Of a stretch of 64,000 nucleotides of DNA, positions 1 through 64,000 are shown in pieces. Position 1 is the first letter of the stretch. The number at the start of each line of letters is the position of its first letter. Source of the stretch: Sphaerolaimus hirsutus (lineage: Eukaryota; Nematoda; Chromadorea; Monhysterida; Sphaerolaimidae). The notes beneath the pieces were generated by a model. That model was not told the origin of the DNA. It saw only the letters and a program-made list of their open reading frames with translations, and did no database searches. A program made the position numbers and the translations under genes. The DNA lies in NCBI GenBank assembly GCA_964036195.1, contig CAXIWS010000787.1, positions 1 to 64,000 on the forward strand, given 5' to 3'.

Positions 1-585
1 ACTGAGGAAAAAATAACTCCCCCCTCGAATAACTCCCCCCTCTTAAATGGGTGGGAACAAAGTCACGTATAAAAAACGTATGTATGTATATGATCATTTA
101 AAGCATTCATTATTGCAGTTTATGCACACTAGCATTGATTTTATTGCATGAATACGGGATTTCTATTCTGGCTCACACGTTTCCTCCGTTTATGCAGCCT
201 ACTTAACCCATTCAGTTGATATACTGATCAAGTATTTTTACGCAATATCCGACGAAGAAATAACTCCCCCCCTCGAATAACTCCCCCCCTCGAATAAGTC
301 CCCCTCAAAAAATTCTGAGGAAAAAATAACTCCCCGGGGACTTATTCGAGGATTTACGGTACGTATTTTATATTTAAATATATGTATTATCTTGCAGCTA
401 GAGTTCACTAACATTGATTTCACTGCTTGAATTGTGAATTTTGCATTCTTACAAATGATTTATGTAACCAAATTTACCCCATTTGTGCAGTAACTTTATC
501 ATACATTTGAAGGAAAATTCTGGTGAAAAAATCACTACCCCTCGAATAACTTTTTCTATGGAGACTTATTCGAGGATATATGGTA
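1..585. repeat. fragments of CCTCGAATAA-type elements (family R)
   Basis: Several blocks of CTCGAATAACTCCCCCC-type sequence end in CGAGGATTTACGGTA near 359 and CGAGGATATATGGTA near 583. They match the ends and interior of the fuller family R copy at 32727-32979, which shares the block with TTTACCCCATTTGT. The left end lies outside the window. No gene is visible here. Confidence 0.6.
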
Positions 586-833
586 ATCTATATGAACTCC
601 CGCGGGAGTCCAAATCTACAAAACCCCTGTACTCGAGTATACGTATTTTTGGAGTAAATGTAAACACGTTTTAACAACTACCGTATTACCTCGAATTGAC
701 CCCCTTGAATTACCCCCCCTAAAATTTTGCTGGGGGAAAATACCCCCCCCCCCTTGAAATACCCCACCCAGAGAAAAAGTTAAAAGAGATTGTACACGAC
801 AAATACTGCGATTTGTGATCTCTATGATGCAGA

Positions 834-1325
834 AGGGTGTCAACTTTACATTTTCCGTTTTCCATTTCCGCTTTCCGCAGGCAAATTTTTTTCCGTTTCC
901 GTTTTCCGGCTGCCAAATTTTTTTTGCCGTTTCCGTTTCCGTTTTCCAGCTAAATTTTCAGTTTTTCTGGCTTTTTTCAATTTTCCGGTTCAATTGTCTG
1001 TTTTTCCAACTTTTTCCACTTTCTAGCTCAATTTATTGTTTTCTGTTGTACCCAAACTGGTAAACATGCATGCAGGTTCTCAATTATGTGATTTTTTTTC
1101 TATTCTAGTGAGATTTCTGCACATTTTTTATTTCGGATGAATTTTAGCAAATATTTTTCCATTTCCAGCAAAATTTCAGCAAATTTTTTCTGTTCCGCAT
1201 AATTTCAGCAAATTTTTTCCGTTTCCGTTTCCGTTTTCCGGCTTTTATTTTCCGTTTTCCGGCAAGTGTCAAAAATTTTCCATTTTCATTTCCGTTTTCC
1301 GCCAAAAAGTTTTTGTGACACCTAT
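834..1325. mobile_element. hAT-like fold-back, GGGTGTCA ends, TTTCCGTTTTCC motif
   Basis: The ends read AGGGTGTCAAC and GTGACACCT, like the element at 8714-10599. The interior is iterated TTTCCGTTTTCC on both sides. It interrupts the P sequence between the ATGCAGA and GCAGAACACATG parts. The exact duplication is ambiguous, so the edges are good to a few bases. Confidence 0.6.
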
Positions 1326-1373
1326 GGCAGAACACATGTTGACACCAATGACTGAGTGACGTTAGGACAGGGC

Positions 1374-2159
1374 AGGAGTTGTTAAAATACCGGTATTTTT
1401 GGAAAGTGTAAGTGTAAGTGTAACTTTCCAAATTTTGAGTATGGATACCAAAAGTGTAAGGTATTATAAAAATACCTAGGAAAGTGTAAAAAAAGTGTAA
1501 GTGTAACTAAATTTTTTAGAAAGAGCTCTCACTGTAGAGCATTAGAATACACCACTGTTTTCATCTTTAGATCAATATATTTGTTATTTTTATGCATCAT
1601 TTCACATTTTACTCCCTTTTATGAAACATTTCAGACTGTAGCAAATACTGTAGTGGTATGAAGTTCACTAATAATGGCACTTTTTCAGTGTCGATATTTA
1701 CTGCTTAAGAAATGCGATACACACTGCTTAAATGCAAGATTGGACATGCAGCAAATGTCAATGCAAAAGCCAGTTGACTTTGTGTCCAGCTGGTGAATTT
1801 CCATTGATCTTGTCATTTTACAAAAGTATGATGAAACTGTAGAATACCATGAGTACTGATCAAAGTTGGAGATCAAAGGCCAGTTTGTACATTGCCATAT
1901 TTTCTACATTCAATGCATAACTGCAAGTGTGCACTGTGCAGTTATTTTTTTTGTACATGACCCTATTTTATGCTTTCTCAAAAGCATAAAACAGGGCCAT
2001 CTGAAAGAAAAAAATACACTTTCTGTACCCGGGTATTTTGCTTAGGAAAGTGTAAAAAAAGTGTATGGGTATTTTATGAAAGTGTAAGTGTAAGTGTAAG
2101 TATAAATACCCATTTACCCGGGTATTTCAGGTAAGTGTAAATACACTTTCGCAACTCTG
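1374..2159. mobile_element. AGAGTTGT-ended fold-back with 9-bp target duplication
   Basis: GGACAGGGC occurs at 1365-1373 and again at 2160-2168, an exact 9-bp duplication around a 786-bp element. The ends are AGGAGTTGTTAAAATACC and GCAACTCTG. The interior iterates AAGTGTAAGTGTAA near the left end and AAGTGTAA / ACACTTTC near the right. Nine-base duplications are typical of Mutator-like and FB-type fold-back elements. No coding sequence. Confidence 0.8.
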
Positions 2160-2170
2160 GGACAGGGCTT

Positions 2171-2631
2171 ATACGTAAACACCTTCCCGGTCACGTCCGG
2201 CAGCCATTTTTGGATGTTACTTCTTATATCCTATCCCCAGTTCTAGAGTGCCCCAGAGGCTGAAACTTGGGGGAGATATTGGCACAACCCCTTCTACTTC
2301 GCATGAATTGGGGGGGTCGCGGCGACCCCTCTCAAGGTGGGTCGCGCTAAGTGCAAAAATTTTTGTGGCTTTTTTGGTGTCCCACAGCTCAGAAATCAGC
2401 GGGTGCCGGACCTGCTGTGGGACACCAAAAAAGCAACAAAAAATTTTGCACTTAGGGCGACGCACCCTGAGAGGGGTCGCCGCGACCCCCCCAATTCATG
2501 CGAAGTAGAGGGTGGTTGCGCCAATATCTCCCCCAAGTTTCAGCCTCTGGGGCGCTCTAGAACTGGGTATAGGATATAAGAAGTAACATCAAAAAATGGC
2601 TGCCGGACGTGACCGGGAAGGTGTTTATATA
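2171..2631. mobile_element. near-perfect palindrome, arms about 220 bp
   Basis: TACGTAAACACCTTCCCGG at the left is the reverse complement of the right end, and the arms pair up to a centre near 2400 (GTCCCACAGCTC / GTGGGACACC). The right arm repeats the left almost base for base, including the ACTTCTTATATCCTAT block. The apparent ORFs on both strands are mirror images of the palindrome and are not genes. Confidence 0.75.
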
Positions 2632-2819
2632 CAGTTTTTACATTTAAAAACACATAAATTTATACATTTATGTAATCGTTTGATTTTTCTATGTCTGAGC
2701 ATGTGGAATTTCATGAAATTTCTGGCGAAATAATAGACCCCCCTTGAATAACCCTTCCCCCTGAAAATTTGCTGGTGAAAGAATCAACCCCCTGGTGGTA
2801 TTTCTAGGTAATACGGTAT

Positions 2820-3960
2820 GTTTGGAAAGCTAACCACAGTTTTTTGAAATCATGATTCATAAGATCCTAATAATAGAACATCCTAATTTACAAGCTATAA
2901 TAAAAATGATAACTCTGTATACTCCAGTTACTTTGCACCCTGCATGCGTGGTTCCTGCTGGAAGCATGCCAACTATTTTTTACGCATGCGATTTTCATAC
3001 AAAGTTGAAAAAAATCATCTCCGTTGACGCTTTACGTTGACTTATTGACAAGAATCATTTTTTGAACTTTTTATACAAAAATTGCATGCTTTATCGTCAT
3101 TGGCACGCTTCCAACGTGAAACATAAATGAGTGCGAGGGCAGAGTATCATGTACGCCGAGTACAACTGTATAAAACCCATCATCAAAACAGCCAGGTGAA
3201 AGCAGATAGGTATTTAGTGTATTACTTATTTACCTTCAAATTACGCATTACTTTGCTGTGAGTATCAAGATATGATTACATAGGCGGAAATAAAGGTTGC
3301 TTATTTTTATAAATTTTCTGTTGACAATTGATTAAAGGTAGTTCCCAACGCAAACCGATAAAATACCTTTCGCTATTTTACAATGTCGTTCAATAGTTAA
3401 ATAAACATACTCAATAAGTAAATTTTGACATCCCCAGACATTCCCCATTTGTTAGCGACAATTTCCAGTCGCTTAATTACATTGCACTTTTGTTCATACA
3501 ATGCACAACCAAATTCTTGGCCATTGGCCAAGTTTATTCAAGTCCTTAATTCCGCCCGTGTAACTTTCGAAGCTGTTACGAAACTACCTTTATTCACAGG
3601 ACACTGCAAGTGCAAATTAAAAGTGTCCGCATTCTGTGTGAATTCATTCACCAATCGGGTACAATGACCCTATGAACTTCGCGCCTCCTATCTTTTGCAT
3701 TGGGCATACTTTGCACGCGGCATACTTTGTACGCAGTTCACTCAAAAATATTATATGTTCTGATACATTCGTTTGCATAAAATATGATCCCTGGTTAGCA
3801 TTCGAAAAATCACCCGCAATTTAGATTTTCGAAAATCACAATAAATGTAAATATATCAGTGATTTATATATATTTATATTGTTTGCAAATTCTGAGTGAT
3901 ATATTTATATATATTTTCCAATTTCAAGAAAAAAAATCACAGAGAAAATCACTAATACTA
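2820..3960. other. no gene seen; contains a small fold-back copy
   Basis: AT-rich DNA without a convincing exon. From about 2925 to 3130 lies a short element (CACCCTGCATGCGTGGTTCCTGC to the TTGGCACGCTTCCAACGTG block). It reappears in reverse orientation at about 11690-11880, with partial copies near 49085 and 50351. Confidence 0.5.
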
Positions 3961-3964
3961 GATA

Positions 3965-4395
3965 CCGTATTACCTCGAATTATTCCCCCCCCCTTGAATT
4001 AACCCCCCCCCCTCGAAATACCCCCCCCCTAAATTTCGGCTGAGGAAATAATAAACCCCCCCTCGAAATACCCACCCTAAAATTGAGTGTAACGTGAACA
4101 TACATGACAAATACCGCAGTTTGTGATCTGTACTATGCAGAACACATGTTAAAACTGATGATTAAGTGACGTTAGGGAAGGGTTTTTGTGTATATACAGT
4201 AATATATGCCTATAAACACATATAAATGTAGGTATGTGATTGTTCGATTTTTCTACGTCTGTGTATGGGAAATTTCCGAAAATTTCTGGCGAAATAATAG
4301 ACCCACCCTCGAATAAACCACCCCTCGAATTATCCCCCCCTCAAATTTTGCTGGCAAAATAATAAACCCCCTGGGGGTATTTCGAGGAAATACGG
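3965..4395 (+). mobile_element. complete uninterrupted family P element (431 bp)
   Basis: CCGTATTACCTCGAATTATT at the left and GAGGAAATACGG at the right are flanked by TA (3963-3964, 4396-4397). This is the cleanest reference copy in the window: C-rich CTCGAAATACCCCCC blocks at both ends around a core with GTACATGACAAATACCGCAG and GTATGTGATTGTTCG. Confidence 0.8.
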
Positions 4396-4397
4396 TA

Positions 4398-6180
4398 CAT
4401 TGCATGTCCTAATTCTAACTACATGTGTAATACGCGCAAGAGATTTTCTCCAGAAAATCTCTTTGCTCATTATTAATTGAAAATCACTTTTCTGAGCGCA
4501 TAAATGAGCTTATGTCATGAATTTTCACTCAACTACTTTTTACGCAACCAATTTCAATCTGGCACTATGCCAAGTTTTACCGATCTCCTACTTTTTACGT
4601 TCTGACTGCGCTTTTGATTGAGTTTCAAAGTAAGGCAACGGAAGATTGACTACTGATTGAATCGCAACCGCACAATGGTGACCCACTGAAATGAGTTCAC
4701 AGGTGTATGTTATGTCAAATTAGTTAGCTCGTTAGCGAATGGCGTTTTTATCAACGTGATAGGTTAGTTGAATGTCTAATTTACACCAAGGGGTCTGAAG
4801 TTTTTTTTGAAGAGATTTTATTTAGGCGATTTTTAGACTCAGAATCACACTTCAGGAAGGTACAGCATAGGAAACAACTTCAAGAGCGAGTTAAAACCCT
4901 TGGAACAGACTTTGAAAAAATAAAACTTCCAAAAACTGAATTCCGTTACTCTAAATAACAGTAAGCTTTTATACGCATCAACATAATACAAGTCCAGACT
5001 CCGCTTGCACATACCACAAGCCAATGACCCACAAACGACTTAGTAGCCAAGCGAAATTTCAATTCAGGCATACCGAAAATTACTCACGGCGTCATGGATA
5101 TGTCGATCAAACACACAATAGATTCACACGAAAATGAGCGCGAGAAAATACAGGGAATCGGAAAAACTATAGAAACTGACTTTTGCGCAAAAAACACACC
5201 GAAAAACAGGCGCGTAATTCAAAAATTATTTAGTATTTTGAAAAATTTCAAAAGATAAAAAAATTCATAAAAAAACTATATTTCAGTGTACTCTGTAAAA
5301 TCGCATTGGAATCAACTCGCTCAATCTCGGCAATGTACAATTCACACTAGATTCACAATCATGGTGCCATCAAACTTTTTCATTTACTTTTCACAGCAAA
5401 TAATGTGTCCTCAACTGCCACTGACCATTTACACACTATTCACGTGACAACAATGACATTCTTCTTATAGCTAATCAAAATACTTTTATGCAATCTGGAC
5501 TGCACTCAATCCCTATCTTTCTAGCCAACTAAATTAAATATTGCCGCATCATTTTTGCAAAATATACCACCATATCTCTAGACAAATAGATCTCAACTTG
5601 ATAAATAAATGTCAAAAACTTCAAAATTAAAAAATACTAAAATACCTATTTATACTACATCACAGTTAACTTTGACAGATCCTCAATACCTTCATTTTAT
5701 CCCGCCTTGGTCAACTTGATACACACACAAATGTAGGGCATTGGAAAAACTCTGCCAAATGTAACACCACCGTGTAGACGTTGACGCCACTCGTACGCAC
5801 ATACACACCAACGCCACGTTTGCCACCGAATCGCCCAAAACCAACGTCAAAGTAGTGCTGAATTGTTTAAGGAATTATAAGCTCGGAAGTGTACACCAAT
5901 AATTGTTTTATGTTACATGAATTCACTAACAAGTCATATATAAACATTTTTAACCAAATTTACAATTTTTCAAAATTTTTGGGACACCCAATTTTGCTCA
6001 CACTTATTAAAAAAAATTCATTTGCTCAAGTTTACCTTGTTGTAAAAAATGGCCGAGGAGTCAGATCAGCAGAAAAAATGTTATCACCAGGAGAGATCAT
6101 TATCATGGAAGACTGGCTGAATGAGCCAAATAGAATGGTAGCTAATTCAAACTGGTTCTGATGACTAATATACCAATCTG
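4398..6180. other. AT-rich region, no supported gene
   Basis: Mostly A/T-rich sequence with many stops. A short open stretch at 5889-6161 has no recognisable motif and ends just before an introner-like element. No RNA gene or clear repeat ends were found between 4430 and 5880. Confidence 0.4.
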
Positions 6181-6349
6181 GTGCCAGTTCTGCAATATGA
6201 GAAGTGAGAAGTGAAATGGCAAAGTGAAGTAAAAGAGAAAAGGCAAAGTGAAATGGCAAGTGAAATGGCAAAAGCGAAGAGAAATAACTTTTTATTTTAA
6301 TTTTATTTTTTTTGCCATTTCATTTCTCATTTTGCGGAACTGGCCCCAG
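6181..6349 (+). mobile_element. introner-like fold-back (GTGCCAGTTC ... CTGGCCCCAG)
   Basis: The 169-bp segment starts GTGCCAGTTCTGC and ends GCGGAACTGGCCCCAG. Its interior iterates GAAATGGCAAAGTGA and the reverse complement. The left end has GT and the right end AG, as expected of an intron read on the plus strand. No coding exon is evident on either side, so splicing here is unproven. Confidence 0.55.
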
Positions 6350-6908
6350 AACAATATGGGATAATGCAGTACAGCTTTCAGATACAATGGATTGGACTGC
6401 CAAACCAAAATTTGTTGGGCCAATCAACTTTTTTGCCAGGATATTGCCCAGTCAAATGACATCGATCGCATATGCAAGCATTGTTGTTGAAAGCAGACAT
6501 CAATGCCTTCATGTCACAAACTCAAAATCTGTATGCTGACACAATCAAACTCTTGTCAATGACAAGAATTATCCAAATTATGTTTCCAAAACTAAGCTAA
6601 TTCAGCTTCAACTTGATCACTGTACCTGGCACTGCTGCAAGTGCAGAGCACCTATTTACATAGTTAAACATCCATTGCAGCAAATAGGAACTATCGGTTG
6701 GGTGGAAATTGTCAGCAATGTGAGATATGTACAAGTGGTAAATAAAGCCCACAATATTGCTTAAAAACCAAACAAAGCATAAGTGATTTTTTGTAATTTT
6801 TTTTAGCTTTGAGTGATTTTTTCAGTGATTTATATATATTTTCTGAAAAGCTAGAGAGATTTATATATTTTTATATTTTCTCAAAATTCAGAGTGATATA
6901 TTTATATA
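6350..6908. other. no supported gene
   Basis: A/T-rich sequence following the introner-like copy. From about 6780 it becomes short-period ATATATTT-rich sequence like that at 3840-3960, which also precedes a P element. Confidence 0.35.
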
Positions 6909-6910
6909 TA

Positions 6911-7788
6911 CCGTATTACCTCGAATTATCCCCCCTTGAATTAACCCCTCCTCGAAATACCCCCATAAAATTCGGCTGAGGAAAAAATACCCCCCCCCCC
7001 CTCGAAATACCCCCTCAATTGAGTGTAAAGAGAACGTACATGACAAATACCGCAGTTTGTGATCTGTACAATGCAGAACACACGTTATACTCGGGTTACT
7101 TTATGCCGTACATTTTTCCCATGGAAACACTCGTACGTCATAAATTTTCGCCACCAACTCGTTCCGGTGTGGAATACAGAAAAGATATTCAATCGATCAC
7201 ATGGAATATTCGATCGATCACATCGATATTGTGTGATGCGCGGGTTCGATACGTAGTCGGACCGGAATATTTCCTGATTCTAAAGGTCACTTTCTAAACG
7301 TTTCGCCATAAACGGTAAAAAAGCCTGCGATAAGTTCCGTTGAAGATAAATAGGAATATTTCTGGCTCCGGAAACGCAACATATTTACTTGAAAATAGCA
7401 GGATCGGCCGGCATACAAGAAATCTATGCTTTTCTTACTCTTTTATGAAAGGTCGGTCCTTAAAGTTTTCAATTTGACTTAGATATTTGATTTTGATTAA
7501 AAAGTTACATAAATATTTGCGGTGGTAGAGTATCATGTTCGCCGAGTATAAGAGTGATGATCAAGTGACGTGAGGGAAGGGCTTGTGTGTATATACAGTT
7601 ATATATCCCTATAAACACATATACATCGACGTAATTGTTCGATTTTTCGACGTCTGCGTATGGGGAATTTCCGAAAATTTCTGGCGAAATAATAGACCCC
7701 CCCTCGAATAAACCCCCCTCGAATTATCCCCCCTCAAATTTTGCTGACGAAATAATAAACCCCCTGGGGGTATTTCGAGGTAATACGG
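6911..7788 (+). mobile_element. family P element with a nested mariner-like element
   Basis: CCGTATTACCTCGAATTATCC and GGTAATACGG ends are flanked by TA (6909-6910, 7789-7790). The P core is split after GCAGAACACACGT at 7085 and resumes with GATGATCAAGTGACG near 7556. Confidence 0.8.
7088..7548. mobile_element. TACTCGG-ended mariner-like element
   Basis: It starts TACTCGGG and ends GCCGAGTA between TA dinucleotides at 7086-7087 and 7549-7550, inside a P element. Related ends (TACTCGGCGGAC) occur at 13621, 49057 and 50049. It has no transposase. Confidence 0.65.
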
Positions 7789-8985
7789 TATTTTCCAAAA
7801 AATTGATCATTTTTTCGAACGCTATCCCTGGTTCCCGACTATCTGGCGCCACACTTGACATTTGGTCAATTCATTCACATTTCATCCGTGTTTAATTTTT
7901 GCCGGTATTTTTTACCATCGTTTTTGTTTTCGATTTGGTTTCTGTTCCGGTCAAATGAATAAATAGCGATATGTTCAATTAATCGTTTATTTTTATTGAT
8001 GGAAATTAAATGGGCGAGTGAATTTACTCCCTTTAATCAACCCCTACCCCTTCGATAGACACCCTGGTTTCAGTGAGATAGGGGCAAAATACCCCCTCGA
8101 AATACCCCAAGTTCAAATTATACACAACCTATTTGTCATACCTGTTACTTGTCATACTTGTTAAAATGTATTTACATATACTCAAAAAGTACGTGAATTC
8201 GAGTACTGAGTAAATACATATACATTACGTATACTTTGAAAAAAGTACCTGTACTCGCTTTTACGTATACTTTTTGAAAGTACTCGAGTGCAGAAAACGT
8301 ATTTCAGATACTGTATTTCCTCGACATACCTGCAGGGGGTTTATTTTTTCAGAGTGAGAATTTTGAGGGGGGTATTTCACCAAGTACGCCAGGGGGTTAT
8401 TTATTTCGCCAGAAATTTTTTGAACTCCCGGTACTAGTAATGTACGCAGACGTAGAAAAATGCGACAAAAACCACCATATATAAGAAAGAGTCTACAGCC
8501 TTATACATATAAGTATGTAGATGGTATCAATCATGCTCTAACATAACACAACCATTGTTTTTAACGTGTGTTACCGTATTTCTTCTAATAGAACGGCACC
8601 TCCAATAGAACGGCAGCTTTCGGCACTTTTTTACACCCACAAAAAGAATAGAACGGCAGCCTCCGATAGAACAGCGACTCCAATAGAATGGCTGGTAGAA
8701 ATGACATTGTAAGTAGGGTGTCAAAAAATTTTTTTTACGGAAAACGGAAAACGGAAAGGTAAAATTTTTTCACTTTACGGAAAACGGAAAACGGAAAGGT
8801 AAAAAAAAAATTTCTGCCGGAAAACGGAAAACGGAAAGGTAAAAAAATTTCACTCTGCGGAAAACGGAAAACGGAAAGGTAAAACAAAATTGTCAGCCGG
8901 AAAACGGAAAACGGAAAAATGAAATGCCGGAAAACGGAAAACGGAAAGCAAAATTTTCACGGAAACGGCATGCAGGTTTGCCTGT

Positions 8986-9240
8986 TTGGCTTTGATTGTG
9001 GTAGCTGTACATTCTGCAACTATGGATCATGCCTGTAACTTCACTTGTAGTTCAAGCTTAACTGAACCAACAAAAAATCATCAAAAAGTAGCCATAGTGG
9101 CCATAGGAAAGGAAACACTACGACAATTTCACAGTCTAGAAGCAGTGGGAATCACTGATGACCCCTATGCAATTGATGACAACATTGCAGAGGAGATGAT
9201 AATAAATAGCATAAAATTCAACAACAACAACAAACAATAC
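8986..9240 (+). pseudogene. BEL/Pao pol fragment, first part
   Basis: Open reading on the plus strand up to a P insertion at 9241. It contains a FHSLEAVGI-type block followed by an acidic stretch, the pattern that precedes the reverse transcriptase in BEL/Pao polyproteins. The fragment starts inside the hAT-like element and has no protease, integrase or LTR around it. It is a captured, dead piece of a retroelement polyprotein. A chance ORF is unlikely because the reading continues in frame beyond the insertion. Confidence 0.6.
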
Positions 9241-9242
9241 TA

Positions 9243-9681
9243 CCGTATTACCTCGAATTATCCCCCCCTTGAATTAACCCCCCCCCTCGAATTAACCCCC
9301 CCTCAAAATGGGCTGGGGAAATAATAACCCCCCCCCTCGAAATACCCCCCCCCCCTTCGGAATGATGTACGTCATGTACATAATAAATACGTCATGTACG
9401 CAATGTACATGATGTATATTACTGTGAATTTGCATTGCAGCTACACATAGAGTAGTTTGTGTATAGCTATCTACGTTTTTATGTCCAAATATATCCTGTT
9501 TGGACACATTTATTACCTATTTTGGGTACGCAAATGCCTACTATTTACTACGATCCTTACGAAAATTTCTGACGAAATAATAAAACCCCCCCTCGAATAA
9601 ATCCCCCCCTCGAATTAACCCCCCCTCAAATTTTGCTGGCAAAATAATAAACCCCCATGGGGGTATTTCGAGGTAATACGG
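9243..9681 (+). mobile_element. family P element inside the BEL/Pao fragment
   Basis: The 439-bp element runs from CCGTATTACC to GGTAATACGG, with the duplicated TA at 9241-9242 and 9682-9683. Removing the element and one TA would bring the two halves of the interrupted coding sequence back into one frame. This independently fixes the element boundaries and the 2-bp target. Confidence 0.85.
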
Positions 9682-9683
9682 TA

Positions 9684-10164
9684 TATTGACTGGCTGTATA
9701 AAGAGAGTATCAGTGACCTGCCCACGGGAAAAGCAGAAGCCATGGTGCAGTTCAAATCACTGATAAGAAGATTCAACAAAGATCCAAACTTATTCGAACA
9801 ATACCGGAAAGTTTTGGATGACCAACTAGAAAAGGGAATAATTGAGATCTGTGATGACAAAACAGACAACAAGGGGATTCATTACCTGCCACACCAGCCA
9901 GTAATCACGCCGGGCAAATTGACATCATGCAGAATCGTGTACGATGGGTCGGCATGTAAGCCCAGTTTCAACGAGTGCCTTTTTAGAGGACCAATTACAA
10001 CACCATTAGCACTGGGCCTATTCCTGAGGTTCAGGGCAGGCAATCTAGCATTAATTGCTGATATTGAAAAGGCATTTTTGCAAATAGGATTGAATGACCA
10101 AGCTAGAGACTACACGCTAGAGACAATTTTTCTGGCTGAAAGATGCCTCAAAACTGCTAACTGA
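9684..10164 (+). pseudogene. BEL/Pao reverse transcriptase fragment, second part
   Basis: Strong similarity by eye to the start of BEL/Pao reverse transcriptases: a YRKVLDDQLEKGIIE block, a HPV-like HQPVI segment, a YDGSA motif, and RFRAGNLALIADIEKAFLQI, the region holding the first catalytic Asp. The reading stops at 10164, before the YVDD-type motif, so the catalytic domain is incomplete. It belongs with 8986-9240 and was probably captured by the surrounding hAT-like element. The family assignment is good; function is excluded by truncation. Confidence 0.8.
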
Positions 10165-11048
10165 AAATAACTTAATAGTACTCACCTGTTTCACTGACCC
10201 TGAAATCCCAGTTGTCAATGCTGCTCCAAGAGACAAAAACAACACAATTGGATGAGCCAATTGAAGATAAATACAGATTGGAAAAACAATGGAAAAATGC
10301 CAGAAAACTGAAAATCGAGCCAGAAAATGGAAAAATGGCCTGGTAAAACGGAAACGGAAAGGTAAAAATTTTTCAGCCGGAAAACGGAAAAATGGGCCGG
10401 AAAAACGGAAACGGAAAGGTAAAAAAATTTCAGCTGCCGGAAAACGGAAAACGGAAAGGTAAAATTTTTTGGGCTGCCGGAAAACGGAAAACAGAAAGGT
10501 AAAAATTTTTCGGCTGCCGGAAAACGGAAAACGGAAAGGTAAAAAATTTTCCTGCGGAAAGGCGGAAACGGAAAACGGAAACGGAAATTTGACACCCTAA
10601 TTGTAAGAGTGCCAAAACACAAAAAGCATATCAGAAATTAGTGGTTAGATCATCCAGGCTGTTCAGAACTATGATTTAGGGGTTATTTTCACATTTGGTC
10701 TTTTTTGAATTGATGATCTGATACTAAAATATCGCTCATGTCTCACTAAAAATACTATGTTCAACTGAAAATTGTGTGAAAAAGTTTGATGCAATAAATA
10801 GAACAGCAGCCTCCAATAGAACGCCACCTCCAATAGAAGTTAGGTAAAATAGTTGACAAAAAAAACAGAACGGCGCCGTTCTATTAGTAGAAATACGGTA
10901 AGCATTGCCCGGATCATAAACCGCAGCTTTTATCATAGACGTTCTCTTTACACTCAATTGGGGGGTATTTCGAGGGGGTTTATTCACTCATAGTGCCATT
11001 TTGAGGGGGGTATTTCGAAGGGGGGGGGGATAATTCAAGGAAACTCGG

Positions 11049-11976
11049 TAGACTTTGTTATAGGCTTTTTCAAGGCATAGATGGGAAAATTGAGAAAAAA
11101 GTGAAAAAGGGGGAAAAAACTTCCAAAAAAAGCTAAAAAGTTGGCAAATAACACTTGAACTAGTGAATTTGCAGGTAAAGATGATCAAAAAGTGTTTGAA
11201 AATTAGTTATTTTGAGTGAAAATTGGGGCAAGATTCCAAAAATACTCACTTTTTCTGGGGCAGAAAGTATTTTACTCATGTTTTCTCCTAAGTAAAAGTG
11301 GAAAAAATTTCTTTACGTTTTCTGTACTCGTGGGGGGGGGAGTAAAAAATGAATACTTTACTTTATGTATACTTTGGAAAAAAGTTCAGTGTTTTTAACA
11401 ACTCTGGCCTACAGGTGGGGAATTATACGAGGAGGGGGAGTTTTTTTCTTCTCACTTGTCTGAGAGGAGGAAATTGTCCAAGAAGGGAAATTATTCAAGG
11501 GGAATTATTCAAGCAAATATGGCAATTTTCAAATTTCAGTTAGGTAACTCATACTCAACTTTTGAGTTTACCTGAATGGTTTATTTTACTGTAGTTGACT
11601 AAATAACGATGGCGAAATGAAATTGAACAACGTTTTCGATTTTTTTATTTCGCTTTCAGAAAACAACACTCGTAAATTTGGAAATTCTCGCACCCATTTA
11701 TGTCTCACGTTGGAAACGTGCCTATGATGATACATGCGATTTTTGTATAAAAGATGTATAAATCATTGTGAATAAATCAACGTTATAACAGAGGTGAATT
11801 TTTTAAATTTTTTTTTAAATCGCATGTGTAAAAAATCGTTGGCACACTTCCAGCTAGAACAACGCGTGCAGGGTCTAAAGTGACTGGAGTAAACCCTTTT
11901 TCAGTACACTATCACCAGCAACACAATCAATCTCCACAAAAAATCCAAAAGACATCCATTAAAACCTCATCACCAC
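11049..11976. other. no gene; degraded repeat pieces
   Basis: Contains an AGAGTTGT-family fragment (about 11225-11406, ending TTTTTAACAACTCTGG) and a R-like run (about 11415-11525). A small fold-back (about 11690-11880) matches 2925-3130 in reverse. The last part is the 3' flank of the DEG/ENaC gene on the minus strand. Confidence 0.45.
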
Positions 11977-12423
11977 TAACGATGGCAAAAAAAGATTCGA
12001 AAATTCGAAAACATTTTCGAATTTTCGAATTTTTTCGGAATTTTCGAATTTTTATTTCACCCCTGGAAAAAACACTTAAAAATCGATTTTTTTCTCAAAA
12101 AATTCGAAAATTCATAAATTCGAAAATTCGAAAATAATTTTCGAATTTTTCAAGGAATTCAAGGACACGAAACGCATTCTTACATTTAATGTGATAATTC
12201 AACGAAAAATTGATATGAGGTGCGTCTGAAAAAAGTAATGTAAAGAAGAAAAAACTTCAAAAAAGCATTGAAATGGTGTCCTCGGCCGACCCGAGCATCC
12301 AGCATACTCTTGTTGAGAGTTACTTCTGCTAAAACAGACACCACTCAGTCAAAAAATTGGTATTGATTTGTTGTTGCTTAAGTTGTTGAACAGAGTACTG
12401 TCCGACAAGTCCATCAGTTGCCA

Positions 12424-12500
12424 CCTCCAGTTCCAGATTCTGTAAAATACCCTGTAGAATGTCAAATGACATGCAAAGTGTCAAAGTCATGGAAAATGAC
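12424..12500. mobile_element. truncated introner-family piece
   Basis: The run CAGTTCCAGATTCTGTAAAATACC followed by GTCAAATGACATGCAAAGTGTCAAAG matches the end and arm of the elements at 16817-17138 and 13389-13549. It is cut off by the P2 element starting near 12503. Confidence 0.5.
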
Positions 12501-12502
12501 AA

Positions 12503-12805
12503 GGGGGGTATTTCAAGGGGGGGGGCTTATTATTTCGCCAGAATTTTTGGAATTCTAGTACTAGATTGTTGTCTGTAATGTACACAGATGTAGAAAAATG
12601 CAACAATAACTGCTATTGTTTTTAACGTGTGTTTTGCATTGTCCAAATCACAAACCACAGTTTTGTCATGTATGTTCTCTGTACACTCAATTTGAGGGGG
12701 GTATTACGAGGGTGGGCGAATAAATTCATAGTGTCCATTTTGAGGGGGGTATTTCGAGACGAAGGTATTTTGGGTGGGGGGGGGGGGTATTTTGAGGAAA
12801 TACGG
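12503..12805 (-). mobile_element. family P2 copy, left side truncated
   Basis: GAGGAAATACGG closes it at 12805, before TA. The core has GTTTTTAACGTGTGTTTTGC and GTACACTCAATTTGAGG. A second degraded P2 piece follows at about 12828-12955. Confidence 0.6.
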
Positions 12806-13236
12806 TATACCAAATTACAGTGAAAATACCATATTTCCTCGAAATACCCACTCAAAGGTTTTATTTTTTCAGAGTGGACACTCAGACCTGGTGGTATTTT
12901 GAGGGGGAGGGGCTTATTCAAGGGGTGGTGAGGGGTATTTCAAACAAATTTGGTGAGTTTAAAAAGTGGCCCAAACATGAAAACAGCCCAAATACAGTTT
13001 TTAAAAGCTTCAATTTCAATATTTTTCCAAAAAATTCGAAAATTATTTGAAAAAATTCGAAAACTAGCCAAAAAAATTCGAAAATTGTTCAAAAAGATTC
13101 GAAAATTTGAAAATTTGAAAATTAAATTCGAAATTCGAAAATTAATTTGAGAAAAAATTCGAAAATTCGAAAATTCATTTTAGAAAAAACACTTAAAAAT
13201 TTAAATACTTTTTTTCGGGGGGTTTGCCATTGTTAA

Positions 13237-13388
13237 TCACCACCCACAGCACATGATCACCACCAAAACCACGAATTTCACTGCGGACACGATGCTGGCA
13301 CCGAGCCAAAGTCCCAATTGTCCCCCCACGTTGGCAATGAAAGTGGAGGGGGTCATCGAGGGGCCCTGAATGGGGGGGGGCAGTTTAC
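13237..13388 (-). CDS. DEG/ENaC last exon: pre-TM2 and second membrane segment
   Basis: Read on the minus strand, the exon encodes TFIANVGGQLGLWLGAS followed by a hydrophobic helix (VVLVVIM) and ends CCGW-stop. GGxLGLWLGAS is the hallmark motif at the start of the second transmembrane helix of DEG/ENaC sodium channels, which lines the pore. The cytoplasmic tail is almost absent (TGA at 13237-13239). The acceptor CCAG at 13389-13392 is phase 1, matching the donor phase of the last Kunitz exon. That acceptor is the 3' end of an introner-family element. An alternative acceptor (TTCAG at 13366-13370) is phase 0 and would not join the upstream exon. The family call is firm; the exon start is probable. 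Confidence 0.75.
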
Positions 13389-13549
13389 CTGGTGCCACTC
13401 CCAGATCGTGTGAAATGTCGAATGTCATGCATAGTGCCAAAAGTCATGTAAAATGCCCTGGAAAATGGCAAACTAGTTTGCAGGGCGTTTTACATGAATT
13501 TTGTCACTTTGCATGACATTTGACATTTTACAGGATCTGGGAGTGGCGC
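13389..13549 (-). mobile_element. introner-family fold-back at the last DEG exon
   Basis: On the minus strand it begins GCGCCACTCCCAGATCC and ends GATCTGGGAGTGGCACCAG. The arms iterate GTAAAATGTCAAATGTCATG and its complement. The 3' end gives the AG acceptor of the last exon. The 5' end has GC where other copies have GT, so the functional intron probably starts further upstream. Confidence 0.6.
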
Positions 13550-13620
13550 CGGGTGAGTTGGAGGTAAGGGATTTGAGGGTAAGTTACATTTGCGAATTGA
13601 CATCTGAATGGCTATACGTA

Positions 13621-13820
13621 TACTCGGCGGATATCACACTTACCTAGTATTGAAGCCTATCTGAATTACCCATCTGAATAATGAACCGAAAGTTACCTAT
13701 GCTGTTTTTTCATCATAATGTTCCATTCTTACTATGTATAAATTAATTACGAAATTCATCACGAGGTCTTATTCATTAAATCATGGAAGGATTCTGCACA
13801 TATTTGCGGTCCGCCGAGTA
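13621..13820. mobile_element. TACTCGGCGG mariner-like miniature element (200 bp)
   Basis: TACTCGGCGGATA at the left and GTCCGCCGAGTA at the right are inverted and flanked by TA (13619-13620, 13821-13822). Non-coding. Confidence 0.7.
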
Positions 13821-13822
13821 TA

Positions 13823-14092
13823 CACACTAGTTGACAAGGACACCAAATGTCAACTGGTTCCGATCCCAATTCAAAGCTTGCTGACGAGCAGACGAATGAC
13901 GTTCAAATGCAAAAGTGTAGAATCGTTTTGCAAATGAAGCAGTATTGTTGGAAAAATATCGCGCTATGTGCAGTGTAAATACAAAGCCGTATGAAGTATA
14001 CAATAATGCGTAGTGTTACTCGTGAACAAGCTTCGAATTGGGATGGGAACCAGTTGACATTGGTGTCCTTGTCAAATAGTTCGTGAACAGCC
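13823..14092. repeat. fold-back repeat, TTGACAAGGACACCAA arms
   Basis: TAGTTGACAAGGACACCAAA near 13829 and TTGGTGTCCTTGTCAAATA near 14062-14080 are inverted, and the pairing continues inward (GTCAACTGGTTCC / GGAACCAGTTGAC, CAATTC / GAATTG). No duplication was identified. Confidence 0.6.
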
Positions 14093-14207
14093 ACCTTGAC
14101 TTTGACTTGACTTGACTTTCTATGTGTCATTTTCCCCGGCGCTTTTCTGCAACAAATCCACGTGACTATCTATGCGCAGAAGTATCCTGCTCGCACATTA
14201 TCCACTA

Positions 14208-14826
14208 CCGTATTTCTCCGATCACAGTACCCCTGGTGCTTTACAAAATTGGGGCACTTTTGAAACTACTTTTAAAGTGCCATTTATAGCACCCTGGTGC
14301 AATGCAAATCATGGGGAGCTATACTATGTTTCAACTGAAAATGTCTGAAACGCTTTTGCAAACATCTCACGACCTACTAGTCTTTGATTGCCACTTCAAG
14401 TTGCCCTGGTGCCAGTTCCGCAAGTGGAAAAGTTAAGAGTTGAGTAAAATCATTGGTCGTTTTACTCAACTCTTAACTCTTAACTTTACTCATAACTTGT
14501 CATTTGTCATTTTACTCAACTCTTAAATTTTAACTCTTAACTTTTCCACTTGCGGAACTGGCCCCAGGTGAATTACACCAGAAGTGTTTGATATCGCCGC
14601 AGTACACAAAAGAACGCCACGCGCCATGCAAAAAACTTCTTATGCAACATATGGTACTCCAATTTTTCCTCTATATTTATGCTTACATTTGTTCACCAAT
14701 GTTTTTTTCAGATGATAAATAAAGCACCCGGGTGCTTTATATGGAACAAATTACACAGCACAGCACCCCGGGAGCTTTGAACGGGGGGGGGGGGGGGTGC
14801 TTTGATCGGAGAAATGAGAAATACGG
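14208..14826. mobile_element. family U element (CCGTATTTCTCCGATCA ends)
   Basis: CCGTATTTCTCCGATCA at the left and TGATCGGAGAAATGAGAAATACGG at the right, with TA flanks (14206-14207, 14827-14828). The interior iterates CCTGGTGCTTTA / GGGTGCTTT. It carries an introner-like copy at 14409-14567. Same CCGTATT termini and TA target as P, Q and R, with a different iterated motif. Confidence 0.7.
14409..14567 (+). mobile_element. introner-like fold-back (GTGCCAGTTCCGC ... GGCCCCAG)
   Basis: It starts GTGCCAGTTCCGCAAGTGG and ends CCACTTGCGGAACTGGCCCCAG. The arms iterate AAGTTAAGAGTTGAG and its complement. It lies inside a U element, not in a gene, which shows that the family moves as an element independently of exons. 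Confidence 0.65.
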
Positions 14827-15252
14827 TAAGACATAAGTAATTTTGGACGTATACTTAATTCCTTCGATCCAGTAGTTCATGGACTTATCATTTCTGTCAA
14901 CTAATAATTGCATCCTAATACTAGTGCGCTGAGTCTAAGTGGTCAGTTACGGGATGGTGGAAGTGTCAATCAGAGTTCGTTTTTGAACTACCGTATTAGC
15001 TCGAAATACCCCCAGGGGGGTTACTATTTCGCCAGCAAAATTTGAGGGGGTGGTAATTCGAGCGGGGTCTATTATTTCGCCAGAATTTTTTTGAAATTCC
15101 CCATATTCAGACGTAGAAAAATCAAACAACTACATAGATGTATGTGTTTATAGGCAAATTTAACTGCATATACGCATAAACCCTACCCTAACGTCACTCA
15201 CTCATCTGCATTTTACAGATCACAAACTGCGGTATTTGTCATGTATGTTCTG

Positions 15253-15473
15253 GTGCCGGTTCCGCAAGTGGAAAAGTTAAGAGTTAAAAGTTAAGAGTTG
15301 AGTGAAATGATAAATGATAAGTTAAGAGTAAAGTTAAAAGTTGAGAGTCGAGTAAAATCATTTGTTTGTTTACTCAACTCTTAACTCTTAACTCTACTCA
15401 TAACTTGTCATTTGTCATTTTACTCAACTCTTAAGTTTTAACTCTTAACTTTTCCACTTGTGGAACTGGCCCC
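15253..15473 (+). mobile_element. introner-like fold-back inside a P element
   Basis: It starts GTGCCGGTTCCGCAAGTGG and ends CCACTTGTGGAACTGGCCCC. TGTTC is found on both sides (15247-15251 and about 15474-15478), a likely 5-bp target duplication. Arms as in 14409-14567. Confidence 0.6.
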
Positions 15474-15477
15474 TGTT

Positions 15478-15984
15478 CAGAGTTGTTCAAAGTACCAAAC
15501 TTTTTTCAAAGTATACATAAACGTAAAGTATTTATTTTTTACTCGCCACCTGAGTACAGAAAACAAAATAATTTTTTTACTTTTACTCATGAGTAAACGT
15601 GAGTAAACATACTTTTTCCGCTGGAAAACGTAAATGTGAGTATTTTTGAGTAAATCCACCCCAATCTTTGCTCAAAACCACTGATTTTTTTTATAACTTT
15701 TTGCCTATTTTAAGCACTTTGGCTATATATGTACTTATATATTCATTTGAACTATTTTCCTTATGTTTTTCGCATATTTTCTTCCTTTTTCCTTCTATAT
15801 CTTCAAAAAATCATCATAAATGACTAGGTATCTGAAATACGTTTACTGTACTCGAGTACTTTGAAAAAGTATACGTAAAAGCGAGCACAGGAACTTTTCT
15901 TGGTGGAAACGTAAATGTATTTACTCTGTACTCGAGTATACGTATTTATCGAGTAAAGTAAATAGGTACGTATTAACAACTATG
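15478..15984. mobile_element. AGAGTTGT-family element
   Basis: Starts CAGAGTTGTTCAAAGTACC and ends TACGTATTAACAACTATG. It has iterated AGTATACGTAAA and GAGTACTTTG blocks like the members at 1374-2159 and 30106-30870. No clear 9-bp duplication here, probably because it inserted next to another element. Confidence 0.55.
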
Positions 15985-16071
15985 GTTCTCTTTACACTCA
16001 ATTTTAGGGGGGGGGGCGTATTTCGAGGGGGGTTTATCCAAGGGGGGGGGGGTTAATTCGAGGTAATACGG

Positions 16072-16761
16072 TAGTTTCAAATTAGAACCACGAAAATTAG
16101 CTTGTGTGAAAACAATATGATCGCCTTTCACATCTGAAAATTACCTGCGTAATTCTGATCACTTGCAACTGATTGTAGGCCACATCCAGTACGATAACAT
16201 CTTTCATCGATAATTTTTTATCATTGGAATTTGATGTATCCCTTTTTTTGCGCTTTTTCTCGACATCTACATTCTTTTTCTTTAGGGGTTCGGTCTCGAA
16301 GGATACTGTATTTAAAAAATACTTTTAGGTTTTCTCACTTTTTCAACAAATTTTTCTGTAAGGCTATGCCCAAAGTGCCTGCCCAAATCCAGTTTGAGTG
16401 CAGAAACATTGTAAATGTGTTATAAAGCGTTCACTGAGTCAGTATTGTAATTTTTGGGGGTTCACTATTTTAAAAAACAGAATAGGTATACAAAAATATT
16501 TTTTATAGTTAGGTACATTTTTTCCAGGATTTGCCAGAGAGCTTTTAAACAATGTCAGAATATATAAAAACTATATGATTGTTATTGATCTATATTAAAA
16601 TTTATTATATTTTATTATTTTTGAGAATTTTTTGTGATCATATTTATCGGAGGAAATAGCATAGATGTCTGAAATTATCAGATTTCCTGGGCATTTACGC
16701 ACCGCCAAACAATTCAATAAAAAGGCTTCAATAAAACGGTTTCTATTTACTTTTAACTCAC
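16072..16761. other. intron of the DEG/ENaC gene, nothing else supported
   Basis: AT-rich sequence between the last two exons of the minus-strand channel gene. No repeat ends or exon features were seen in it. Confidence 0.4.
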
Positions 16762-16816
16762 GATGTTTGCAAGTCGACCAGCAATCATCGAGGGTGAAAA
16801 ATCCATTTCCATTGTC
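16762..16816 (-). CDS. Kunitz domain 4, 3' half exon
   Basis: Fifty-five bases encode DNGNGFFTLDDCWSTCKH, the end of a Kunitz domain with the fifth and sixth cysteines three residues apart. The donor is CATC|GTGAGT in phase 1. This half is useless alone: the N-x-F and C-x3-C elements only make a Kunitz fold when joined to 17139-17278. Joining gives the usual spacing of 12 residues between cysteines 4 and 5. The interruption is a 322-bp introner-type element. Confidence 0.85.
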
Positions 16817-17138
16817 CTGGCGGCAGTCGCAGACCTTGTAAAAAACCCTGTAAAGTGTAAAGAACCCTGTAAAATGTCATGTGTCATGTAAAAGACCCTG
16901 TGAAATGTCATGTGTCATGTAAAATCATGTGTTTCCAAATCTTACTGTGTCATATTCAAATCTCATGTTTTTGTATACGAATTTTACTTTTGGACTTAAG
17001 ATTTGGATACAAAAATATAAGATTTTTATATAATACAGTAAGATCTGGATCTACTTTACATGGTCATTTACATGAAATATGACATTTGACAGTGTCTTTT
17101 ATACTTTACAGGTATTTTACATGGTCTGGGACTGGCAC
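16817..17138 (-). mobile_element. introner: fold-back element forming an intron in Kunitz exon 4
   Basis: On the minus strand the 322-nt intron starts GTGCCAGTCCCAGACCATG and ends GGTCTGCGACTGCCGCCAG. Its termini are inverted (CAGTCCCAGACC / GGTCTGCGACTG). The interior is iterated CATGACATTTCACAGGGTC-type sequence and its complement. GCCAG precedes the intron and also closes it, a probable 5-bp target duplication. The element supplies the GT donor, and the second GCCAG supplies the AG acceptor. Kunitz domains normally sit in one uninterrupted phase 1-1 exon, so this intron is a gain. Confidence 0.85.
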
Positions 17139-17278
17139 CTGGCATGGTGCCATGTTGACAATTTCGCATTGACCCAACGTTGGATCGTATGCGAACATTT
17201 GTCGCAAGCAATAAAATGGCTGACTGTCTGGCGGTAATTCATTGCATTGTGAATCATCTTTGATCGTTGTGACGTTCT
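17139..17278 (-). CDS. Kunitz domain 4, 5' half exon
   Basis: After the phase-1 acceptor ATGCACAG, the 140 bases encode cysteines 1-4 of a Kunitz domain: C-NELPPDSQPFY-C, a 13-residue loop with FAYDPTLGQ, C, seven residues, C. The exon ends TGC CAG directly before the introner. The residue after the second cysteine (P1 position in inhibitors) is Leu. Together with 16762-16816 it makes a 195-nt, phase 1-1 module. Extracellular module of the channel; whether it still inhibits a protease cannot be told from sequence. Confidence 0.85.
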
Positions 17279-17332
17279 CTGTGCATGTGAATTTACTTTT
17301 GGCGTTATTCCGTGTTTGTTTACTGTATTTCT

Positions 17333-18887
17333 TCTAATAGAACGGCATACCTCCAATAGAAGGTCACCTCCAATAGAGAGGCAGGCAGGTTTTGGCTCGT
17401 TTTTGCACTCACAAAAACAATAGAACAGCAGTCTCTAATAGAACAGCAGTCTCTAATAGAACGGGCAGTCTCTAATATAACAGCAGTCTCTAATAGAGCG
17501 GGCAGTCTCTTATAGAACGGGCAGTCTCTAATAGAACGGGCAGTCTCTAATAGAACGGGCAGTCTCTAATAGAACGGGCAGTCTCTAATAGAACGGGCAG
17601 TCTCTCTCTAATAGAACAGCAGTCTCTAATAGAGCGGGCAGTCTCTAATAGAACGGGCAGTCTCTAATAGAACAGGCAGTCTCTAATAGAACGGGCAGTC
17701 TCTCTCTAATAGAACAGCAGTCTCTAATAGAGCGGGCAGTCTCTAATAGAACAGGCAGTCTCTAATAGAACGGGCAGTCTCTAATAGAACGGGCAGTCTC
17801 AAATAGAACGGGCAGTCTCTAATAGAACAGCAGTCTCTAATAGAGCGGGCAGTCTCTAATAGAACAGCAGTCTCTAATAGAGCGGGCAGTCTCTAATAGA
17901 ACGGGCAGTCTTTAATAGAACGGGCAGTCTCTAATAGAACAGCAGTTCTAATAGAACAGCAGTCTCTAATAGAACAGCAGTCTCTAATAGAACGGGCAGT
18001 CTCTAATATAACAGCAGTCTCTAATAGAACGGGCAGTCTCTAATAGAACGGGCAGTCTCTAATACAACGGGCAGTCTCTAATACAACGGGCAGTCTCTAA
18101 TAGAACAGGCAGTCTCTAATAGAACAGGCAGTCTCTAATAGAACGGGCAGTCTCTCTCTAATAGAACAGCAGTCTCTAATAGAGCGGGCAGTCTCTAATA
18201 GAACGGGCAGTCTCTAATAGAACGGGCAGTCTCTAATAGAACGGGCAGTCTCTCTCTAATAGAACAGCAGTCTCTAATAGAGCAGGCAGTCTCTAATAGA
18301 ACAGGCAGTCTCTAATAGAACGGGCGTTCTCTAATAGAACGGGCAGTCTCTAATAGAACGAGCAGTCTCTAATAGAACAGCAGTCTCTAATAGAGCGGGC
18401 AGTCTCTAATAGAACAGCAGTCTCTAATAGAGCGGGCAGTCATTAATAGAACGGGCAGTCTTTAATAGAACGGGCAGTCTCTAATAGAACAGCAGTTCTA
18501 ATAGAACAGCAGTTCTAATAGAACAGCAGTCTCTAATAGAACAGCAGTCTCTAATAGAACGGCAGTCTCTAATAGAACGGCAGTCTCTAATAGAACGGCA
18601 GGCAGATATTATGTTTGAAGAGTGCCAAAGAACAAAAATATACAAAATAGATGGCGGGAACATTCAAGGCACTCAAATATTGATATCAAGTTACAAATTG
18701 ATGCTCTGGTATAAAAATGTGTCTCATGTTTCATCTAATACGAAACTGTGTTCAAATATAAAATGTGTGAAAAATTTATGAAAGCAATAGAGCGACAGCC
18801 TCCAACAGAACGGCACCTCCAATAGAACGGCAGCAAAAGAAAGTTGACAAAAAATAGAACGACACTCTTTTATTAGAAGAAATGCGG
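17333..18887. mobile_element. family Q element swollen by a minisatellite
   Basis: CTGTATTTCTTCTAATAGAACGG at the left and TTTTATTAGAAGAAATGCGG at the right, with TA flanks (17331-17332, 18888-18889). It lies in the intron between Kunitz exons 3 and 4. Outside the array it matches the Q copies at 8574 and 22651. Confidence 0.75.
17400..18610. repeat. minisatellite of AGTCTCTAATAGAACGGGC units
   Basis: About 65 tandem units of 18-19 bp, variants of AGTCTCTAATAGAACGGGC and AGTCTCTAATAGAACAGC. Variant order repeats: the run with CTCTCTCTAATAGAACAGC recurs near 17612, 17702, 18152 and 18252. This shows higher-order duplications of several units. Confidence 0.9.
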
Positions 18888-18953
18888 TAGTTGATTTTTA
18901 AGAACTACTAACGTTAAAAACATCCAACCAAACCTACTCCGAACTGAACCCAC

Positions 18954-19187
18954 CGTTATTTGTCGCGATGCACGTTTCTTGGCACATTTCCAACGTGTCA
19001 AAAGCATTGTTTGCAGTGACCCAACATCTGGGCGCTTCTATAGCCGTGCATTCTGCTCGCGCCGACTTCGTGGGGTCAGTACTTTCTTTAAGTGTAGCAG
19101 AAAAAAATGTCTCCATTTTGTAGGCGCCATTTTTACACATGCCAAGTAAGGGTCGGTGTAGCAGACATTGCGTTTTGTTGACCTCTC
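18954..19187 (-). CDS. Kunitz domain 3 exon
   Basis: A phase 1-1 exon of 234 nt (acceptor TTCGCAG, donor AACG|GTGGGT). Cysteines: C-LLHRPLLGM-C, then a 28-residue loop, C-TAIEAPR-C, a 13-residue segment with NNAFDTLEM, C-QET-C. The end of the domain is canonical. The loop between cysteines 2 and 3 is about 13 residues longer than usual, so the fold is decorated. P1-equivalent residue is Lys, as in trypsin-type inhibitors. Part of the DEG/ENaC gene by strand, position and phase. Confidence 0.8.
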
Positions 19188-19328
19188 CTGCGAATTTTGC
19201 AAATATTTGGGGTCGATTTTTGATGCCGCTTCACCTTTGAGACTTTTTCAAAACTTGAAAAGTTATAATTGTTTGTTCCAGGATCTATAAGCTTAATGTG
19301 ATTGTGATCTCTTCCCTCTTGATATGTA

Positions 19329-19731
19329 CCCTAAATCCTCGAATAAAACCCCAGGGGAGTTATTTTTTCCTCAGACGTTTTGGAGGGGGGAGTTATTCGA
19401 GGGGCGGGGGAGTTACTTTGTTCTCGTAAATATTTGACTTAATTTATTGTATGGGTGCAGTCTGTAAACTCATGTAATCCGGGAAAAAAACTGTCGATAA
19501 CAATAAAAAGATGTGTATACACTGCATACACATAATGTATCTGCTGTCGCTGCTCTACGCTAATATTCTTTTGTATTTTTGTATTGTATCGTTTTCATCG
19601 TGAGGGGGGCGTTATTCAAGAAGGGGGAGTTATTCAAGGGGGGGAGTTATTTTTGCCTCACCTCGCAAACAGGGGGGGGGGAGTTATTCAGGGGGGGTTA
19701 TTCGAGGGGGGTTTTATTCAAGGATTTGCGG
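19329..19731 (-). mobile_element. family R element
   Basis: CCCTAAATCCTCGAATAAAACC at the left and TTATTCAAGGATTTGCGG at the right, between TA dinucleotides. The body is G-rich AGTTATTCGAGGGGG blocks around a core with AATAAAAAGATGTG. Confidence 0.6.
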
Positions 19732-19747
19732 TATATATAACCAATTA

Positions 19748-20189
19748 CCGTGTTACCTCGAAATACCCCCATGGGGGTTTATTATTTCGCCAGCAAAATT
19801 TGAGGGGGGTTTAATTCAAGGGGGGGGGGGGGGGGGTTATTCGAGGGGGGGTTATTATTTCATCAGAAATTTTCGTAAGGATCGTAGTAAATAGTAGGCA
19901 TTTGCATACCCAAAACAGGTAATAAATGTGTCCAAACAGGATATATTTGGACATAAAAACGTAGATAGCTACACGAACTAGTCTATGTGTAGCTGCAATG
20001 CAAATTAACAGTAATATACATAATGTACATTGCATACATGACGTATTTATTATGTACATGACGTACATCATACCGAAGGGGGGGTATTTCGAGGAGGGGT
20101 TTATTATTTCCCCAGCCCATTTTGAGGGGGGGTTAATTCAAGGGGGAGGTTAATTCAAGGGGGGGGGGGGGTAATTCGAGGTAATACGG
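19748..20189 (-). mobile_element. family P element (reverse)
   Basis: CCGTGTTACCTCGAAATACC and GAGGTAATACGG with TA flanks (19746-19747, 20190-20191). The core (GGATCGTAGTAAATAGTAGG, GTCCAAACAGGATATATTTGG) is nearly identical to 9243-9681 and 49613-50046, a recently active subgroup. Confidence 0.8.
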
Positions 20190-20419
20190 TACTATTGATT
20201 GATTGATGTGACAGTACAACGAATAAACTGGAGAAAAATCATTATCTCTGCGTTTACAATAATCTAGCTGGCTAATTGTAGATAGCAAATTGCGACTCTT
20301 GATACATAGATGGGTGGAAAAATGGAGGGGGTTTCCCGGGGTGCAATATACAAGCATTTCCAAGATGTAGAAGGAAGAAAAGTGAGAATAATCGCTAAAA
20401 GTAGGTGAAAATATGTGTA

Positions 20420-20865
20420 CCGTATTTCCTCGAAATACCCCCCTCGAAATACCCCCCCCCCTCGTTCTACCCCCCCCCCCTCTCGGGACCACTATGAAAC
20501 AATCACCCCCCCCTCGAAATACCCCCTCAAATTGGGTGTAAAGGGAACGTACATGACAATAACTGTAGTTTGTGTTCTGTGTACTGCAGAACACACGTTA
20601 AAACAATGTCGGTGTCACGTTAGAACAGTGTACATACCATCTACATACTAATATTAGTCTACAGAACCTTATAAATGGCGGTTTTTGTTGCATTTTTCGA
20701 CGTCTGCGTACGTTTCAGACGACAATTCCGTACTTGGTTTTCAAAATTTTTCTTGTGAAGTAATAACTCCCCCCCCCTCGAAATACCCCCCTCGTTTAAC
20801 CCCCCCCCCCCTCTCAGGACCACTATGAAACAATCACCCCCGGGGGGTAGTTCGAGGAAATACGG
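20420..20865 (+). mobile_element. family P2 element, complete
   Basis: CCGTATTTCCTCGAAATACC and GAGGAAATACGG, TA flanks (20418-20419, 20866-20867). The core has GGAACGTACATGACAATAAC and ATTTTTCGACGTCTGCGTACG. Confidence 0.75.
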
Positions 20866-21211
20866 TATATACGTAAACATAGTACAAAAAATAGCTGAAA
20901 ATAGGCAACAAAACACATGAACTGGTGATTTTGAAGGTGAAAATCTATGAAAAGTAGAAAAATTAGCGATTTTGAGTTAAAATTATGGTAAAATTTTCTA
21001 TAAAAAATCGCTCCAGATAGCTAGATAGCTGGGCAATTGGGGGTGGGGGTCAGGGTCTGAGATAGCTGAGCGGTCCGGGGATAGACAGATAGCTGGGCGG
21101 TTTGAGGGGGGTTTAAAGCCACCCCCAGGTATGTATCCAGGGTTTTTGGAAGGGGATGCTGCAGCCCCTGGATACGTCCTTTGCCCACCCCCTTTCCCAC
21201 CCCCGACTCAC

Positions 21212-21318
21212 CCTCCACGCATTGTTGTTCGCACTCAATCTTCGTGTCGAATTCATTCGCCCATCTCACGCAGCCGTAATGTGGCCACGAGTTGCAGCCG
21301 CCTCGGACTTTGTTGTAT
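21212..21318 (-). CDS. Kunitz domain 2, 3' half exon
   Basis: The 107 nt encode YNKVRGG-C-NSWPHYG-C-VRWANEFDTKIE-C-EQQ-C and end at GAGG|GTGAGT in phase 1. This is a textbook Kunitz C-terminal half with spacings 7, 12 and 3. Cysteines 1 and 2 are missing here and lie in exon 21718-21784, across a 399-bp introner. The split falls inside one codon (phase 2) and the reading frame is exact across it. Confidence 0.88.
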
Positions 21319-21717
21319 CTGGTCACAGTCCCAGACCCTGTAAAAGAACCTGTAAAGTGTAAAAGACCCTGTGAAATGTCATGTGACATGTAAACGACTG
21401 TTAAGTGTCAAATGTTATGTAAAAGACCCTATAAAGTGTCATGTATCCAAATCTTATTGTATCGTATCTAAATCTTATGTTTTGTATCCAAATCTTACGC
21501 CTCAAAGTAATATTTCGATACAAAAGCATAAGATTTGCATCAATACAATAAGATTTGGATATACAGGACACGTTACAGGTCTTTTACATGACATTTGGCA
21601 CTTTTCAGGATCTTTTACATGACACGTGACATTTTGCAGGGTCTTTTACATGACACATGACATTTTTCAGGGTCTTTTACACTTAACAGTTTCTTTTACA
21701 GGGTCTGGGACTGACAC
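21319..21717 (-). mobile_element. introner: fold-back element forming an intron in Kunitz exon 2
   Basis: Minus strand: starts GTGTCAGTCCCAGACCCTG, ends CAGGGTCTGGGACTGTGACCAG. The termini AGTCCCAGACCCTGTAAAAG are inverted. The arms iterate GGTCTTTTACATGACA-type sequence, with a centre of CAAATCTTA / TAAGATTTG. GT comes from the element and the acceptor from ACCAG beside the insertion (TACAG before it). Same family and same orientation relative to the gene as 16817-17138, at a different place in a different Kunitz exon. Confidence 0.85.
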
Positions 21718-21784
21718 CTGTACAGTGATCCCGTGGATTTTTCAGTGCAGAAATGTGGTTCAGCTTTGCTGAAGCATCGAAGCC
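21718..21784 (-). CDS. Kunitz domain 2, 5' half exon
   Basis: The acceptor CCTATTCAG (phase 1) is followed by 67 nt encoding C-FSKAEPHF-C-TEKSTGSLY, the first two cysteines eight residues apart exactly as in BPTI. It ends CTGTACAG before GTGTCAG. Joined to 21212-21318 it gives a 58-codon domain with C spacing 8-17-7-12-3. P1-equivalent residue is Thr. Confidence 0.85.
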
Positions 21785-22650
21785 CTGAATAGGTGTGCAT
21801 GTTTTGTTGTATTTTTGTCCAAAATACCATGATTTTCATAAATGATCAGTGTTTATCCCCGAGTAACCCAACCCCCTTTATTAAACACACCCTTGAAATA
21901 CCCCCCTTGGGGCAGTCCCGCCCGAGTCCTGTAAAGTGTAAAGTCAAGTGTCAAATGTCAAGTGAAATGTCGATCAAAACAAAACAAATGTCGATCAACA
22001 ATTACTTGAATTGACATTTTACATGACATTTGACACGTCACTTGACAGAACACTTTACATTGTGTAGAATTGCCCCCGGTGTCCTTGGAGCTGGGGAAGA
22101 CTCCCCTCCCATGAAATTCTCCCCTGTGAAATTGCATCGAGCAAGCAAATGATGAAAACTATGTTGTGGATTGTAAATAAATCATAAAAAGTAACAGAAC
22201 ACAACACGAAAAAACTAGCGAAACTTATTTTAAATGTTTATATTTTTATTATAATGAGTAAGTCAATGCTATAAACAAAAAATGATCCCGTGCAGTTACA
22301 ACAGTTTTGAAGAAATAATTCCCCTTAAATCAACCACCCTTCATAGGCGGCATAAGTGCTTGGGCGCTTGTGATGAATGTCACAAGCGGAATTTTGGTTG
22401 TCACAACTCACAAGCAGGAATTTTGGTGTCACGATGTGACATTCACACGCGGAGCAAATATTTGAGTGATTTTTCTCAAATTTTCGCTCAAAATTTATCA
22501 TTCTTGTTCCATTTTGTCAATTCTCACCTCAAAAATCACTATTTTGGGATTTACACATAGTGATATACTTATTTTTAGCTATATTGTACCTAAATACCTT
22601 TGTAACCTTTTCATTACTCCTGACATAAAAATCTATGTAAATTTATATAA
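21785..22650. other. intron of the DEG/ENaC gene with an introner-family copy
   Basis: At about 21908-22080, GGGGCAGTCCCGCCC ... AGAATTGCCCCCGGTG frames AAGTGTCAAATGTCAAGTG arms, another member of the introner family, inside degraded P-like sequence. Nothing else recognisable to 22650. Confidence 0.45.
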
Positions 22651-23087
22651 TGTATTTCTTCTAATAGAACGGCATACCTCCAATAGAACGGCACCTAAAA
22701 TAGAACGACAGGTTTTGGCTAGTTTTTGCGCTCACGAAAACAATAGATCGGCACCCTCCAATTGAATGTCACCTCCAATAGAACGGCAGGTAGAAATTAC
22801 GTTTGAAGAGTGCCAAAACAGAAAACATCTGAGAACTGGATGGCGGGAACATCCAGACTCCAGAGTGTTCAGAACTATGATTAATGCGTTGTTTTCACAT
22901 TTGGTTTTGTTTGAATTGATACTCTGATATTAAAATGTCCCTCATGTCTCACTAAAATACTATGTTGCAATGAAAATTGTGTGAAAAAAGTTAGATGAAA
23001 ACAATAGAATGGCAGCCTCCAATAGAACGGCAGGTAAAAAAGGTGATGAAAAAATACAACGGCGCCGTTCTATTAGAAGAAATAAGG
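22651..23087. mobile_element. family Q element, compact copy
   Basis: TGTATTTCTTCTAATAGAACGG at the left and CCGTTCTATTAGAAGAAATAAGG at the right. It shares the GAAGAGTGCCAAAAC and GAAAATTGTGTGAAAAA blocks with the other two Q copies. The TA at 23088-23089 also serves as left flank of the next P2 element. Confidence 0.7.
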
Positions 23088-23089
23088 TA

Positions 23090-24139
23090 CCGTATTTCCT
23101 CAAATTACCCCCCGGGGGTTTATTTTTCAGAGTGAAAATTTTGAGAGAAAAACGTAAAAAATGCAACAATAACCACCATTTATAAGTTTTTACAGCCTTA
23201 TATAAGGATGTAGATGGTATAAACGATGTTCTAACGTAACACAATAAGTGTTTTGAACGGGGGTGTAGCGGCCGTAATGTAAACCCGGCCGTAATGTAGG
23301 CCCGACCGTAATGTACGCCTGGCCCGGCCGTAAAGTAGACCCGGCCGTAAAGTAGGGGGTGCTACATTACGGCCGGGTCTACTTTACGGCCGGGTTTACA
23401 TTCCGGCCGGGTCTACATTCCAGCCGAGCGGGGGGATTATCGGGCGGGACCGATGGGGGCGCGGTGCGGCAAACACAAAGGGCACATAACAATACAAATT
23501 AGGCCTAACAATGCATTGCCCTTTTTGTTTGGCTGCCAAGACTAGTGATGTAAAAGCGCCATGGCGCTGGCGCTTGGCGCCATTTTGCTGTGGCGCCATT
23601 GGCGCTTGGCGCTGGACTTTTGAAAAGTGACATGGCGCTTTTCAAAAGTCCAGCGCCAAGCGCAAAATGGCGCCAAGTGCCAAAAGCGCCATGGCGCTTT
23701 TTGCTTTGGCGCTAGCGCCAAGCGCCAGCGCTATGGCGCTTTTGCATCACTAGTCTTGGTGGCCAAACACAAAGGGCAATGCATTGTTAGGCCTAATTTG
23801 TATTGTTATGTGCCCTTTGTGTTTGCCGCACCCCGCCAGCTAATCCCCCTGCTCGGCCGGAATGTAGACCCGGCCGGAATGTAAACCCGGCCGTAAAGTA
23901 AACCCGGCAGTAAAGTAGACCCGGCCGTAATGTAGCAACCCCTACTTTACGGCCGGGTCTACTTTATGGCCGGGCCAGCCGTACATTACGGCCGGGCCTA
24001 CATTACGGCAGGGTTTACATTACGGCCGAGCATCCGCCGTTTTGAACGTCTGTTATGCATTTCCCGGACCACAAATTCATAGTGCCCATTTTGAGGGGGG
24101 TATTTCGAGGGGGGGGGGGGATATTTCGAGGAAATACGG
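23090..24139. mobile_element. family P2 element interrupted by a fold-back
   Basis: CCGTATTTCCTCAAATTACC at the left, GAGGAAATACGG at the right. The core breaks after GTTTTGAACG at 23259 and resumes with the same ten bases at 24039. Confidence 0.7.
23260..24038. mobile_element. 779-bp fold-back with 10-bp target duplication
   Basis: GTTTTGAACG is exactly duplicated at 23250-23259 and 24039-24048. The whole element is one palindrome centred near 23640. Outer arms iterate CGGCCGTAATGTAGACC, middle arms carry AACAATGCATTGCCCTTT, and inner arms iterate GGCGCCATGGCGCT. The central block TAGTGATGTAAAAGCGCC ... GGCGCTTTTGCATCACTA resembles the ends of 31015-32074, so an older hAT-like palindrome may sit at the centre. 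Non-coding. Confidence 0.8.
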
Positions 24140-24195
24140 TGATTACTTCTGCTATTGTTTCTGTGATCTGATCATCAAAATGAAAACAACATAAC

Positions 24196-24369
24196 CTGTG
24201 CCGCAGCTATTCTCACATTCAGTTCTTGTCTCAAATGAGTTCGTTCCTTTGGTTTCACAGTCTTTGGAATTCAAAATACATTCTTTCTTTTGCTTATCAT
24301 AATACCAGGATGTTTTGTGGTAACTCCCGCATGTATCATCTGGTGGTTTGGGCAAGTCACAAGCATATT
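24196..24369 (-). CDS. Kunitz domain 1 exon
   Basis: A 174-nt phase 1-1 exon (acceptor CCATTCAG, donor ACAG|GTTATG). It encodes C-DLPKPPDDT-C, 16 residues containing WYYDKQKKE, C-ILNSKD-C, 13 residues with TNSFETRTE, C-ENS-C-GTG: all six Kunitz cysteines and the conserved aromatic and N-x-F positions. Spacing C3-C4 is six instead of seven. It directly follows the DEG/ENaC exon 24808-25033, whose donor is also phase 1. P1-equivalent residue is Gly. Confidence 0.85.
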
Positions 24370-24807
24370 CTGAATGGGGATTCTATATTATTAATCATGT
24401 GGTCACTATTGTTGGTTGTATGCACAAAAGCGCTGGCGCATACATAAATGGCCTCAAAGCCTTTTTGTTTGATGCCATTTTTGTAGATATCCCATCCCAA
24501 GTCCACAATCCACAATCAAGAGATTCAAAGAACCCCAGTGCGCCCACCTGTCCGATCCATTTTGACACCATCAGTCACACCTAGCATTCCAAAAATGTTT
24601 TTTTTCTTCACAAAATATATTTTAATTATAATGTCAGTAAATCTCCAAAAAATAAAATATTAAAAAACCTCTCCGAAAAACCCCCAGAGAAAATAGGAAT
24701 AAATATCAAATTGTTTGACATTTTCTTTAATAAAAAATATAAATCTCCCAATATGTTTGGCATGCTAATCCTACCTCTAATGGTTACATATTCTAAAGTT
24801 TACTTAC

Positions 24808-25033
24808 CAGGTAAATCTTTAAGAATAAACTCATATGTCCCTCCATTATCAGTAGCTAAGCTATTACCAGCAGTATTAGTATCAGTATTATTTTTATCAA
24901 AAAAATCTGCACTGGAAAGTGTCATTTGAAAATCTGTGTAGACACATGGCACAAGACATTTGTCACTGCATTGTAATATCTGATCTCTGTGTTCTGACAG
25001 ATTCCCATAAACACACATTTTCATTTTCTCAAC
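24808..25033 (-). CDS. DEG/ENaC exon: C-x3-CLxPC segment
   Basis: Acceptor TTTGACAG (phase 0), donor CCTG|GTAAGT (phase 1), 226 nt. It encodes C-SDK-CLVPC-VYTDFQMTLSSADF, matching the DEG/ENaC pattern C-x3-C-x2-PC followed by Y and SxA at the end of the thumb/palm region. An Asn/Thr-rich linker and TYEFILKDLP follow. In ordinary family members the chain goes on through a palm strand to TM2. Here the exon instead feeds into four Kunitz modules. Confidence 0.82.
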
Positions 25034-25788
25034 CTGTCAAACAAAAAATTTTAGCGATGTTTTTCAAGTGGAACAAACTATAAATAAAAATTGTTCAGGC
25101 CAACCTTGAACTGACAACATAACTTACAATGATGTCACAGTGTGAGGGTGCAATTGCATCATGTTTAGGTTATTATCTAATTTGCTACCCTTTGTCCACA
25201 AGTTTCAACAAAAGCAAACTTGCTATGTCTAAAAAATATGTTCCATATAAATTACAAATGTGGTCTCCCTAAATTGTTGGGTGGTGTGGCTGCTGGGCAG
25301 TGGGCATCATGCCTGTCCTGTCAACTCATGTATTTCTATGATGTTAACTTTCACTGAAAGTCAGACAGTAGACACTGAGTGCAGGGATGCATCAACATCA
25401 CTACTGGGAACCACTCCTGTGCTGCACTTCACTCCTATTCACACACCCTGTCACAGCTAAATCTGTTTTGATGAAGTTGATGCATGATGGTGGCAAGTGT
25501 GGGGGTGGAAATGGACACAAAGTATGGGAAAAATATGGATGGGCAACACACTAATGTCACTTGACTCGATTACATGTCCATTGGCGTCATTGTGAGTTTA
25601 TTTTATTTTCAGTTCTACTTTGGCCATGTGGCAGTGCTTCATCAGTGCAGTGTTGCACAATTTTAGATATGGACCTAAAAATGTACATTTTGTTCAATTC
25701 TGTAATGCGCAGGGTAATTTTGCTTTTGCACATTTAACTGCTCAACTTAAGCCCTCAGCAGTTCAGCTATTTCAACAAAAACGCGCAC
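25034..25788. other. intron of the DEG/ENaC gene
   Basis: Unique-looking sequence between two DEG exons. No element ends or RNA gene seen. Confidence 0.4.
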
Positions 25789-25923
25789 CGTGCAAACTTC
25801 AGCTATTTCAGGATTCTGCAGAAATTGCTTATCTATGGGCATGAGACATTCACAGCTGTCCAAAATGGCTTTCAGTGTACAATCCTTCTCACAAAGACCA
25901 CTGTCATAAGGCCCTTTCAGCAG
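25789..25923 (-). CDS. DEG/ENaC exon: cysteine-rich thumb
   Basis: Acceptor TTACATGCAG, donor ACG|GTGCGC, both phase 0, 45 codons. It encodes YDSGLCEKDCTLKAILDSCEC followed by P and, further on, EVCT. The C-x3-C-x7-CxC-x2-P spacing is diagnostic of the DEG/ENaC thumb domain. The donor is weak in sequence but matches the phase of the next exon. Confidence 0.8.
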
Positions 25924-26242
25924 CTGCATGTAAATAATTTGTTGTTAAAATTCAGGTACATAGAAAAATTACCAGACTGCATGCTTTGCACAGAATGTCA
26001 GCATTTTTGTTGGATCGTTATGTGAAAGATTTTGTGTCAGTTGGCAGATTTTCGAAAGCATATTACAAAAATTACACAACAACAAGCTTATCTTTGAAGA
26101 AACACATATATTTTGATTAATTTATAAATCAGAACTTCATTTATCAGATATAGGTAGTCAATTCAATGCCAGATATATGTTCTGTTTTCTGTGCTCAGCC
26201 ACTACATACCTGAAGAAATATCAAACAGTCAAATTTAAGTAC

Positions 26243-26380
26243 CAGAAGTCTATCCAATGTATCCTCAGTTTCAATGCAAGCCTGTGGGTCATGTTCATCG
26301 AACAACATTTTGGGCCGATTTGTCAAAGTCATTGCATTTTCTCTCAACAGAAAAGTGACCAATCCACCTGCGAGTATTTT
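26243..26380 (-). CDS. probable DEG/ENaC upstream exon
   Basis: Acceptor CTTACATCAG and donor CTTCTG|GTACTT, phase 0-0, 46 codons. The product (LVTFLLRENAMTLTNRPKML, then HDPQACIETEDTLDRLL) has no motif I can tie to the family. It fits by strand, spacing and phase as the exon before the thumb. The exons for TM1 and the finger domain are not found. They may lie beyond the 20-kb insertion to the right or may be lost. Confidence 0.5.
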
Positions 26381-26445
26381 CTGATGTAAGCAAATTCTCA
26401 AAAAGCAACTTGATATTCCATACTTGAGATTCCCTAATTTAACTA

Positions 26446-26540
26446 CCGTATATCCTCGAATAAGGCCCCCTTGAATAACTCCCCTCAAAAGCTGTGATGA
26501 AAAAAATAACTACTCGGGCATCTTATTCGAGGATATATGG
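26446..26540. mobile_element. 95-bp family R miniature
   Basis: CCGTATATCCTCGAATAAGG and CTTATTCGAGGATATATGG nearly abut: the shortest member of the CCGTATT-type superfamily here, little more than two ends. Confidence 0.7.
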
Positions 26541-26702
26541 CATAAAGAGTTTTGCACAGTTGATTTGGCAAAGTGGGTCAGTGTTTCATTTGCAGTACCC
26601 CTCATTCACTATTCTCTAATAATTGTTAAATTGTTGAATTCTTTCTTGAACAGTATTGCATGCTCTAATGCCGCTTAACTTTAACACCTTTGTGAATTAA
26701 TT

Positions 26703-27621
26703 ATTAGGTTGTAAACTAAATAACCTTAACTTTTGAGATTTCACATTCATGCGTCCCATTTTGTTGTACATTGGCGGAAGTAAATGCTGTTCTAGTATGT
26801 TGGGGTTTGGGGTTGGGGCTATGACGAAAAAATTTGTTTCCTCAAATAATCCCCCAGTCCCGAGATAAGGGGGGTCTATAAAAAGGTGGTCGTTTTGAAT
26901 GGCCGATCTGGATGTTGGACGGATATTTGAAGCTCCATACATCAGCCATTTCTGGGCCGATTTGGGTCGATCAACGCTTAAAATGGATCAGTAAAACTTG
27001 CGGATTCCATTTTTTGTGGTCGGATTAGTGATGTAAGTTAAGCAAATCTTCTCCCATCAGAAATGCGTAAAGGATATGCATATGGAGAAGTTGCATTCCC
27101 GCCGCTTTATGCGGTTACCTTTTCCTATAGTTGGGAGGCTAAATTTCAAAGTGCTAAAACGTTTGTTTGGAAAGAGATATGAAAAATTTTTTTTTGCGTC
27201 AGATGAATTCTCTTTATCTAAAGTTTATGATAGCATGGTCAGAAACACAAATTTCAGTGTTGAAAAACCGGGTCAAATCAGCATACAAAATTCAAACATC
27301 ACTAATCCGACCACAAAAATGGAATCTGTGGGTTTTACCGATCTTTTTAAGTGTGAACTGATTCAAATCGGCCTGGAAATGGCCGATTTATGGAGCTTCA
27401 AAGTCAATGTCCAGATCGGCTATTCAAAATGACCACCTTTTTATAGACCACCATTACCTCGGGACTGGGGGATTATTCGAGGAAACAGCAAGATTTCGTC
27501 ATAGCCCCAACTCCAAACTCCAACATACTCGAACGGCATTAATATCGGCCAATGTACAACAGAATGGGACGCATGAATGTGAAATCGCAAAAAATTAAGG
27601 TTATTTAGTTTACAACCTAAT
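26703..27621. mobile_element. long palindrome F1 (ATTAGGTTGTAAACT ends)
   Basis: ATTAGGTTGTAAACTAAATA and its complement close a 919-bp fold-back. Arms carry CATTCATGCGTCCCATT, CCCAGTCCCGAGATAAGG and AAAAAGGTGGTC, shared with F2 (51088-52283). The ORFs inside are arm sequence read both ways. Confidence 0.75.
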
Positions 27622-28749
27622 ACTATGGCATGTACATGGTCCGGCTGAAAAGTCCCCGGGCAGTGCTCGCCATTCGCGCTAGGGGTAAGCTACGGTTATA
27701 AAATTTTAACACGTTAATATACCAGGTGTTTTGAGTTTTCACCCAAAATTTCACCCCTCAAGCCCCACCCACTGCGGAACTGTGGGGGTTACAATTTCGG
27801 TCATTTTGTACTGATGTACAAATGGTGCTCTAGCTCAATGCTTCTTTAAGTTGTGATCGTGAAACTTTTGCTAGTGTAAGCCACCAGTGTTGGCAATGTG
27901 CCAGCACCAACGAACATCAGCTATGATATCATAAGTCTAGTCCATATTGTCATTACTGTCACTACTCTCACTACCAAATTCATCATTCTGCCTCTCCTTC
28001 TCAAAAAGTGGTTAATACAGGATGCATTTTGCATGCACACTGCTGTTGAACACAGGTAATGTGCCCACTACAGATTAGTAATGAAACAAAGGGAAATTTT
28101 AAACACATAACTCACTTACTGCACATTTCAAAACAACATTAAAATCACTGCATTACAACATGATCTCAGATGATCACCAAAAACATCCATCACATTTCCC
28201 ACGTTTCTTGCACATCACCCTGATCTGCATATTAATTTTACCTTAATAGCAATGATGTTGATAAAAGTGTTGAATATTATCAGCAAATTGCCAACACACT
28301 GGCTTACACTAGCCAAAGTTTCGTGATCACAACCTAAGGCCGTGTTTACACGGATTTCGTGTGACGACAAAAAATTTGTCGTATGTGACGACAAATCAGC
28401 CGCGATAACTCCGACAAAAATCAGCCTCGATGCCTCCGACAAAGGAAAATTTGCGTATTTAACCTAATTTTGCACCCAAAAATTTTTTTTTAAATTTAAT
28501 AACCATATGATATTGTTGGTGCCGAATTTTTGCTTCATGTGCCACACATTGTTTGGCATTTTTGAGGGCTTCTTTGAAATAACTGGGGTGCATTGTTGTC
28601 ACAAAAAAAACACGTTCACAGCTTGTGATGACAATGTCACCATGCACATGTTTGCAGAATTGTGATTTGTCGGACTTTTTGTCGGAACGCCTCGCTAGCG
28701 AGGCCTCCGACAAACAAATTTTGATGTGCTATTTCCACTCAAAGAAGGA

Positions 28750-30883
28750 GGTGCCACCAATAGGGGATTTTAAGGTTAGCATTTTGGGGGGGGGTTCGCC
28801 AGTCAGCACGTGTTAATAACTCGGGAACCGCTTGGCGAAAAATGTTGAAATTTGGATATATTATGGTTTCAGGTCGGGGCTCTTTCAGATTTCGACGATT
28901 TTTTTCTACGACCCCCCAGACCAGAGATAGGGGGGGGGTCTATAAAAACACTGTCATTTGCGTTTTTTGGGTGTCGCTGAGAACATGCAAACTTTGAACA
29001 TCAATAGCTCAGTCATTTGTGAACCGATTTTAGTCATTAAAATGTTAAAATGATCACAAATGTTCGGAGATACATTTGTTTATATAGTGATTTAGCCCGA
29101 TTTCGAAATGCAAAATTTCCGCAAACGTTTGCTTTTTGAACATGCTATCCTATTCTCCTGATTGAGAGAAACTCAATGAAACAAAAATGAGATCGATATC
29201 TCTTTCCGGTCAAAAGTTATGGCGCTTCAAACTTTTCCCTCCCATCCACATGAATAAGCACATGCATGCAACTTCAAAACTCCATATCTCGGCCATTTCT
29301 CAGCCGATTTTCACTGATGAACACTTAAAATGATCAGAATAACATGGAGATTTCATTTTTAGGACCAGATTATCCCTATATTGCAACATATTTCCCATAC
29401 AAAAAATTAATGCGAACTCTTGAATTAAATTGTCATAATGAAAATGCATACAAATAAACTGTGGATAAAAATGATATCTACATGTCATTCTGATCATTTT
29501 AAGTGTTCATCAGTGAAAATCGGCTGAGAAATGGCCGAGATATGGAGTTTTGAAGTTGCATGCATGTGCTTATTCATGTGGATGGGAGGGAAAAGTTTGA
29601 AGCGCCATAACTTTTGATCGGAAAGAGATATCGATCTCATTTTGGTTTCATTGAGTTTCTCTCGATCAGGAGAATAGGATAGCATGTTCAAAAAGCAAAC
29701 TTTTGCAGAAATTTTGCATTTCGAAATCGGGCTAAATCGATATATAAACAAATGTGTATCTCCGATTTGACCTCAGAAATGAACTCTCCGAACATTTGTG
29801 ATCATTTTAACATTTTAATGACTAAAATCGGTTCACAAATGACCGAGCTATTGATGTTCAAAGTTTGCATGTTCTCGGCGACACCCAAAAAAACGCAAAT
29901 GACAGTGTTTTTATAGACGCCCCCCTATCTCCGGTCTGGGGGGTCGTAGAAGAAAATCGTCGAAATCTGAAAGAGCCCCGACCTGAAACCATAATATATC
30001 CAAATTTCAACATTTTTCGCCAAGCGGTTCCCGAGTTATTAACACGTGCTGACTGGCGAACCCCCCCCCCCCAAAATGCTAACCCCAAAATCCCCTATGG
30101 GTGCCAGAGTTGTACAAATACTGTTATTTTTGGAAAACGTAAACGTAAACGTAAATACCTTTTCCAAATCAAAAGTATAAATACTAAAACGTAAGGTATT
30201 TTTTAAATACCTGGGAAAACGTAAAATAAAACGTAAACGTAAAAATTTTATTAAGTGCTTCCACTGTGAGAGGACATAAAAGCCATGTTTTTACAACATT
30301 ATGGTAGTTCCTATCCTGATCTCCACCCACATTATCTGCTTTTATTTTATCTAGAGGGATGAAAAATAGTGAATTTTTGTTGAATCGTGCATTTATTGTG
30401 GTCATCACCAGACTCATTCATTGACAGTTCAGTATGCAATTTATTTTGAAGACATTTAATTGATGGGTAAAACCAGCGTGCACCAAATTAGCATTCACAA
30501 AACGATCACACAGACCGCGCAATGAACACCCACCTCAATTCAGTTCTAATATTTTCAATACCTAAATGGTATTTTTTGTGTACATATTTACAAAGGTGAG
30601 TGTTGCGGAGTGCGAACAGAAAGCATTCTGTCTAATGTCTATTCCTTTGGGACCTTTTACACATTGTTTGAAAGTGCATTTCTGAGAATAAGCTATAAAA
30701 TGTTTTCTCAAATAACGTTTTTTTACGTTTTCTCTGGTACCCGGGTATTTTGGCCAGGAAAACGTAACAAAACATAATGGTATTTTTTGAAAACGTAAAC
30801 ATAAACGTAAGTATAAATACCCGAATAACCGGGTATTTCGGGTAAACGTAAATACGTTTTTCCAACTCTGATGGGTGCCACTC
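28750..30883. mobile_element. long palindrome F3, interrupted near its right end
   Basis: GGTGCCACCAATAGGGGATTTT pairs with AAAATCCCCTATGGGTGCCACT, and the arms are complementary to a centre near 29440 (GGCGAACCCCCC, ACTCGGGAACCGCTTGG). The right end is split by 30106-30870. It shares the GAGATAGGGGGG / TCTATAAAAA block with F1 and F2. Non-coding. Confidence 0.75.
30106..30870. mobile_element. AGAGTTGT-family element with 9-bp duplication
   Basis: ATGGGTGCC is exactly duplicated at 30097-30105 and 30871-30879. The ends are AGAGTTGTACAAATACTG and CGTTTTTCCAACTCTG, and the interior iterates AAACGTAAACGTAA. It is the sister of 1374-2159, where AAGTGTAA replaces AAACGTAA. Confidence 0.82.
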
Positions 30884-31014
30884 AAAGTGTCATTTTGCCA
30901 TCTGAAAAACTGGAACTGGGGGGGGGGGGGGCAAGGAGTGCCTGAAACAATGCTTGAGGGGATGCAAAACTACATTTTTTTTGACAACCATGTCTTTTTA
31001 AAGCTGGTTATGCG

Positions 31015-32074
31015 TAGTGATGGAAAAGCGTCATGGCGCTAGCACCAAAGCAAAAAGCGCCATGGTGCTTGGCGAATTGCCTGCACACTCATTAAAAATG
31101 CTGCACTGCAATAAAAAATAAATAATTGAGGTATCGCCAAGCCAGCGCCAGGTCGCCGACAATGTAGGCATAGAAATGAGTTTCGGGTTAGAAAAAAAAA
31201 CGTTTTTTTTGTCAACTCTATATTTTTTTTAAACAATGTTTTTCAAAAACAACATTTTTTAACTCGATGTTTTTTTATTAAAAAAACAATGTTTAAAAAA
31301 ACGTTTAAAAAAAATAAAAAACGTTTTTTTTAAAGCTCCCAGATATGACCTTGTGTCAACATATATAGGTATATCAGACAGTGGCTCTGTGATGTTATAT
31401 ATAACCATATAATGGTTGTGGAGCCATGGGATAGCATTATAAGTGATGATTTGTGTCAAAAATATCCATTTTTTGTTGACATGTTCGTATATATCCTTAT
31501 AGTCAAATGTTCGTGACTTCAGGTGAAGTTTGGCACGGAATAGTGATTAAACAAGGTTATAATAGGATGTTGTTACTTTGGGAGTGAAGTTACACACTGT
31601 GGAGGTACAAAAAAATTTGCAAAATACCCAGTGCTTAGTACTAAAAATTTTGGTCCATGTTAAAAAAACACATTTCGGATGTCATGTTTAAAAAAACATA
31701 GGCAAACCCTAGTTCGGATGCCTTGGAAGCTGCTCTACTTGGCGGACCGCAAAGTATGCACTGAATCCTACCATAATTTGATTAAAAAAATCTTGTGATA
31801 AATTTCGCATTAATCATTTCATAATAAAAACTAAACATTATGATGAAAAAGTAATTCATTTTTGGGGTTTTTTCAGATGTGTGATGGTAGGTTTGCAAAT
31901 TAAGTGTGATGTCCTCCAAGTATACAATGATTAAATACAGCATCAATTTTTGCAGGATGCTTTTTGGTACAATTTAGGTATTGCTAGTGCATTTTAGGAA
32001 GTAATATAGGCACTGTGGTGGAGAAAAGCAACATGGTGCTTGGCACCAAAAGTCTGGCACTTTTTCCATCACTA
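31015..32074. mobile_element. hAT-like element, TAGTGATGGAAAA ends
   Basis: TAGTGATGGAAAAGCG and GCACTTTTTCCATCACTA are inverted. Flanks GTTATGCG and GCTATGTG agree at 6 of 8 positions, a possible eroded 8-bp duplication. Sub-ends carry GGCGCTAGC / GGTGCTTGGC. Poly-A/T tracts fill the interior. Confidence 0.6.
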
Positions 32075-32082
32075 GCTATGTG

Positions 32083-32345
32083 TAGGGTGTCAAAAAATTG
32101 TTTACTGAAAATAGAATTGAACAATAATTTTGCACTTGCCAGAAAAGGGAAAACAGAAAAAAATTGCACTTGTTGGAAAACAGAAAAATGAAAAACAGCA
32201 AACCCATCATAATTTGCCTGGAAACCGAGAAAATTGCAAAAATAAATTGCCAGGAATGGAAAAAATTGCAGCAATTTTGCAAATGAAAAAAAAATTGTTG
32301 AAATTTCACCTGAAATGTGAAAAAAATTGCAGAGACCCTGCATAA
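32083..32345. mobile_element. hAT-like GGGTGTCA element fragment
   Basis: Starts TAGGGTGTCAAAAAATTG, as at 8714, and continues with degraded GGAAAACAGAAAAA repeats. The right end is not identified. Confidence 0.5.
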
Positions 32346-33260
32346 ATAAAATACTTGTTTTTACCTGAAAACAGAAAAGTGAGTATTTTTAAGAAATTTG
32401 GTCTAATTTTGACTAAAAACACACACGAATTTTCATTGCTTTTTGCCTATATCCACCTTCAAATTCACTGGTTCATCAGATTATTGCCAATTTTCAGCTA
32501 TTCTTGACTGTATGTATGTGCTTATATTTATATCAAATTTTCACTATTTTTCACTACTTTTAGCCTTTTCTTCCTTTTTCCCCTTTATGCTATAAGGAGC
32601 CAATATATAAACCTATCCAAAATACATTTTCTGTACTCAACTATTTGAAAAAAGTATGCATAAAGGTGAGTACAGGTACTTTCTTTCACAGGAAATGTAA
32701 CTGTATTTACGTAGTACTTGAGTATACCATATATCCTCAAATAATTACCCTTGGTGGTACTTTAATTTACTGAACAAATGGGGTAAATTTGTTAACATAA
32801 ATCATTTGTAGGAATACAAAATTCACAATTCAAGCAGAGAAATCAAGGCTAGTGAACTCTACATTCTTTGTAAATATGAAATGTTGTGAAATCTTTCCAA
32901 AACATCAAAGTGGGGGAATTATTCGAGGGGGCTATTTTTTCCTCACTCACAAAAGGGGTACTTTTTTGAGGATATACAGTACATATTTTTCAAGTAAATG
33001 TAAATACGTTTTTACAACTAGGGATATTAGGCGAAAAAATTTCCGCTGGGACAGTTAGGTAGATAGCTGACTGGCCTCCGAGATAGATATATAGCTGGGA
33101 AATCTTTTTTTTTTGGGGGGGGGGACGATTTGTTATATATTTGGGCGCGCAATTCCCTACATGCCCTTCATATTATCAGCAGATTTGTGCCTGTAGACAT
33201 ATTTAAATCCCTGTAAAAGTGCTCTGACGTGCGCATGTCGCTGTAAAATGTATTTATTTA
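32346..33260. repeat. degraded AGAGTTGT-type and R elements
   Basis: A family R copy (32727-32979, ATATATCCTCAAATAATTACC to GAGGATATACAG) sits inside sequence that ends GTAAATACGTTTTTACAACT at about 33019, an AGAGTTGT-family right end. No gene. Confidence 0.5.
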
Positions 33261-34159
33261 CATGGTCGGGCTGAAAAGTCCCTGGACAGTGCTCACCATC
33301 CGCGCTAGGGTTAAGCTACGGTCGTAAAATTTAAACACGTTAATATATCAGGTGTTGTGAGTTTTCACCCAAAATTTTACCCCTCTAGCTTCACCCACTA
33401 TGGAACTGTGGGGGGTTACAAGTTCGGTCATTTTGTACTGATGTACACATGGTGCTCTAGCTCAACGCTGCTTTAAGTTGTGATCATGAACCTTTGGCTA
33501 GTGTAAGCCACCAGTGTTGGCAATGTGCCAGCACTAAACAACATTAGCTATGATAGCATAAGCATAGTCCATATTGCCATTACTGTCACTACTCTTACTA
33601 CCAAATTCATCATTCTGCCTCTACGGTTGGTCAATACAGGTTAATACAGGATGCATTTTGCATGCACACTGCTGTTGTACAAATTAGTAATGAAACACAA
33701 ATGAAATTTTATTGACATAATTATTTACTGCACATTTCAAAACAACATTAAAATCACTGCAATACAACATGATCTCAGATGATCACCAAAAACATCCATC
33801 ACAGTTCCCACGTTTTTTTGCACATCACCCTGATCTGCATATTAATTTTACCTTAATAGCAATGATGTTGATGAAAGTGTTGAATACTATCATCACATTG
33901 CCAACACTGGTGGCTTACACTAGCCAAAGTTTCATGATCTCAACTTAAAGCAGCGTTGAGCTAGAGCACCATGTGTACATCAGTACAAAATGACCGAAAT
34001 TGTAACCACCACAGTTCCGCAGTGGGTGGGGCTAGAGGGGTGAAAATTGGGGTGAAAACTCAAAACACCTGATATATAAACGTGTCAAAATTTTATGACC
34101 GTAGCTTACCCCTAGCGCAAATGGCGAGCACTGTCCAGGGACTTTTCAGCCCGCCCATG
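33261..34159. mobile_element. intact mariner-like fold-back M (899 bp)
   Basis: CATGGTCGGGCTGAAAAGTCC and the inverted right end GACTTTTCAGCCCGCCCATG, TA flanks (33259-33260, 34160-34161). It provides the uninterrupted reference that proves the split copy at 27635-48402. Confidence 0.8.
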
Positions 34160-34772
34160 TATATTTACATACATAAACAGCGGTTCCTGACGCCAGTGCC
34201 GACGCCAACGGCGCCATGGCCTGGCGCCTAAGAATCGTGCTGGCGCCGTTCCTTAGCCACAGGGGTAAAATTTTAGGGAAGGGGGGGCTGAGCCTGTTAA
34301 CAAGCAAACCCCCCCCCCCCCGGCTCAAAAATCCTAAATACGCCCCTGCCTGCTTTTTAGATTTTTCTTCCTTTTCGTGCTTCTACACCTCGAAAAAGCC
34401 TATATTGAAGCCCCATGAAACCCTCCCCCAACCCCCCCCCCCTCCCCAACCTAAAACTTTTTCAGCTATTTATAATTATAGTTGAGTGCTGTGTCCGTTT
34501 TAGATTGAAGACACAACAAGACCTTGTCGTCACAAAAAAAACACGTTCACAGCTTTTGACAAATATCAACCGCTTTGTTGTCCTGTCAGATTCTGCGTGT
34601 GACGACAGTCTGTGATTGTCACACTGTCGCAGCATGAAAATCTAGCTTTTTTCAGATTTGTCGGAAAGCTGTCGGAACGCCCGGCGGAATAAAAAAAATT
34701 CAACTGGCCATAACTATTTAATGACTAAGCCAATTGAACTGAAATTACACACACATATACACCTAAGTATGA
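34160..34772. other. sequence between M and the retroelement, T-related
   Basis: The block from about 34524 (TCGTCACAAAAAAAACACG, GTGACGACAGTCTG, TCGGAACGCCC) repeats in direct orientation material at 28596-28700 next to the left end of T. It is either internal T sequence or a second T copy. No exon seen. Confidence 0.45.
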
Positions 34773-34784
34773 TTGAAGTTGAAG

Positions 34785-34886
34785 ACCGGAAAACTTTCTT
34801 CCGGTCGATCTACATCGAGGCTGTTTACATTGAAAAAAAAGACCGGAAAACTTTCTTCCGGTCGATCTACATCGAGGCTGTTTACA
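34785..34886 (+). repeat. two tandem 54-bp-spaced hairpin repeats
   Basis: GACCGGAAAACTTTCTTCCGG followed by TCGATCTACATCGAGGCTG occurs twice in tandem. Each unit can fold into two hairpins (GACCGGAA/TTCCGGTC and TCGAT/ATCGA). Tandem monomers upstream of the first ORF are typical of non-LTR element 5' UTR promoters; that role is inferred from position only. Confidence 0.6.
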
Positions 34887-35543
34887 TCTACTCCTCGTGG
34901 TTACAGTTGGTTTAAAAGAGAGGTAGATGAGTTTTCTACCTCTCGGCCGCTGTCGTTACTCGCGAGAGTTCGACATGCGACCACAATCGACAAAGTAGTC
35001 GATTTGGCCTTCATGGCCGAGTGCCAAAAGTTGGTACCTAACCCGAAGTGGGTCATTTATCAATTAATTATTCTCTACTATCCTCAAACAGTGTCTGAGT
35101 TTGACACTAATATTCTGTGTTACTGGCAAAGTGCCAAAACACTGAATATCGGCAAAGAGGCGGCCGTATACAGACGTATACTGGCAAAATTTCAGGTTTT
35201 GGCACTGTGCCAAATACACTGGATATGGCTCCTAGTGCATTCTCTATCAATATTAAATAACGGCAAATGCTCCAGGCCAGCATTAGAGGGCTGCGGAGGT
35301 GATATAAACAATTATAGTACATCATCAGCGTCAAAAACATCTCCTTTCGAAAATATACTGAAAATGCCATTGAACACTGGTTATCATGGCGGAAGATGGT
35401 GCATGTTGCTATTATTTGATAATGTCTTGGGGCTAAAATTGTTAAAACCGTTATCAGTATCTGGTGTGAGAATATATTTCTACCCATATAGATTCGGGCA
35501 GTGGCCTCGGGATATATTTAATCTAACATTTATTACTAACACT

Positions 35544-38500
35544 ATGGAGGGCGCATCGCCTGAGAATCGTAAAACGCGCTCTAAATCAACAACACGCGGT
35601 AAATCTGTGACATCGGCATCGGAGCGAATCGACGATGATGTCTGCTCTGAGGCCGAAATACTGACAATTGAAGACGACGACACTTTTGAAGTGAGAATTT
35701 ATTTTTTTGGAATGTTGCTAGATACATCTATTTGGTTTGAAACCTCACTGGTGATATCTAAAAGCTGTGTATTCGATATTTACAAAGTGTTACATGGCAT
35801 CTTTTTGAAATCTGTTATGTCTGACACTCAGGATGCGATTGCGAGCAAGTCCAAAGCGGAAAAACTGGCGCTGCGGATTGTTCGGGCCAATACGCGCCAC
35901 CCAAGTGCTTCCGCTCGTATCACACCACATCCATCGAGGTCTTCAAAAACTATTAAGTTAGTGAGCTTGAAATGTCCAGTGTTAAGACAAAAACGATCCC
36001 AAAAATTAGACAAAATGGCAATTATCTTTCGTCAATGGTATCGGCATATGCTTTCAGCACTCGAAAATTGTACATATGACAGCTGTAAATCATTGAATAC
36101 TAAACTCACACATAACATACAATCGAGGGATGGATTCTCTGCATTTTTGGCACTTTTGGCATTTATATCACCCTTTGACAATACATGCTCTTCCATACAT
36201 CGCACATCCACACTTCATAATAGTCTTTTTTCGTGCAGAGGTGGCGCGCTTGATGAGGGGTCCCCCGAACTGGCCCCCACTGACAAGGGGTGTCTGCATA
36301 ATGCTCGCTCTGTGGGGGTCGATGACACGGGCGTAAATGCTGTTTGTGACGCCATAACAGCTGATATGGAAATCGACAAAGACAATGATTTTGCGAAACT
36401 GAAAGTTGTCGTTGTCGAGTCGCCCAAATCCTCAAAATTGCAACAACAAAGTGTCCATTCTTTTGAAAAAGAGGTGTTTTCCAGGGGTGAGACGTCGCGA
36501 GCCCCCCCAAAAGGTGCGGTTTCAAAGGGTGCTAAATTGATTTTTTGGGAAAACCTTATTGCACATGAAAATGTTAGTAAATTGTCAAACATCATGTGGG
36601 ACAGTATTGGGAAAATATCAAGATTACACAATCACATAGTATTTCGTTATGCAATTTTAGATACCGTTACGTTGGCGAAAAGACGCAAGGCAGCGGTGGC
36701 TGCTGCCTCGAACAAACGTATCAAGGGGTTGGATATAAAGGGAGAACTAAAGGTATACAAAAGTAAGAAAATGCAGACAAGTGATCTTGGAAAGAAAATC
36801 GGTGAGCTGTTTTACGATATAAATTTTGTTGTTTATTTATGTGTTCATTTGAGAATGGAAAAATTTAATGTTACTGAAAGGGGATACATGAACCTAGTTA
36901 CATATCATGTCATGGTAGTACATACACTGATTTTTCCACCTTCAGACCCTGACAAATATCCGGACGCCAACTGCGTGGACTGGGAAAGTATGAGCGCCGA
37001 TCTGAAACGTCGCTACAGCGTCAATGGTGCTGCTTACGACCCAGACATCATGATTGAAGAAATACACAAAAGCTGCTCCGGGCTTGATGTCAACAACACT
37101 GCCTCGAGGGTCATCATGATGTCTGGCCAGATGCTGCACTACATGCTGCATGAATTGACGTTGACGTCACTTTTCTGCCAAAAAGTAAGTGTACCCTGGG
37201 TTTTAAAATGGGTTTTGGTTTGGGTTTGGACAGCTGAATGCGCAGATCATCTTTTGAACCAACATCAAAGGGTTATCCTACCTAAACACGGTAATCTTGA
37301 CAAGCCCATACTAGGGATAAAATTCCAAGATATATGTTTGTGGATAGAATTCTTACAATTAATAAAATCGGTGAAAGCGGTAAAAGTTATACACACAATT
37401 TGGAGATGTTGCAACACTCATTCATACACGCAGTTTGAAGCCTTCTCCTCGACTGTTTTGAGTGCACTAAAAAAGGACACTGACGTAATATGGAATCGCG
37501 TGGACCAAATTGAAAACGACATAAGAATGCTAATGGACGATACAATTGGACTTGACGACAAAGTGTCTGAAATGGATAAAAAGGTATTCACACTTGATGA
37601 TTTAGATGCACTTTTGGAATTGATAGTCAAAATACATGTTGGATGGGGCCTCACAACTATCAAGTTTCTGCAAAAACATTATAGCATATCAAACTTGTCC
37701 AAATATTACACATTAAGTCGGTATGACAATGAAAAATTTGAGGGATTAATTGTTCTTGCTAATTCAGTCAAATGCTGGCTAATCATATGTGAATCAATCA
37801 TGCTGGTAACTCTTATTTCATTGCAGAGCAGCGAAAAGCGGGACGAATTGCTGGCGCAGATCACCGAACTCAAAGACTTCGTCAAATTTTCAGAGGGGAA
37901 ATTGAAATCATATGCAAGTGCTGCCGCGCCATCAACAGACACATCGACGAACAAGCGCAAACATACGGAGGTGGCCGAGCCCGATAAAGATGCAAAAAAG
38001 GCGAAAACTGAGACAAAGGTGTTGAATAATGTTAGTTTGGGTTCAAGCATGCAAAATGAAGTATTTATAGCGTTTCTAAGCATAAAATTGAAATGTGGCA
38101 CATATTTTTTAGATATGATAGATATAGACCTTGTAATAAAACTGATGCACACATCTAACTTAAGTCAAGACAAAGTACACATCAATAAAATATCCCCACA
38201 GCCGCCGCGGGCCATCGGAAATGTACCTGAAGATTATCGCGGCAGAAAAGCGGACAAAGATTTGCTTGTTTTTCTCAATGACCCCACTGATCCGCTATCA
38301 ATGATGTTTCCATGGACAGTAAAATATGATGGGATGGAATTCCCATGCATCGCCCTGGCGTTGATGATGGTAAGAGGGGTGATTCTGTATGGCCAGTATC
38401 TCAGGTTGATAAAACCAAAATTGGCCAGGGGGTTTGCAAATATCCTTTTCAGTAAAATACATGCCACAAAGATGGTAAGTTGTGTAAAAATAATCTATAA

Positions 38501-41500
38501 AATCCAACCACAACTAGAAAAACTCACATGGGTGGTCAATGGTTTTTCAATTCACATATTTTCTGATATCACATTTATGGACATTATTTTCTTACAGGCC
38601 GAGGCCAAAGCATTGGCCAATGAAGAGTTGGAAAATGCTGTGTACGCCTGTGTGCCATTTTTCGTGAAGCACGATCGAAGCGATTTCGATGAGAAATATT
38701 ACGACTTCACGGGCAAAATGTATGCAGCGTGGTCCAAATTGTGGTTTTTTGAGTGTTCTCAAGGGGATTCTGCAACAGCGCTGTGGTTCAATACTGGTTA
38801 CGGGCGGTCATACGAACCATTGTATGACACCATAGACGATGCAAAACGGTCTCCTGCTTACAAGGCCCTCTTAAAAGTTCTCAGTTCTGCCATCATGACA
38901 AACCCGCAGTTGAGGTTAGATATCATGCTTGGTGCTTTACTATGTGCACTTATCACTGTTGGTGGCATTTTTGAATTTGCTAAAATAAAGCAAGACGTTA
39001 TCTCTTTATCCTTATTTAATTTTCGAATTTTGCAAAACCACAGCATTCACTACTTCTGTAAATCCATAACGGTATATTACTTCAGCAAAAATGTCCATAT
39101 ACCACCAAAAACTATACCACACAGACAATTGTTGTGGCAGACGGGGAAAGATCGCGCTGGCAACAGCTGTGTGGACAATTTCCGATTTATTCGCTGCACT
39201 GGATCTTTCCCAAATAGCGGCTGGAGAGGAGCACTTATGTGCGGTGCAGATAAATCGGCCACAGAGGTACTTTTTAGATATAAAATTATATTTACTGAGT
39301 GTAAACGGATATCAAATACAATAAAGGATGTGAAATTTCCACTATTGAATAAAATATCATTTCATGAAGCTCAAAGAATGTTACTTTTAAAACAAAAAAA
39401 AATGGTATTTGGAAATTACTGATTCACCCAACCCCCCCACAATTCAGTATAAAATTATCATATGATGAGTTAAATTGCTACTTATCAACCCAGGTTGCAC
39501 TGTCGACCTGCGTGGGTGTCCACTACAAATCGCCATTTATGAGCCTTTGGGGGGACGCCCTAATGGAATTACGCGCGAAAATCACACTCGAATTGGCTTA
39601 TCGGAAAAGAAATGATGCCGGCAAATGGGTGCAAATGAAGGAATACGGCACATTTACAGAGTTTGATGCAAGTGGCCACTGGAAAGTGACTGACCCCAAT
39701 GGTACCAACAAAAGAGTGGCTTTCATGATTCGCGTTAGTTTATGGGGAACAAAAGTTACTGATATTTATGTGTTGAAAGGTATAATGGTACCGTCATGGT
39801 ACAATGTGGTAAATTCTCAGTCCGGCACAACATACACACTATTGGGGGGAAGTATGGTTACAACAAAATACGAAATATATTACGAAAACGTAAAAATACA
39901 CTTAAATAATTTACACTATTCGCAGAACCGAGGCCGCGGCCGCGGAAATGCACAGAATTATGGTCGCGGCCGCGGACGCGGTGACATGCTCAACAGCGCC
40001 AACAGCGGCATGGGCGGCCCCCGAGGGGGTACCCGTGGGCGTGGCGTACAAAGGGGTGACAGATTTGGATCGAATAGGGGGCGCGGCAGCACGAGTGCGA
40101 CCCCCGGGGCAAAATTTTTGTCAGCTCGTTTCGATGGTGAGACCGAACCAGAGCCGAATGCAAGCGACAGTTTGACAGAAGTGTCCAAAAACGTGTTCAC
40201 GGATGCACGTGCGAGTGCGGAAGTGTTAAATGGTAAGTATTTAAATTTTGGGGAACATTGTGAGGGGAATTTGAAATATGTTACTTGTAATAAGACACAG
40301 CATAGATGCAAGCCAGTTAAAAAACAGATATTGAATTCTCATATCTCGGCCGTGACTTACGTGATCATAAGACCACACATATCTACTTTGATAATTATGT
40401 TAATACGCGCAGGCGAGACAGACCTGGCCACGCTAAATGCACGCCTTGTCGAGCTGATGGAAATCGTGAAAGGAAAATCAAAGGCCCAGCCGACGCCTGC
40501 ACCCGACGACATCGTAGATGCACTGGAAATGGATGGTTGCCTAGCGGATCTAGTAACCCCAACAGCGACCAGTTTTCCAGAAGATGGAAACAATATGTTT
40601 GACGAGGGCACGATTTTTGATGAAGATACAGAATTTGGTAAGTATAATGAGTATTTGTGTGAAATTTTTGACAATATTCATAATTGGTTAGATTGTAGAG
40701 TCGTTGGAAAGCGGTGTATCTATGTAATACACTTTGCCATACTATCAATGATGTCAAAACAGTTCTATAAACATGACACAAACTTTACAGCGGAAAAATT
40801 CACTAAAAAGATATGGAAAATTGGGATATTTTTATACACAAGTTGGAAGTACACAATGATAAGCACAATTGCCACATTACCCCACTCAGACTCCCCAGAG
40901 GCGCCTGTGCAGCCGCTTCAAATATGTAGCGCGGCCCCAGCTCAGGCTAGTACGAATGCAGTTACTGATACGAGTGAACCCTTTGGACAACAAGCTCCGC
41001 CCATTTCGCAGGTACGTAAAGGGCTCAGTGAGTATAGGGGTTGCAACAGGGAGGTGGCGTGCTATGGACCCGTCGAATTCACGGAAATGTGTGAACTTTT
41101 GCCAAAAAATCAGAAAAAAATAGGGAAATTCCTCAAGCATACAGTGCAAAAGGGGAAGTACCCGGAACAGAAACTATTAAGAGACAAGTCGCTGCAAAAC
41201 ACACTTTTGGCACCTCTCAGTGCCCTGCGCCGTTTAAAAATAATGGTTCCCCTCGGTCCACAAATGGGGTATCGTGCATCAGACGGCAGAGATATGTTTT
41301 CAGAAATCGGGGATTTGAACACAAGCAAAAATGTGGCGACTGACTACTTTTTCACGATTTTCATTGTTGGCGACAGCACTAGTGTCGCCCTGAAGTCCGA
41401 AATCAATCGCCAGGCAGATATTGAAAAAATCAAAATCCACATCGACTCAACAGGGGGTATTTATTGTGGTCAAAGACTCCCCTGTATAGCTACGGCCCTG

Positions 41501-42329
41501 AAATACAACGAAATGTCAACTGCCTATGATGCGATATTCATCAGGGCAGTTCTGGATAGCTCGGACTTAGAACTGGCAACAGCCACGGAAATGCCGGGTG
41601 TTTCAATTAGAGAGAATTTTCTTATGCCAGTGTACAATATGATCAATCAAATAGAAACTGCCGGAACCCTATGCATGCAACCACACGGTCGATTGATCAT
41701 TAGCTTGATCGGGCCGACACTGCCGGACTATAATTATTCAATGTGGTGCGAAGAGCTTTCTGCTGAAATATTTTACTTCTATTTGGACTTGGAAAATGCA
41801 CTAATCGACTTTTTGAAAGCGCGCCGCCCCAAAATCATGGTTCTGCCAGTGATGAGCTACTGTGTGCAATATCATGCCAAAATGGGGTTGTCATCGCCTG
41901 TACGTGCTATGACAAATATGGTGGCAAGGGATGGCCTCCACCCATCAAAAACGGGTACCAAAGTGATCGGCCACCTGCTGTTGCAGACCCTTAAATCAAT
42001 GTTTGTCCCTTTTTCTTGGGCTTTTGGGTTGCAACAAATATCCACATTTTCTACTGTAAAAAAAAGTAACGGAAATAATTCAGGGTATCGGCATATAATA
42101 GAAATTGTAGAGTTATCTATTGAGATGGTATGGATCTTAACCAATTATCGATCAAAATGCATTCAGATAAACACAAGATCCTTCAATCAGATATACTTCA
42201 CACTGTTTTTAACATCTTCTATTTTTACACACTCAGGTGGAAAAAACGCGAAAACGCCGGGCCGAGCTAATGAAACGCATAAAACCAGACCAGCGCTCGA
42301 TCACGTCGTTTTTGGAGAAAAAATCCTGA
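35544..42329 (+). CDS. retroelement ORF1: coiled coil, NADAR-like, RG-rich, SGNH hydrolase, PIP-like tail (16 exons)
   Basis: Exons 35544-35690, 35832-35956, 36239-36528, 36661-36801, 36946-37184, 37434-37583, 37827-38018, 38202-38369, 38598-38914, 39125-39266, 39494-39733, 39926-40232, 40413-40637, 40890-41011, 41114-42004 and 42237-42329 join to 1263 codons including TGA. The start ATG (MEGASPENRKTR) opens a charged N-terminus. Residues about 315-395 are coiled coil, then an NLS-like KRK/KKAK stretch. About 440-650 is a NADAR-like domain: YDGMEFPC, then NPQLRQLLWQTGKD, then WGDALMELR. An RGRGRG segment follows at about 718-765. About 1010-1220 is an SGNH hydrolase with VGDST and DGLHPSKTG (Ser, Asp, His). 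The end has QRSITSFL, close to a PCNA-binding PIP box. SGNH (esterase) domains occur in ORF1 of CR1/L2-type LINEs; NADAR there is unexpected. Intron 14 and the last donor (GTCCCT) are the least certain. Confidence 0.7.
38202..39733 (+). other. NADAR-like domain split over four exons
   Basis: The domain is recognisable only after splicing introns 38370-38597, 38915-39124 and 39267-39493. The last of these is 227 nt with in-frame stops and separates the two long open frames. NADAR proteins act on ADP-ribose or NAD-derived metabolites and modified nucleic acid. The conserved order is a YDGxxFPxxExAxxxxKA-like block, NPxLRxxLxxTG and a C-terminal LGxxLMxxR block. Here E of the first block is replaced (IALALMMAEAKA), so activity is uncertain. 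Family call from motif order only. Confidence 0.5.
41360..41985 (+). other. SGNH hydrolase domain of ORF1
   Basis: Block I VGDST (near 41362), a Gly-rich DSTGG about 30 residues later, and block V DGLHPSKTG (near 41927) follow the SGNH order, with catalytic Ser, Asp and His present. It lies in one long exon. The expected block III Asn is not obvious. In LINEs this domain is thought to bind membrane or lipid; the role here is inferred. Confidence 0.6.
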
Positions 42330-42549
42330 ATTTGATAATTTATGAGAAGTTGGTTCAGTGCTTGGAAATTGGGTTTTTTCTAGGTTCTTACCTAACAAAT
42401 ATGAATGTAGTAAAAGAGTTAAATGCAGCTGCAAACACTATATCTGGAGAGAAAAATTGCAAAAAAAACCATCTCATGGGTGCTTGGTCTAGTTTTATCT
42501 AAAGTGTGCCTACTGCAACTACACAATTACCTAATTTACGATCACACAG

Positions 42550-43242
42550 GTATTTTCGTGGGCTGGCGCATCAACCAAGTTTCATTTTGGCGCGTTTGGC
42601 TTTATACCTTTGGCAAAAGTGAGTTCTACCGCAATATATTTCGAAAATGGGAAATGACGATCGATAAGCATTACAATATCAACAATCACACAGGTATTTT
42701 CGTGGGTTGGCGCGTCGACACAGTATCGTCTGGGAGCGCTTCGATTTATACTATTCGCGAGTACAATTTTAGTAAAAGTGAGTACAATTTTAATATTTTC
42801 CAAAATTTCGAAATGACTGTCATTATGTACCACAAAATTGTAAACCAATATATACACTGGGGTAGGGTACAAAAGCCCCTGATCATTTCGCTTAATTCAA
42901 TACCGGTAAAAAGAAATATGACCATGCTTATCCAGAATAATGGACGTATGATCAATTTCATTTTCTGGGATATACAGCTTCGATATACACATCTAACAAG
43001 TTGGTGGGGGTATCTAACTTACGCTACCTGCGAAAATGCAGGTCTGTTCGTGGGTTGGCGCGTCGGCCCAGCATCATTTTGGCGCGCTGTGTTCTATAAA
43101 TTCCAGTTTTGTGAGTCATGCAAACTTTTACTTCATGCTTCATTATCCACATCTTTCATTTTCCTCCACACAGGTATTCCCATGGGTTGGCGCGTCGGCC
43201 CAGATGCAACTTGGCGCGCTACGATTTTTAATTCTAGCATCT
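42550..43242 (+). repeat. four tandem paralogous exon-like cassettes
   Basis: Cassettes at 42550-42618 (69 nt), 42694-42777 (84), 43042-43110 (69) and 43174-43242 (69) each follow CAG (CACACAG in three, AATGCAG in one) and are followed by GTGAGT. All are multiples of three. Read from the first base they give VFSWAGASTKFHFGAFGF, VFSWVGASTQYRLGALRF, VCSWVGASAQHHFGALCS and VFPWVGASAQMQLGALRF. Substitutions such as GCA/GCG and TCA/TCG are silent in this frame. The layout is that of mutually exclusive alternative exons. The partner exons are unknown. Confidence 0.6.
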
Positions 43243-44513
43243 GTGAGTTGAGCTTCAATATAGATGAAAATTTAGACGATATCGCAAAATTTTTACGAAA
43301 TTCAAACCACGGTTGTATACCTATAAATAAATATAGGGATATTATTCGTATAACATTGTCGGCTGATAACCCTCATTGGCATATGCTACAGTCGTGGCAT
43401 GTATGTTCCGCCTCTACAAATTTCTGGGGCAGAGAAATTTTAGTGCTTTTAGTCGAGACTTCAGCTATGCCTGCATTGAGTGCAATGTCAGTAATCAGTG
43501 GTAGACAGGTGTGGCCAAAATTTTATGCCGCAGGTTCAAAAACATTCATTTTTCAAAATATACATTCGTGTCAGAGGACATATCTGATTCGTACATTCAT
43601 AGCCGGTAAACTCACAAAACTATGCGAACTCGCTTGTAGACTAATATTGCTTCATAAATTATTCTGCTGTCCACAAATACAAAAAATCGCAGGTTTTGTG
43701 TTGGCTATTGACGCCGGTGGATTGAAACTGGGCGACATGCCAGAGATTGATTTTAAGTATCATCTGCTGCGTTTTTTCTGTCACTTCGGGTCACACGTGA
43801 CAATAGATCTTTCACATTTTTCATATTTTTCATATTTGCTGCCAATATTACATCCTAATACTCATTTCAGTGTGTTAGTTATCCCGATTCAGCTGAAAAT
43901 TCTCCAAAATTATCGAATATATTCATGCATTTTTGAACGTTTTATCGCTAAAATGATATCGTTTATTAGTTTTATCGGAGGTTATTTATGTCACGCCTTT
44001 ATACTGTGGGGTTGGAAGTTATACAGTGATTTATTGATGACTACGTCAGCAAAATCAGCCGGCATGGGGATCGAAAATAGATCACAATCAACAGCATGCA
44101 ATGTAGAAAAATTTGAAAAAAAGAACATCGAAATTTATGGGGAAAACATTTTTGATTCTCATGCCGGTAGTCACGGTAATGAAGTATTTAATTCACAGAG
44201 TGTAGCCAATAAATGCAACCGGTCAACCGCACACAGGCCTAATAGTACAGGAAAAAACACATTACTCATCGATAGTATGCTACTTATAGTCCTATCGCTT
44301 TTGAACTTTTTTTACTCATTCGTCAGAGGGCCCGCTCTACACTCTCATGGACATGTGGGCTTTATAAATTTATCCATTGTTTCTGGTAGTTTTCTCTCAT
44401 TCAAGAATATAGATAAAGTAGGGGTTAGAGGAAGTTCTAAGTCAGCAGTGAATTTTACAAAAAAAGGCTACAACCTATCAACATTAGCCAAATGGATCCA
44501 ATTTTTACTATTT

Positions 44514-47500
44514 ATGACACTTGTTACACCAGTTAATGCCACAGGGGGTGGCGAGGCACATCATGTGTCAAGCTGTGTATCCATGCTTCTGGCGCTGTCA
44601 ATATTATATCAAAATGTAAGATGTCTTAAAAACCAGGCCACTTGTTTACTTGACACGGTTAAAAAGAGTGGTGCTGAAATATTATGCTTTACTGAGACAC
44701 AATATGATAATGCCTCTGACTGTGCATGCATAGGTGGATATGCGGGGGTACACAGGTACAAAAATACGATGAAAACAGGCGGCCTGTCAATGTACATCCG
44801 CAAGGGGATAAAATATACCTTGAACAGGGTTGACGATTATCTGTCAAACAATATATTAAGTGTGAAAATAACAGATCATCCCAGTTTTTACAACAGTACC
44901 TCGGAATATTCTATGAAGCGTTCCACACAAAAAATAAAGTCGCGCTACTCAAACATAAATATAATTGTAGTATATCTAGAAAACAACAGTAAAGTCAAAA
45001 AATCAAAAAATGTGTTGAAATTAAATCGAGACATATTAGAAGTCTTATCTGAGATGATAGAATCTAATAGGAAAATAGGCGAAAGTACTTTACTTGTTGG
45101 TGACTTCAATGGCCACATCGGGAATGATGAACTGGGGATAGATGCAAATGATCCCTGTAAGAATACAAATGGGGAACTTGTTCGTGCTTTCATGTGCGCG
45201 ACGGGGCTGTCACTGGCCAATAGACAAATGGATGGTCTATGGACATTCAAAAGGGTAAATGCTAAATCCGTTCTAGATTTGTGCTTCGCAGATGGCTCGC
45301 TTTGTATGAGTAAAGGGGTTGTCGATGAATGCGATGCATACAGTAGTATCCAGTCAGACCATAATGCAATATTTATGAAGTTTAGCCATAAGGTCGTGCT
45401 AAGCCAACCATGCAAAAAAATCCTACGTCCCAAAAAAGTGGAAGATGAGATACATTTTCAAGCAGAACTGGCAAAAAGTCATCCGACAACATACACGGGG
45501 GTGGTTAACGCAATTAACAAGGCCTCTACAGTGCTAGTGAATGACGAGGCCATAAGACCAGTGCCAAATCAAATTAAGAAACAATGCCGCAAGATAGCTA
45601 AAGTGAGGCGGAAACTAAAAAAGTCTGAAAAGGAGCAAAACACATATATGCAAAAGACACTGAACAGCGATCTGAAGCTGGAACGGAGGAGACTTCGTAA
45701 TATGAAGAGTACCCTGGACCGAAAAGAAAAACAAACACAAATAGAAAAGTTGGCAAAGCAGGGTGGTAACTACCAGATGCAAGAAATCTTTAAAAAGGTA
45801 AACAAAATACGTGCTGGGGATAGAGACGTGATACACACAATCTACGATGAGGATGGCGAAGCGGCTGCGTCGGTTACTGCAATGAATACACAGATGGTGA
45901 AAGCGTGGCATGTGGTGACTAAGCCGAATCCTGGATGTGCACTATCAGAGACTGGGGAAATTCCTAAAATTACAGCACCTACTAAATCTACAAATAAATT
46001 GACGGAACCAATTACGCTTATAGAAATTGAGAAAGCAATTATGAATCTAAAAAACAACAAATCGGCAGGCACAACTGGGATTTATCATGAGCATCTTAAA
46101 TTATTAGAAGAGGACTACCAAACCACACTTTGCAGTATATATAATACCTGGCTTGAAGGTGGCACAATACCGGAGGAAGCAGCACTGTGTAAAATGATAC
46201 TTTTACATAAAAAGGGTGACAAAGGAAACATGAAAAATTACCGCACCCTGGGGCTATCATGCAACATCAAAAAGGTATATATGTCGGTGCTCAATCGGAG
46301 GTTAATAAGATGGCTAGAAGACAATGATGCTTTGACTGAGATGCAGGGGGGTTTCCGCCCGGGTAGAAGAACACTTGACAATGTGCAAATACTGAAAACA
46401 TGTTACAATTATGCTCGGGTAAACGGTAACCCATTTGTTACATGTTTCATTGATGCAGTTAAAGCCTTTGACCGGGTAGACAGAGATAAACTATGGAAAA
46501 AAATGATGATGATGGGAATACCAAGCATCTTAGTATCAGCGATTTCTAACGTCTATCTAAAGACAAAAGCTGTAATGACTTATGGGGGTTATGAAAGTGA
46601 TAAACTGGCCTACCCAATCGGAGTAGCACAGGGGTGCGCACTGAGTCCTACGCTCTACGCAATATATATACATGATCTGGCAACAGAGCTATTGAATACA
46701 AAAATGGGAGCAAAATGTGGTCTGGGAAATGAAAAAATTCCTGCACTTTTCTTTGCTGATGACATTGTATTAATGGCTTCGAGAGACAGCGAGCTCGAAC
46801 ATCTTATGAGTGTCTTCAGCTCTTGGGCATGGAAATGGAGTGTAAGTATAAATGCATCAAAAAGTGAAGTGCTGCGATGGGGTGATATCAAGATTGCAAA
46901 AAGAGAGTGGTATATTGATGTAGGAGGTGGAAACAACAAAGAGAGGGAATTAATTAGTGAAGTGGATCAGATACGATACTTGGGGGTGTTAATAAACACC
47001 GGTGGAGATCCATTTAAAGCTCACAAAGCAAACGTCATAACGAAAATGAAAAGGTTGAGTATACTACCTTTAAAAGCCGCTAAAGGGACAGTCACACCAC
47101 TACACACTGCGAACATCACATGGAAGGCATACGTGGAGCCCGGATCAATGTACGGGGTTGAGATAACGGGCTTAGACAAGAGTCAATTAATGGAGATGGA
47201 CAAAATATATGTACAAACAATGAAAAAAGCTGCACGACTGCCAATTAGCTGTAGCACCAGCTCTTTATTGTACGACATAGACGGGATACTACCGTCAGAC
47301 AAATATAACCAATTAGTATTGACAAATGACAATTACATGCAAAGGGCGTGTAGGACCAGGTGGCTAGTAAGAGCTCATGAAACCGATAAGCGGATATCTG
47401 GCAACCGTCGTATGAAAATAGACAACACAAACAAGACGCTGGTCACACAATGTATACAGTCATCAGAGATCAATACGGTCATTTCAAACCTGAGAGGATC

Positions 47501-47918
47501 AGATATAAAAAATTATATCCACAGGAAAAGGATGATCCATGCGCGTGATAGGATCAGGATGGAAACAGCGGTTACGAATAGAGGTGGGGTGTTGGATAAG
47601 GTAGAAATAAAGAATATTTACTACAATGAGCTAAATTGGCTAGCCGCCAGATATAATGCCCTACGGACTAGGAGCGGGTCCAAAAGGAAAGTTTGTAAGT
47701 ACTGTTCATGCAGCAACGTAAAAATCGTGGCAAACATGCATCATATTATGTATATGTGTCAAATCAATACGTCAGAGCGCAATAATTTGGAGAAAATACG
47801 ATGCTCAATACCGTGTGATTGGAGAGAAAATCCCCTCGGAGCTAAACTATGCCATCGCCATAGAATGGGTGTTGACAATATGATACGTAAATGTATAGTG
47901 CAGATAACGGATAGGTGA
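44514..47918 (+). CDS. retroelement ORF2: APE endonuclease and reverse transcriptase
   Basis: One uninterrupted exon, about 1134 aa from the ATG at 44514 (44583 is an alternative; the frame is open far upstream). The APE-type endonuclease carries QNVRCL, CFTETQ, LVGDFNGH and SDH. The reverse transcriptase has GIYHEHLK, GGFRPGRRT, FIDAVKAFDRV with its first catalytic Asp, GVAQGCALSP, and FFADDIVLM (near 46749) with the catalytic Asp pair, followed by SINASKSE and IRYLGVLIN. C-terminal CKYC...H....C is a zinc knuckle. All catalytic motifs look intact, so the copy may be recent. The role is target-primed reverse transcription of the element's RNA. The clade cannot be fixed by eye. Confidence 0.9.
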   Translation: MTLVTPVNATGGGEAHHVSSCVSMLLALSILYQNVRCLKNQATCLLDTVKKSGAEILCFTETQYDNASDCACIGGYAGVHRYKNTMKTGGLSMYIRKGIKYTLNRVDDYLSNNILSVKITDHPSFYNSTSEYSMKRSTQKIKSRYSNINIIVVYLENNSKVKKSKNVLKLNRDILEVLSEMIESNRKIGESTLLVGDFNGHIGNDELGIDANDPCKNTNGELVRAFMCATGLSLANRQMDGLWTFKRVNAKSVLDLCFADGSLCMSKGVVDECDAYSSIQSDHNAIFMKFSHKVVLSQPCKKILRPKKVEDEIHFQAELAKSHPTTYTGVVNAINKASTVLVNDEAIRPVPNQIKKQCRKIAKVRRKLKKSEKEQNTYMQKTLNSDLKLERRRLRNMKSTLDRKEKQTQIEKLAKQGGNYQMQEIFKKVNKIRAGDRDVIHTIYDEDGEAAASVTAMNTQMVKAWHVVTKPNPGCALSETGEIPKITAPTKSTNKLTEPITLIEIEKAIMNLKNNKSAGTTGIYHEHLKLLEEDYQTTLCSIYNTWLEGGTIPEEAALCKMILLHKKGDKGNMKNYRTLGLSCNIKKVYMSVLNRRLIRWLEDNDALTEMQGGFRPGRRTLDNVQILKTCYNYARVNGNPFVTCFIDAVKAFDRVDRDKLWKKMMMMGIPSILVSAISNVYLKTKAVMTYGGYESDKLAYPIGVAQGCALSPTLYAIYIHDLATELLNTKMGAKCGLGNEKIPALFFADDIVLMASRDSELEHLMSVFSSWAWKWSVSINASKSEVLRWGDIKIAKREWYIDVGGGNNKERELISEVDQIRYLGVLINTGGDPFKAHKANVITKMKRLSILPLKAAKGTVTPLHTANITWKAYVEPGSMYGVEITGLDKSQLMEMDKIYVQTMKKAARLPISCSTSSLLYDIDGILPSDKYNQLVLTNDNYMQRACRTRWLVRAHETDKRISGNRRMKIDNTNKTLVTQCIQSSEINTVISNLRGSDIKNYIHRKRMIHARDRIRMETAVTNRGGVLDKVEIKNIYYNELNWLAARYNALRTRSGSKRKVCKYCSCSNVKIVANMHHIMYMCQINTSERNNLEKIRCSIPCDWRENPLGAKLCHRHRMGVDNMIRKCIVQITDR

Positions 47919-47926
47919 AAAGGATA

Positions 47927-47932
47927 AATAAA
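47927..47932 (+). promoter_or_regulatory. AATAAA poly(A) signal downstream of ORF2
   Basis: AATAAA lies 9 bp after the ORF2 stop codon. It is close to the stop for a cleavage signal but is the only match in the 3' region. Confidence 0.4.
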
Positions 47933-48063
47933 TTAAAGATTGTTAAAGTGTTTAGCTGTATTGCTTGTGACGAGTAAAGGCTGATCACCCTCAGCCATTC
48001 TCGGCCAAGATATAACGGAGAGGGGCGGAACCCAGCAATGGGTATGGCCCTAGATCTCATGTT

Positions 48064-48088
48064 TGCTATAATAATAATAATGATATAT
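48064..48088 (+). repeat. ATA-repeat tail, likely 3' end of the retroelement
   Basis: GCTATAATAATAATAATGATATAT follows a 150-bp 3' UTR with GGAACCCAGCAATGGGTATGG. Short TAA-type repeats end many non-LTR elements instead of poly(A). The 5' end of the element cannot be set exactly but is near 34.7 kb. Confidence 0.55.
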
Positions 48089-48402
48089 ACTCGACCATTT
48101 TTACTCGTGAATATGGAACTTTATTCCGGAGTTATGGAAGTTTAAAAAAAGAATTTGTCGTAGCCATGAAATCCGTGTAAACGCCGCCTTAAGCAGCAGT
48201 GAGCTAGAGCACCATGTGTACATCAGTACAAAATGACCGAAATTGTAACCCCCACAGTTCCGCAGTGGGCGGAGCTAGAGGGGTGAAATTTTGGGTGAAA
48301 ACTCAAAACAACTGGTATATTAACGTGTTAAAATTTTATGACCGTAGCTTACCCCTAGCGCGAATGGCGAGCACTGCCCGGGGACTTTTCAGCCCGACCA
48401 TG

Positions 48403-48754
48403 TAAATCTCTCAGATGGGCATTTATTCGACGATTTTTGGTATATTGCCAATTTTTTACCTGTTTTCAGCAAAGTCGTTGGGTTTGCAGCAGCGTTAAAT
48501 TCGTGTCCAACCCACAGACGAACACCGCTCAGTGGTGGCGCTTGAAATGGCTCACAATGGAACTGCAATTTTTCAATTCTGTTACACGCAAAGTAAATAT
48601 ACCTAAGGTGTAGGGAAAAGTCCAAAACTTCAAAAATTCAGTTTGGTCCAAAAATGGCATCTATAAAATGCGCTAAATAGGTTGCATTGATTTGTCACAT
48701 TTTTCAATGTCACTTGCCCCTTTCGTGAATACATGGGTACAAACTAATACCAAC
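48403..48754. other. no supported gene
   Basis: Begins with a short R-like end (CATTTATTCGACGATTTTTGG near 48420-48440). The rest is unassigned sequence upstream of the tRNA. Confidence 0.35.
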
Positions 48755-48826
48755 GGTTCCATGGTGTAGCGGTTAGCACTCAGGACTCTGAATCCTGCGA
48801 CCCGAGTTCGAATCTCGGTGGGACCT
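48755..48826 (+). tRNA. tRNA-Gln (anticodon CUG)
   Basis: A 72-nt cloverleaf: acceptor stem GGTTCCA/TGGGACC with a discriminator T, D arm with TGGTGTAGCGGTTAGCA, anticodon stem AGGA/TCCT around CTCTGAA (anticodon CTG), T arm with GAGTTCGAATCTC including the GTTCGA B box. It matches animal tRNA-Gln. No intron. A T run (TTCTTTTT, 48831-48838) downstream could serve as Pol III terminator. Confidence 0.95.
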
Positions 48827-49145
48827 AATGTTCTTTTTGCACTTTTGGATCGATCAAGTTGGATGGGATTGGGTATTCAACGAATTAGATTGGATTTTTA
48901 TGCCGGAATTTTTTAATATTCATATTGGCAGTATTTTTGCATCAGTTGTCAATTTTAAATTGTATCCATATGCACACATTCAGGAATCAAACTTTCATGT
49001 GTACGCATGCACACATTTGTACGCGTTTTAAAGTAAACTTAAATACGTTTTATACTCGGCGGACTTGATACTCTGCACTAGCACTTGGAAGTGTGCCAAC
49101 GATAATCAAAGCATGTGACTCTTGTAAAAATACGAAAAATTCATA

Positions 49146-49573
49146 CCGTATTTCCTCGAAATACCCCCCTCGAAATACCCCCCATCTCGAAATACCCCCC
49201 TCAAAAAGGACACTATGAAATAATTACCCACCCCCTCGAAATACCCCCCCCCCCCCAAATTGAGTGTACAGAGAACGTACATGACAAAACTGCGGTTTGT
49301 CATTCGGGCAATGCAAAACACATGTTAAAAACAATGAATTGTTACATTAGAACAGTGTTACACACTTATATAAGTCAACAGACTCTTATATATATAGCGG
49401 TTATTGTTGCATTTTTCTACATCTGCATACGTTACAGACAACAATTTAGTACTGGAATTTCAAAAAAATTCTGGCGAAATAATAAGCCCCCCTCGAAATA
49501 CCCCCCCCCCCCCTCGTTTAACCCCCCCTCAAAATTCTCACTCTGAAACAATCACCCCCGGGCCCGGGGGTAG
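49146..49573 (+). mobile_element. family P2 element, right end missing
   Basis: CCGTATTTCCTCGAAATACC after TA, core with GAGAACGTACATGACAAAAC and CATTTTTCTACATCTGC. It breaks off in the C/G-rich block at 49573 before the expected GAGGAAATACGG. Confidence 0.65.
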
Positions 49574-49612
49574 TCGTGAATACATCCATGTATTTATATA
49601 ACGTTATAGGTA

Positions 49613-50046
49613 CCGTATTACCTCGAAATACCCCCATGGGGGTTTATTATTTCGCCAGCAAAATTTGAGGGGGGGTTAATTCGAGGGGGGGGTTTATTCG
49701 AGGGGGGGGTTTATTATTTCGTCAGAAATTTTCGTAAGGATCGTAGTAAATAGTAGGCATTTGCGTACCCAAAATAGGTAATAAATGTGTCCAAACAGGA
49801 TATATTTGGACATAAAAACGTAGATAGCTACACAAACTACTCTATGTGTAGCTGCAATGCAAATCAACAGTAATATACATCATGTAAATTGCGTACATGA
49901 CGTATTTATTATGTACATGACGTACATCATTCCGGAGGGGGGGGTATTTCGAGGGGGGGGTTTATTATTTCCCCAGCCCATTTTGAGGGGGGGTTAATTC
50001 GAGGGGGGGGTTAATTCAAGGGGGGGGATAATTCGAGGTAATACGG
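49613..50046 (-). mobile_element. family P element (reverse), complete
   Basis: CCGTATTACCTCGAAATACC to GAGGTAATACGG with TA flanks (49611-49612, 50047-50048). Nearly identical in core to 19748-20189 and 9243-9681. Confidence 0.8.
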
Positions 50047-50048
50047 TA

Positions 50049-50303
50049 TACTCGGCGGACCGTAAAGTATGCACCCAAAATTATTTGTCTTGGTCGATAA
50101 TGCGCGAGCTGGATACTTATGTAGGCACTTTCACAAAAAGAAAAATATTTTTTAAAAAGAAAAGGCGGAGTCACGTACAAACGAGTCATGTTTTTTTTCC
50201 CGAAATGTTTTTTTAATATATTTTTAACTGAAATTTTTTTAAATGATGACGTCATGATGGAGTGTTTCCTTCAGAAAAAGCATAGCGTGCGGTCCGCCGA
50301 GTA
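50049..50303. mobile_element. TACTCGGCGGACC mariner-like element
   Basis: TACTCGGCGGACCG at the left, CGGTCCGCCGAGTA at the right. It abuts the preceding P element, sharing its TA. The small ORF on the minus strand has no recognisable domain. Confidence 0.65.
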
Positions 50304-50724
50304 TCACAGCAAATAATTTTTTGAACATTTGATGAGAATCGCTGTGTTAAATATCGTTGGCACGCTTCCAGCAAGAACCACGTGTGCAAGGTGTAATGTC
50401 ACTGAATATAACAACTATGCTGGGCTCAACCCAATCAAACTTTCAACTTCACTCACATCACCAAAATATGCATTGCCACTGTCCACATTCAACACCAGTC
50501 TGGCGCCTATGGCCCTCCTAGTTTGTCTGCGATTTGTCATGTTCACAAAATAGCATAAGCCCCTGTCGCCGTCGAATATCGGTTCTGCTATCGATGTACA
50601 GTCGACCTGTTTAATTAGGTAGGTAGTTTGAATGGAAATGTAGTTTTTTGAAATTTGACAAACTACCTTTTGATGGCCCGCACACAAGATGTATACTGAA
50701 TTCAGTTGCACACTAGTGTTAGAA

Positions 50725-51074
50725 TTTGGTGCCAGTAGTGAGAGTAGTGACAGTAATAGCAATATGGACTAGGCTTATGATATCATAGCTAATATTGTTT
50801 AGTCGTGGCACATTGCCAACACTGGTGGCTTACACTAGCCAAAGTTATATGATCACAACTTAAAGCAGCATTGAGCTAGAGCACCATTTGTACATCAGTA
50901 CAAAATGACCGAAATTGTAACCCCCACAGTTCCACAGTGGGTGGAGCTAGAGGGGTGAAATTTTGGGTGAAAACTCACAACACCTGATATATTAACCTGT
51001 CAAAATTTTATGACTGTAGCTTACCCCTAGCGTGAATGGCGAGCACTGCCCGGGGACTTTTCAGCCCGACCATG
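50725..51074. mobile_element. right half of a mariner-like M element
   Basis: Matches the right arm of 33261-34159 (GGCTTACACTAGCC, TTAAAGCAGCATTGAGC) and ends GACTTTTCAGCCCGACCATG before TA. It retains the intact TTAA that T used in the other copy. Confidence 0.7.
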
Positions 51075-51087
51075 TACATATGTAAAT

Positions 51088-52283
51088 ATTAGGGTGTAAA
51101 CTAAGTTTCTTATATTTTTTGCGATCTCATCGAAATGCACATTCCTGCATCCCATTCTGCTGTACATTGGCCGAATTCGATGCCCTTTGAGTATGTTGAG
51201 GTTTGAGGTCTGGTCTATGACAAATTGCTTTGGTTTGCTCGAATTATCCCCCAGTCCCGAGATAAGGGTGGTCTATAAAAAGGTGGTCATTTTGCATGGA
51301 TGATCTGCACATTGACTTAGAAGCTTAAAATCTCGGCCATTTCTGGGCTGATTTGGATCGTTCAACACTTAAAAAGATCAGGACAACCTGCAGATTCAAT
51401 TTTTGTGGTCGGATAATTGATGTCGAAATTCCGTATGCCGATTTGACCCGGTTTTTCAACATGAAAAAAATTTTACTGAACATGCTATCATATACTTTAA
51501 ACAATGAGAATTTATATAAAACAAAAATGAGTTCAATATCTTTTTCCAATCAAAAGTTATAGCACTTTGAACTTTCGCTTCCTGCTCATAAATTAACCAC
51601 ATGAAGAACGGTGCATACAAATAATCATAACATAAAAATGAAATCTACAGGTCATTATGATTAATTTAAGCATTCATAGGTGCAAATCGGCTGAGAAATG
51701 GCGGAGATGTAGAGTTTTGAATTTGCATGCTTTGTTCTTCATGCAGTAATTTATATTTATTGTTTGGAGGTGGAAGTTCGAAGTGCGGTAACTTTTGACT
51801 GGAAAGAGATATTGAAATAATTTTTGGGCGAGATATATTCTTTTTGTCTAAGGTAAATGATAGCACCTTCCAAAAAACCGTCTTGAAAAATTGATTATGA
51901 GTACTGCTAATGTTCAAAAACTGGGTCAAATCGGCATATGGAATCAAGACATCACTAATCCGACCACAGCAATTGGATCTGCAGGTTGTCCCGATCATTT
52001 TAAGTGTTGAACTATCCGAATCGGCCCAGAAATGGCCGCGTTATTTAGCTTCAAAGTCAATGTGCAGATCGACCACACATAATGACCACCTTTTAATAGA
52101 CCCCCTTATCTCGGGACTGGGGGATTATTCGAGCAAACCAAAACAATTCTTCATAGCCCAGACCCCAAACCCCAACATACTCGAAGGGCATCAAATTCGG
52201 TCAATGTACAACAGAATGGGATGCAGGAATGTACATTTCTATGAGATCGCAAAAAATATAAGAAACTTAGTTTACAGCCTAAT
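51088..52283. mobile_element. long palindrome F2 (ATTAGGGTGTAAACT ends)
   Basis: ATTAGGGTGTAAACTAAGTTTC and GAAACTTAGTTTACAGCCTAAT close a 1.2-kb fold-back. Arms share CCCAGTCCCGAGATAAGG and CATTTCTGGGC / GCCCAGAAATGG blocks with F1. The ORFs inside are arm sequence. Confidence 0.72.
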
Positions 52284-52348
52284 ACATAATGTATTCATAA
52301 TATTTTATGATGGAACAAAAAATAAATTAAAGATGGCATGCACATCTC

Positions 52349-52574
52349 CTGGGGGCAATCCCAAGCCCTGTAATGTGTTAAGTAAAGTGTCAAATGTAAA
52401 GTCAAATGCAAAGTAAAGTGTCAATCAAAACAAAAAAGAAAAAAATTTATTACTGAACTTTGCATGACAATTGACACTTTACTTTGCATTTGACTTTACA
52501 TTTGACACTTTACTTTGCATTTGACTTCACATTTGACACTTTACTTTACACTTTACAGGGCTTGGGATTGCCAC
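52349..52574 (-). mobile_element. introner-family fold-back (possible intron)
   Basis: Minus strand: starts GTGGCAATCCCAAGCCCTG, ends GGGCTTGGGATTGCCCCCAG. Arms iterate AAAGTGTCAAATGTAAAG and complement. ACCAG precedes it and CCCAG closes it, the same arrangement as in the Kunitz exons. Both flanks are open in one frame for a short distance. Confidence 0.65.
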
Positions 52575-52708
52575 CTGGTGGACATGTTAAAATATAGTTG
52601 TAGTTCAAATGAATTCTGTAGTCTTCCATACAGTGCACATCCATTGAATAATTTTGGAGTACTGAGTAAATTGTCATTTGTGAGCATTTTGTTGATGCTG
52701 GTGTTGTG
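52575..52708 (-). other. possible exon fragment upstream of an introner copy
   Basis: Minus-strand open reading after an acceptor-like TTCATTCAAG, ending ATGTCCACCAG before the introner-family element. Reading on across the element soon meets a stop and then palindrome F2. It could be a stranded 5' exon of the DEG/ENaC gene, but no family motif supports this. Confidence 0.25.
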
Positions 52709-53435
52709 ATGTGGGTGGACTTTTTCGAGACTTGAATGAATACACATATGTTATGTGGGGTTAAAACATGTTCAAAACCAATATTTTTTAAGAAAACCGC
52801 TGTTTCCACATCAAAATGCTGTAAATCAGAATTTTTGGGGGGAAAACTCAAGTTTTTTGGGACAAAAACTTGAGTTTTTAGAAGAAAAAAAAACTCAAAA
52901 AAACTCGAGTTTTAACAAAAAAACAATGAAATAAAAACAGAGTTACTCAAGTTTTTTTCGATAAAAAAACTCAAAACACAGGTATTCATTTTTGAAAAAC
53001 TCAAGTCAAAACACAGATAACCAAAGCGAATTTGAATATTAAGTAAATGAATGAAATACCGAAAAGTTTCTTCATATTGATGTTGCCAGAATGCATTTCA
53101 TAGACAATGTGTGAATATGACTACTGCACAAGTTGAGATTCTCGTGCACAAGACGTATTTACTTGAAGCATAATTATAATCAGAAAGTGGTATTTAAAAT
53201 GATACAAAAGTATTTCAACAAATTTTCACTTTTCTATGCAATCAACCAGTTTCCATATCAAATTCTCATGTGTCTTAGTGCACTGAACTGCACTGCACCT
53301 TCAGTACAAAAGAAAGCTAATTGATGATGTAATTAAAAGTGCAAATATGTAATATTCTGAACACATTGTAAACATTCTTGCAAACTAAATAGCGTAATAA
53401 TAAGACTAGATAAAATAGCCCCGTACATTTCAATT

Positions 53436-53667
53436 TCACTTCCCTTTGCCTTTTCCATCGTCCTTCCTTACATACATGATTATTACGGGATCGTATTTGG
53501 CAGAGTGGCGGTGACTGTGGTAGCCGAGCATGGGCAGTGCTTTCTTTTTCATTCCTGAAGTTTTTGGCCAATCAAACCCCATGGCATCATAAATTATCGG
53601 CAGTCCATCATAGTTGAGCAGCGATGTGAAGTGGCCGATAGAACTGGTGTCAGCCCTGTCAGCCGCA
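53436..53667 (-). CDS. last exon: His-box region and basic tail
   Basis: Acceptor TTTCATGCAG (phase 2). It encodes SSIGHFTSLLNYDGLPIIYDAM, a segment with HSHRH, PVIIMYVR and the tail KDDGKGKGK before TGA. The order GHxTSxx...D...xxxYxR is that of the C-terminal His box of papain-fold ubiquitin peptidases. Moderate support only. Confidence 0.55.
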
Positions 53668-56600
53668 CTGCATGAAAGATTAAATAATTGTACTACAGTC
53701 ACATCAGTCACACACAGTCACATCTAAACTCACTAAGATGATTAATTGTGCACACATGCAGTTTGTTGTGCACATGTCGTTTTGTATTGTACACAGATGT
53801 TAGCAAATTAATTCATTTTTAATCAATACATTAGCATTGCACTTAATCTATTCAAATTAATCAGTGACGACAACTAATACATAATTGTATAAAATATATC
53901 CAAAAATAAAGCTATGTTGAAACTAGTGCAAAATAGTGTGCATACAAATTGATGTTTAACCTGTAAAAATTGGACGATGGAAAACAGTCCGGTGCACGTG
54001 CAGCCGTTCTAAGCAATCTGTTAGAGCGATTGTGCAGCACAACTCCAGCACAATAGTACCTGGAATTAAATCATTTTGTCAACAATTAGACTTGTGCACA
54101 AGTCACGTGTGTCGTGCACAACTTGCTTTGACTTGAAGCAAAGGAGATACGTTTCAAGTCAAAACGACTTGTGCACGACACATGATACTTGTGCACTAGT
54201 TGTATTTCCTATAATATACCTCCATTTGATTGAAAAAATCACACAACACATTATGTACAAAATTATCCGATAGTGAGAGGAATGAAATGTGATGAAAAAT
54301 TAATAACATTTTTTGTCTTTAATTCCAAAGAAGTATGATAGACTTCATTGTCATGATATACATGAAAAATTTCCACAAACTTGTCATTTTTGATGATTAG
54401 CGTTTCAGGCAAAGCTCCCGGCAAAAGTAATGGATCGATGAGTGTGTTTTCGTGATTAAAATCCAGTTCGCCAAACACCTGCAGCCACGGTTTCGTTGGA
54501 TCTTGCGGTGTGATTGCATACTTTGCCCAGTCACACACTTGGCGCTGATCGCAGTTATGGTGCATCTCACTGCAAACAACAATAGGAAATACATTTACAT
54601 AAAATGTAATAAAATGCATGTTAGTTGCATAAACCCCCCTCGAATAGACCCCCCAACTCAGTTTTCCAGTTTTTGCATGTTTTCCATAGCTATTTACACG
54701 GAACTGTACACATAAGTCTCGTTTTACCACACATTTTAGCATTATTTCGTGTATTTATAAAAAGTGATTGATTACTACAAACTTATTACATATAAATTTA
54801 ACTAACGGGCACCGTTCATTTGCTGGCATTGTACCTGTAACGGTTTTCATTGATCCAGTATCATCAAAAAAACGCTGACGGACTAAGCGACCGTCAGCCA
54901 AGAGCTGCAAGATTTGTGGCAGTATCCTATGTGTGTACTGCACCGCTGTCGATGGCTGTGTTAAGAAAGTAAATTTGTTTGTGAAATATTATTTGACTTT
55001 GCAATCCACAAGTCGCAACGCACTCCTATTTCCCTTTAATATAAATCTTCAATATAAATATAAAGCTTTAATATAAATCAATTTGTCAACAATATAACTT
55101 GTGCACGACTCTCTTGTGTCGTGCACAAGCCGTTTTCACTTGGAGCAGAAAAAATTCAATGACAGAAATACGTCCAGACAGAAACAGAAACAAATCCTTT
55201 GTTGTGCAACTGTAAAAAACTCACAGCTGTCAACTTGGGGGGGTGCACAACTGCATTGTAGAAATCCCATGAACCGGCCAAATTGATTACTTTGGCCCAG
55301 TCGTACATATGATCAAACTTCAGAGTCCAATAGACACAGTACTCGCACCTATCCATCGCCCATTGTGGACGCCGCTCCATATCCTGGGCAAACTTAGGGC
55401 AATCAAGTGCATCGCACCTAAGCCGCACAATGCTGCGCAGGTGCTCTTCATGAAATAGATACTGGATGATATCATCCATGATTGCTTGGCAGTCCAACAC
55501 TGGCTTTGACATTGGACGATCACCCTTCTTCTTCTTTTCCTTCGCCTTTTCATACTCTCTTCGTTTTTCATTAAACTTGCGCAGTGGTGTAGCGTCAGTT
55601 GGGTCTCTTGACAACGGGTTTTTACTTTTTCCTTCTTCCACACGTGCGAAATATTCGACAATTAATTTTGACCTCACTGAGTCAAACTTCTTATTCTTGA
55701 CAGCTTCCAGCATTTGACACAACATTTTGTCAGTTCTACCGCCAGTAGCCATTGTGTTGAACAGATTGTCGCATTGTTGCATCTGTAAATAAGTATTTTA
55801 TTCATGCTCATATGGTAAATTTAATTAAACTTAAATTTAGTATACGTAAAACAATATACCTAGTGAATTTAGCAAACAAAAAACCACATCTCTATTTTTT
55901 ATTATATTTATTTAAAAAAATAATTTATTTAAAATAATAATAGTATAATTAAATAATATAATATTTATTACCATTACTGCTTTTCGCACAAAAGAAAAAC
56001 ACGTTTAAAAATTATAAGTACTATTACTGTGTATAGAAACTACAGTAAGATTCTCACCTGCAGGAAAAGTGCGTACAGCCAGGAATCCAACGTGCACGTG
56101 TTTTTCAGTTCATATTCAAATTGGGGGTCATGACATCCCCACTTCCAAGGTTGCAAGATTCTGCAAAAAATATTAACGTGTGTGTGTCTAATTATAATAT
56201 ATTTTATGACCTAACCTAAACAACTTGTGCCCTATGAAATTCCAGCAAATTTCAGTCCGTATCAACTTTAAACTCGTCTCAGTGCACTGCACAAGTCGCA
56301 GTGCACTCCTATCTGCATGGATATAATTTTGACACATTTTTGCAACATCTTTTCTGCATCAAGTGAAAATGACTTGTGCACGACGCATGCAACTGGTGCA
56401 CAAGTTATATTTCCTATAATAAACATCCGTGCAGATAGCACTGCACTGCGACTTGTTTCAAAAAATAGACAAAAAGAATATTTATTTACCCGGTCAATCT
56501 GCAAAGCGGACACTCCCAGGTATGTGAATCCGCCTCTCTCTTCGTTGGGCGAAATTTTGGTGGCATGCAAGTCAATGGTACAGGCATGCCAGCCTTGTTT

Positions 56601-59600
56601 ACTGCCTTGATGTGGTAATTAAGGTATGGTCGCACACAGCGGTCCTTATTCTTGCATTGAATTATTTGCCAACCCTTTTTCATTGCTTTCAAATGATTTA
56701 TGCTTGGGAAACCACACACGCAGTCTCTGAGGAAGTTGTTTAAGTACATGAATGGATACAGAAAATAAGGCAAATGCTTACAGAGAATTACCCAAAGGGA
56801 TACAGATGATTTAAAACATTTTTGATATAAATTTTTTGTTCAGCGTTTTATTTACTGAAAGTAAAACAAAGTTATATTACCTAAATGCTCATGATCATTG
56901 ACTTTTGTGTGGACCTTGTCAGGTGTGTTTTAATGTAATGCAATTCACTAAAATGTCATTCATGAAATTATGGTAACTTTTATTTTTTATTGTGTACAGT
57001 CCAATCAGTATACTAACCGCTGAAACGTGGCATATTTGACATTTCTAACTGCAAATATATATAACATCCGTACTGCAAATCTCAGCGGCGGAATTTCAGG
57101 CAAACGATCTTCCTCTCTGAACTCTGTAAAATCTTTGTTATCCATCTTTGGTTTGATGTGCTCTTCAACGTAGATGCGCAGTACATTCCTCGGATCATAC
57201 TCATTTGTTTCCATGCTCCACTGTTGTGCATACATTTTATCCCTGAAATAAATGACGTGTATGTAATTTCAAGATGTAAATAGAGAATTCTGGATGCATT
57301 TAATTTATACCATTACTTACATCTCCAGAAACAGAAATATAATTTTTTAAGCTAACACACAAATAAAAAGAGCTAACGTTTTGTATGTTCCTGACATGAT
57401 ATCAATCAGGTGCATCGTGAGGTAATCGGATTTTGCATCGGCTGGCAAATTTCTACTGCCCCTCCCCTGTGTCCACACAATTTGAACCTGTGGTTTTTCT
57501 AAATTGCTCGTGCAAGCAGCTGCCGCCTGTGTATAATACAAATACATCAATTTACAATTAAGTATAGCTAAAAAAACCTAAATTGAAGCTATGTGCAATT
57601 GGAATTACACCATCTAAAAAGCCATACACTTGTACTTGTACTATAATAATATACACGGACATATATTAAAGGAAATATGACTCGTGCACAAGTAACATGT
57701 GTCGTCAACCACATCGGAATGAACACAATCAAGTTACAGGCTAGATGAATTTAGTGTTATATTGTAAAAAAATCATATAGAAGACTGCAGTACGTGTAAT
57801 TTTGAGATATCTATCTAATCAAAACATATTTTTTATTATGTTTATGTGTCACTTGTGCACGACACATGCGACTTGTGCACAAGTCAAATTTCCCACAATA
57901 TACATCCGTGCAAATAGGACTGCACTGCGACATGCGCAGTGCACTGAGACGTGTGTAAAGTTGATGTAAAGTGAAATTGAATGCAAGCGTACATGAAAGT
58001 ATAATGAAATAGTTATGTATCACTTAAAAATATAAAAATTTAATAATAAAGAGTAAATAAAAGGTGGAAAAGTCCGTGGGCTTTGTTTGTTCTTGAATTG
58101 AAATTTAAACTCATGGAAAGTGTGTCAAAAGTATTTATATTTAACATAAATTTAGTATTGAAAAATATTCAAAAGTCTGAGTGCACTGCACATGTCGCAG
58201 TGCAGTCCTATTTGCATGGATATATTTTTCTATGTTTCAAGTTAAAAAGACTTGTGCGCCAGTCATATGACTTGTGCACTAGTTATATTTTCTACGATAC
58301 ACATCCATGCACGCAGGACTGCACTGCGACTTGTGCAGTGCACTGAGATAAGCGGAAAGTTAAATAAAGTAATAATTTGATGGTAAATTCCCAGTGTGAA
58401 GTGTCCCTGATTGGGGGTAATGTCAAAAAATATTATTTAAACAAAGAATATTTACATAAACCTACCATCAATTCAGCATTTGTAGTTGTGTCGTGGCCGT
58501 CCTTTCGCAGCGGATCATAGACTCTCACAAAAGAATGAGCAGTGGGATTTACTGGATGACAATATCGGTGCACGATGTACATTGAATCCAAATCATGCAT
58601 CAGGAATACTTTGTTCACATCCCTGTTTGTTGGCACCACTGCCAGTTCATCAATCAAATCAGTCAGCATAGGGGAAAACCCATCAATGTTGATCAAAGTC
58701 GGATGTATGCGGATATTTCCGCTATTACGCCTGAGAAACAGCAAGCCCTCGGCCACGGAAGGCGTATAAACCGGCCCGCCAGCGTCAGGTGGTTCCCGGT
58801 TCTGAAATGAAGATTGCGTTGAATGAATGAAGCGTTGTGTGGAGGTATAGAAGCTTGATAAATTTGAAAAGGTACATTTCGCATGGACAACATTATTTTA
58901 AATTTAAATGCAAAATTGTTACAAACCAGCAGCTCAATGACATCTCCCAGGTCTCCATTCATATGTCTCTTCAATAAATGCATATCACTTTCATACTCAG
59001 ACAACAGTTGCTGATCATCTACATTCTGTGGTCTCCAGAATGCGGATTTCTCATCAGGGTAAAGAACTGCTTTATGATCCTTTGGAATATTTCTCATAAA
59101 TAGTTGATATGTAGACTCTGCATAAAGAAATGATTCATTACTTGTATGCAATGGTAGGGGCCTAAATATAATTAATAGTGCAATGTCATTTGTACAGTGC
59201 GAATGAAGTCGACTGTCAACATGTCTTGAAATTGAAATGAAACGAAATGACTTGAAATGTAAAAAAGGAATGTAAATTTGTATTTACAGTGATACATAAG
59301 TATTTCATTTTACATACTTTATTATATTATACAAATATCACTTGTGCACAAGTCGCATCTGCAGTGCACACGTCATTTTGACTTGAAGCAGGAGAGACAT
59401 CACAAAATTGTATTTTTATTGATACGTAAACATTTCAGTATACTTACATCAACGCTTGCATTCAATTTCAATCCTTATTAATTTTACACCATTTTACACC
59501 AATTTTACAAATTTCAAATTGCAGTGCACTTCTATTTGCATGAATGCAGTTTATTGAAAATTTGACTTGTGCAAAAGTAGGTTTTAATTGAAGCAGACAA

Positions 59601-62600
59601 ATAGGCAAGTGTTGTTTGCTTTTGAATCTAAATGTAAAAGTATAATCCCGAATTTTGTCAAAAATCCATGAAAGCACCGCATAAAATTGGATCAATGCGA
59701 AAATGTAAGTATAATGAAATCTTTAAGCATCAATTAAAATACAATTTTGCGATATCTTTTCTGCTTAAAGATCATCATGTTTTACACTGTGTACATTGAG
59801 CATACATTACATCATTTCAGAGGCGGGTATATTCTAGGGGGAATTATTCGCGGTTTTTACTACCTGCTTTCTGCACATTACCATCCTAAAAATAATCTGT
59901 TCATAATAATAATGAAAATTCAGTATGAAGAAACTGACCCGATGATGAAGAGGATGATGATGGATTTCGTTGTCGTTTTGTTGGTGCAGGAACATTTTGC
60001 TCGACAGTCTCTGCCCCGTCACGAACATCAGGATCACCTTGTGAACTCAGATCCACAGTAACACTAGACAATCCAGCGGTGCCTTTGTGAGTTGATGTTT
60101 TCTTTTTTGGTGGCGGCTTAAATTTAATGTATATCTTTTTTGACCTACCACTCGCAGCATCTGCAGTGGAAAATTTTATAAAGATAAATTTTCAATAAAC
60201 TGCATCCATGCAAAATACAAGTGCACTGTGACTTTGCAGTGCAGTGACATTGATGTAATTCGTTTCATTTCATAAAAAACCTCATAGCAATTGGACTAAA
60301 GAAAACTGAATTTGCAGGGCGTTCCTATTTCCATGGAAATATTTTTGACATGTTTTTTGATATTTAGTAAACTTTGAGTGAAAATGACGTGTGCACAACA
60401 CAAGTGACTTGTGCACAAGTCAAATTTTCAACAAACAAACTCCATACAAATAAAGTGCACTGCGACTTTGCAGTGCACTGAGATTGGTGTAAATGTAATA
60501 AGGAGTGAAATTTTGTGCAATCGTAAAGCACCTACCAGTTTCTTCCTGTGGATCGTGTCGCTTCTTGTGATCTGATCGCACCTTCTTTCCACTTACAGTC
60601 GCAGCAGCTGCAGTGTCGCTCGTCTGCTGCTGAACGGTTTTTTTCGGCGTCTTCCCTGCACTTTTCGCATCTGCACATTTAAATTACAAATGTACTTGTT
60701 TTATTCAATTATAATACTAAAACACTCGTGCACAGTGTTTTCCTATTTGCATGGATACACTTTACAAAGAATAATACTTGCGAAGAAGTCATTTTTACTT
60801 GAAACATAGCAAAGATGGTAAGAACGTGTCAAAAATACATCCATGCAAATAGGAGTGCGCTGGAGTGGTATTTAGTAAACTTTGAGTGAAAATAACGTGT
60901 GCACGACACAAGTGACTTGTGCACAAGTCAAATTTTCAACAAACGAACTCCATGCAAATACAAGTGCACTGCGACTTTGCAGTGCACTGAGATTGGTGTA
61001 AATTTGATACTGTGTGGCTTTGTGAGGTCATGTTTCATTTTTTGGTTGTGGCTTCAATTTAACGTATACCTTATTTCACGTAAGAGTTGGACCCTGCAAT
61101 TTTATAAATGCAACTAAATATTAATATTTGTAATGTGGGTGTGCTTTGATAGCATCTTAGAATAACAGAACACTTATGCACAACAATTAACTACATGAAA
61201 CGTAAGATAAGTAATTCAAAAGATAGATGCAGACCAAACATAAAATTGAAGTACCCTACCTACCCCCTCTATCATAGGTATTGTCACTCACCATTTGCAG
61301 GAGGCTCACGATCTCCATGTGCAGGAGACTCACCACCAGCAGGAGGCTGAGCACCAGCAGGAGGCTCACCACCAGCAGGAGACTCACCACCAGCAGGAGA
61401 CTCACCACCAGCAGGAGGCTCACCACCAGCAGGAGACTCACCACCAGCAGGAGGCTCACCACCAGCAGGAGGCTCACCACCAGCAGGAGGCTCACCACCA
61501 GCAGGAGACTCACCACCAGCAGGAGACTCACCACCAGCAGGAGGCTGAGCACCAGCAGGAGGATGAGGCGCTCCAGGCTCATCATCACAATCGTCATCAT
61601 TGTCGCGTCCTTTTTTAGCCTCTGTTCCACCACCGCCACCGCCACCATCACTGTCACTGTCACTGTCACTGTCACTGTCGCCGTCACTGTCGTCCTTGTT
61701 TTCATCGTTTTTGTCATCATCCAACTCCTTGTCACTGTCATGTTCATTGCTGTCCTCCTCAATGTGATCATAACTGACCCTTTCTCTCGGCTCAATTTCG
61801 TCATCGTCCTCCTCGATTTCCTCATTGTCCTCCTCGATTTCCTCACTGTCCTCCTCGATTTCCTCTGCCTCCTCGTCTACGGTTTGCAAAGCTCGCCTTC
61901 CTTTATGCTTCCGTGGTGATTGCCGCCTCTTGTCTTCATCTTGGTCACCGGCTGCAATTGTGAAATGCAAATAAGTTCATATTCGTATTTATGTATGCAT
62001 GACTATGCGCTTTGACACATTTGCCATTTATTTTACTTCAACTCAAAGTGACGTGTACACGACACAAGTGACTTGTGCACAAGTCAAATTTTCAATAAAC
62101 TGCATCCATGCAAAATACAAGTGCACTGCGACTTTGCAGTGCACTGAGATTGGTGTAAATGTAATAAGGAGTGAAATTTTGTGCAATCGTAAAGCACCTA
62201 CCAGTTTCTTCCTGTAGATCGTGTCGCTTCTTGTGATCTGATCGCACCTTCTTTCCACTTACAGTCGCAGCAGCTGCAGTGTCGCTTGTCTGCTGCTGAA
62301 CGGTTTTTTTCGGCGTCTTCTCTGCACTTTTCGCATCTGCACATTTAAATTACAAATGTACTTGTTTTATTCAATTATAATACTAAAACACTCGTGCACA
62401 GTGTTTTCCTATTTGCATGGATACACTTTACAAAGAATAATACTTGTGAAGAAGTCATTTTTACTTGAAACATAGCAAAGATGGTAAGAACGTGTCAAAA
62501 ATACATCCATGCAAATAGGAGTGCGCTGGAGTGGTATTTAGTAAACTTTGAGTGAAAATGACGTGTGCACGACACAAGTGACTTGTGCACATGTCAAATT

Positions 62601-63354
62601 TTCAATAAACTGCATCCATGCAAATACAAGTGCACTGCGACTTTGCAGTGCACTGAGATTGGTGTAAATGTAATAAGGAGTGAAATTTTGTGCAATCGTA
62701 AAGCACCTACCAGTTTCTTCCTGTGGATCGTGTCGCTTCTTGAGATCTGATCGCACCTTCTTTCCACTTACAGTCGCAGCAGCTGCAGTGTCGCTTGTCT
62801 GCTGCTGAACAGTTTTTTTCGGCGTCTTCCCTGCACTTTTCGCATCTGCACATTTAAATTACAAATGTACTTGTTTTATTCAATTATAATACTAAAACAC
62901 TCGTGCACAGTGTTTTCCTATTTGCATGGATACACTTTACAAAGAATAATACTTGCGAAGAAGTCATTTTTACTTGAAACATAGCAAAGATGGTAAGAAC
63001 GTGTCAAAAATACATCCATGCAAATAGGAGTGCGCTGGAGTGGTATTTAGTAAACTTTGAGTGAAAATGACGTGTGCACGACACAAGTGACTTGTGCACA
63101 CGTCAAATTTTCAATAAACTGCATCCATGCAAATACAAGTGCACTGCGACTTTGCAGTGCACTGAGATTGGTGTAAATGTAATAAGGAGTGAAATTTTGT
63201 GCAATCGTAAAGCACCTACCAGTTTCTTCCTGTGGATCGTGTCGCTTCTTGAGATCTGATCGCACCTTCTTTCCACTTACAGTCGCAGCAGCTGCAGTGT
63301 CGCTTGTCTGCTGCTGAACAGTTTTTTTCGGCGTCTTCCCTGCACTTTTCGCAT
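53436..63354 (-). CDS. large multi-exon gene, USP-like C-terminus (17 exons seen, 5' end off window)
   Basis: Minus-strand exons, 5' to 3': 63220-63354, 62711-62845, 62202-62336, 61292-61951, 60536-60670, 59939-60160, 58927-59117, 58466-58801, 57378-57526, 57018-57242, 56490-56726, 56058-56160, 55225-55782, 54807-54955, 54381-54569, 53961-54059, 53436-53667 (TGA at 53436-53438). All phases agree and the sum gives 1295 aa. The first exons are phase 1-1 low-complexity modules; the last nine form a globular part. NTCTLDSWLYALFL resembles the Cys box of ubiquitin-specific proteases. GVVLHN and, after the next splice, GHFTSLLNYDG ... YDAM resemble their His box. No close family was recognised. A role as a papain-fold deubiquitinase-like protein, perhaps nuclear, is an inference. 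Confidence 0.6.
53961..54059 (-). CDS. exon with GVVLHN motif
   Basis: Phase 2-2, 99 nt; acceptor TTAATTCCAG, donor TACAG|GTTAAA. Encodes YYCAGVVLHNRSNRLLR followed by APDCFPSSNFY. It continues the preceding LIIKNDK strand and leads into the His box. Confidence 0.6.
54381..54569 (-). CDS. exon, USP-like core segment
   Basis: Phase 2-2, 189 nt; acceptor TTGTTTGCAG, donor GACAA|GTTTGT (weak, chosen by phase). Encodes CDQRQVCDWAKY and LPGALPETLIIKNDK. LPxxLII before a Y is typical of the strand preceding the His box in USPs. Confidence 0.5.
54807..54955 (-). CDS. exon, unassigned core segment
   Basis: Phase 0-2; acceptor CTTAACACAG, donor TGCCC|GTTAGT. Encodes PSTAVQYTHRILPQIL and a polar segment with FFDDTGSMKTVTG. 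Confidence 0.5.
55225..55782 (-). CDS. large exon with a lysine-rich helix and Cys/His region
   Basis: Phase 0-0, 186 codons; acceptor ATTTACAG, donor GCT|GTGAGT. Basic-acidic helix EKRREYEKAKEKKKKGD in the middle, then a Cys-rich stretch (RCDALDC ... CEYC) of the kind found in the zinc finger insert of USPs. Confidence 0.6.
56058..56160 (-). CDS. exon with candidate catalytic Cys box
   Basis: Phase 2-0, 103 nt; acceptor TTTTTTGCAG, donor CTGCAG|GTGAGA. Encodes KNTCTLDSWLYALFLQ. N-T-C-x2-(N/D)-S-x-L is close to the USP Cys box, and the pairing with GHFTSLL some 370 residues later fits the family's size. Confidence 0.5.
56275..56460. repeat. intronic fold-back (TGCACTGC / ACTTGTGCAC type), representative
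   Basis: CAGTGCACTGCACAAGTCGCAG at the left pairs with CTGCACTGCGACTTGT at the right. The inner motif is GACTTGTGCACGACGCATG. Similar copies lie in other introns of the same gene: about 54080-54230, 55085-55150, 57840-57955, 58170-58350, 59340-59395, 60200-60490, 60720-60990, 62045-62155, 62400-62660 and 63560-63960. Confidence 0.7.
56490..56726 (-). CDS. exon with Cys/His-rich region
   Basis: Phase 2-2, 237 nt. Begins DCVCGFPS, ends HTWECPLCRLT; cysteines and histidines in CxC and CxxC pairs suggest a zinc-binding fold. Confidence 0.6.
57018..57242 (-). CDS. exon, unassigned
   Basis: Phase 2-2, 225 nt; acceptor TTTATTTCAG, donor CAGCG|GTTAGT. Encodes MYAQQWSMETNEYDPRNVL and FREEDRLPEIPPLRFAVRML. 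No domain recognised. Confidence 0.55.
57378..57526 (-). CDS. exon, unassigned
   Basis: Phase 0-2, 149 nt; acceptor TATACACAG, donor AAAAC|GTTAGC. Contains VQIVWTQGRGS and SDYLTMHLIDIM, faintly like the end of Ulp1-type protease domains but lacking their DCG cysteine. Confidence 0.5.
58466..58801 (-). CDS. exon, unassigned globular segment
   Basis: Phase 0-0, 112 codons; acceptor CTTCATTTCAG, donor ATG|GTAGGT. Contains HPTLINIDGFSPMLTDLIDE and MYIVHRYCHPVNP then FVRVYDPLRKDG. The H...YDPL order recalls Ulp1-like folds; weak. Confidence 0.6.
58927..59117 (-). CDS. exon, unassigned
   Basis: Acceptor CTTTATGCAG (phase 1) was chosen over one at 59162 because it alone matches the upstream donor phase. 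Encodes STYQLFMRNIPKDHKAVLYP and an acidic helix ending DLGDVIELL. Confidence 0.55.
59939..60160 (-). CDS. phase 1-1 basic/Ser-rich exon
   Basis: 222 nt; acceptor TCCACTGCAG, donor TCGG|GTCAGT. Encodes KKIYIKFKPPPKKKTSTHKG, a polar middle, and KRQRNPSSSSSSS. Probably disordered and nuclear (clustered Lys/Arg). Confidence 0.55.
60536..60670 (-). CDS. 45-aa module exon, copy 4
   Basis: 135 nt, phase 1-1; acceptor ATGTGCAG, donor AACTG|GTAGGT. Encodes AKSAGKTPKKTVQQQ ... KKVRSDHKKRHDPQEET. Same exon as at 62202, 62711 and 63220. Confidence 0.7.
61292..61951 (-). CDS. acidic and PAGGE-repeat exon
   Basis: 660 nt, phase 1-1; acceptor ACAATTGCAG, donor AATG|GTGAGT. Begins with basic KRRQSPRKHKGRR. 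Then three EIEED-type repeats, a DGDSDSDSDSDSD run, poly-Gly, and about fifteen hexapeptide repeats of PPAGGE/SPAGGE type (61300-61560). Low complexity, likely disordered; the repeat tract is probably length-variable. Confidence 0.65.
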
Positions 63355-63569
63355 CTGCACATTTAAATTACAAATGTACTTGTTTTATTCAATTATAATA
63401 CTAAAACACTCGTGCACAGTGTTTTCCTATTTGCATGGATACACTTTACAAAGAATAATACTTGCGAAGAAGTCATTTTTACTTGAAACATAGCAAAGAT
63501 GGTAAGAACGTGTCAAAAATACATCCATGCAAATAGGAGTGCGCTGGAGTGGTATTTAGTAAACTTTGA
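62043..63569. repeat. tandem duplication, 509-bp unit containing one exon
   Basis: Three near-identical units (start-to-start 509 bp, e.g. exon ends 62202, 62711, 63220) each contain an exon (62202-62336, 62711-62845, 63220-63354; 45 codons) and an intron with a fold-back. Units differ at only a few bases, so the duplication is recent. A fourth exon copy lies at 60536-60670. Confidence 0.9.
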
Positions 63570-64000
63570 GTGAAAATGACGTGTGCACGACACAAGTGAC
63601 TTGTGCACACGTCAAATTTTTATTAATTAGACACATGCCAAAAATTGTTATTACAGTGCTACCAAATTATTTAAAAGCGCTTAAAATGGACACCTACCTC
63701 AGTGCAATGCACAAGTCGGAGCGCACTTCTATTCGCATGTATGTATTTTTGACATGTTTTTCCGATGTTTTTTGTGCTTCAAGTCCAAACGACTTTTGCA
63801 TGTGTCATATTTCCTAAAATATGCATCCATGCAAATAGAAGTGCGCTGCAACATGCGCAGTGCACTGGGACAACTATATCGATTTAAACACACTTTTTCT
63901 CATGCTCGAATTGAAAATGACTTGTGCACGACACATGTGACTTGTGCGCGAGTCATATAAATCTGATGTAAATTTCGTGCTGTCGTGAACACAAATATTT

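Follow-up and report, generated by a model that had tools for sequence, protein, structure and literature searches.

A nematode LINE with predicted introns that stay open to translation

Because retroelements copy RNA, any introns that they carry are expected to be lost within one round of copying. A locus in the nematode Sphaerolaimus hirsutus (assembly GCA_964036195.1, contig CAXIWS010000787.1) raises the question of how a mobile element might nevertheless keep many of them. The window, by which we mean the whole stretch of 64,000 nucleotides that was analysed, holds an element of about 13.3 kb whose first coding region, ORF1, appears from its sequence to be interrupted by about 14 spliceosomal introns, most of them readable without a stop. 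We favour, with a probability of about 0.6, the reading that spliced RNA would give the ORF1 protein and that unspliced RNA would be both the template and the message for the endonuclease-reverse transcriptase (EN-RT), making this a LINE with translation-open introns. All coordinates below are window positions on the + strand.

The element is a LINE (a non-LTR retrotransposon with an APE-type endonuclease) in which ORF1 is followed by EN-RT (ORF2, 44595..47918), where no intron was recognised. Pfam finds RVT_1 (2.7e-31) and Exo_endo_phos_2 (2.2e-8) in it, the PDB matches of EN-RT include L1 ORF2p, and a protein search with EN-RT returned 16 distant reverse transcriptases; relatives were also sought in viral contigs, genome contigs and phages, with nothing useful. 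The 3' UTR ends in a ATAATAATAATAATG tail (47919..48090, the end placed by eye), and insertions are dispersed with unlike flanks. A repeat comparison of the window revealed no direct repeats resembling LTRs at either end of the element, and a 217-nt repeat flanking the element is one of five dispersed copies within the window. Integrase is absent from the Pfam results for the three frames, which hold EN-RT instead; on both counts, LTRs and integrase, the element does not fit a Copia-type LTR element.

An earlier note on this DNA had proposed 15 introns in ORF1. All 15 exist as GT...AG intervals of the proposed lengths, and 14 of them are supported. The one that falls away, intron 14 (41012-41113, 102 nt), has a GC content of 0.49 and a poor acceptor (-2.9 bits) and is labelled coding by the codon HMM, so that the proposed product of 1,262 aa would grow to about 1,296 aa, and 12 introns rather than 13 are both multiples of three (3n) and stop-free. 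These 12 are introns 1 to 9 and 11 to 13. From exon 1 (35544..35690, its ATG in AACACTATGG context) the predicted structure runs through intron 1 (35691..35831, 141 nt), exon 2 (35832..35956), intron 2 (35957..36238, 282 nt), exon 3 (36239..36528), intron 3 (36529..36660, 132 nt, with weak splice sites), exon 4 (36661..36801), intron 4 (36802..36945, 144 nt), exon 5 (36946..37184), intron 5 (37185..37433, 249 nt), exon 6 (37434..37583), intron 6 (37584..37826, 243 nt), exon 7 (37827..38018), intron 7 (38019..38201, 183 nt), exon 8 (38202..38369), intron 8 (38370..38597, 228 nt), exon 9 (38598..38914), intron 9 (38915..39124, 210 nt) and exon 10 (39125..39266) to intron 10 (39267..39493, 227 nt). 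It continues with exon 11 (39494..39733), intron 11 (39734..39925, 192 nt), exon 12 (39926..40232, RGG-rich in translation), intron 12 (40233..40412, 180 nt), exon 13 (40413..40637), intron 13 (40638..40889, 252 nt), exons 14 and 15 as one exon (40890..42004, on the evidence of the codon HMM, splice scores and copies), intron 15 (42005..42236, 232 nt) and exon 16 with the stop TGA (42237..42329). Exon 3 and the edges between exons 2 and 3 are poorly conserved among copies, those between exons 7 and 8 are rarely reached, six copies (c3, c5-c9) have no GT at the place of intron 11, and both splice sites of intron 8 are in place in all 9 copies counted. The splice-site scores use textbook weights, and the edges drawn by the codon HMM are approximate, since it also labels as noncoding three short stretches in ORF1 exons and four in EN-RT and misplaces some intron edges by as much as about 90 nt.

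Splice signals are conserved across the family. When the copies are set against the window map, GT (62 of 73) and AG (66 of 75) fall exactly at the predicted exon ends, as against 0-10 GT and 0-12 AG at 12 shifted control positions. In 54 of 62 cases the family donor has G at position 5, and in 61 of 66 the acceptor carries C at -3. The sites occupy homologous places in divergent copies, and this is the GT/AG and consensus pattern of spliceosomal introns.

Without splicing, the same region can be read almost continuously. Two open frames claimed earlier, 34773-39422 and 39512-42502, are borne out, the second being open already from 39368. What had been overlooked is that the 5' leader (34773..35543; 0 stops vs 17 and 14 in the other frames) and the stretch from ORF1 to EN (42503..44549) are likewise stop-free, and that intact copies carry EN-RT inside the same giant frame. 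In the window copy this frame slips twice: within intron 10, where frame 2 is open until 39419 and frame 1 from 39368, with an A9 run in the overlap, and after the ORF1 stop, where the giant frame (42330..42502) overlaps frame 2 (open from 42423), with an A8 run in the overlap. With the frame continued from the upstream exon, the 15 proposed introns contain 3 stops, all in intron 10, vs 92 and 73 in the other two frames and a mean of about 76 in shuffles; the probability that a single shuffled intron has no stop is 0 to 0.113, depending on the intron (2000 shuffles).

Other copies extend this picture. One stop-free frame of 4,137-4,609 codons covers the leader, ORF1, introns and EN-RT in all ten fetched copies, which were selected for long open frames; the 3n length of 72 of their 72 introns is therefore built in, and the same choice applies to the eight mapped introns that are 3n at the place where intron 10 breaks the frame in the window. 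In the nine copies that remain when c7, a near-duplicate of c6, is left out, 39,615 codons contain 0 stops vs 2,789 and 2,788 in the other frames, and the gap between ORF1 and EN 0 vs 380 and 390. For the 5,884 intron codons in the copies the figures are 0 vs 434 and 466, and for the leaders of the nine copies and the window 0 vs 160 and 151. The earlier note had held that introns carrying stops and indels freely in other copies would overturn its reading; the ten copies chosen for long frames are all open, and five copies that were not chosen for their frames preserve it in 21 of their 24 introns, with one in-frame stop among those 21, so the reading withstands this comparison. The rule is not universal: in three copies (L005, L006, L009) the frame is lost in exon 10 or intron 10, a stop lies inside intron 10 of L004 and another in an intron-like part of d2, and such copies may be dead. 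Indeed, most copies are shorter or broken, since only 11 of the 42 scored EN-RT matches have a listed open frame of at least 3,000, although the listed lengths are not fully reliable. Copies have moved with their introns. Copies c6 (contig C3) and c7 (contig C2) are 99.6% identical, have unlike flanks and poly(A) tails and keep the introns, with 57 substitutions and zero indels across the 13,221-nt frame; d1 and d2 share a common start inside ORF1 and also have unlike flanks.

The c6/c7 pair indicates what is under selection. The ratio of replacement to silent changes between these two copies is 32:6 across the introns and everything else outside exons, which is indistinguishable from neutral (p 0.14), vs 1:6 in mapped ORF1 exons and 4:8 in EN-RT (Fisher 2.8e-5 against these two pooled). 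Between ORF1 and EN, comparison with a relative that is about 16% diverged gives 59:21, which equals the neutral fraction of 0.74, and the MAFFT alignment has indels of 6, 12 and 18 nt with 904 of 904 columns in phase; the compared part (43673-44594) thus evolves neutrally yet stays in frame. Apart from avoiding stops, intron codons show no periodicity (91 of 100 nulls score as high), which together with the neutral ratios rejects coding constraint on intron peptides. It seems that the introns must avoid in-frame stops and frame changes, whereas the amino acids that they encode would be free to change. This is not a habit of the host's introns at large, judging from two chaperonin genes in which 0 of 14 gaps are stop-free and 4 of 14 keep the frame; the fetched L037 is without an open run of 150 codons and L038 has one of 161. 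Listed open-frame values of 290-1,050 for some chaperonin exons are no proof of openness, and we therefore rely on frames checked directly in the sequence.

The last intron differs from the others. In the window and in nine of the ten copies (c1-c9) its length is 3n+1, it is stop-free in the continuing frame, and exon 16 uses the +1 frame with respect to the giant frame, which is open throughout that exon. Because of this length the ORF1 stop is reached after splicing; if the intron is kept in the RNA, the stop is bypassed and the frame continues into EN-RT. Its donor is weak in the window (-4.6 bits), with GT at the same position in ten copies. Beyond it, the stretch to EN has no codon periodicity, and just before EN the giant frame encodes a hydrophobic, signal-peptide-like segment (44480..44594) in all ten copies read, which is suggestive of a release point for EN-RT. 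A splice acceptor just before EN was considered as the cause of this segment and rejected, its nucleotides not being conserved. The stretch also contains a set of four short, mutually related exon-like units (42550-42618, 42694-42777, 43042-43110 and 43174-43242), bounded by CAG and GTGAGT and, weakly, most alike in the +1 frame.

We propose that splicing of the ORF1 introns would yield the ORF1 protein, ending at the exon 16 stop, and that with the last intron retained the ribosome would cross that stop in another frame and continue into EN-RT, which would then be made from unspliced or last-intron-retaining RNA. LINE-1 shows a cis preference. If EN-RT here likewise binds the RNA that encoded it, intron-bearing RNA would be what is copied, and for that reason introns would persist and copies with an intron stop would cease to spread. 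Translation of intron-containing RNA into a longer protein, as the earlier note suggested, is the best fit to the sequence, because the open frame spans the leader and carries on in phase into the reverse transcriptase, while the last intron is made so as to bypass the ORF1 stop. Its other suggestion, that any retained intron stays in frame, holds for the introns except the last and is a consequence of this reading rather than a rival. At about even odds we put a fuller version, in which splicing status would be a switch between two proteins as well as a label of the template: unspliced RNA would be translated whole, as a polyprotein some 4,400 residues long with EN-RT, perhaps freed at the conserved signal-like segment, at its end; spliced RNA would give only the ORF1 protein, and selection would act purely against stops and frameshifts and not on intron peptides. 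It counts against the favoured reading that so large a product, with its many unselected inserts, would have to be tolerated or cleaved.

It is conceivable, if unlikely, that the unspliced template need only escape nonsense-mediated decay, stops destabilising it while the product is irrelevant and EN-RT is made in some other way. Amino-acid neutrality plus a ban on stops would be accounted for, but nothing would then call for EN-RT in the same frame, for a 3n+1 intron that takes the frame past the ORF1 stop in nine of the ten copies, or for a hydrophobic segment before EN in every copy read. We regard as somewhat less likely still a separate ORF2 message in which alternative splicing links EN-RT to the leader or to ORF1 exons, perhaps via the exon-like units, with unspliced openness serving only partial retention; the window does have good splice sites and the four units in its ORF1-EN interval, and related units occur in c2 and c4, but the strong gap sites differ among the window and the four copies, out of ten, that were scanned (c1, c3, c6, c9), and there is no conserved acceptor just before EN.

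Even less credence goes to leaky splicing, in which 3n stop-free introns would just prevent partly spliced ORF1 messages from losing their frame. The window introns except 10 and the last, and the mapped introns in copies, behave in this way, but the open frame also covers the leader and the gap from ORF1 to EN, neither of which belongs to the ORF1 introns, the two host genes are without such introns, and a study of ordinary introns (PMC2911113) reports selection in the direction opposite to this family. The putative introns might instead be AT-rich linkers within one giant polyprotein, with GT and AG at their ends by chance, which would suit an element that is entirely one frame; exact GT/AG with a family-wide consensus at homologous positions, and an exon 16 whose different frame requires splicing, make this very improbable. 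The faintest chance of all is left to selection on intron-encoded segments as components of a longer protein, since the introns, although open in all ten long-frame copies, have neutral replacement ratios and no codon periodicity.

The favoured reading, that unspliced RNA is template and EN-RT message, has partial counterparts. In Ty1/Copia LTR retrotransposons (Arabidopsis EVD, barley BARE), unspliced RNA holds the GAG-POL frame and spliced RNA is the structural-protein message (PMC8892269; PMC3735527). The sequence architecture here fits that logic, the unspliced frame running through the polymerase and the predicted spliced form ending after ORF1, but this is a LINE without LTRs, with about 14 translation-open and sequence-neutral introns and a 3n+1 last intron as stop switch. 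LINE-1 shares the APE-type EN plus RT and the order of ORF1 before ORF2. Its success depends on a full-length RNA template; splicing inhibits human L1 retrotransposition, and spliced copies (SpIREs) are generally dead ends (PMC5860796), whereas introns are common parts of the present family. Penelope-like elements also retain spliceosomal introns (PMC3846280), but they belong to another class, whose endonuclease, where there is one, is of the GIY-YIG type, and translation-open introns are absent from the part of their description available. Exitrons are introns that may stay in the message as coding sequence, about half of them 3n, with features of protein-coding exons (PMC4484396); the present introns, AT-rich, amino-acid neutral and without coding periodicity, do not qualify. 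No report of such a LINE was found in the largely open-access literature searched. If the reading is true, a LINE keeps many introns because only RNA that still contains the last intron can be read to give its copying enzyme. It would also be a natural case in which selection acts against stops and frameshifts while amino acids are free of it, opposite to what has been reported for ordinary introns, and a way to measure how much the translation of unspliced RNA matters.

The earlier suggestion that splicing restores a NADAR-like domain in the ORF1 protein could not be confirmed: Pfam finds nothing at E<=10 in the spliced protein, including PF08719, and a NADAR profile (113 proteins, hhalign) gives a probability of 2%, with scores of 21.34 spliced and 21.25 unspliced that 2 of 100 shuffles equal. 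Short collinear similarities to YbiA have E 0.17-1.2, and thioredoxin matches (E 0.56 and 0.98) are weak and were disregarded. The best coiled-coil heptad register differs on either side of the exon 6/7 junction, which therefore gains no support from it. Exons 14/15 contain GDS and DGLHP, which by eye we take to be SGNH-esterase-like motifs; structure prediction of this stretch with no alignment gave a pLDDT of 33.5. In the 5' leader, the repeat comparison found two 57-bp units (34772-34885), and TGGC...GCCA palindromes are present there as well.

The intron-bearing element of the window is a LINE, as judged from its endonuclease-reverse transcriptase (EN-RT, 44595-47918, with EN and RT recognized at 44.6-47.9 kb from Pfam and LINE-1 ORF2p structures), its tail and its dispersed copies. 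The element is stop-free over 4,380 codons (34773 to 47915), running from frame 2 to frame 1 and back to frame 2. Both switches lie in short overlaps with extended runs of A, A9 in one and A8 in the other, out of four runs of at least eight A in the whole element, and in this copy the giant frame of the unspliced RNA is not intact. The open stretch exceeds the ORF1 introns (ORF1, 35544-42329) remarked on in the earlier note, as it includes the 5' leader (0 in-frame stops versus 17 and 14 in the other frames) and the stretch between ORF1 and EN (0 versus 40 and 47, counted after the overlap). The leader, 34773-35543, also carries TGGC...GCCA palindromes, for instance around 35199, which we take to resemble NF-I sites, and a short motif is repeated in the leader of another copy, c1.

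Each of the 15 introns proposed for ORF1 starts with GT, ends with AG and has the length originally assigned. Only three stops occur in the frame continuing from the upstream exon, all of them in intron 10, compared with 92 and 73 in the remaining frames and an average of 76 in mononucleotide shuffles. A codon model with two states, initialized on the EN-RT region alone and ignorant of splice sites, found a noncoding block for 14 of these introns, albeit with rough edges and seven mislabelled stretches within exons or EN-RT. Textbook splice-site scores near the block ends were higher than at random places in the element (with search widths between 20 and 60 nt, random sets scored as high in 0-6 of 1000 cases for donors and 0-2 of 1000 for acceptors) and also higher than at the wrong block end. 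Intron 14, coding according to the model, was dropped because of its poor acceptor and exon-like GC. The NADAR-like domain once ascribed to ORF1 found no confirmation; by eye, we recognize what are presumably esterase motifs and RGG repeats.

The introns, the LINE and a genome size of 348 Mb mark the host as a eukaryote. A search of this genome with the 39512-42499 frame returned 95 matches from 46 scored candidates, and ten copies (c1-c10) were selected by their long open frames. All ten, being so selected, have one frame that stays free of stops for 4,137 to 4,609 codons, with an EN-RT at or near its end that is 52-82% identical to that of the window. Save for c6 and c7, their frames yield pairwise DNA alignments of just 0.2 to 5.1 kb, with identities of 70-82%. 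Window exons were mapped onto these copies, and ends were counted if the alignment scored at least 60 and came to within one residue of the edge; c7, which nearly duplicates c6, was excluded, as was the last intron's donor. Because GT (62 of 73) and AG (66 of 75) occupy the exact place predicted by the mapped ends, compared with 0-10 and 0-12 in controls shifted by 1 to 12 nt, the intron positions are common to divergent copies. G is at +5 in 54 of these 62 donors and C at -3 in 61 of the 66 acceptors; the place of intron 11 is without GT in c3 and c5-c9. The 72 introns with both sites comprise 5,884 codons and 0 in-frame stops versus 434 and 466, while their 3n length is built in, since exons were sought in one frame.

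Of the seven best search copies besides the window, c1 and c2 were omitted, leaving five not chosen by frame (L003-L006 and L009), which look partly decayed. They provide 24 mapped gaps between the ORF1 exons from 9 to 14, and 21 of these have both GT and AG where the edges mapped. The earlier note had raised the prospect of other copies whose introns bear stops and indels freely; here, the frame is kept in 21 of the 24 gaps, where the only stop is in intron 10 of L004, and broken in three (exon or intron 10 of L005, L006 and L009). Breaks or stops recur at this one place, in intron 10 of the window, L004, L005 and L009 and in exon 10 of L006, which may reflect chance or a weak spot. Among the 42 EN-RT matches that were scored, the listing gives an open frame of at least 3,000 codons for only 11. 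To the extent that two genes can tell, stop-freedom is a feature of the element and not of this genome's genes in general, since among 14 gaps between exon matches in two host chaperonin genes, with edges taken from the family match rather than mapped splice sites, four keep the frame and none is free of in-frame stops (106 in frame versus 107 and 111 in the other frames). An open-frame column of the search tool had suggested open chaperonin introns, which the fetched DNA contradicted.

Apart from lacking stops, the introns look like non-coding sequence. Codon-position bias in the pooled window introns (intron 14 omitted, intron 10 read in two frames) is not above that of shuffles without in-frame stops, 330 of 500 being at least as high, and the 72 pooled copy introns show no periodicity other than that due to stop avoidance, 91 of 100 nulls reaching the same level. 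For each of 13 introns singly, as for the leader and the ORF1-EN stretch, z is below 1; it is 2.7 to 5.5 in five tested exons and EN-RT. Closely related copies bear on the same question. c6 on contig C3 and c7 on contig C2 resemble each other all the way between the 5' end and the poly(A) tail but not in their flanks; the frame, which takes up 13,224 of the 13,382 bp in common, has 57 substitutions between them without any indel. Replacement-to-silent counts are 32:6 for introns, leader and gap (a class that also takes in poorly mapped ORF1 exons, exon 3 among them), 1:6 for mapped ORF1 exons and 4:8 for EN-RT. The first class differs from the other two together (Fisher p = 2.8e-5) and does not differ from neutral (p = 0.14). 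Another pair, d1 and d2, has a common start inside ORF1, unlike flanks, 72 substitutions, one 3-nt in-frame indel and tails of different length, with counts of 23:11 for the intron-like parts, 7:12 for ORF1 exons and 8:4 for EN-RT; one intron-like part of d2 carries a stop. The window and L034, whose EN-RTs are 94% identical, are comparable over 43673-44594. The single changes up to 44480 divide into 59 replacement and 21 silent, which equals the fraction of 0.74 expected under neutrality, and about 4% of changes would be expected to create a stop. MAFFT aligns the pair with indels of 6, 12 and 18 nt, which BLAST splits into seven gap openings, and 904 of 904 aligned columns share one codon phase. 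The neutral ratio, the common phase and the openness of both frames amount to selection on frame and stops without amino-acid selection. Two loci, C2:16928104-16935297 and C15 around 9783582, have EN-RTs 90-94% identical to that of the window and a less similar ORF1 (67%) or upstream stretch (84%), a mismatch that may point to module exchange between families.

Exon 16, the ORF1 C-terminus (TRKRRAEL...QRSI.SFLEK, then a stop), occupies the +1 frame with respect to the giant frame, both in the window and in nine of the ten copies (c1-c9); it was sought and not found in c10. The preceding intron is 3n+1 by the script's nearest AG in c1 and c3-c8, and in c2 and c9 by the aligned CAG read by eye, the script's AG having fallen a few bases inside the exon; it had done so in c4 too, where the reading by eye gave the same result. 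Because of this frame and length, splicing would end ORF1, and retention would take the ribosome past the ORF1 stop and in frame into EN-RT. The ORF1-to-EN stretch has 0 stops versus 380 and 390 in the nine copies counted. Directly before EN, a hydrophobic segment is followed by small residues in all ten copies and the window (for example LLFMSLFTPVNA and LILIFLLWLIPGAAA), its hydrophobicity being matched by 0-5.5% of sequence windows in the rest of the gap; no Met occupies a common place before EN in this set. The segment hints at actual synthesis of the peptide upstream of EN, and a signal-peptide-like cut before EN might be speculated upon. Within the gap, 42550-43242 contains four related exon-like units (42550-42618 etc.) of 69-84 nt between CAG and GTGAGT, spaced by 3n and most alike in the +1 frame, if weakly (5.6% of column shuffles as high); c2 and c4 have related units.

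The most economical account of these sequences is that unspliced RNA would be both template and message, read end to end and finishing in EN-RT, and that spliced RNA would serve ORF1 alone. All recognizable introns interrupt ORF1 and none interrupts EN-RT, so that one working protein would come from each RNA form. Given cis preference, as in LINE-1, the EN-RT enzyme would copy unspliced RNA. The same splicing logic is described for Ty1/Copia elements (PMC8892269; PMC3735527), where unspliced RNA encodes GAG-POL and spliced RNA GAG only. In human LINE-1, by contrast, splicing makes dead ends (PMC5860796), whereas c6 and c7 of the present LINE moved with their introns. Exitrons have coding features (PMC4484396), unlike these introns, and ordinary introns are reportedly selected against being 3n and stop-free (PMC2911113, citing Jaillon et al.). 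Introns are also known in Penelope-like elements (PMC3846280). Around the element, a tRNA-Gln (CTG) gene lies about 0.7 kb downstream (48755-48826), and a dispersed 0.2-kb repeat, 90-93% identical, has five copies in the window on both sides (33256-34164, 48191-48404, 27630-27846 and 50863-51076). Self-BLAST reveals a long tandem repeat array at 17419-18601, and, at 60358-63620, repeated, near-identical (97-99%) blocks of 0.6-1.1 kb.
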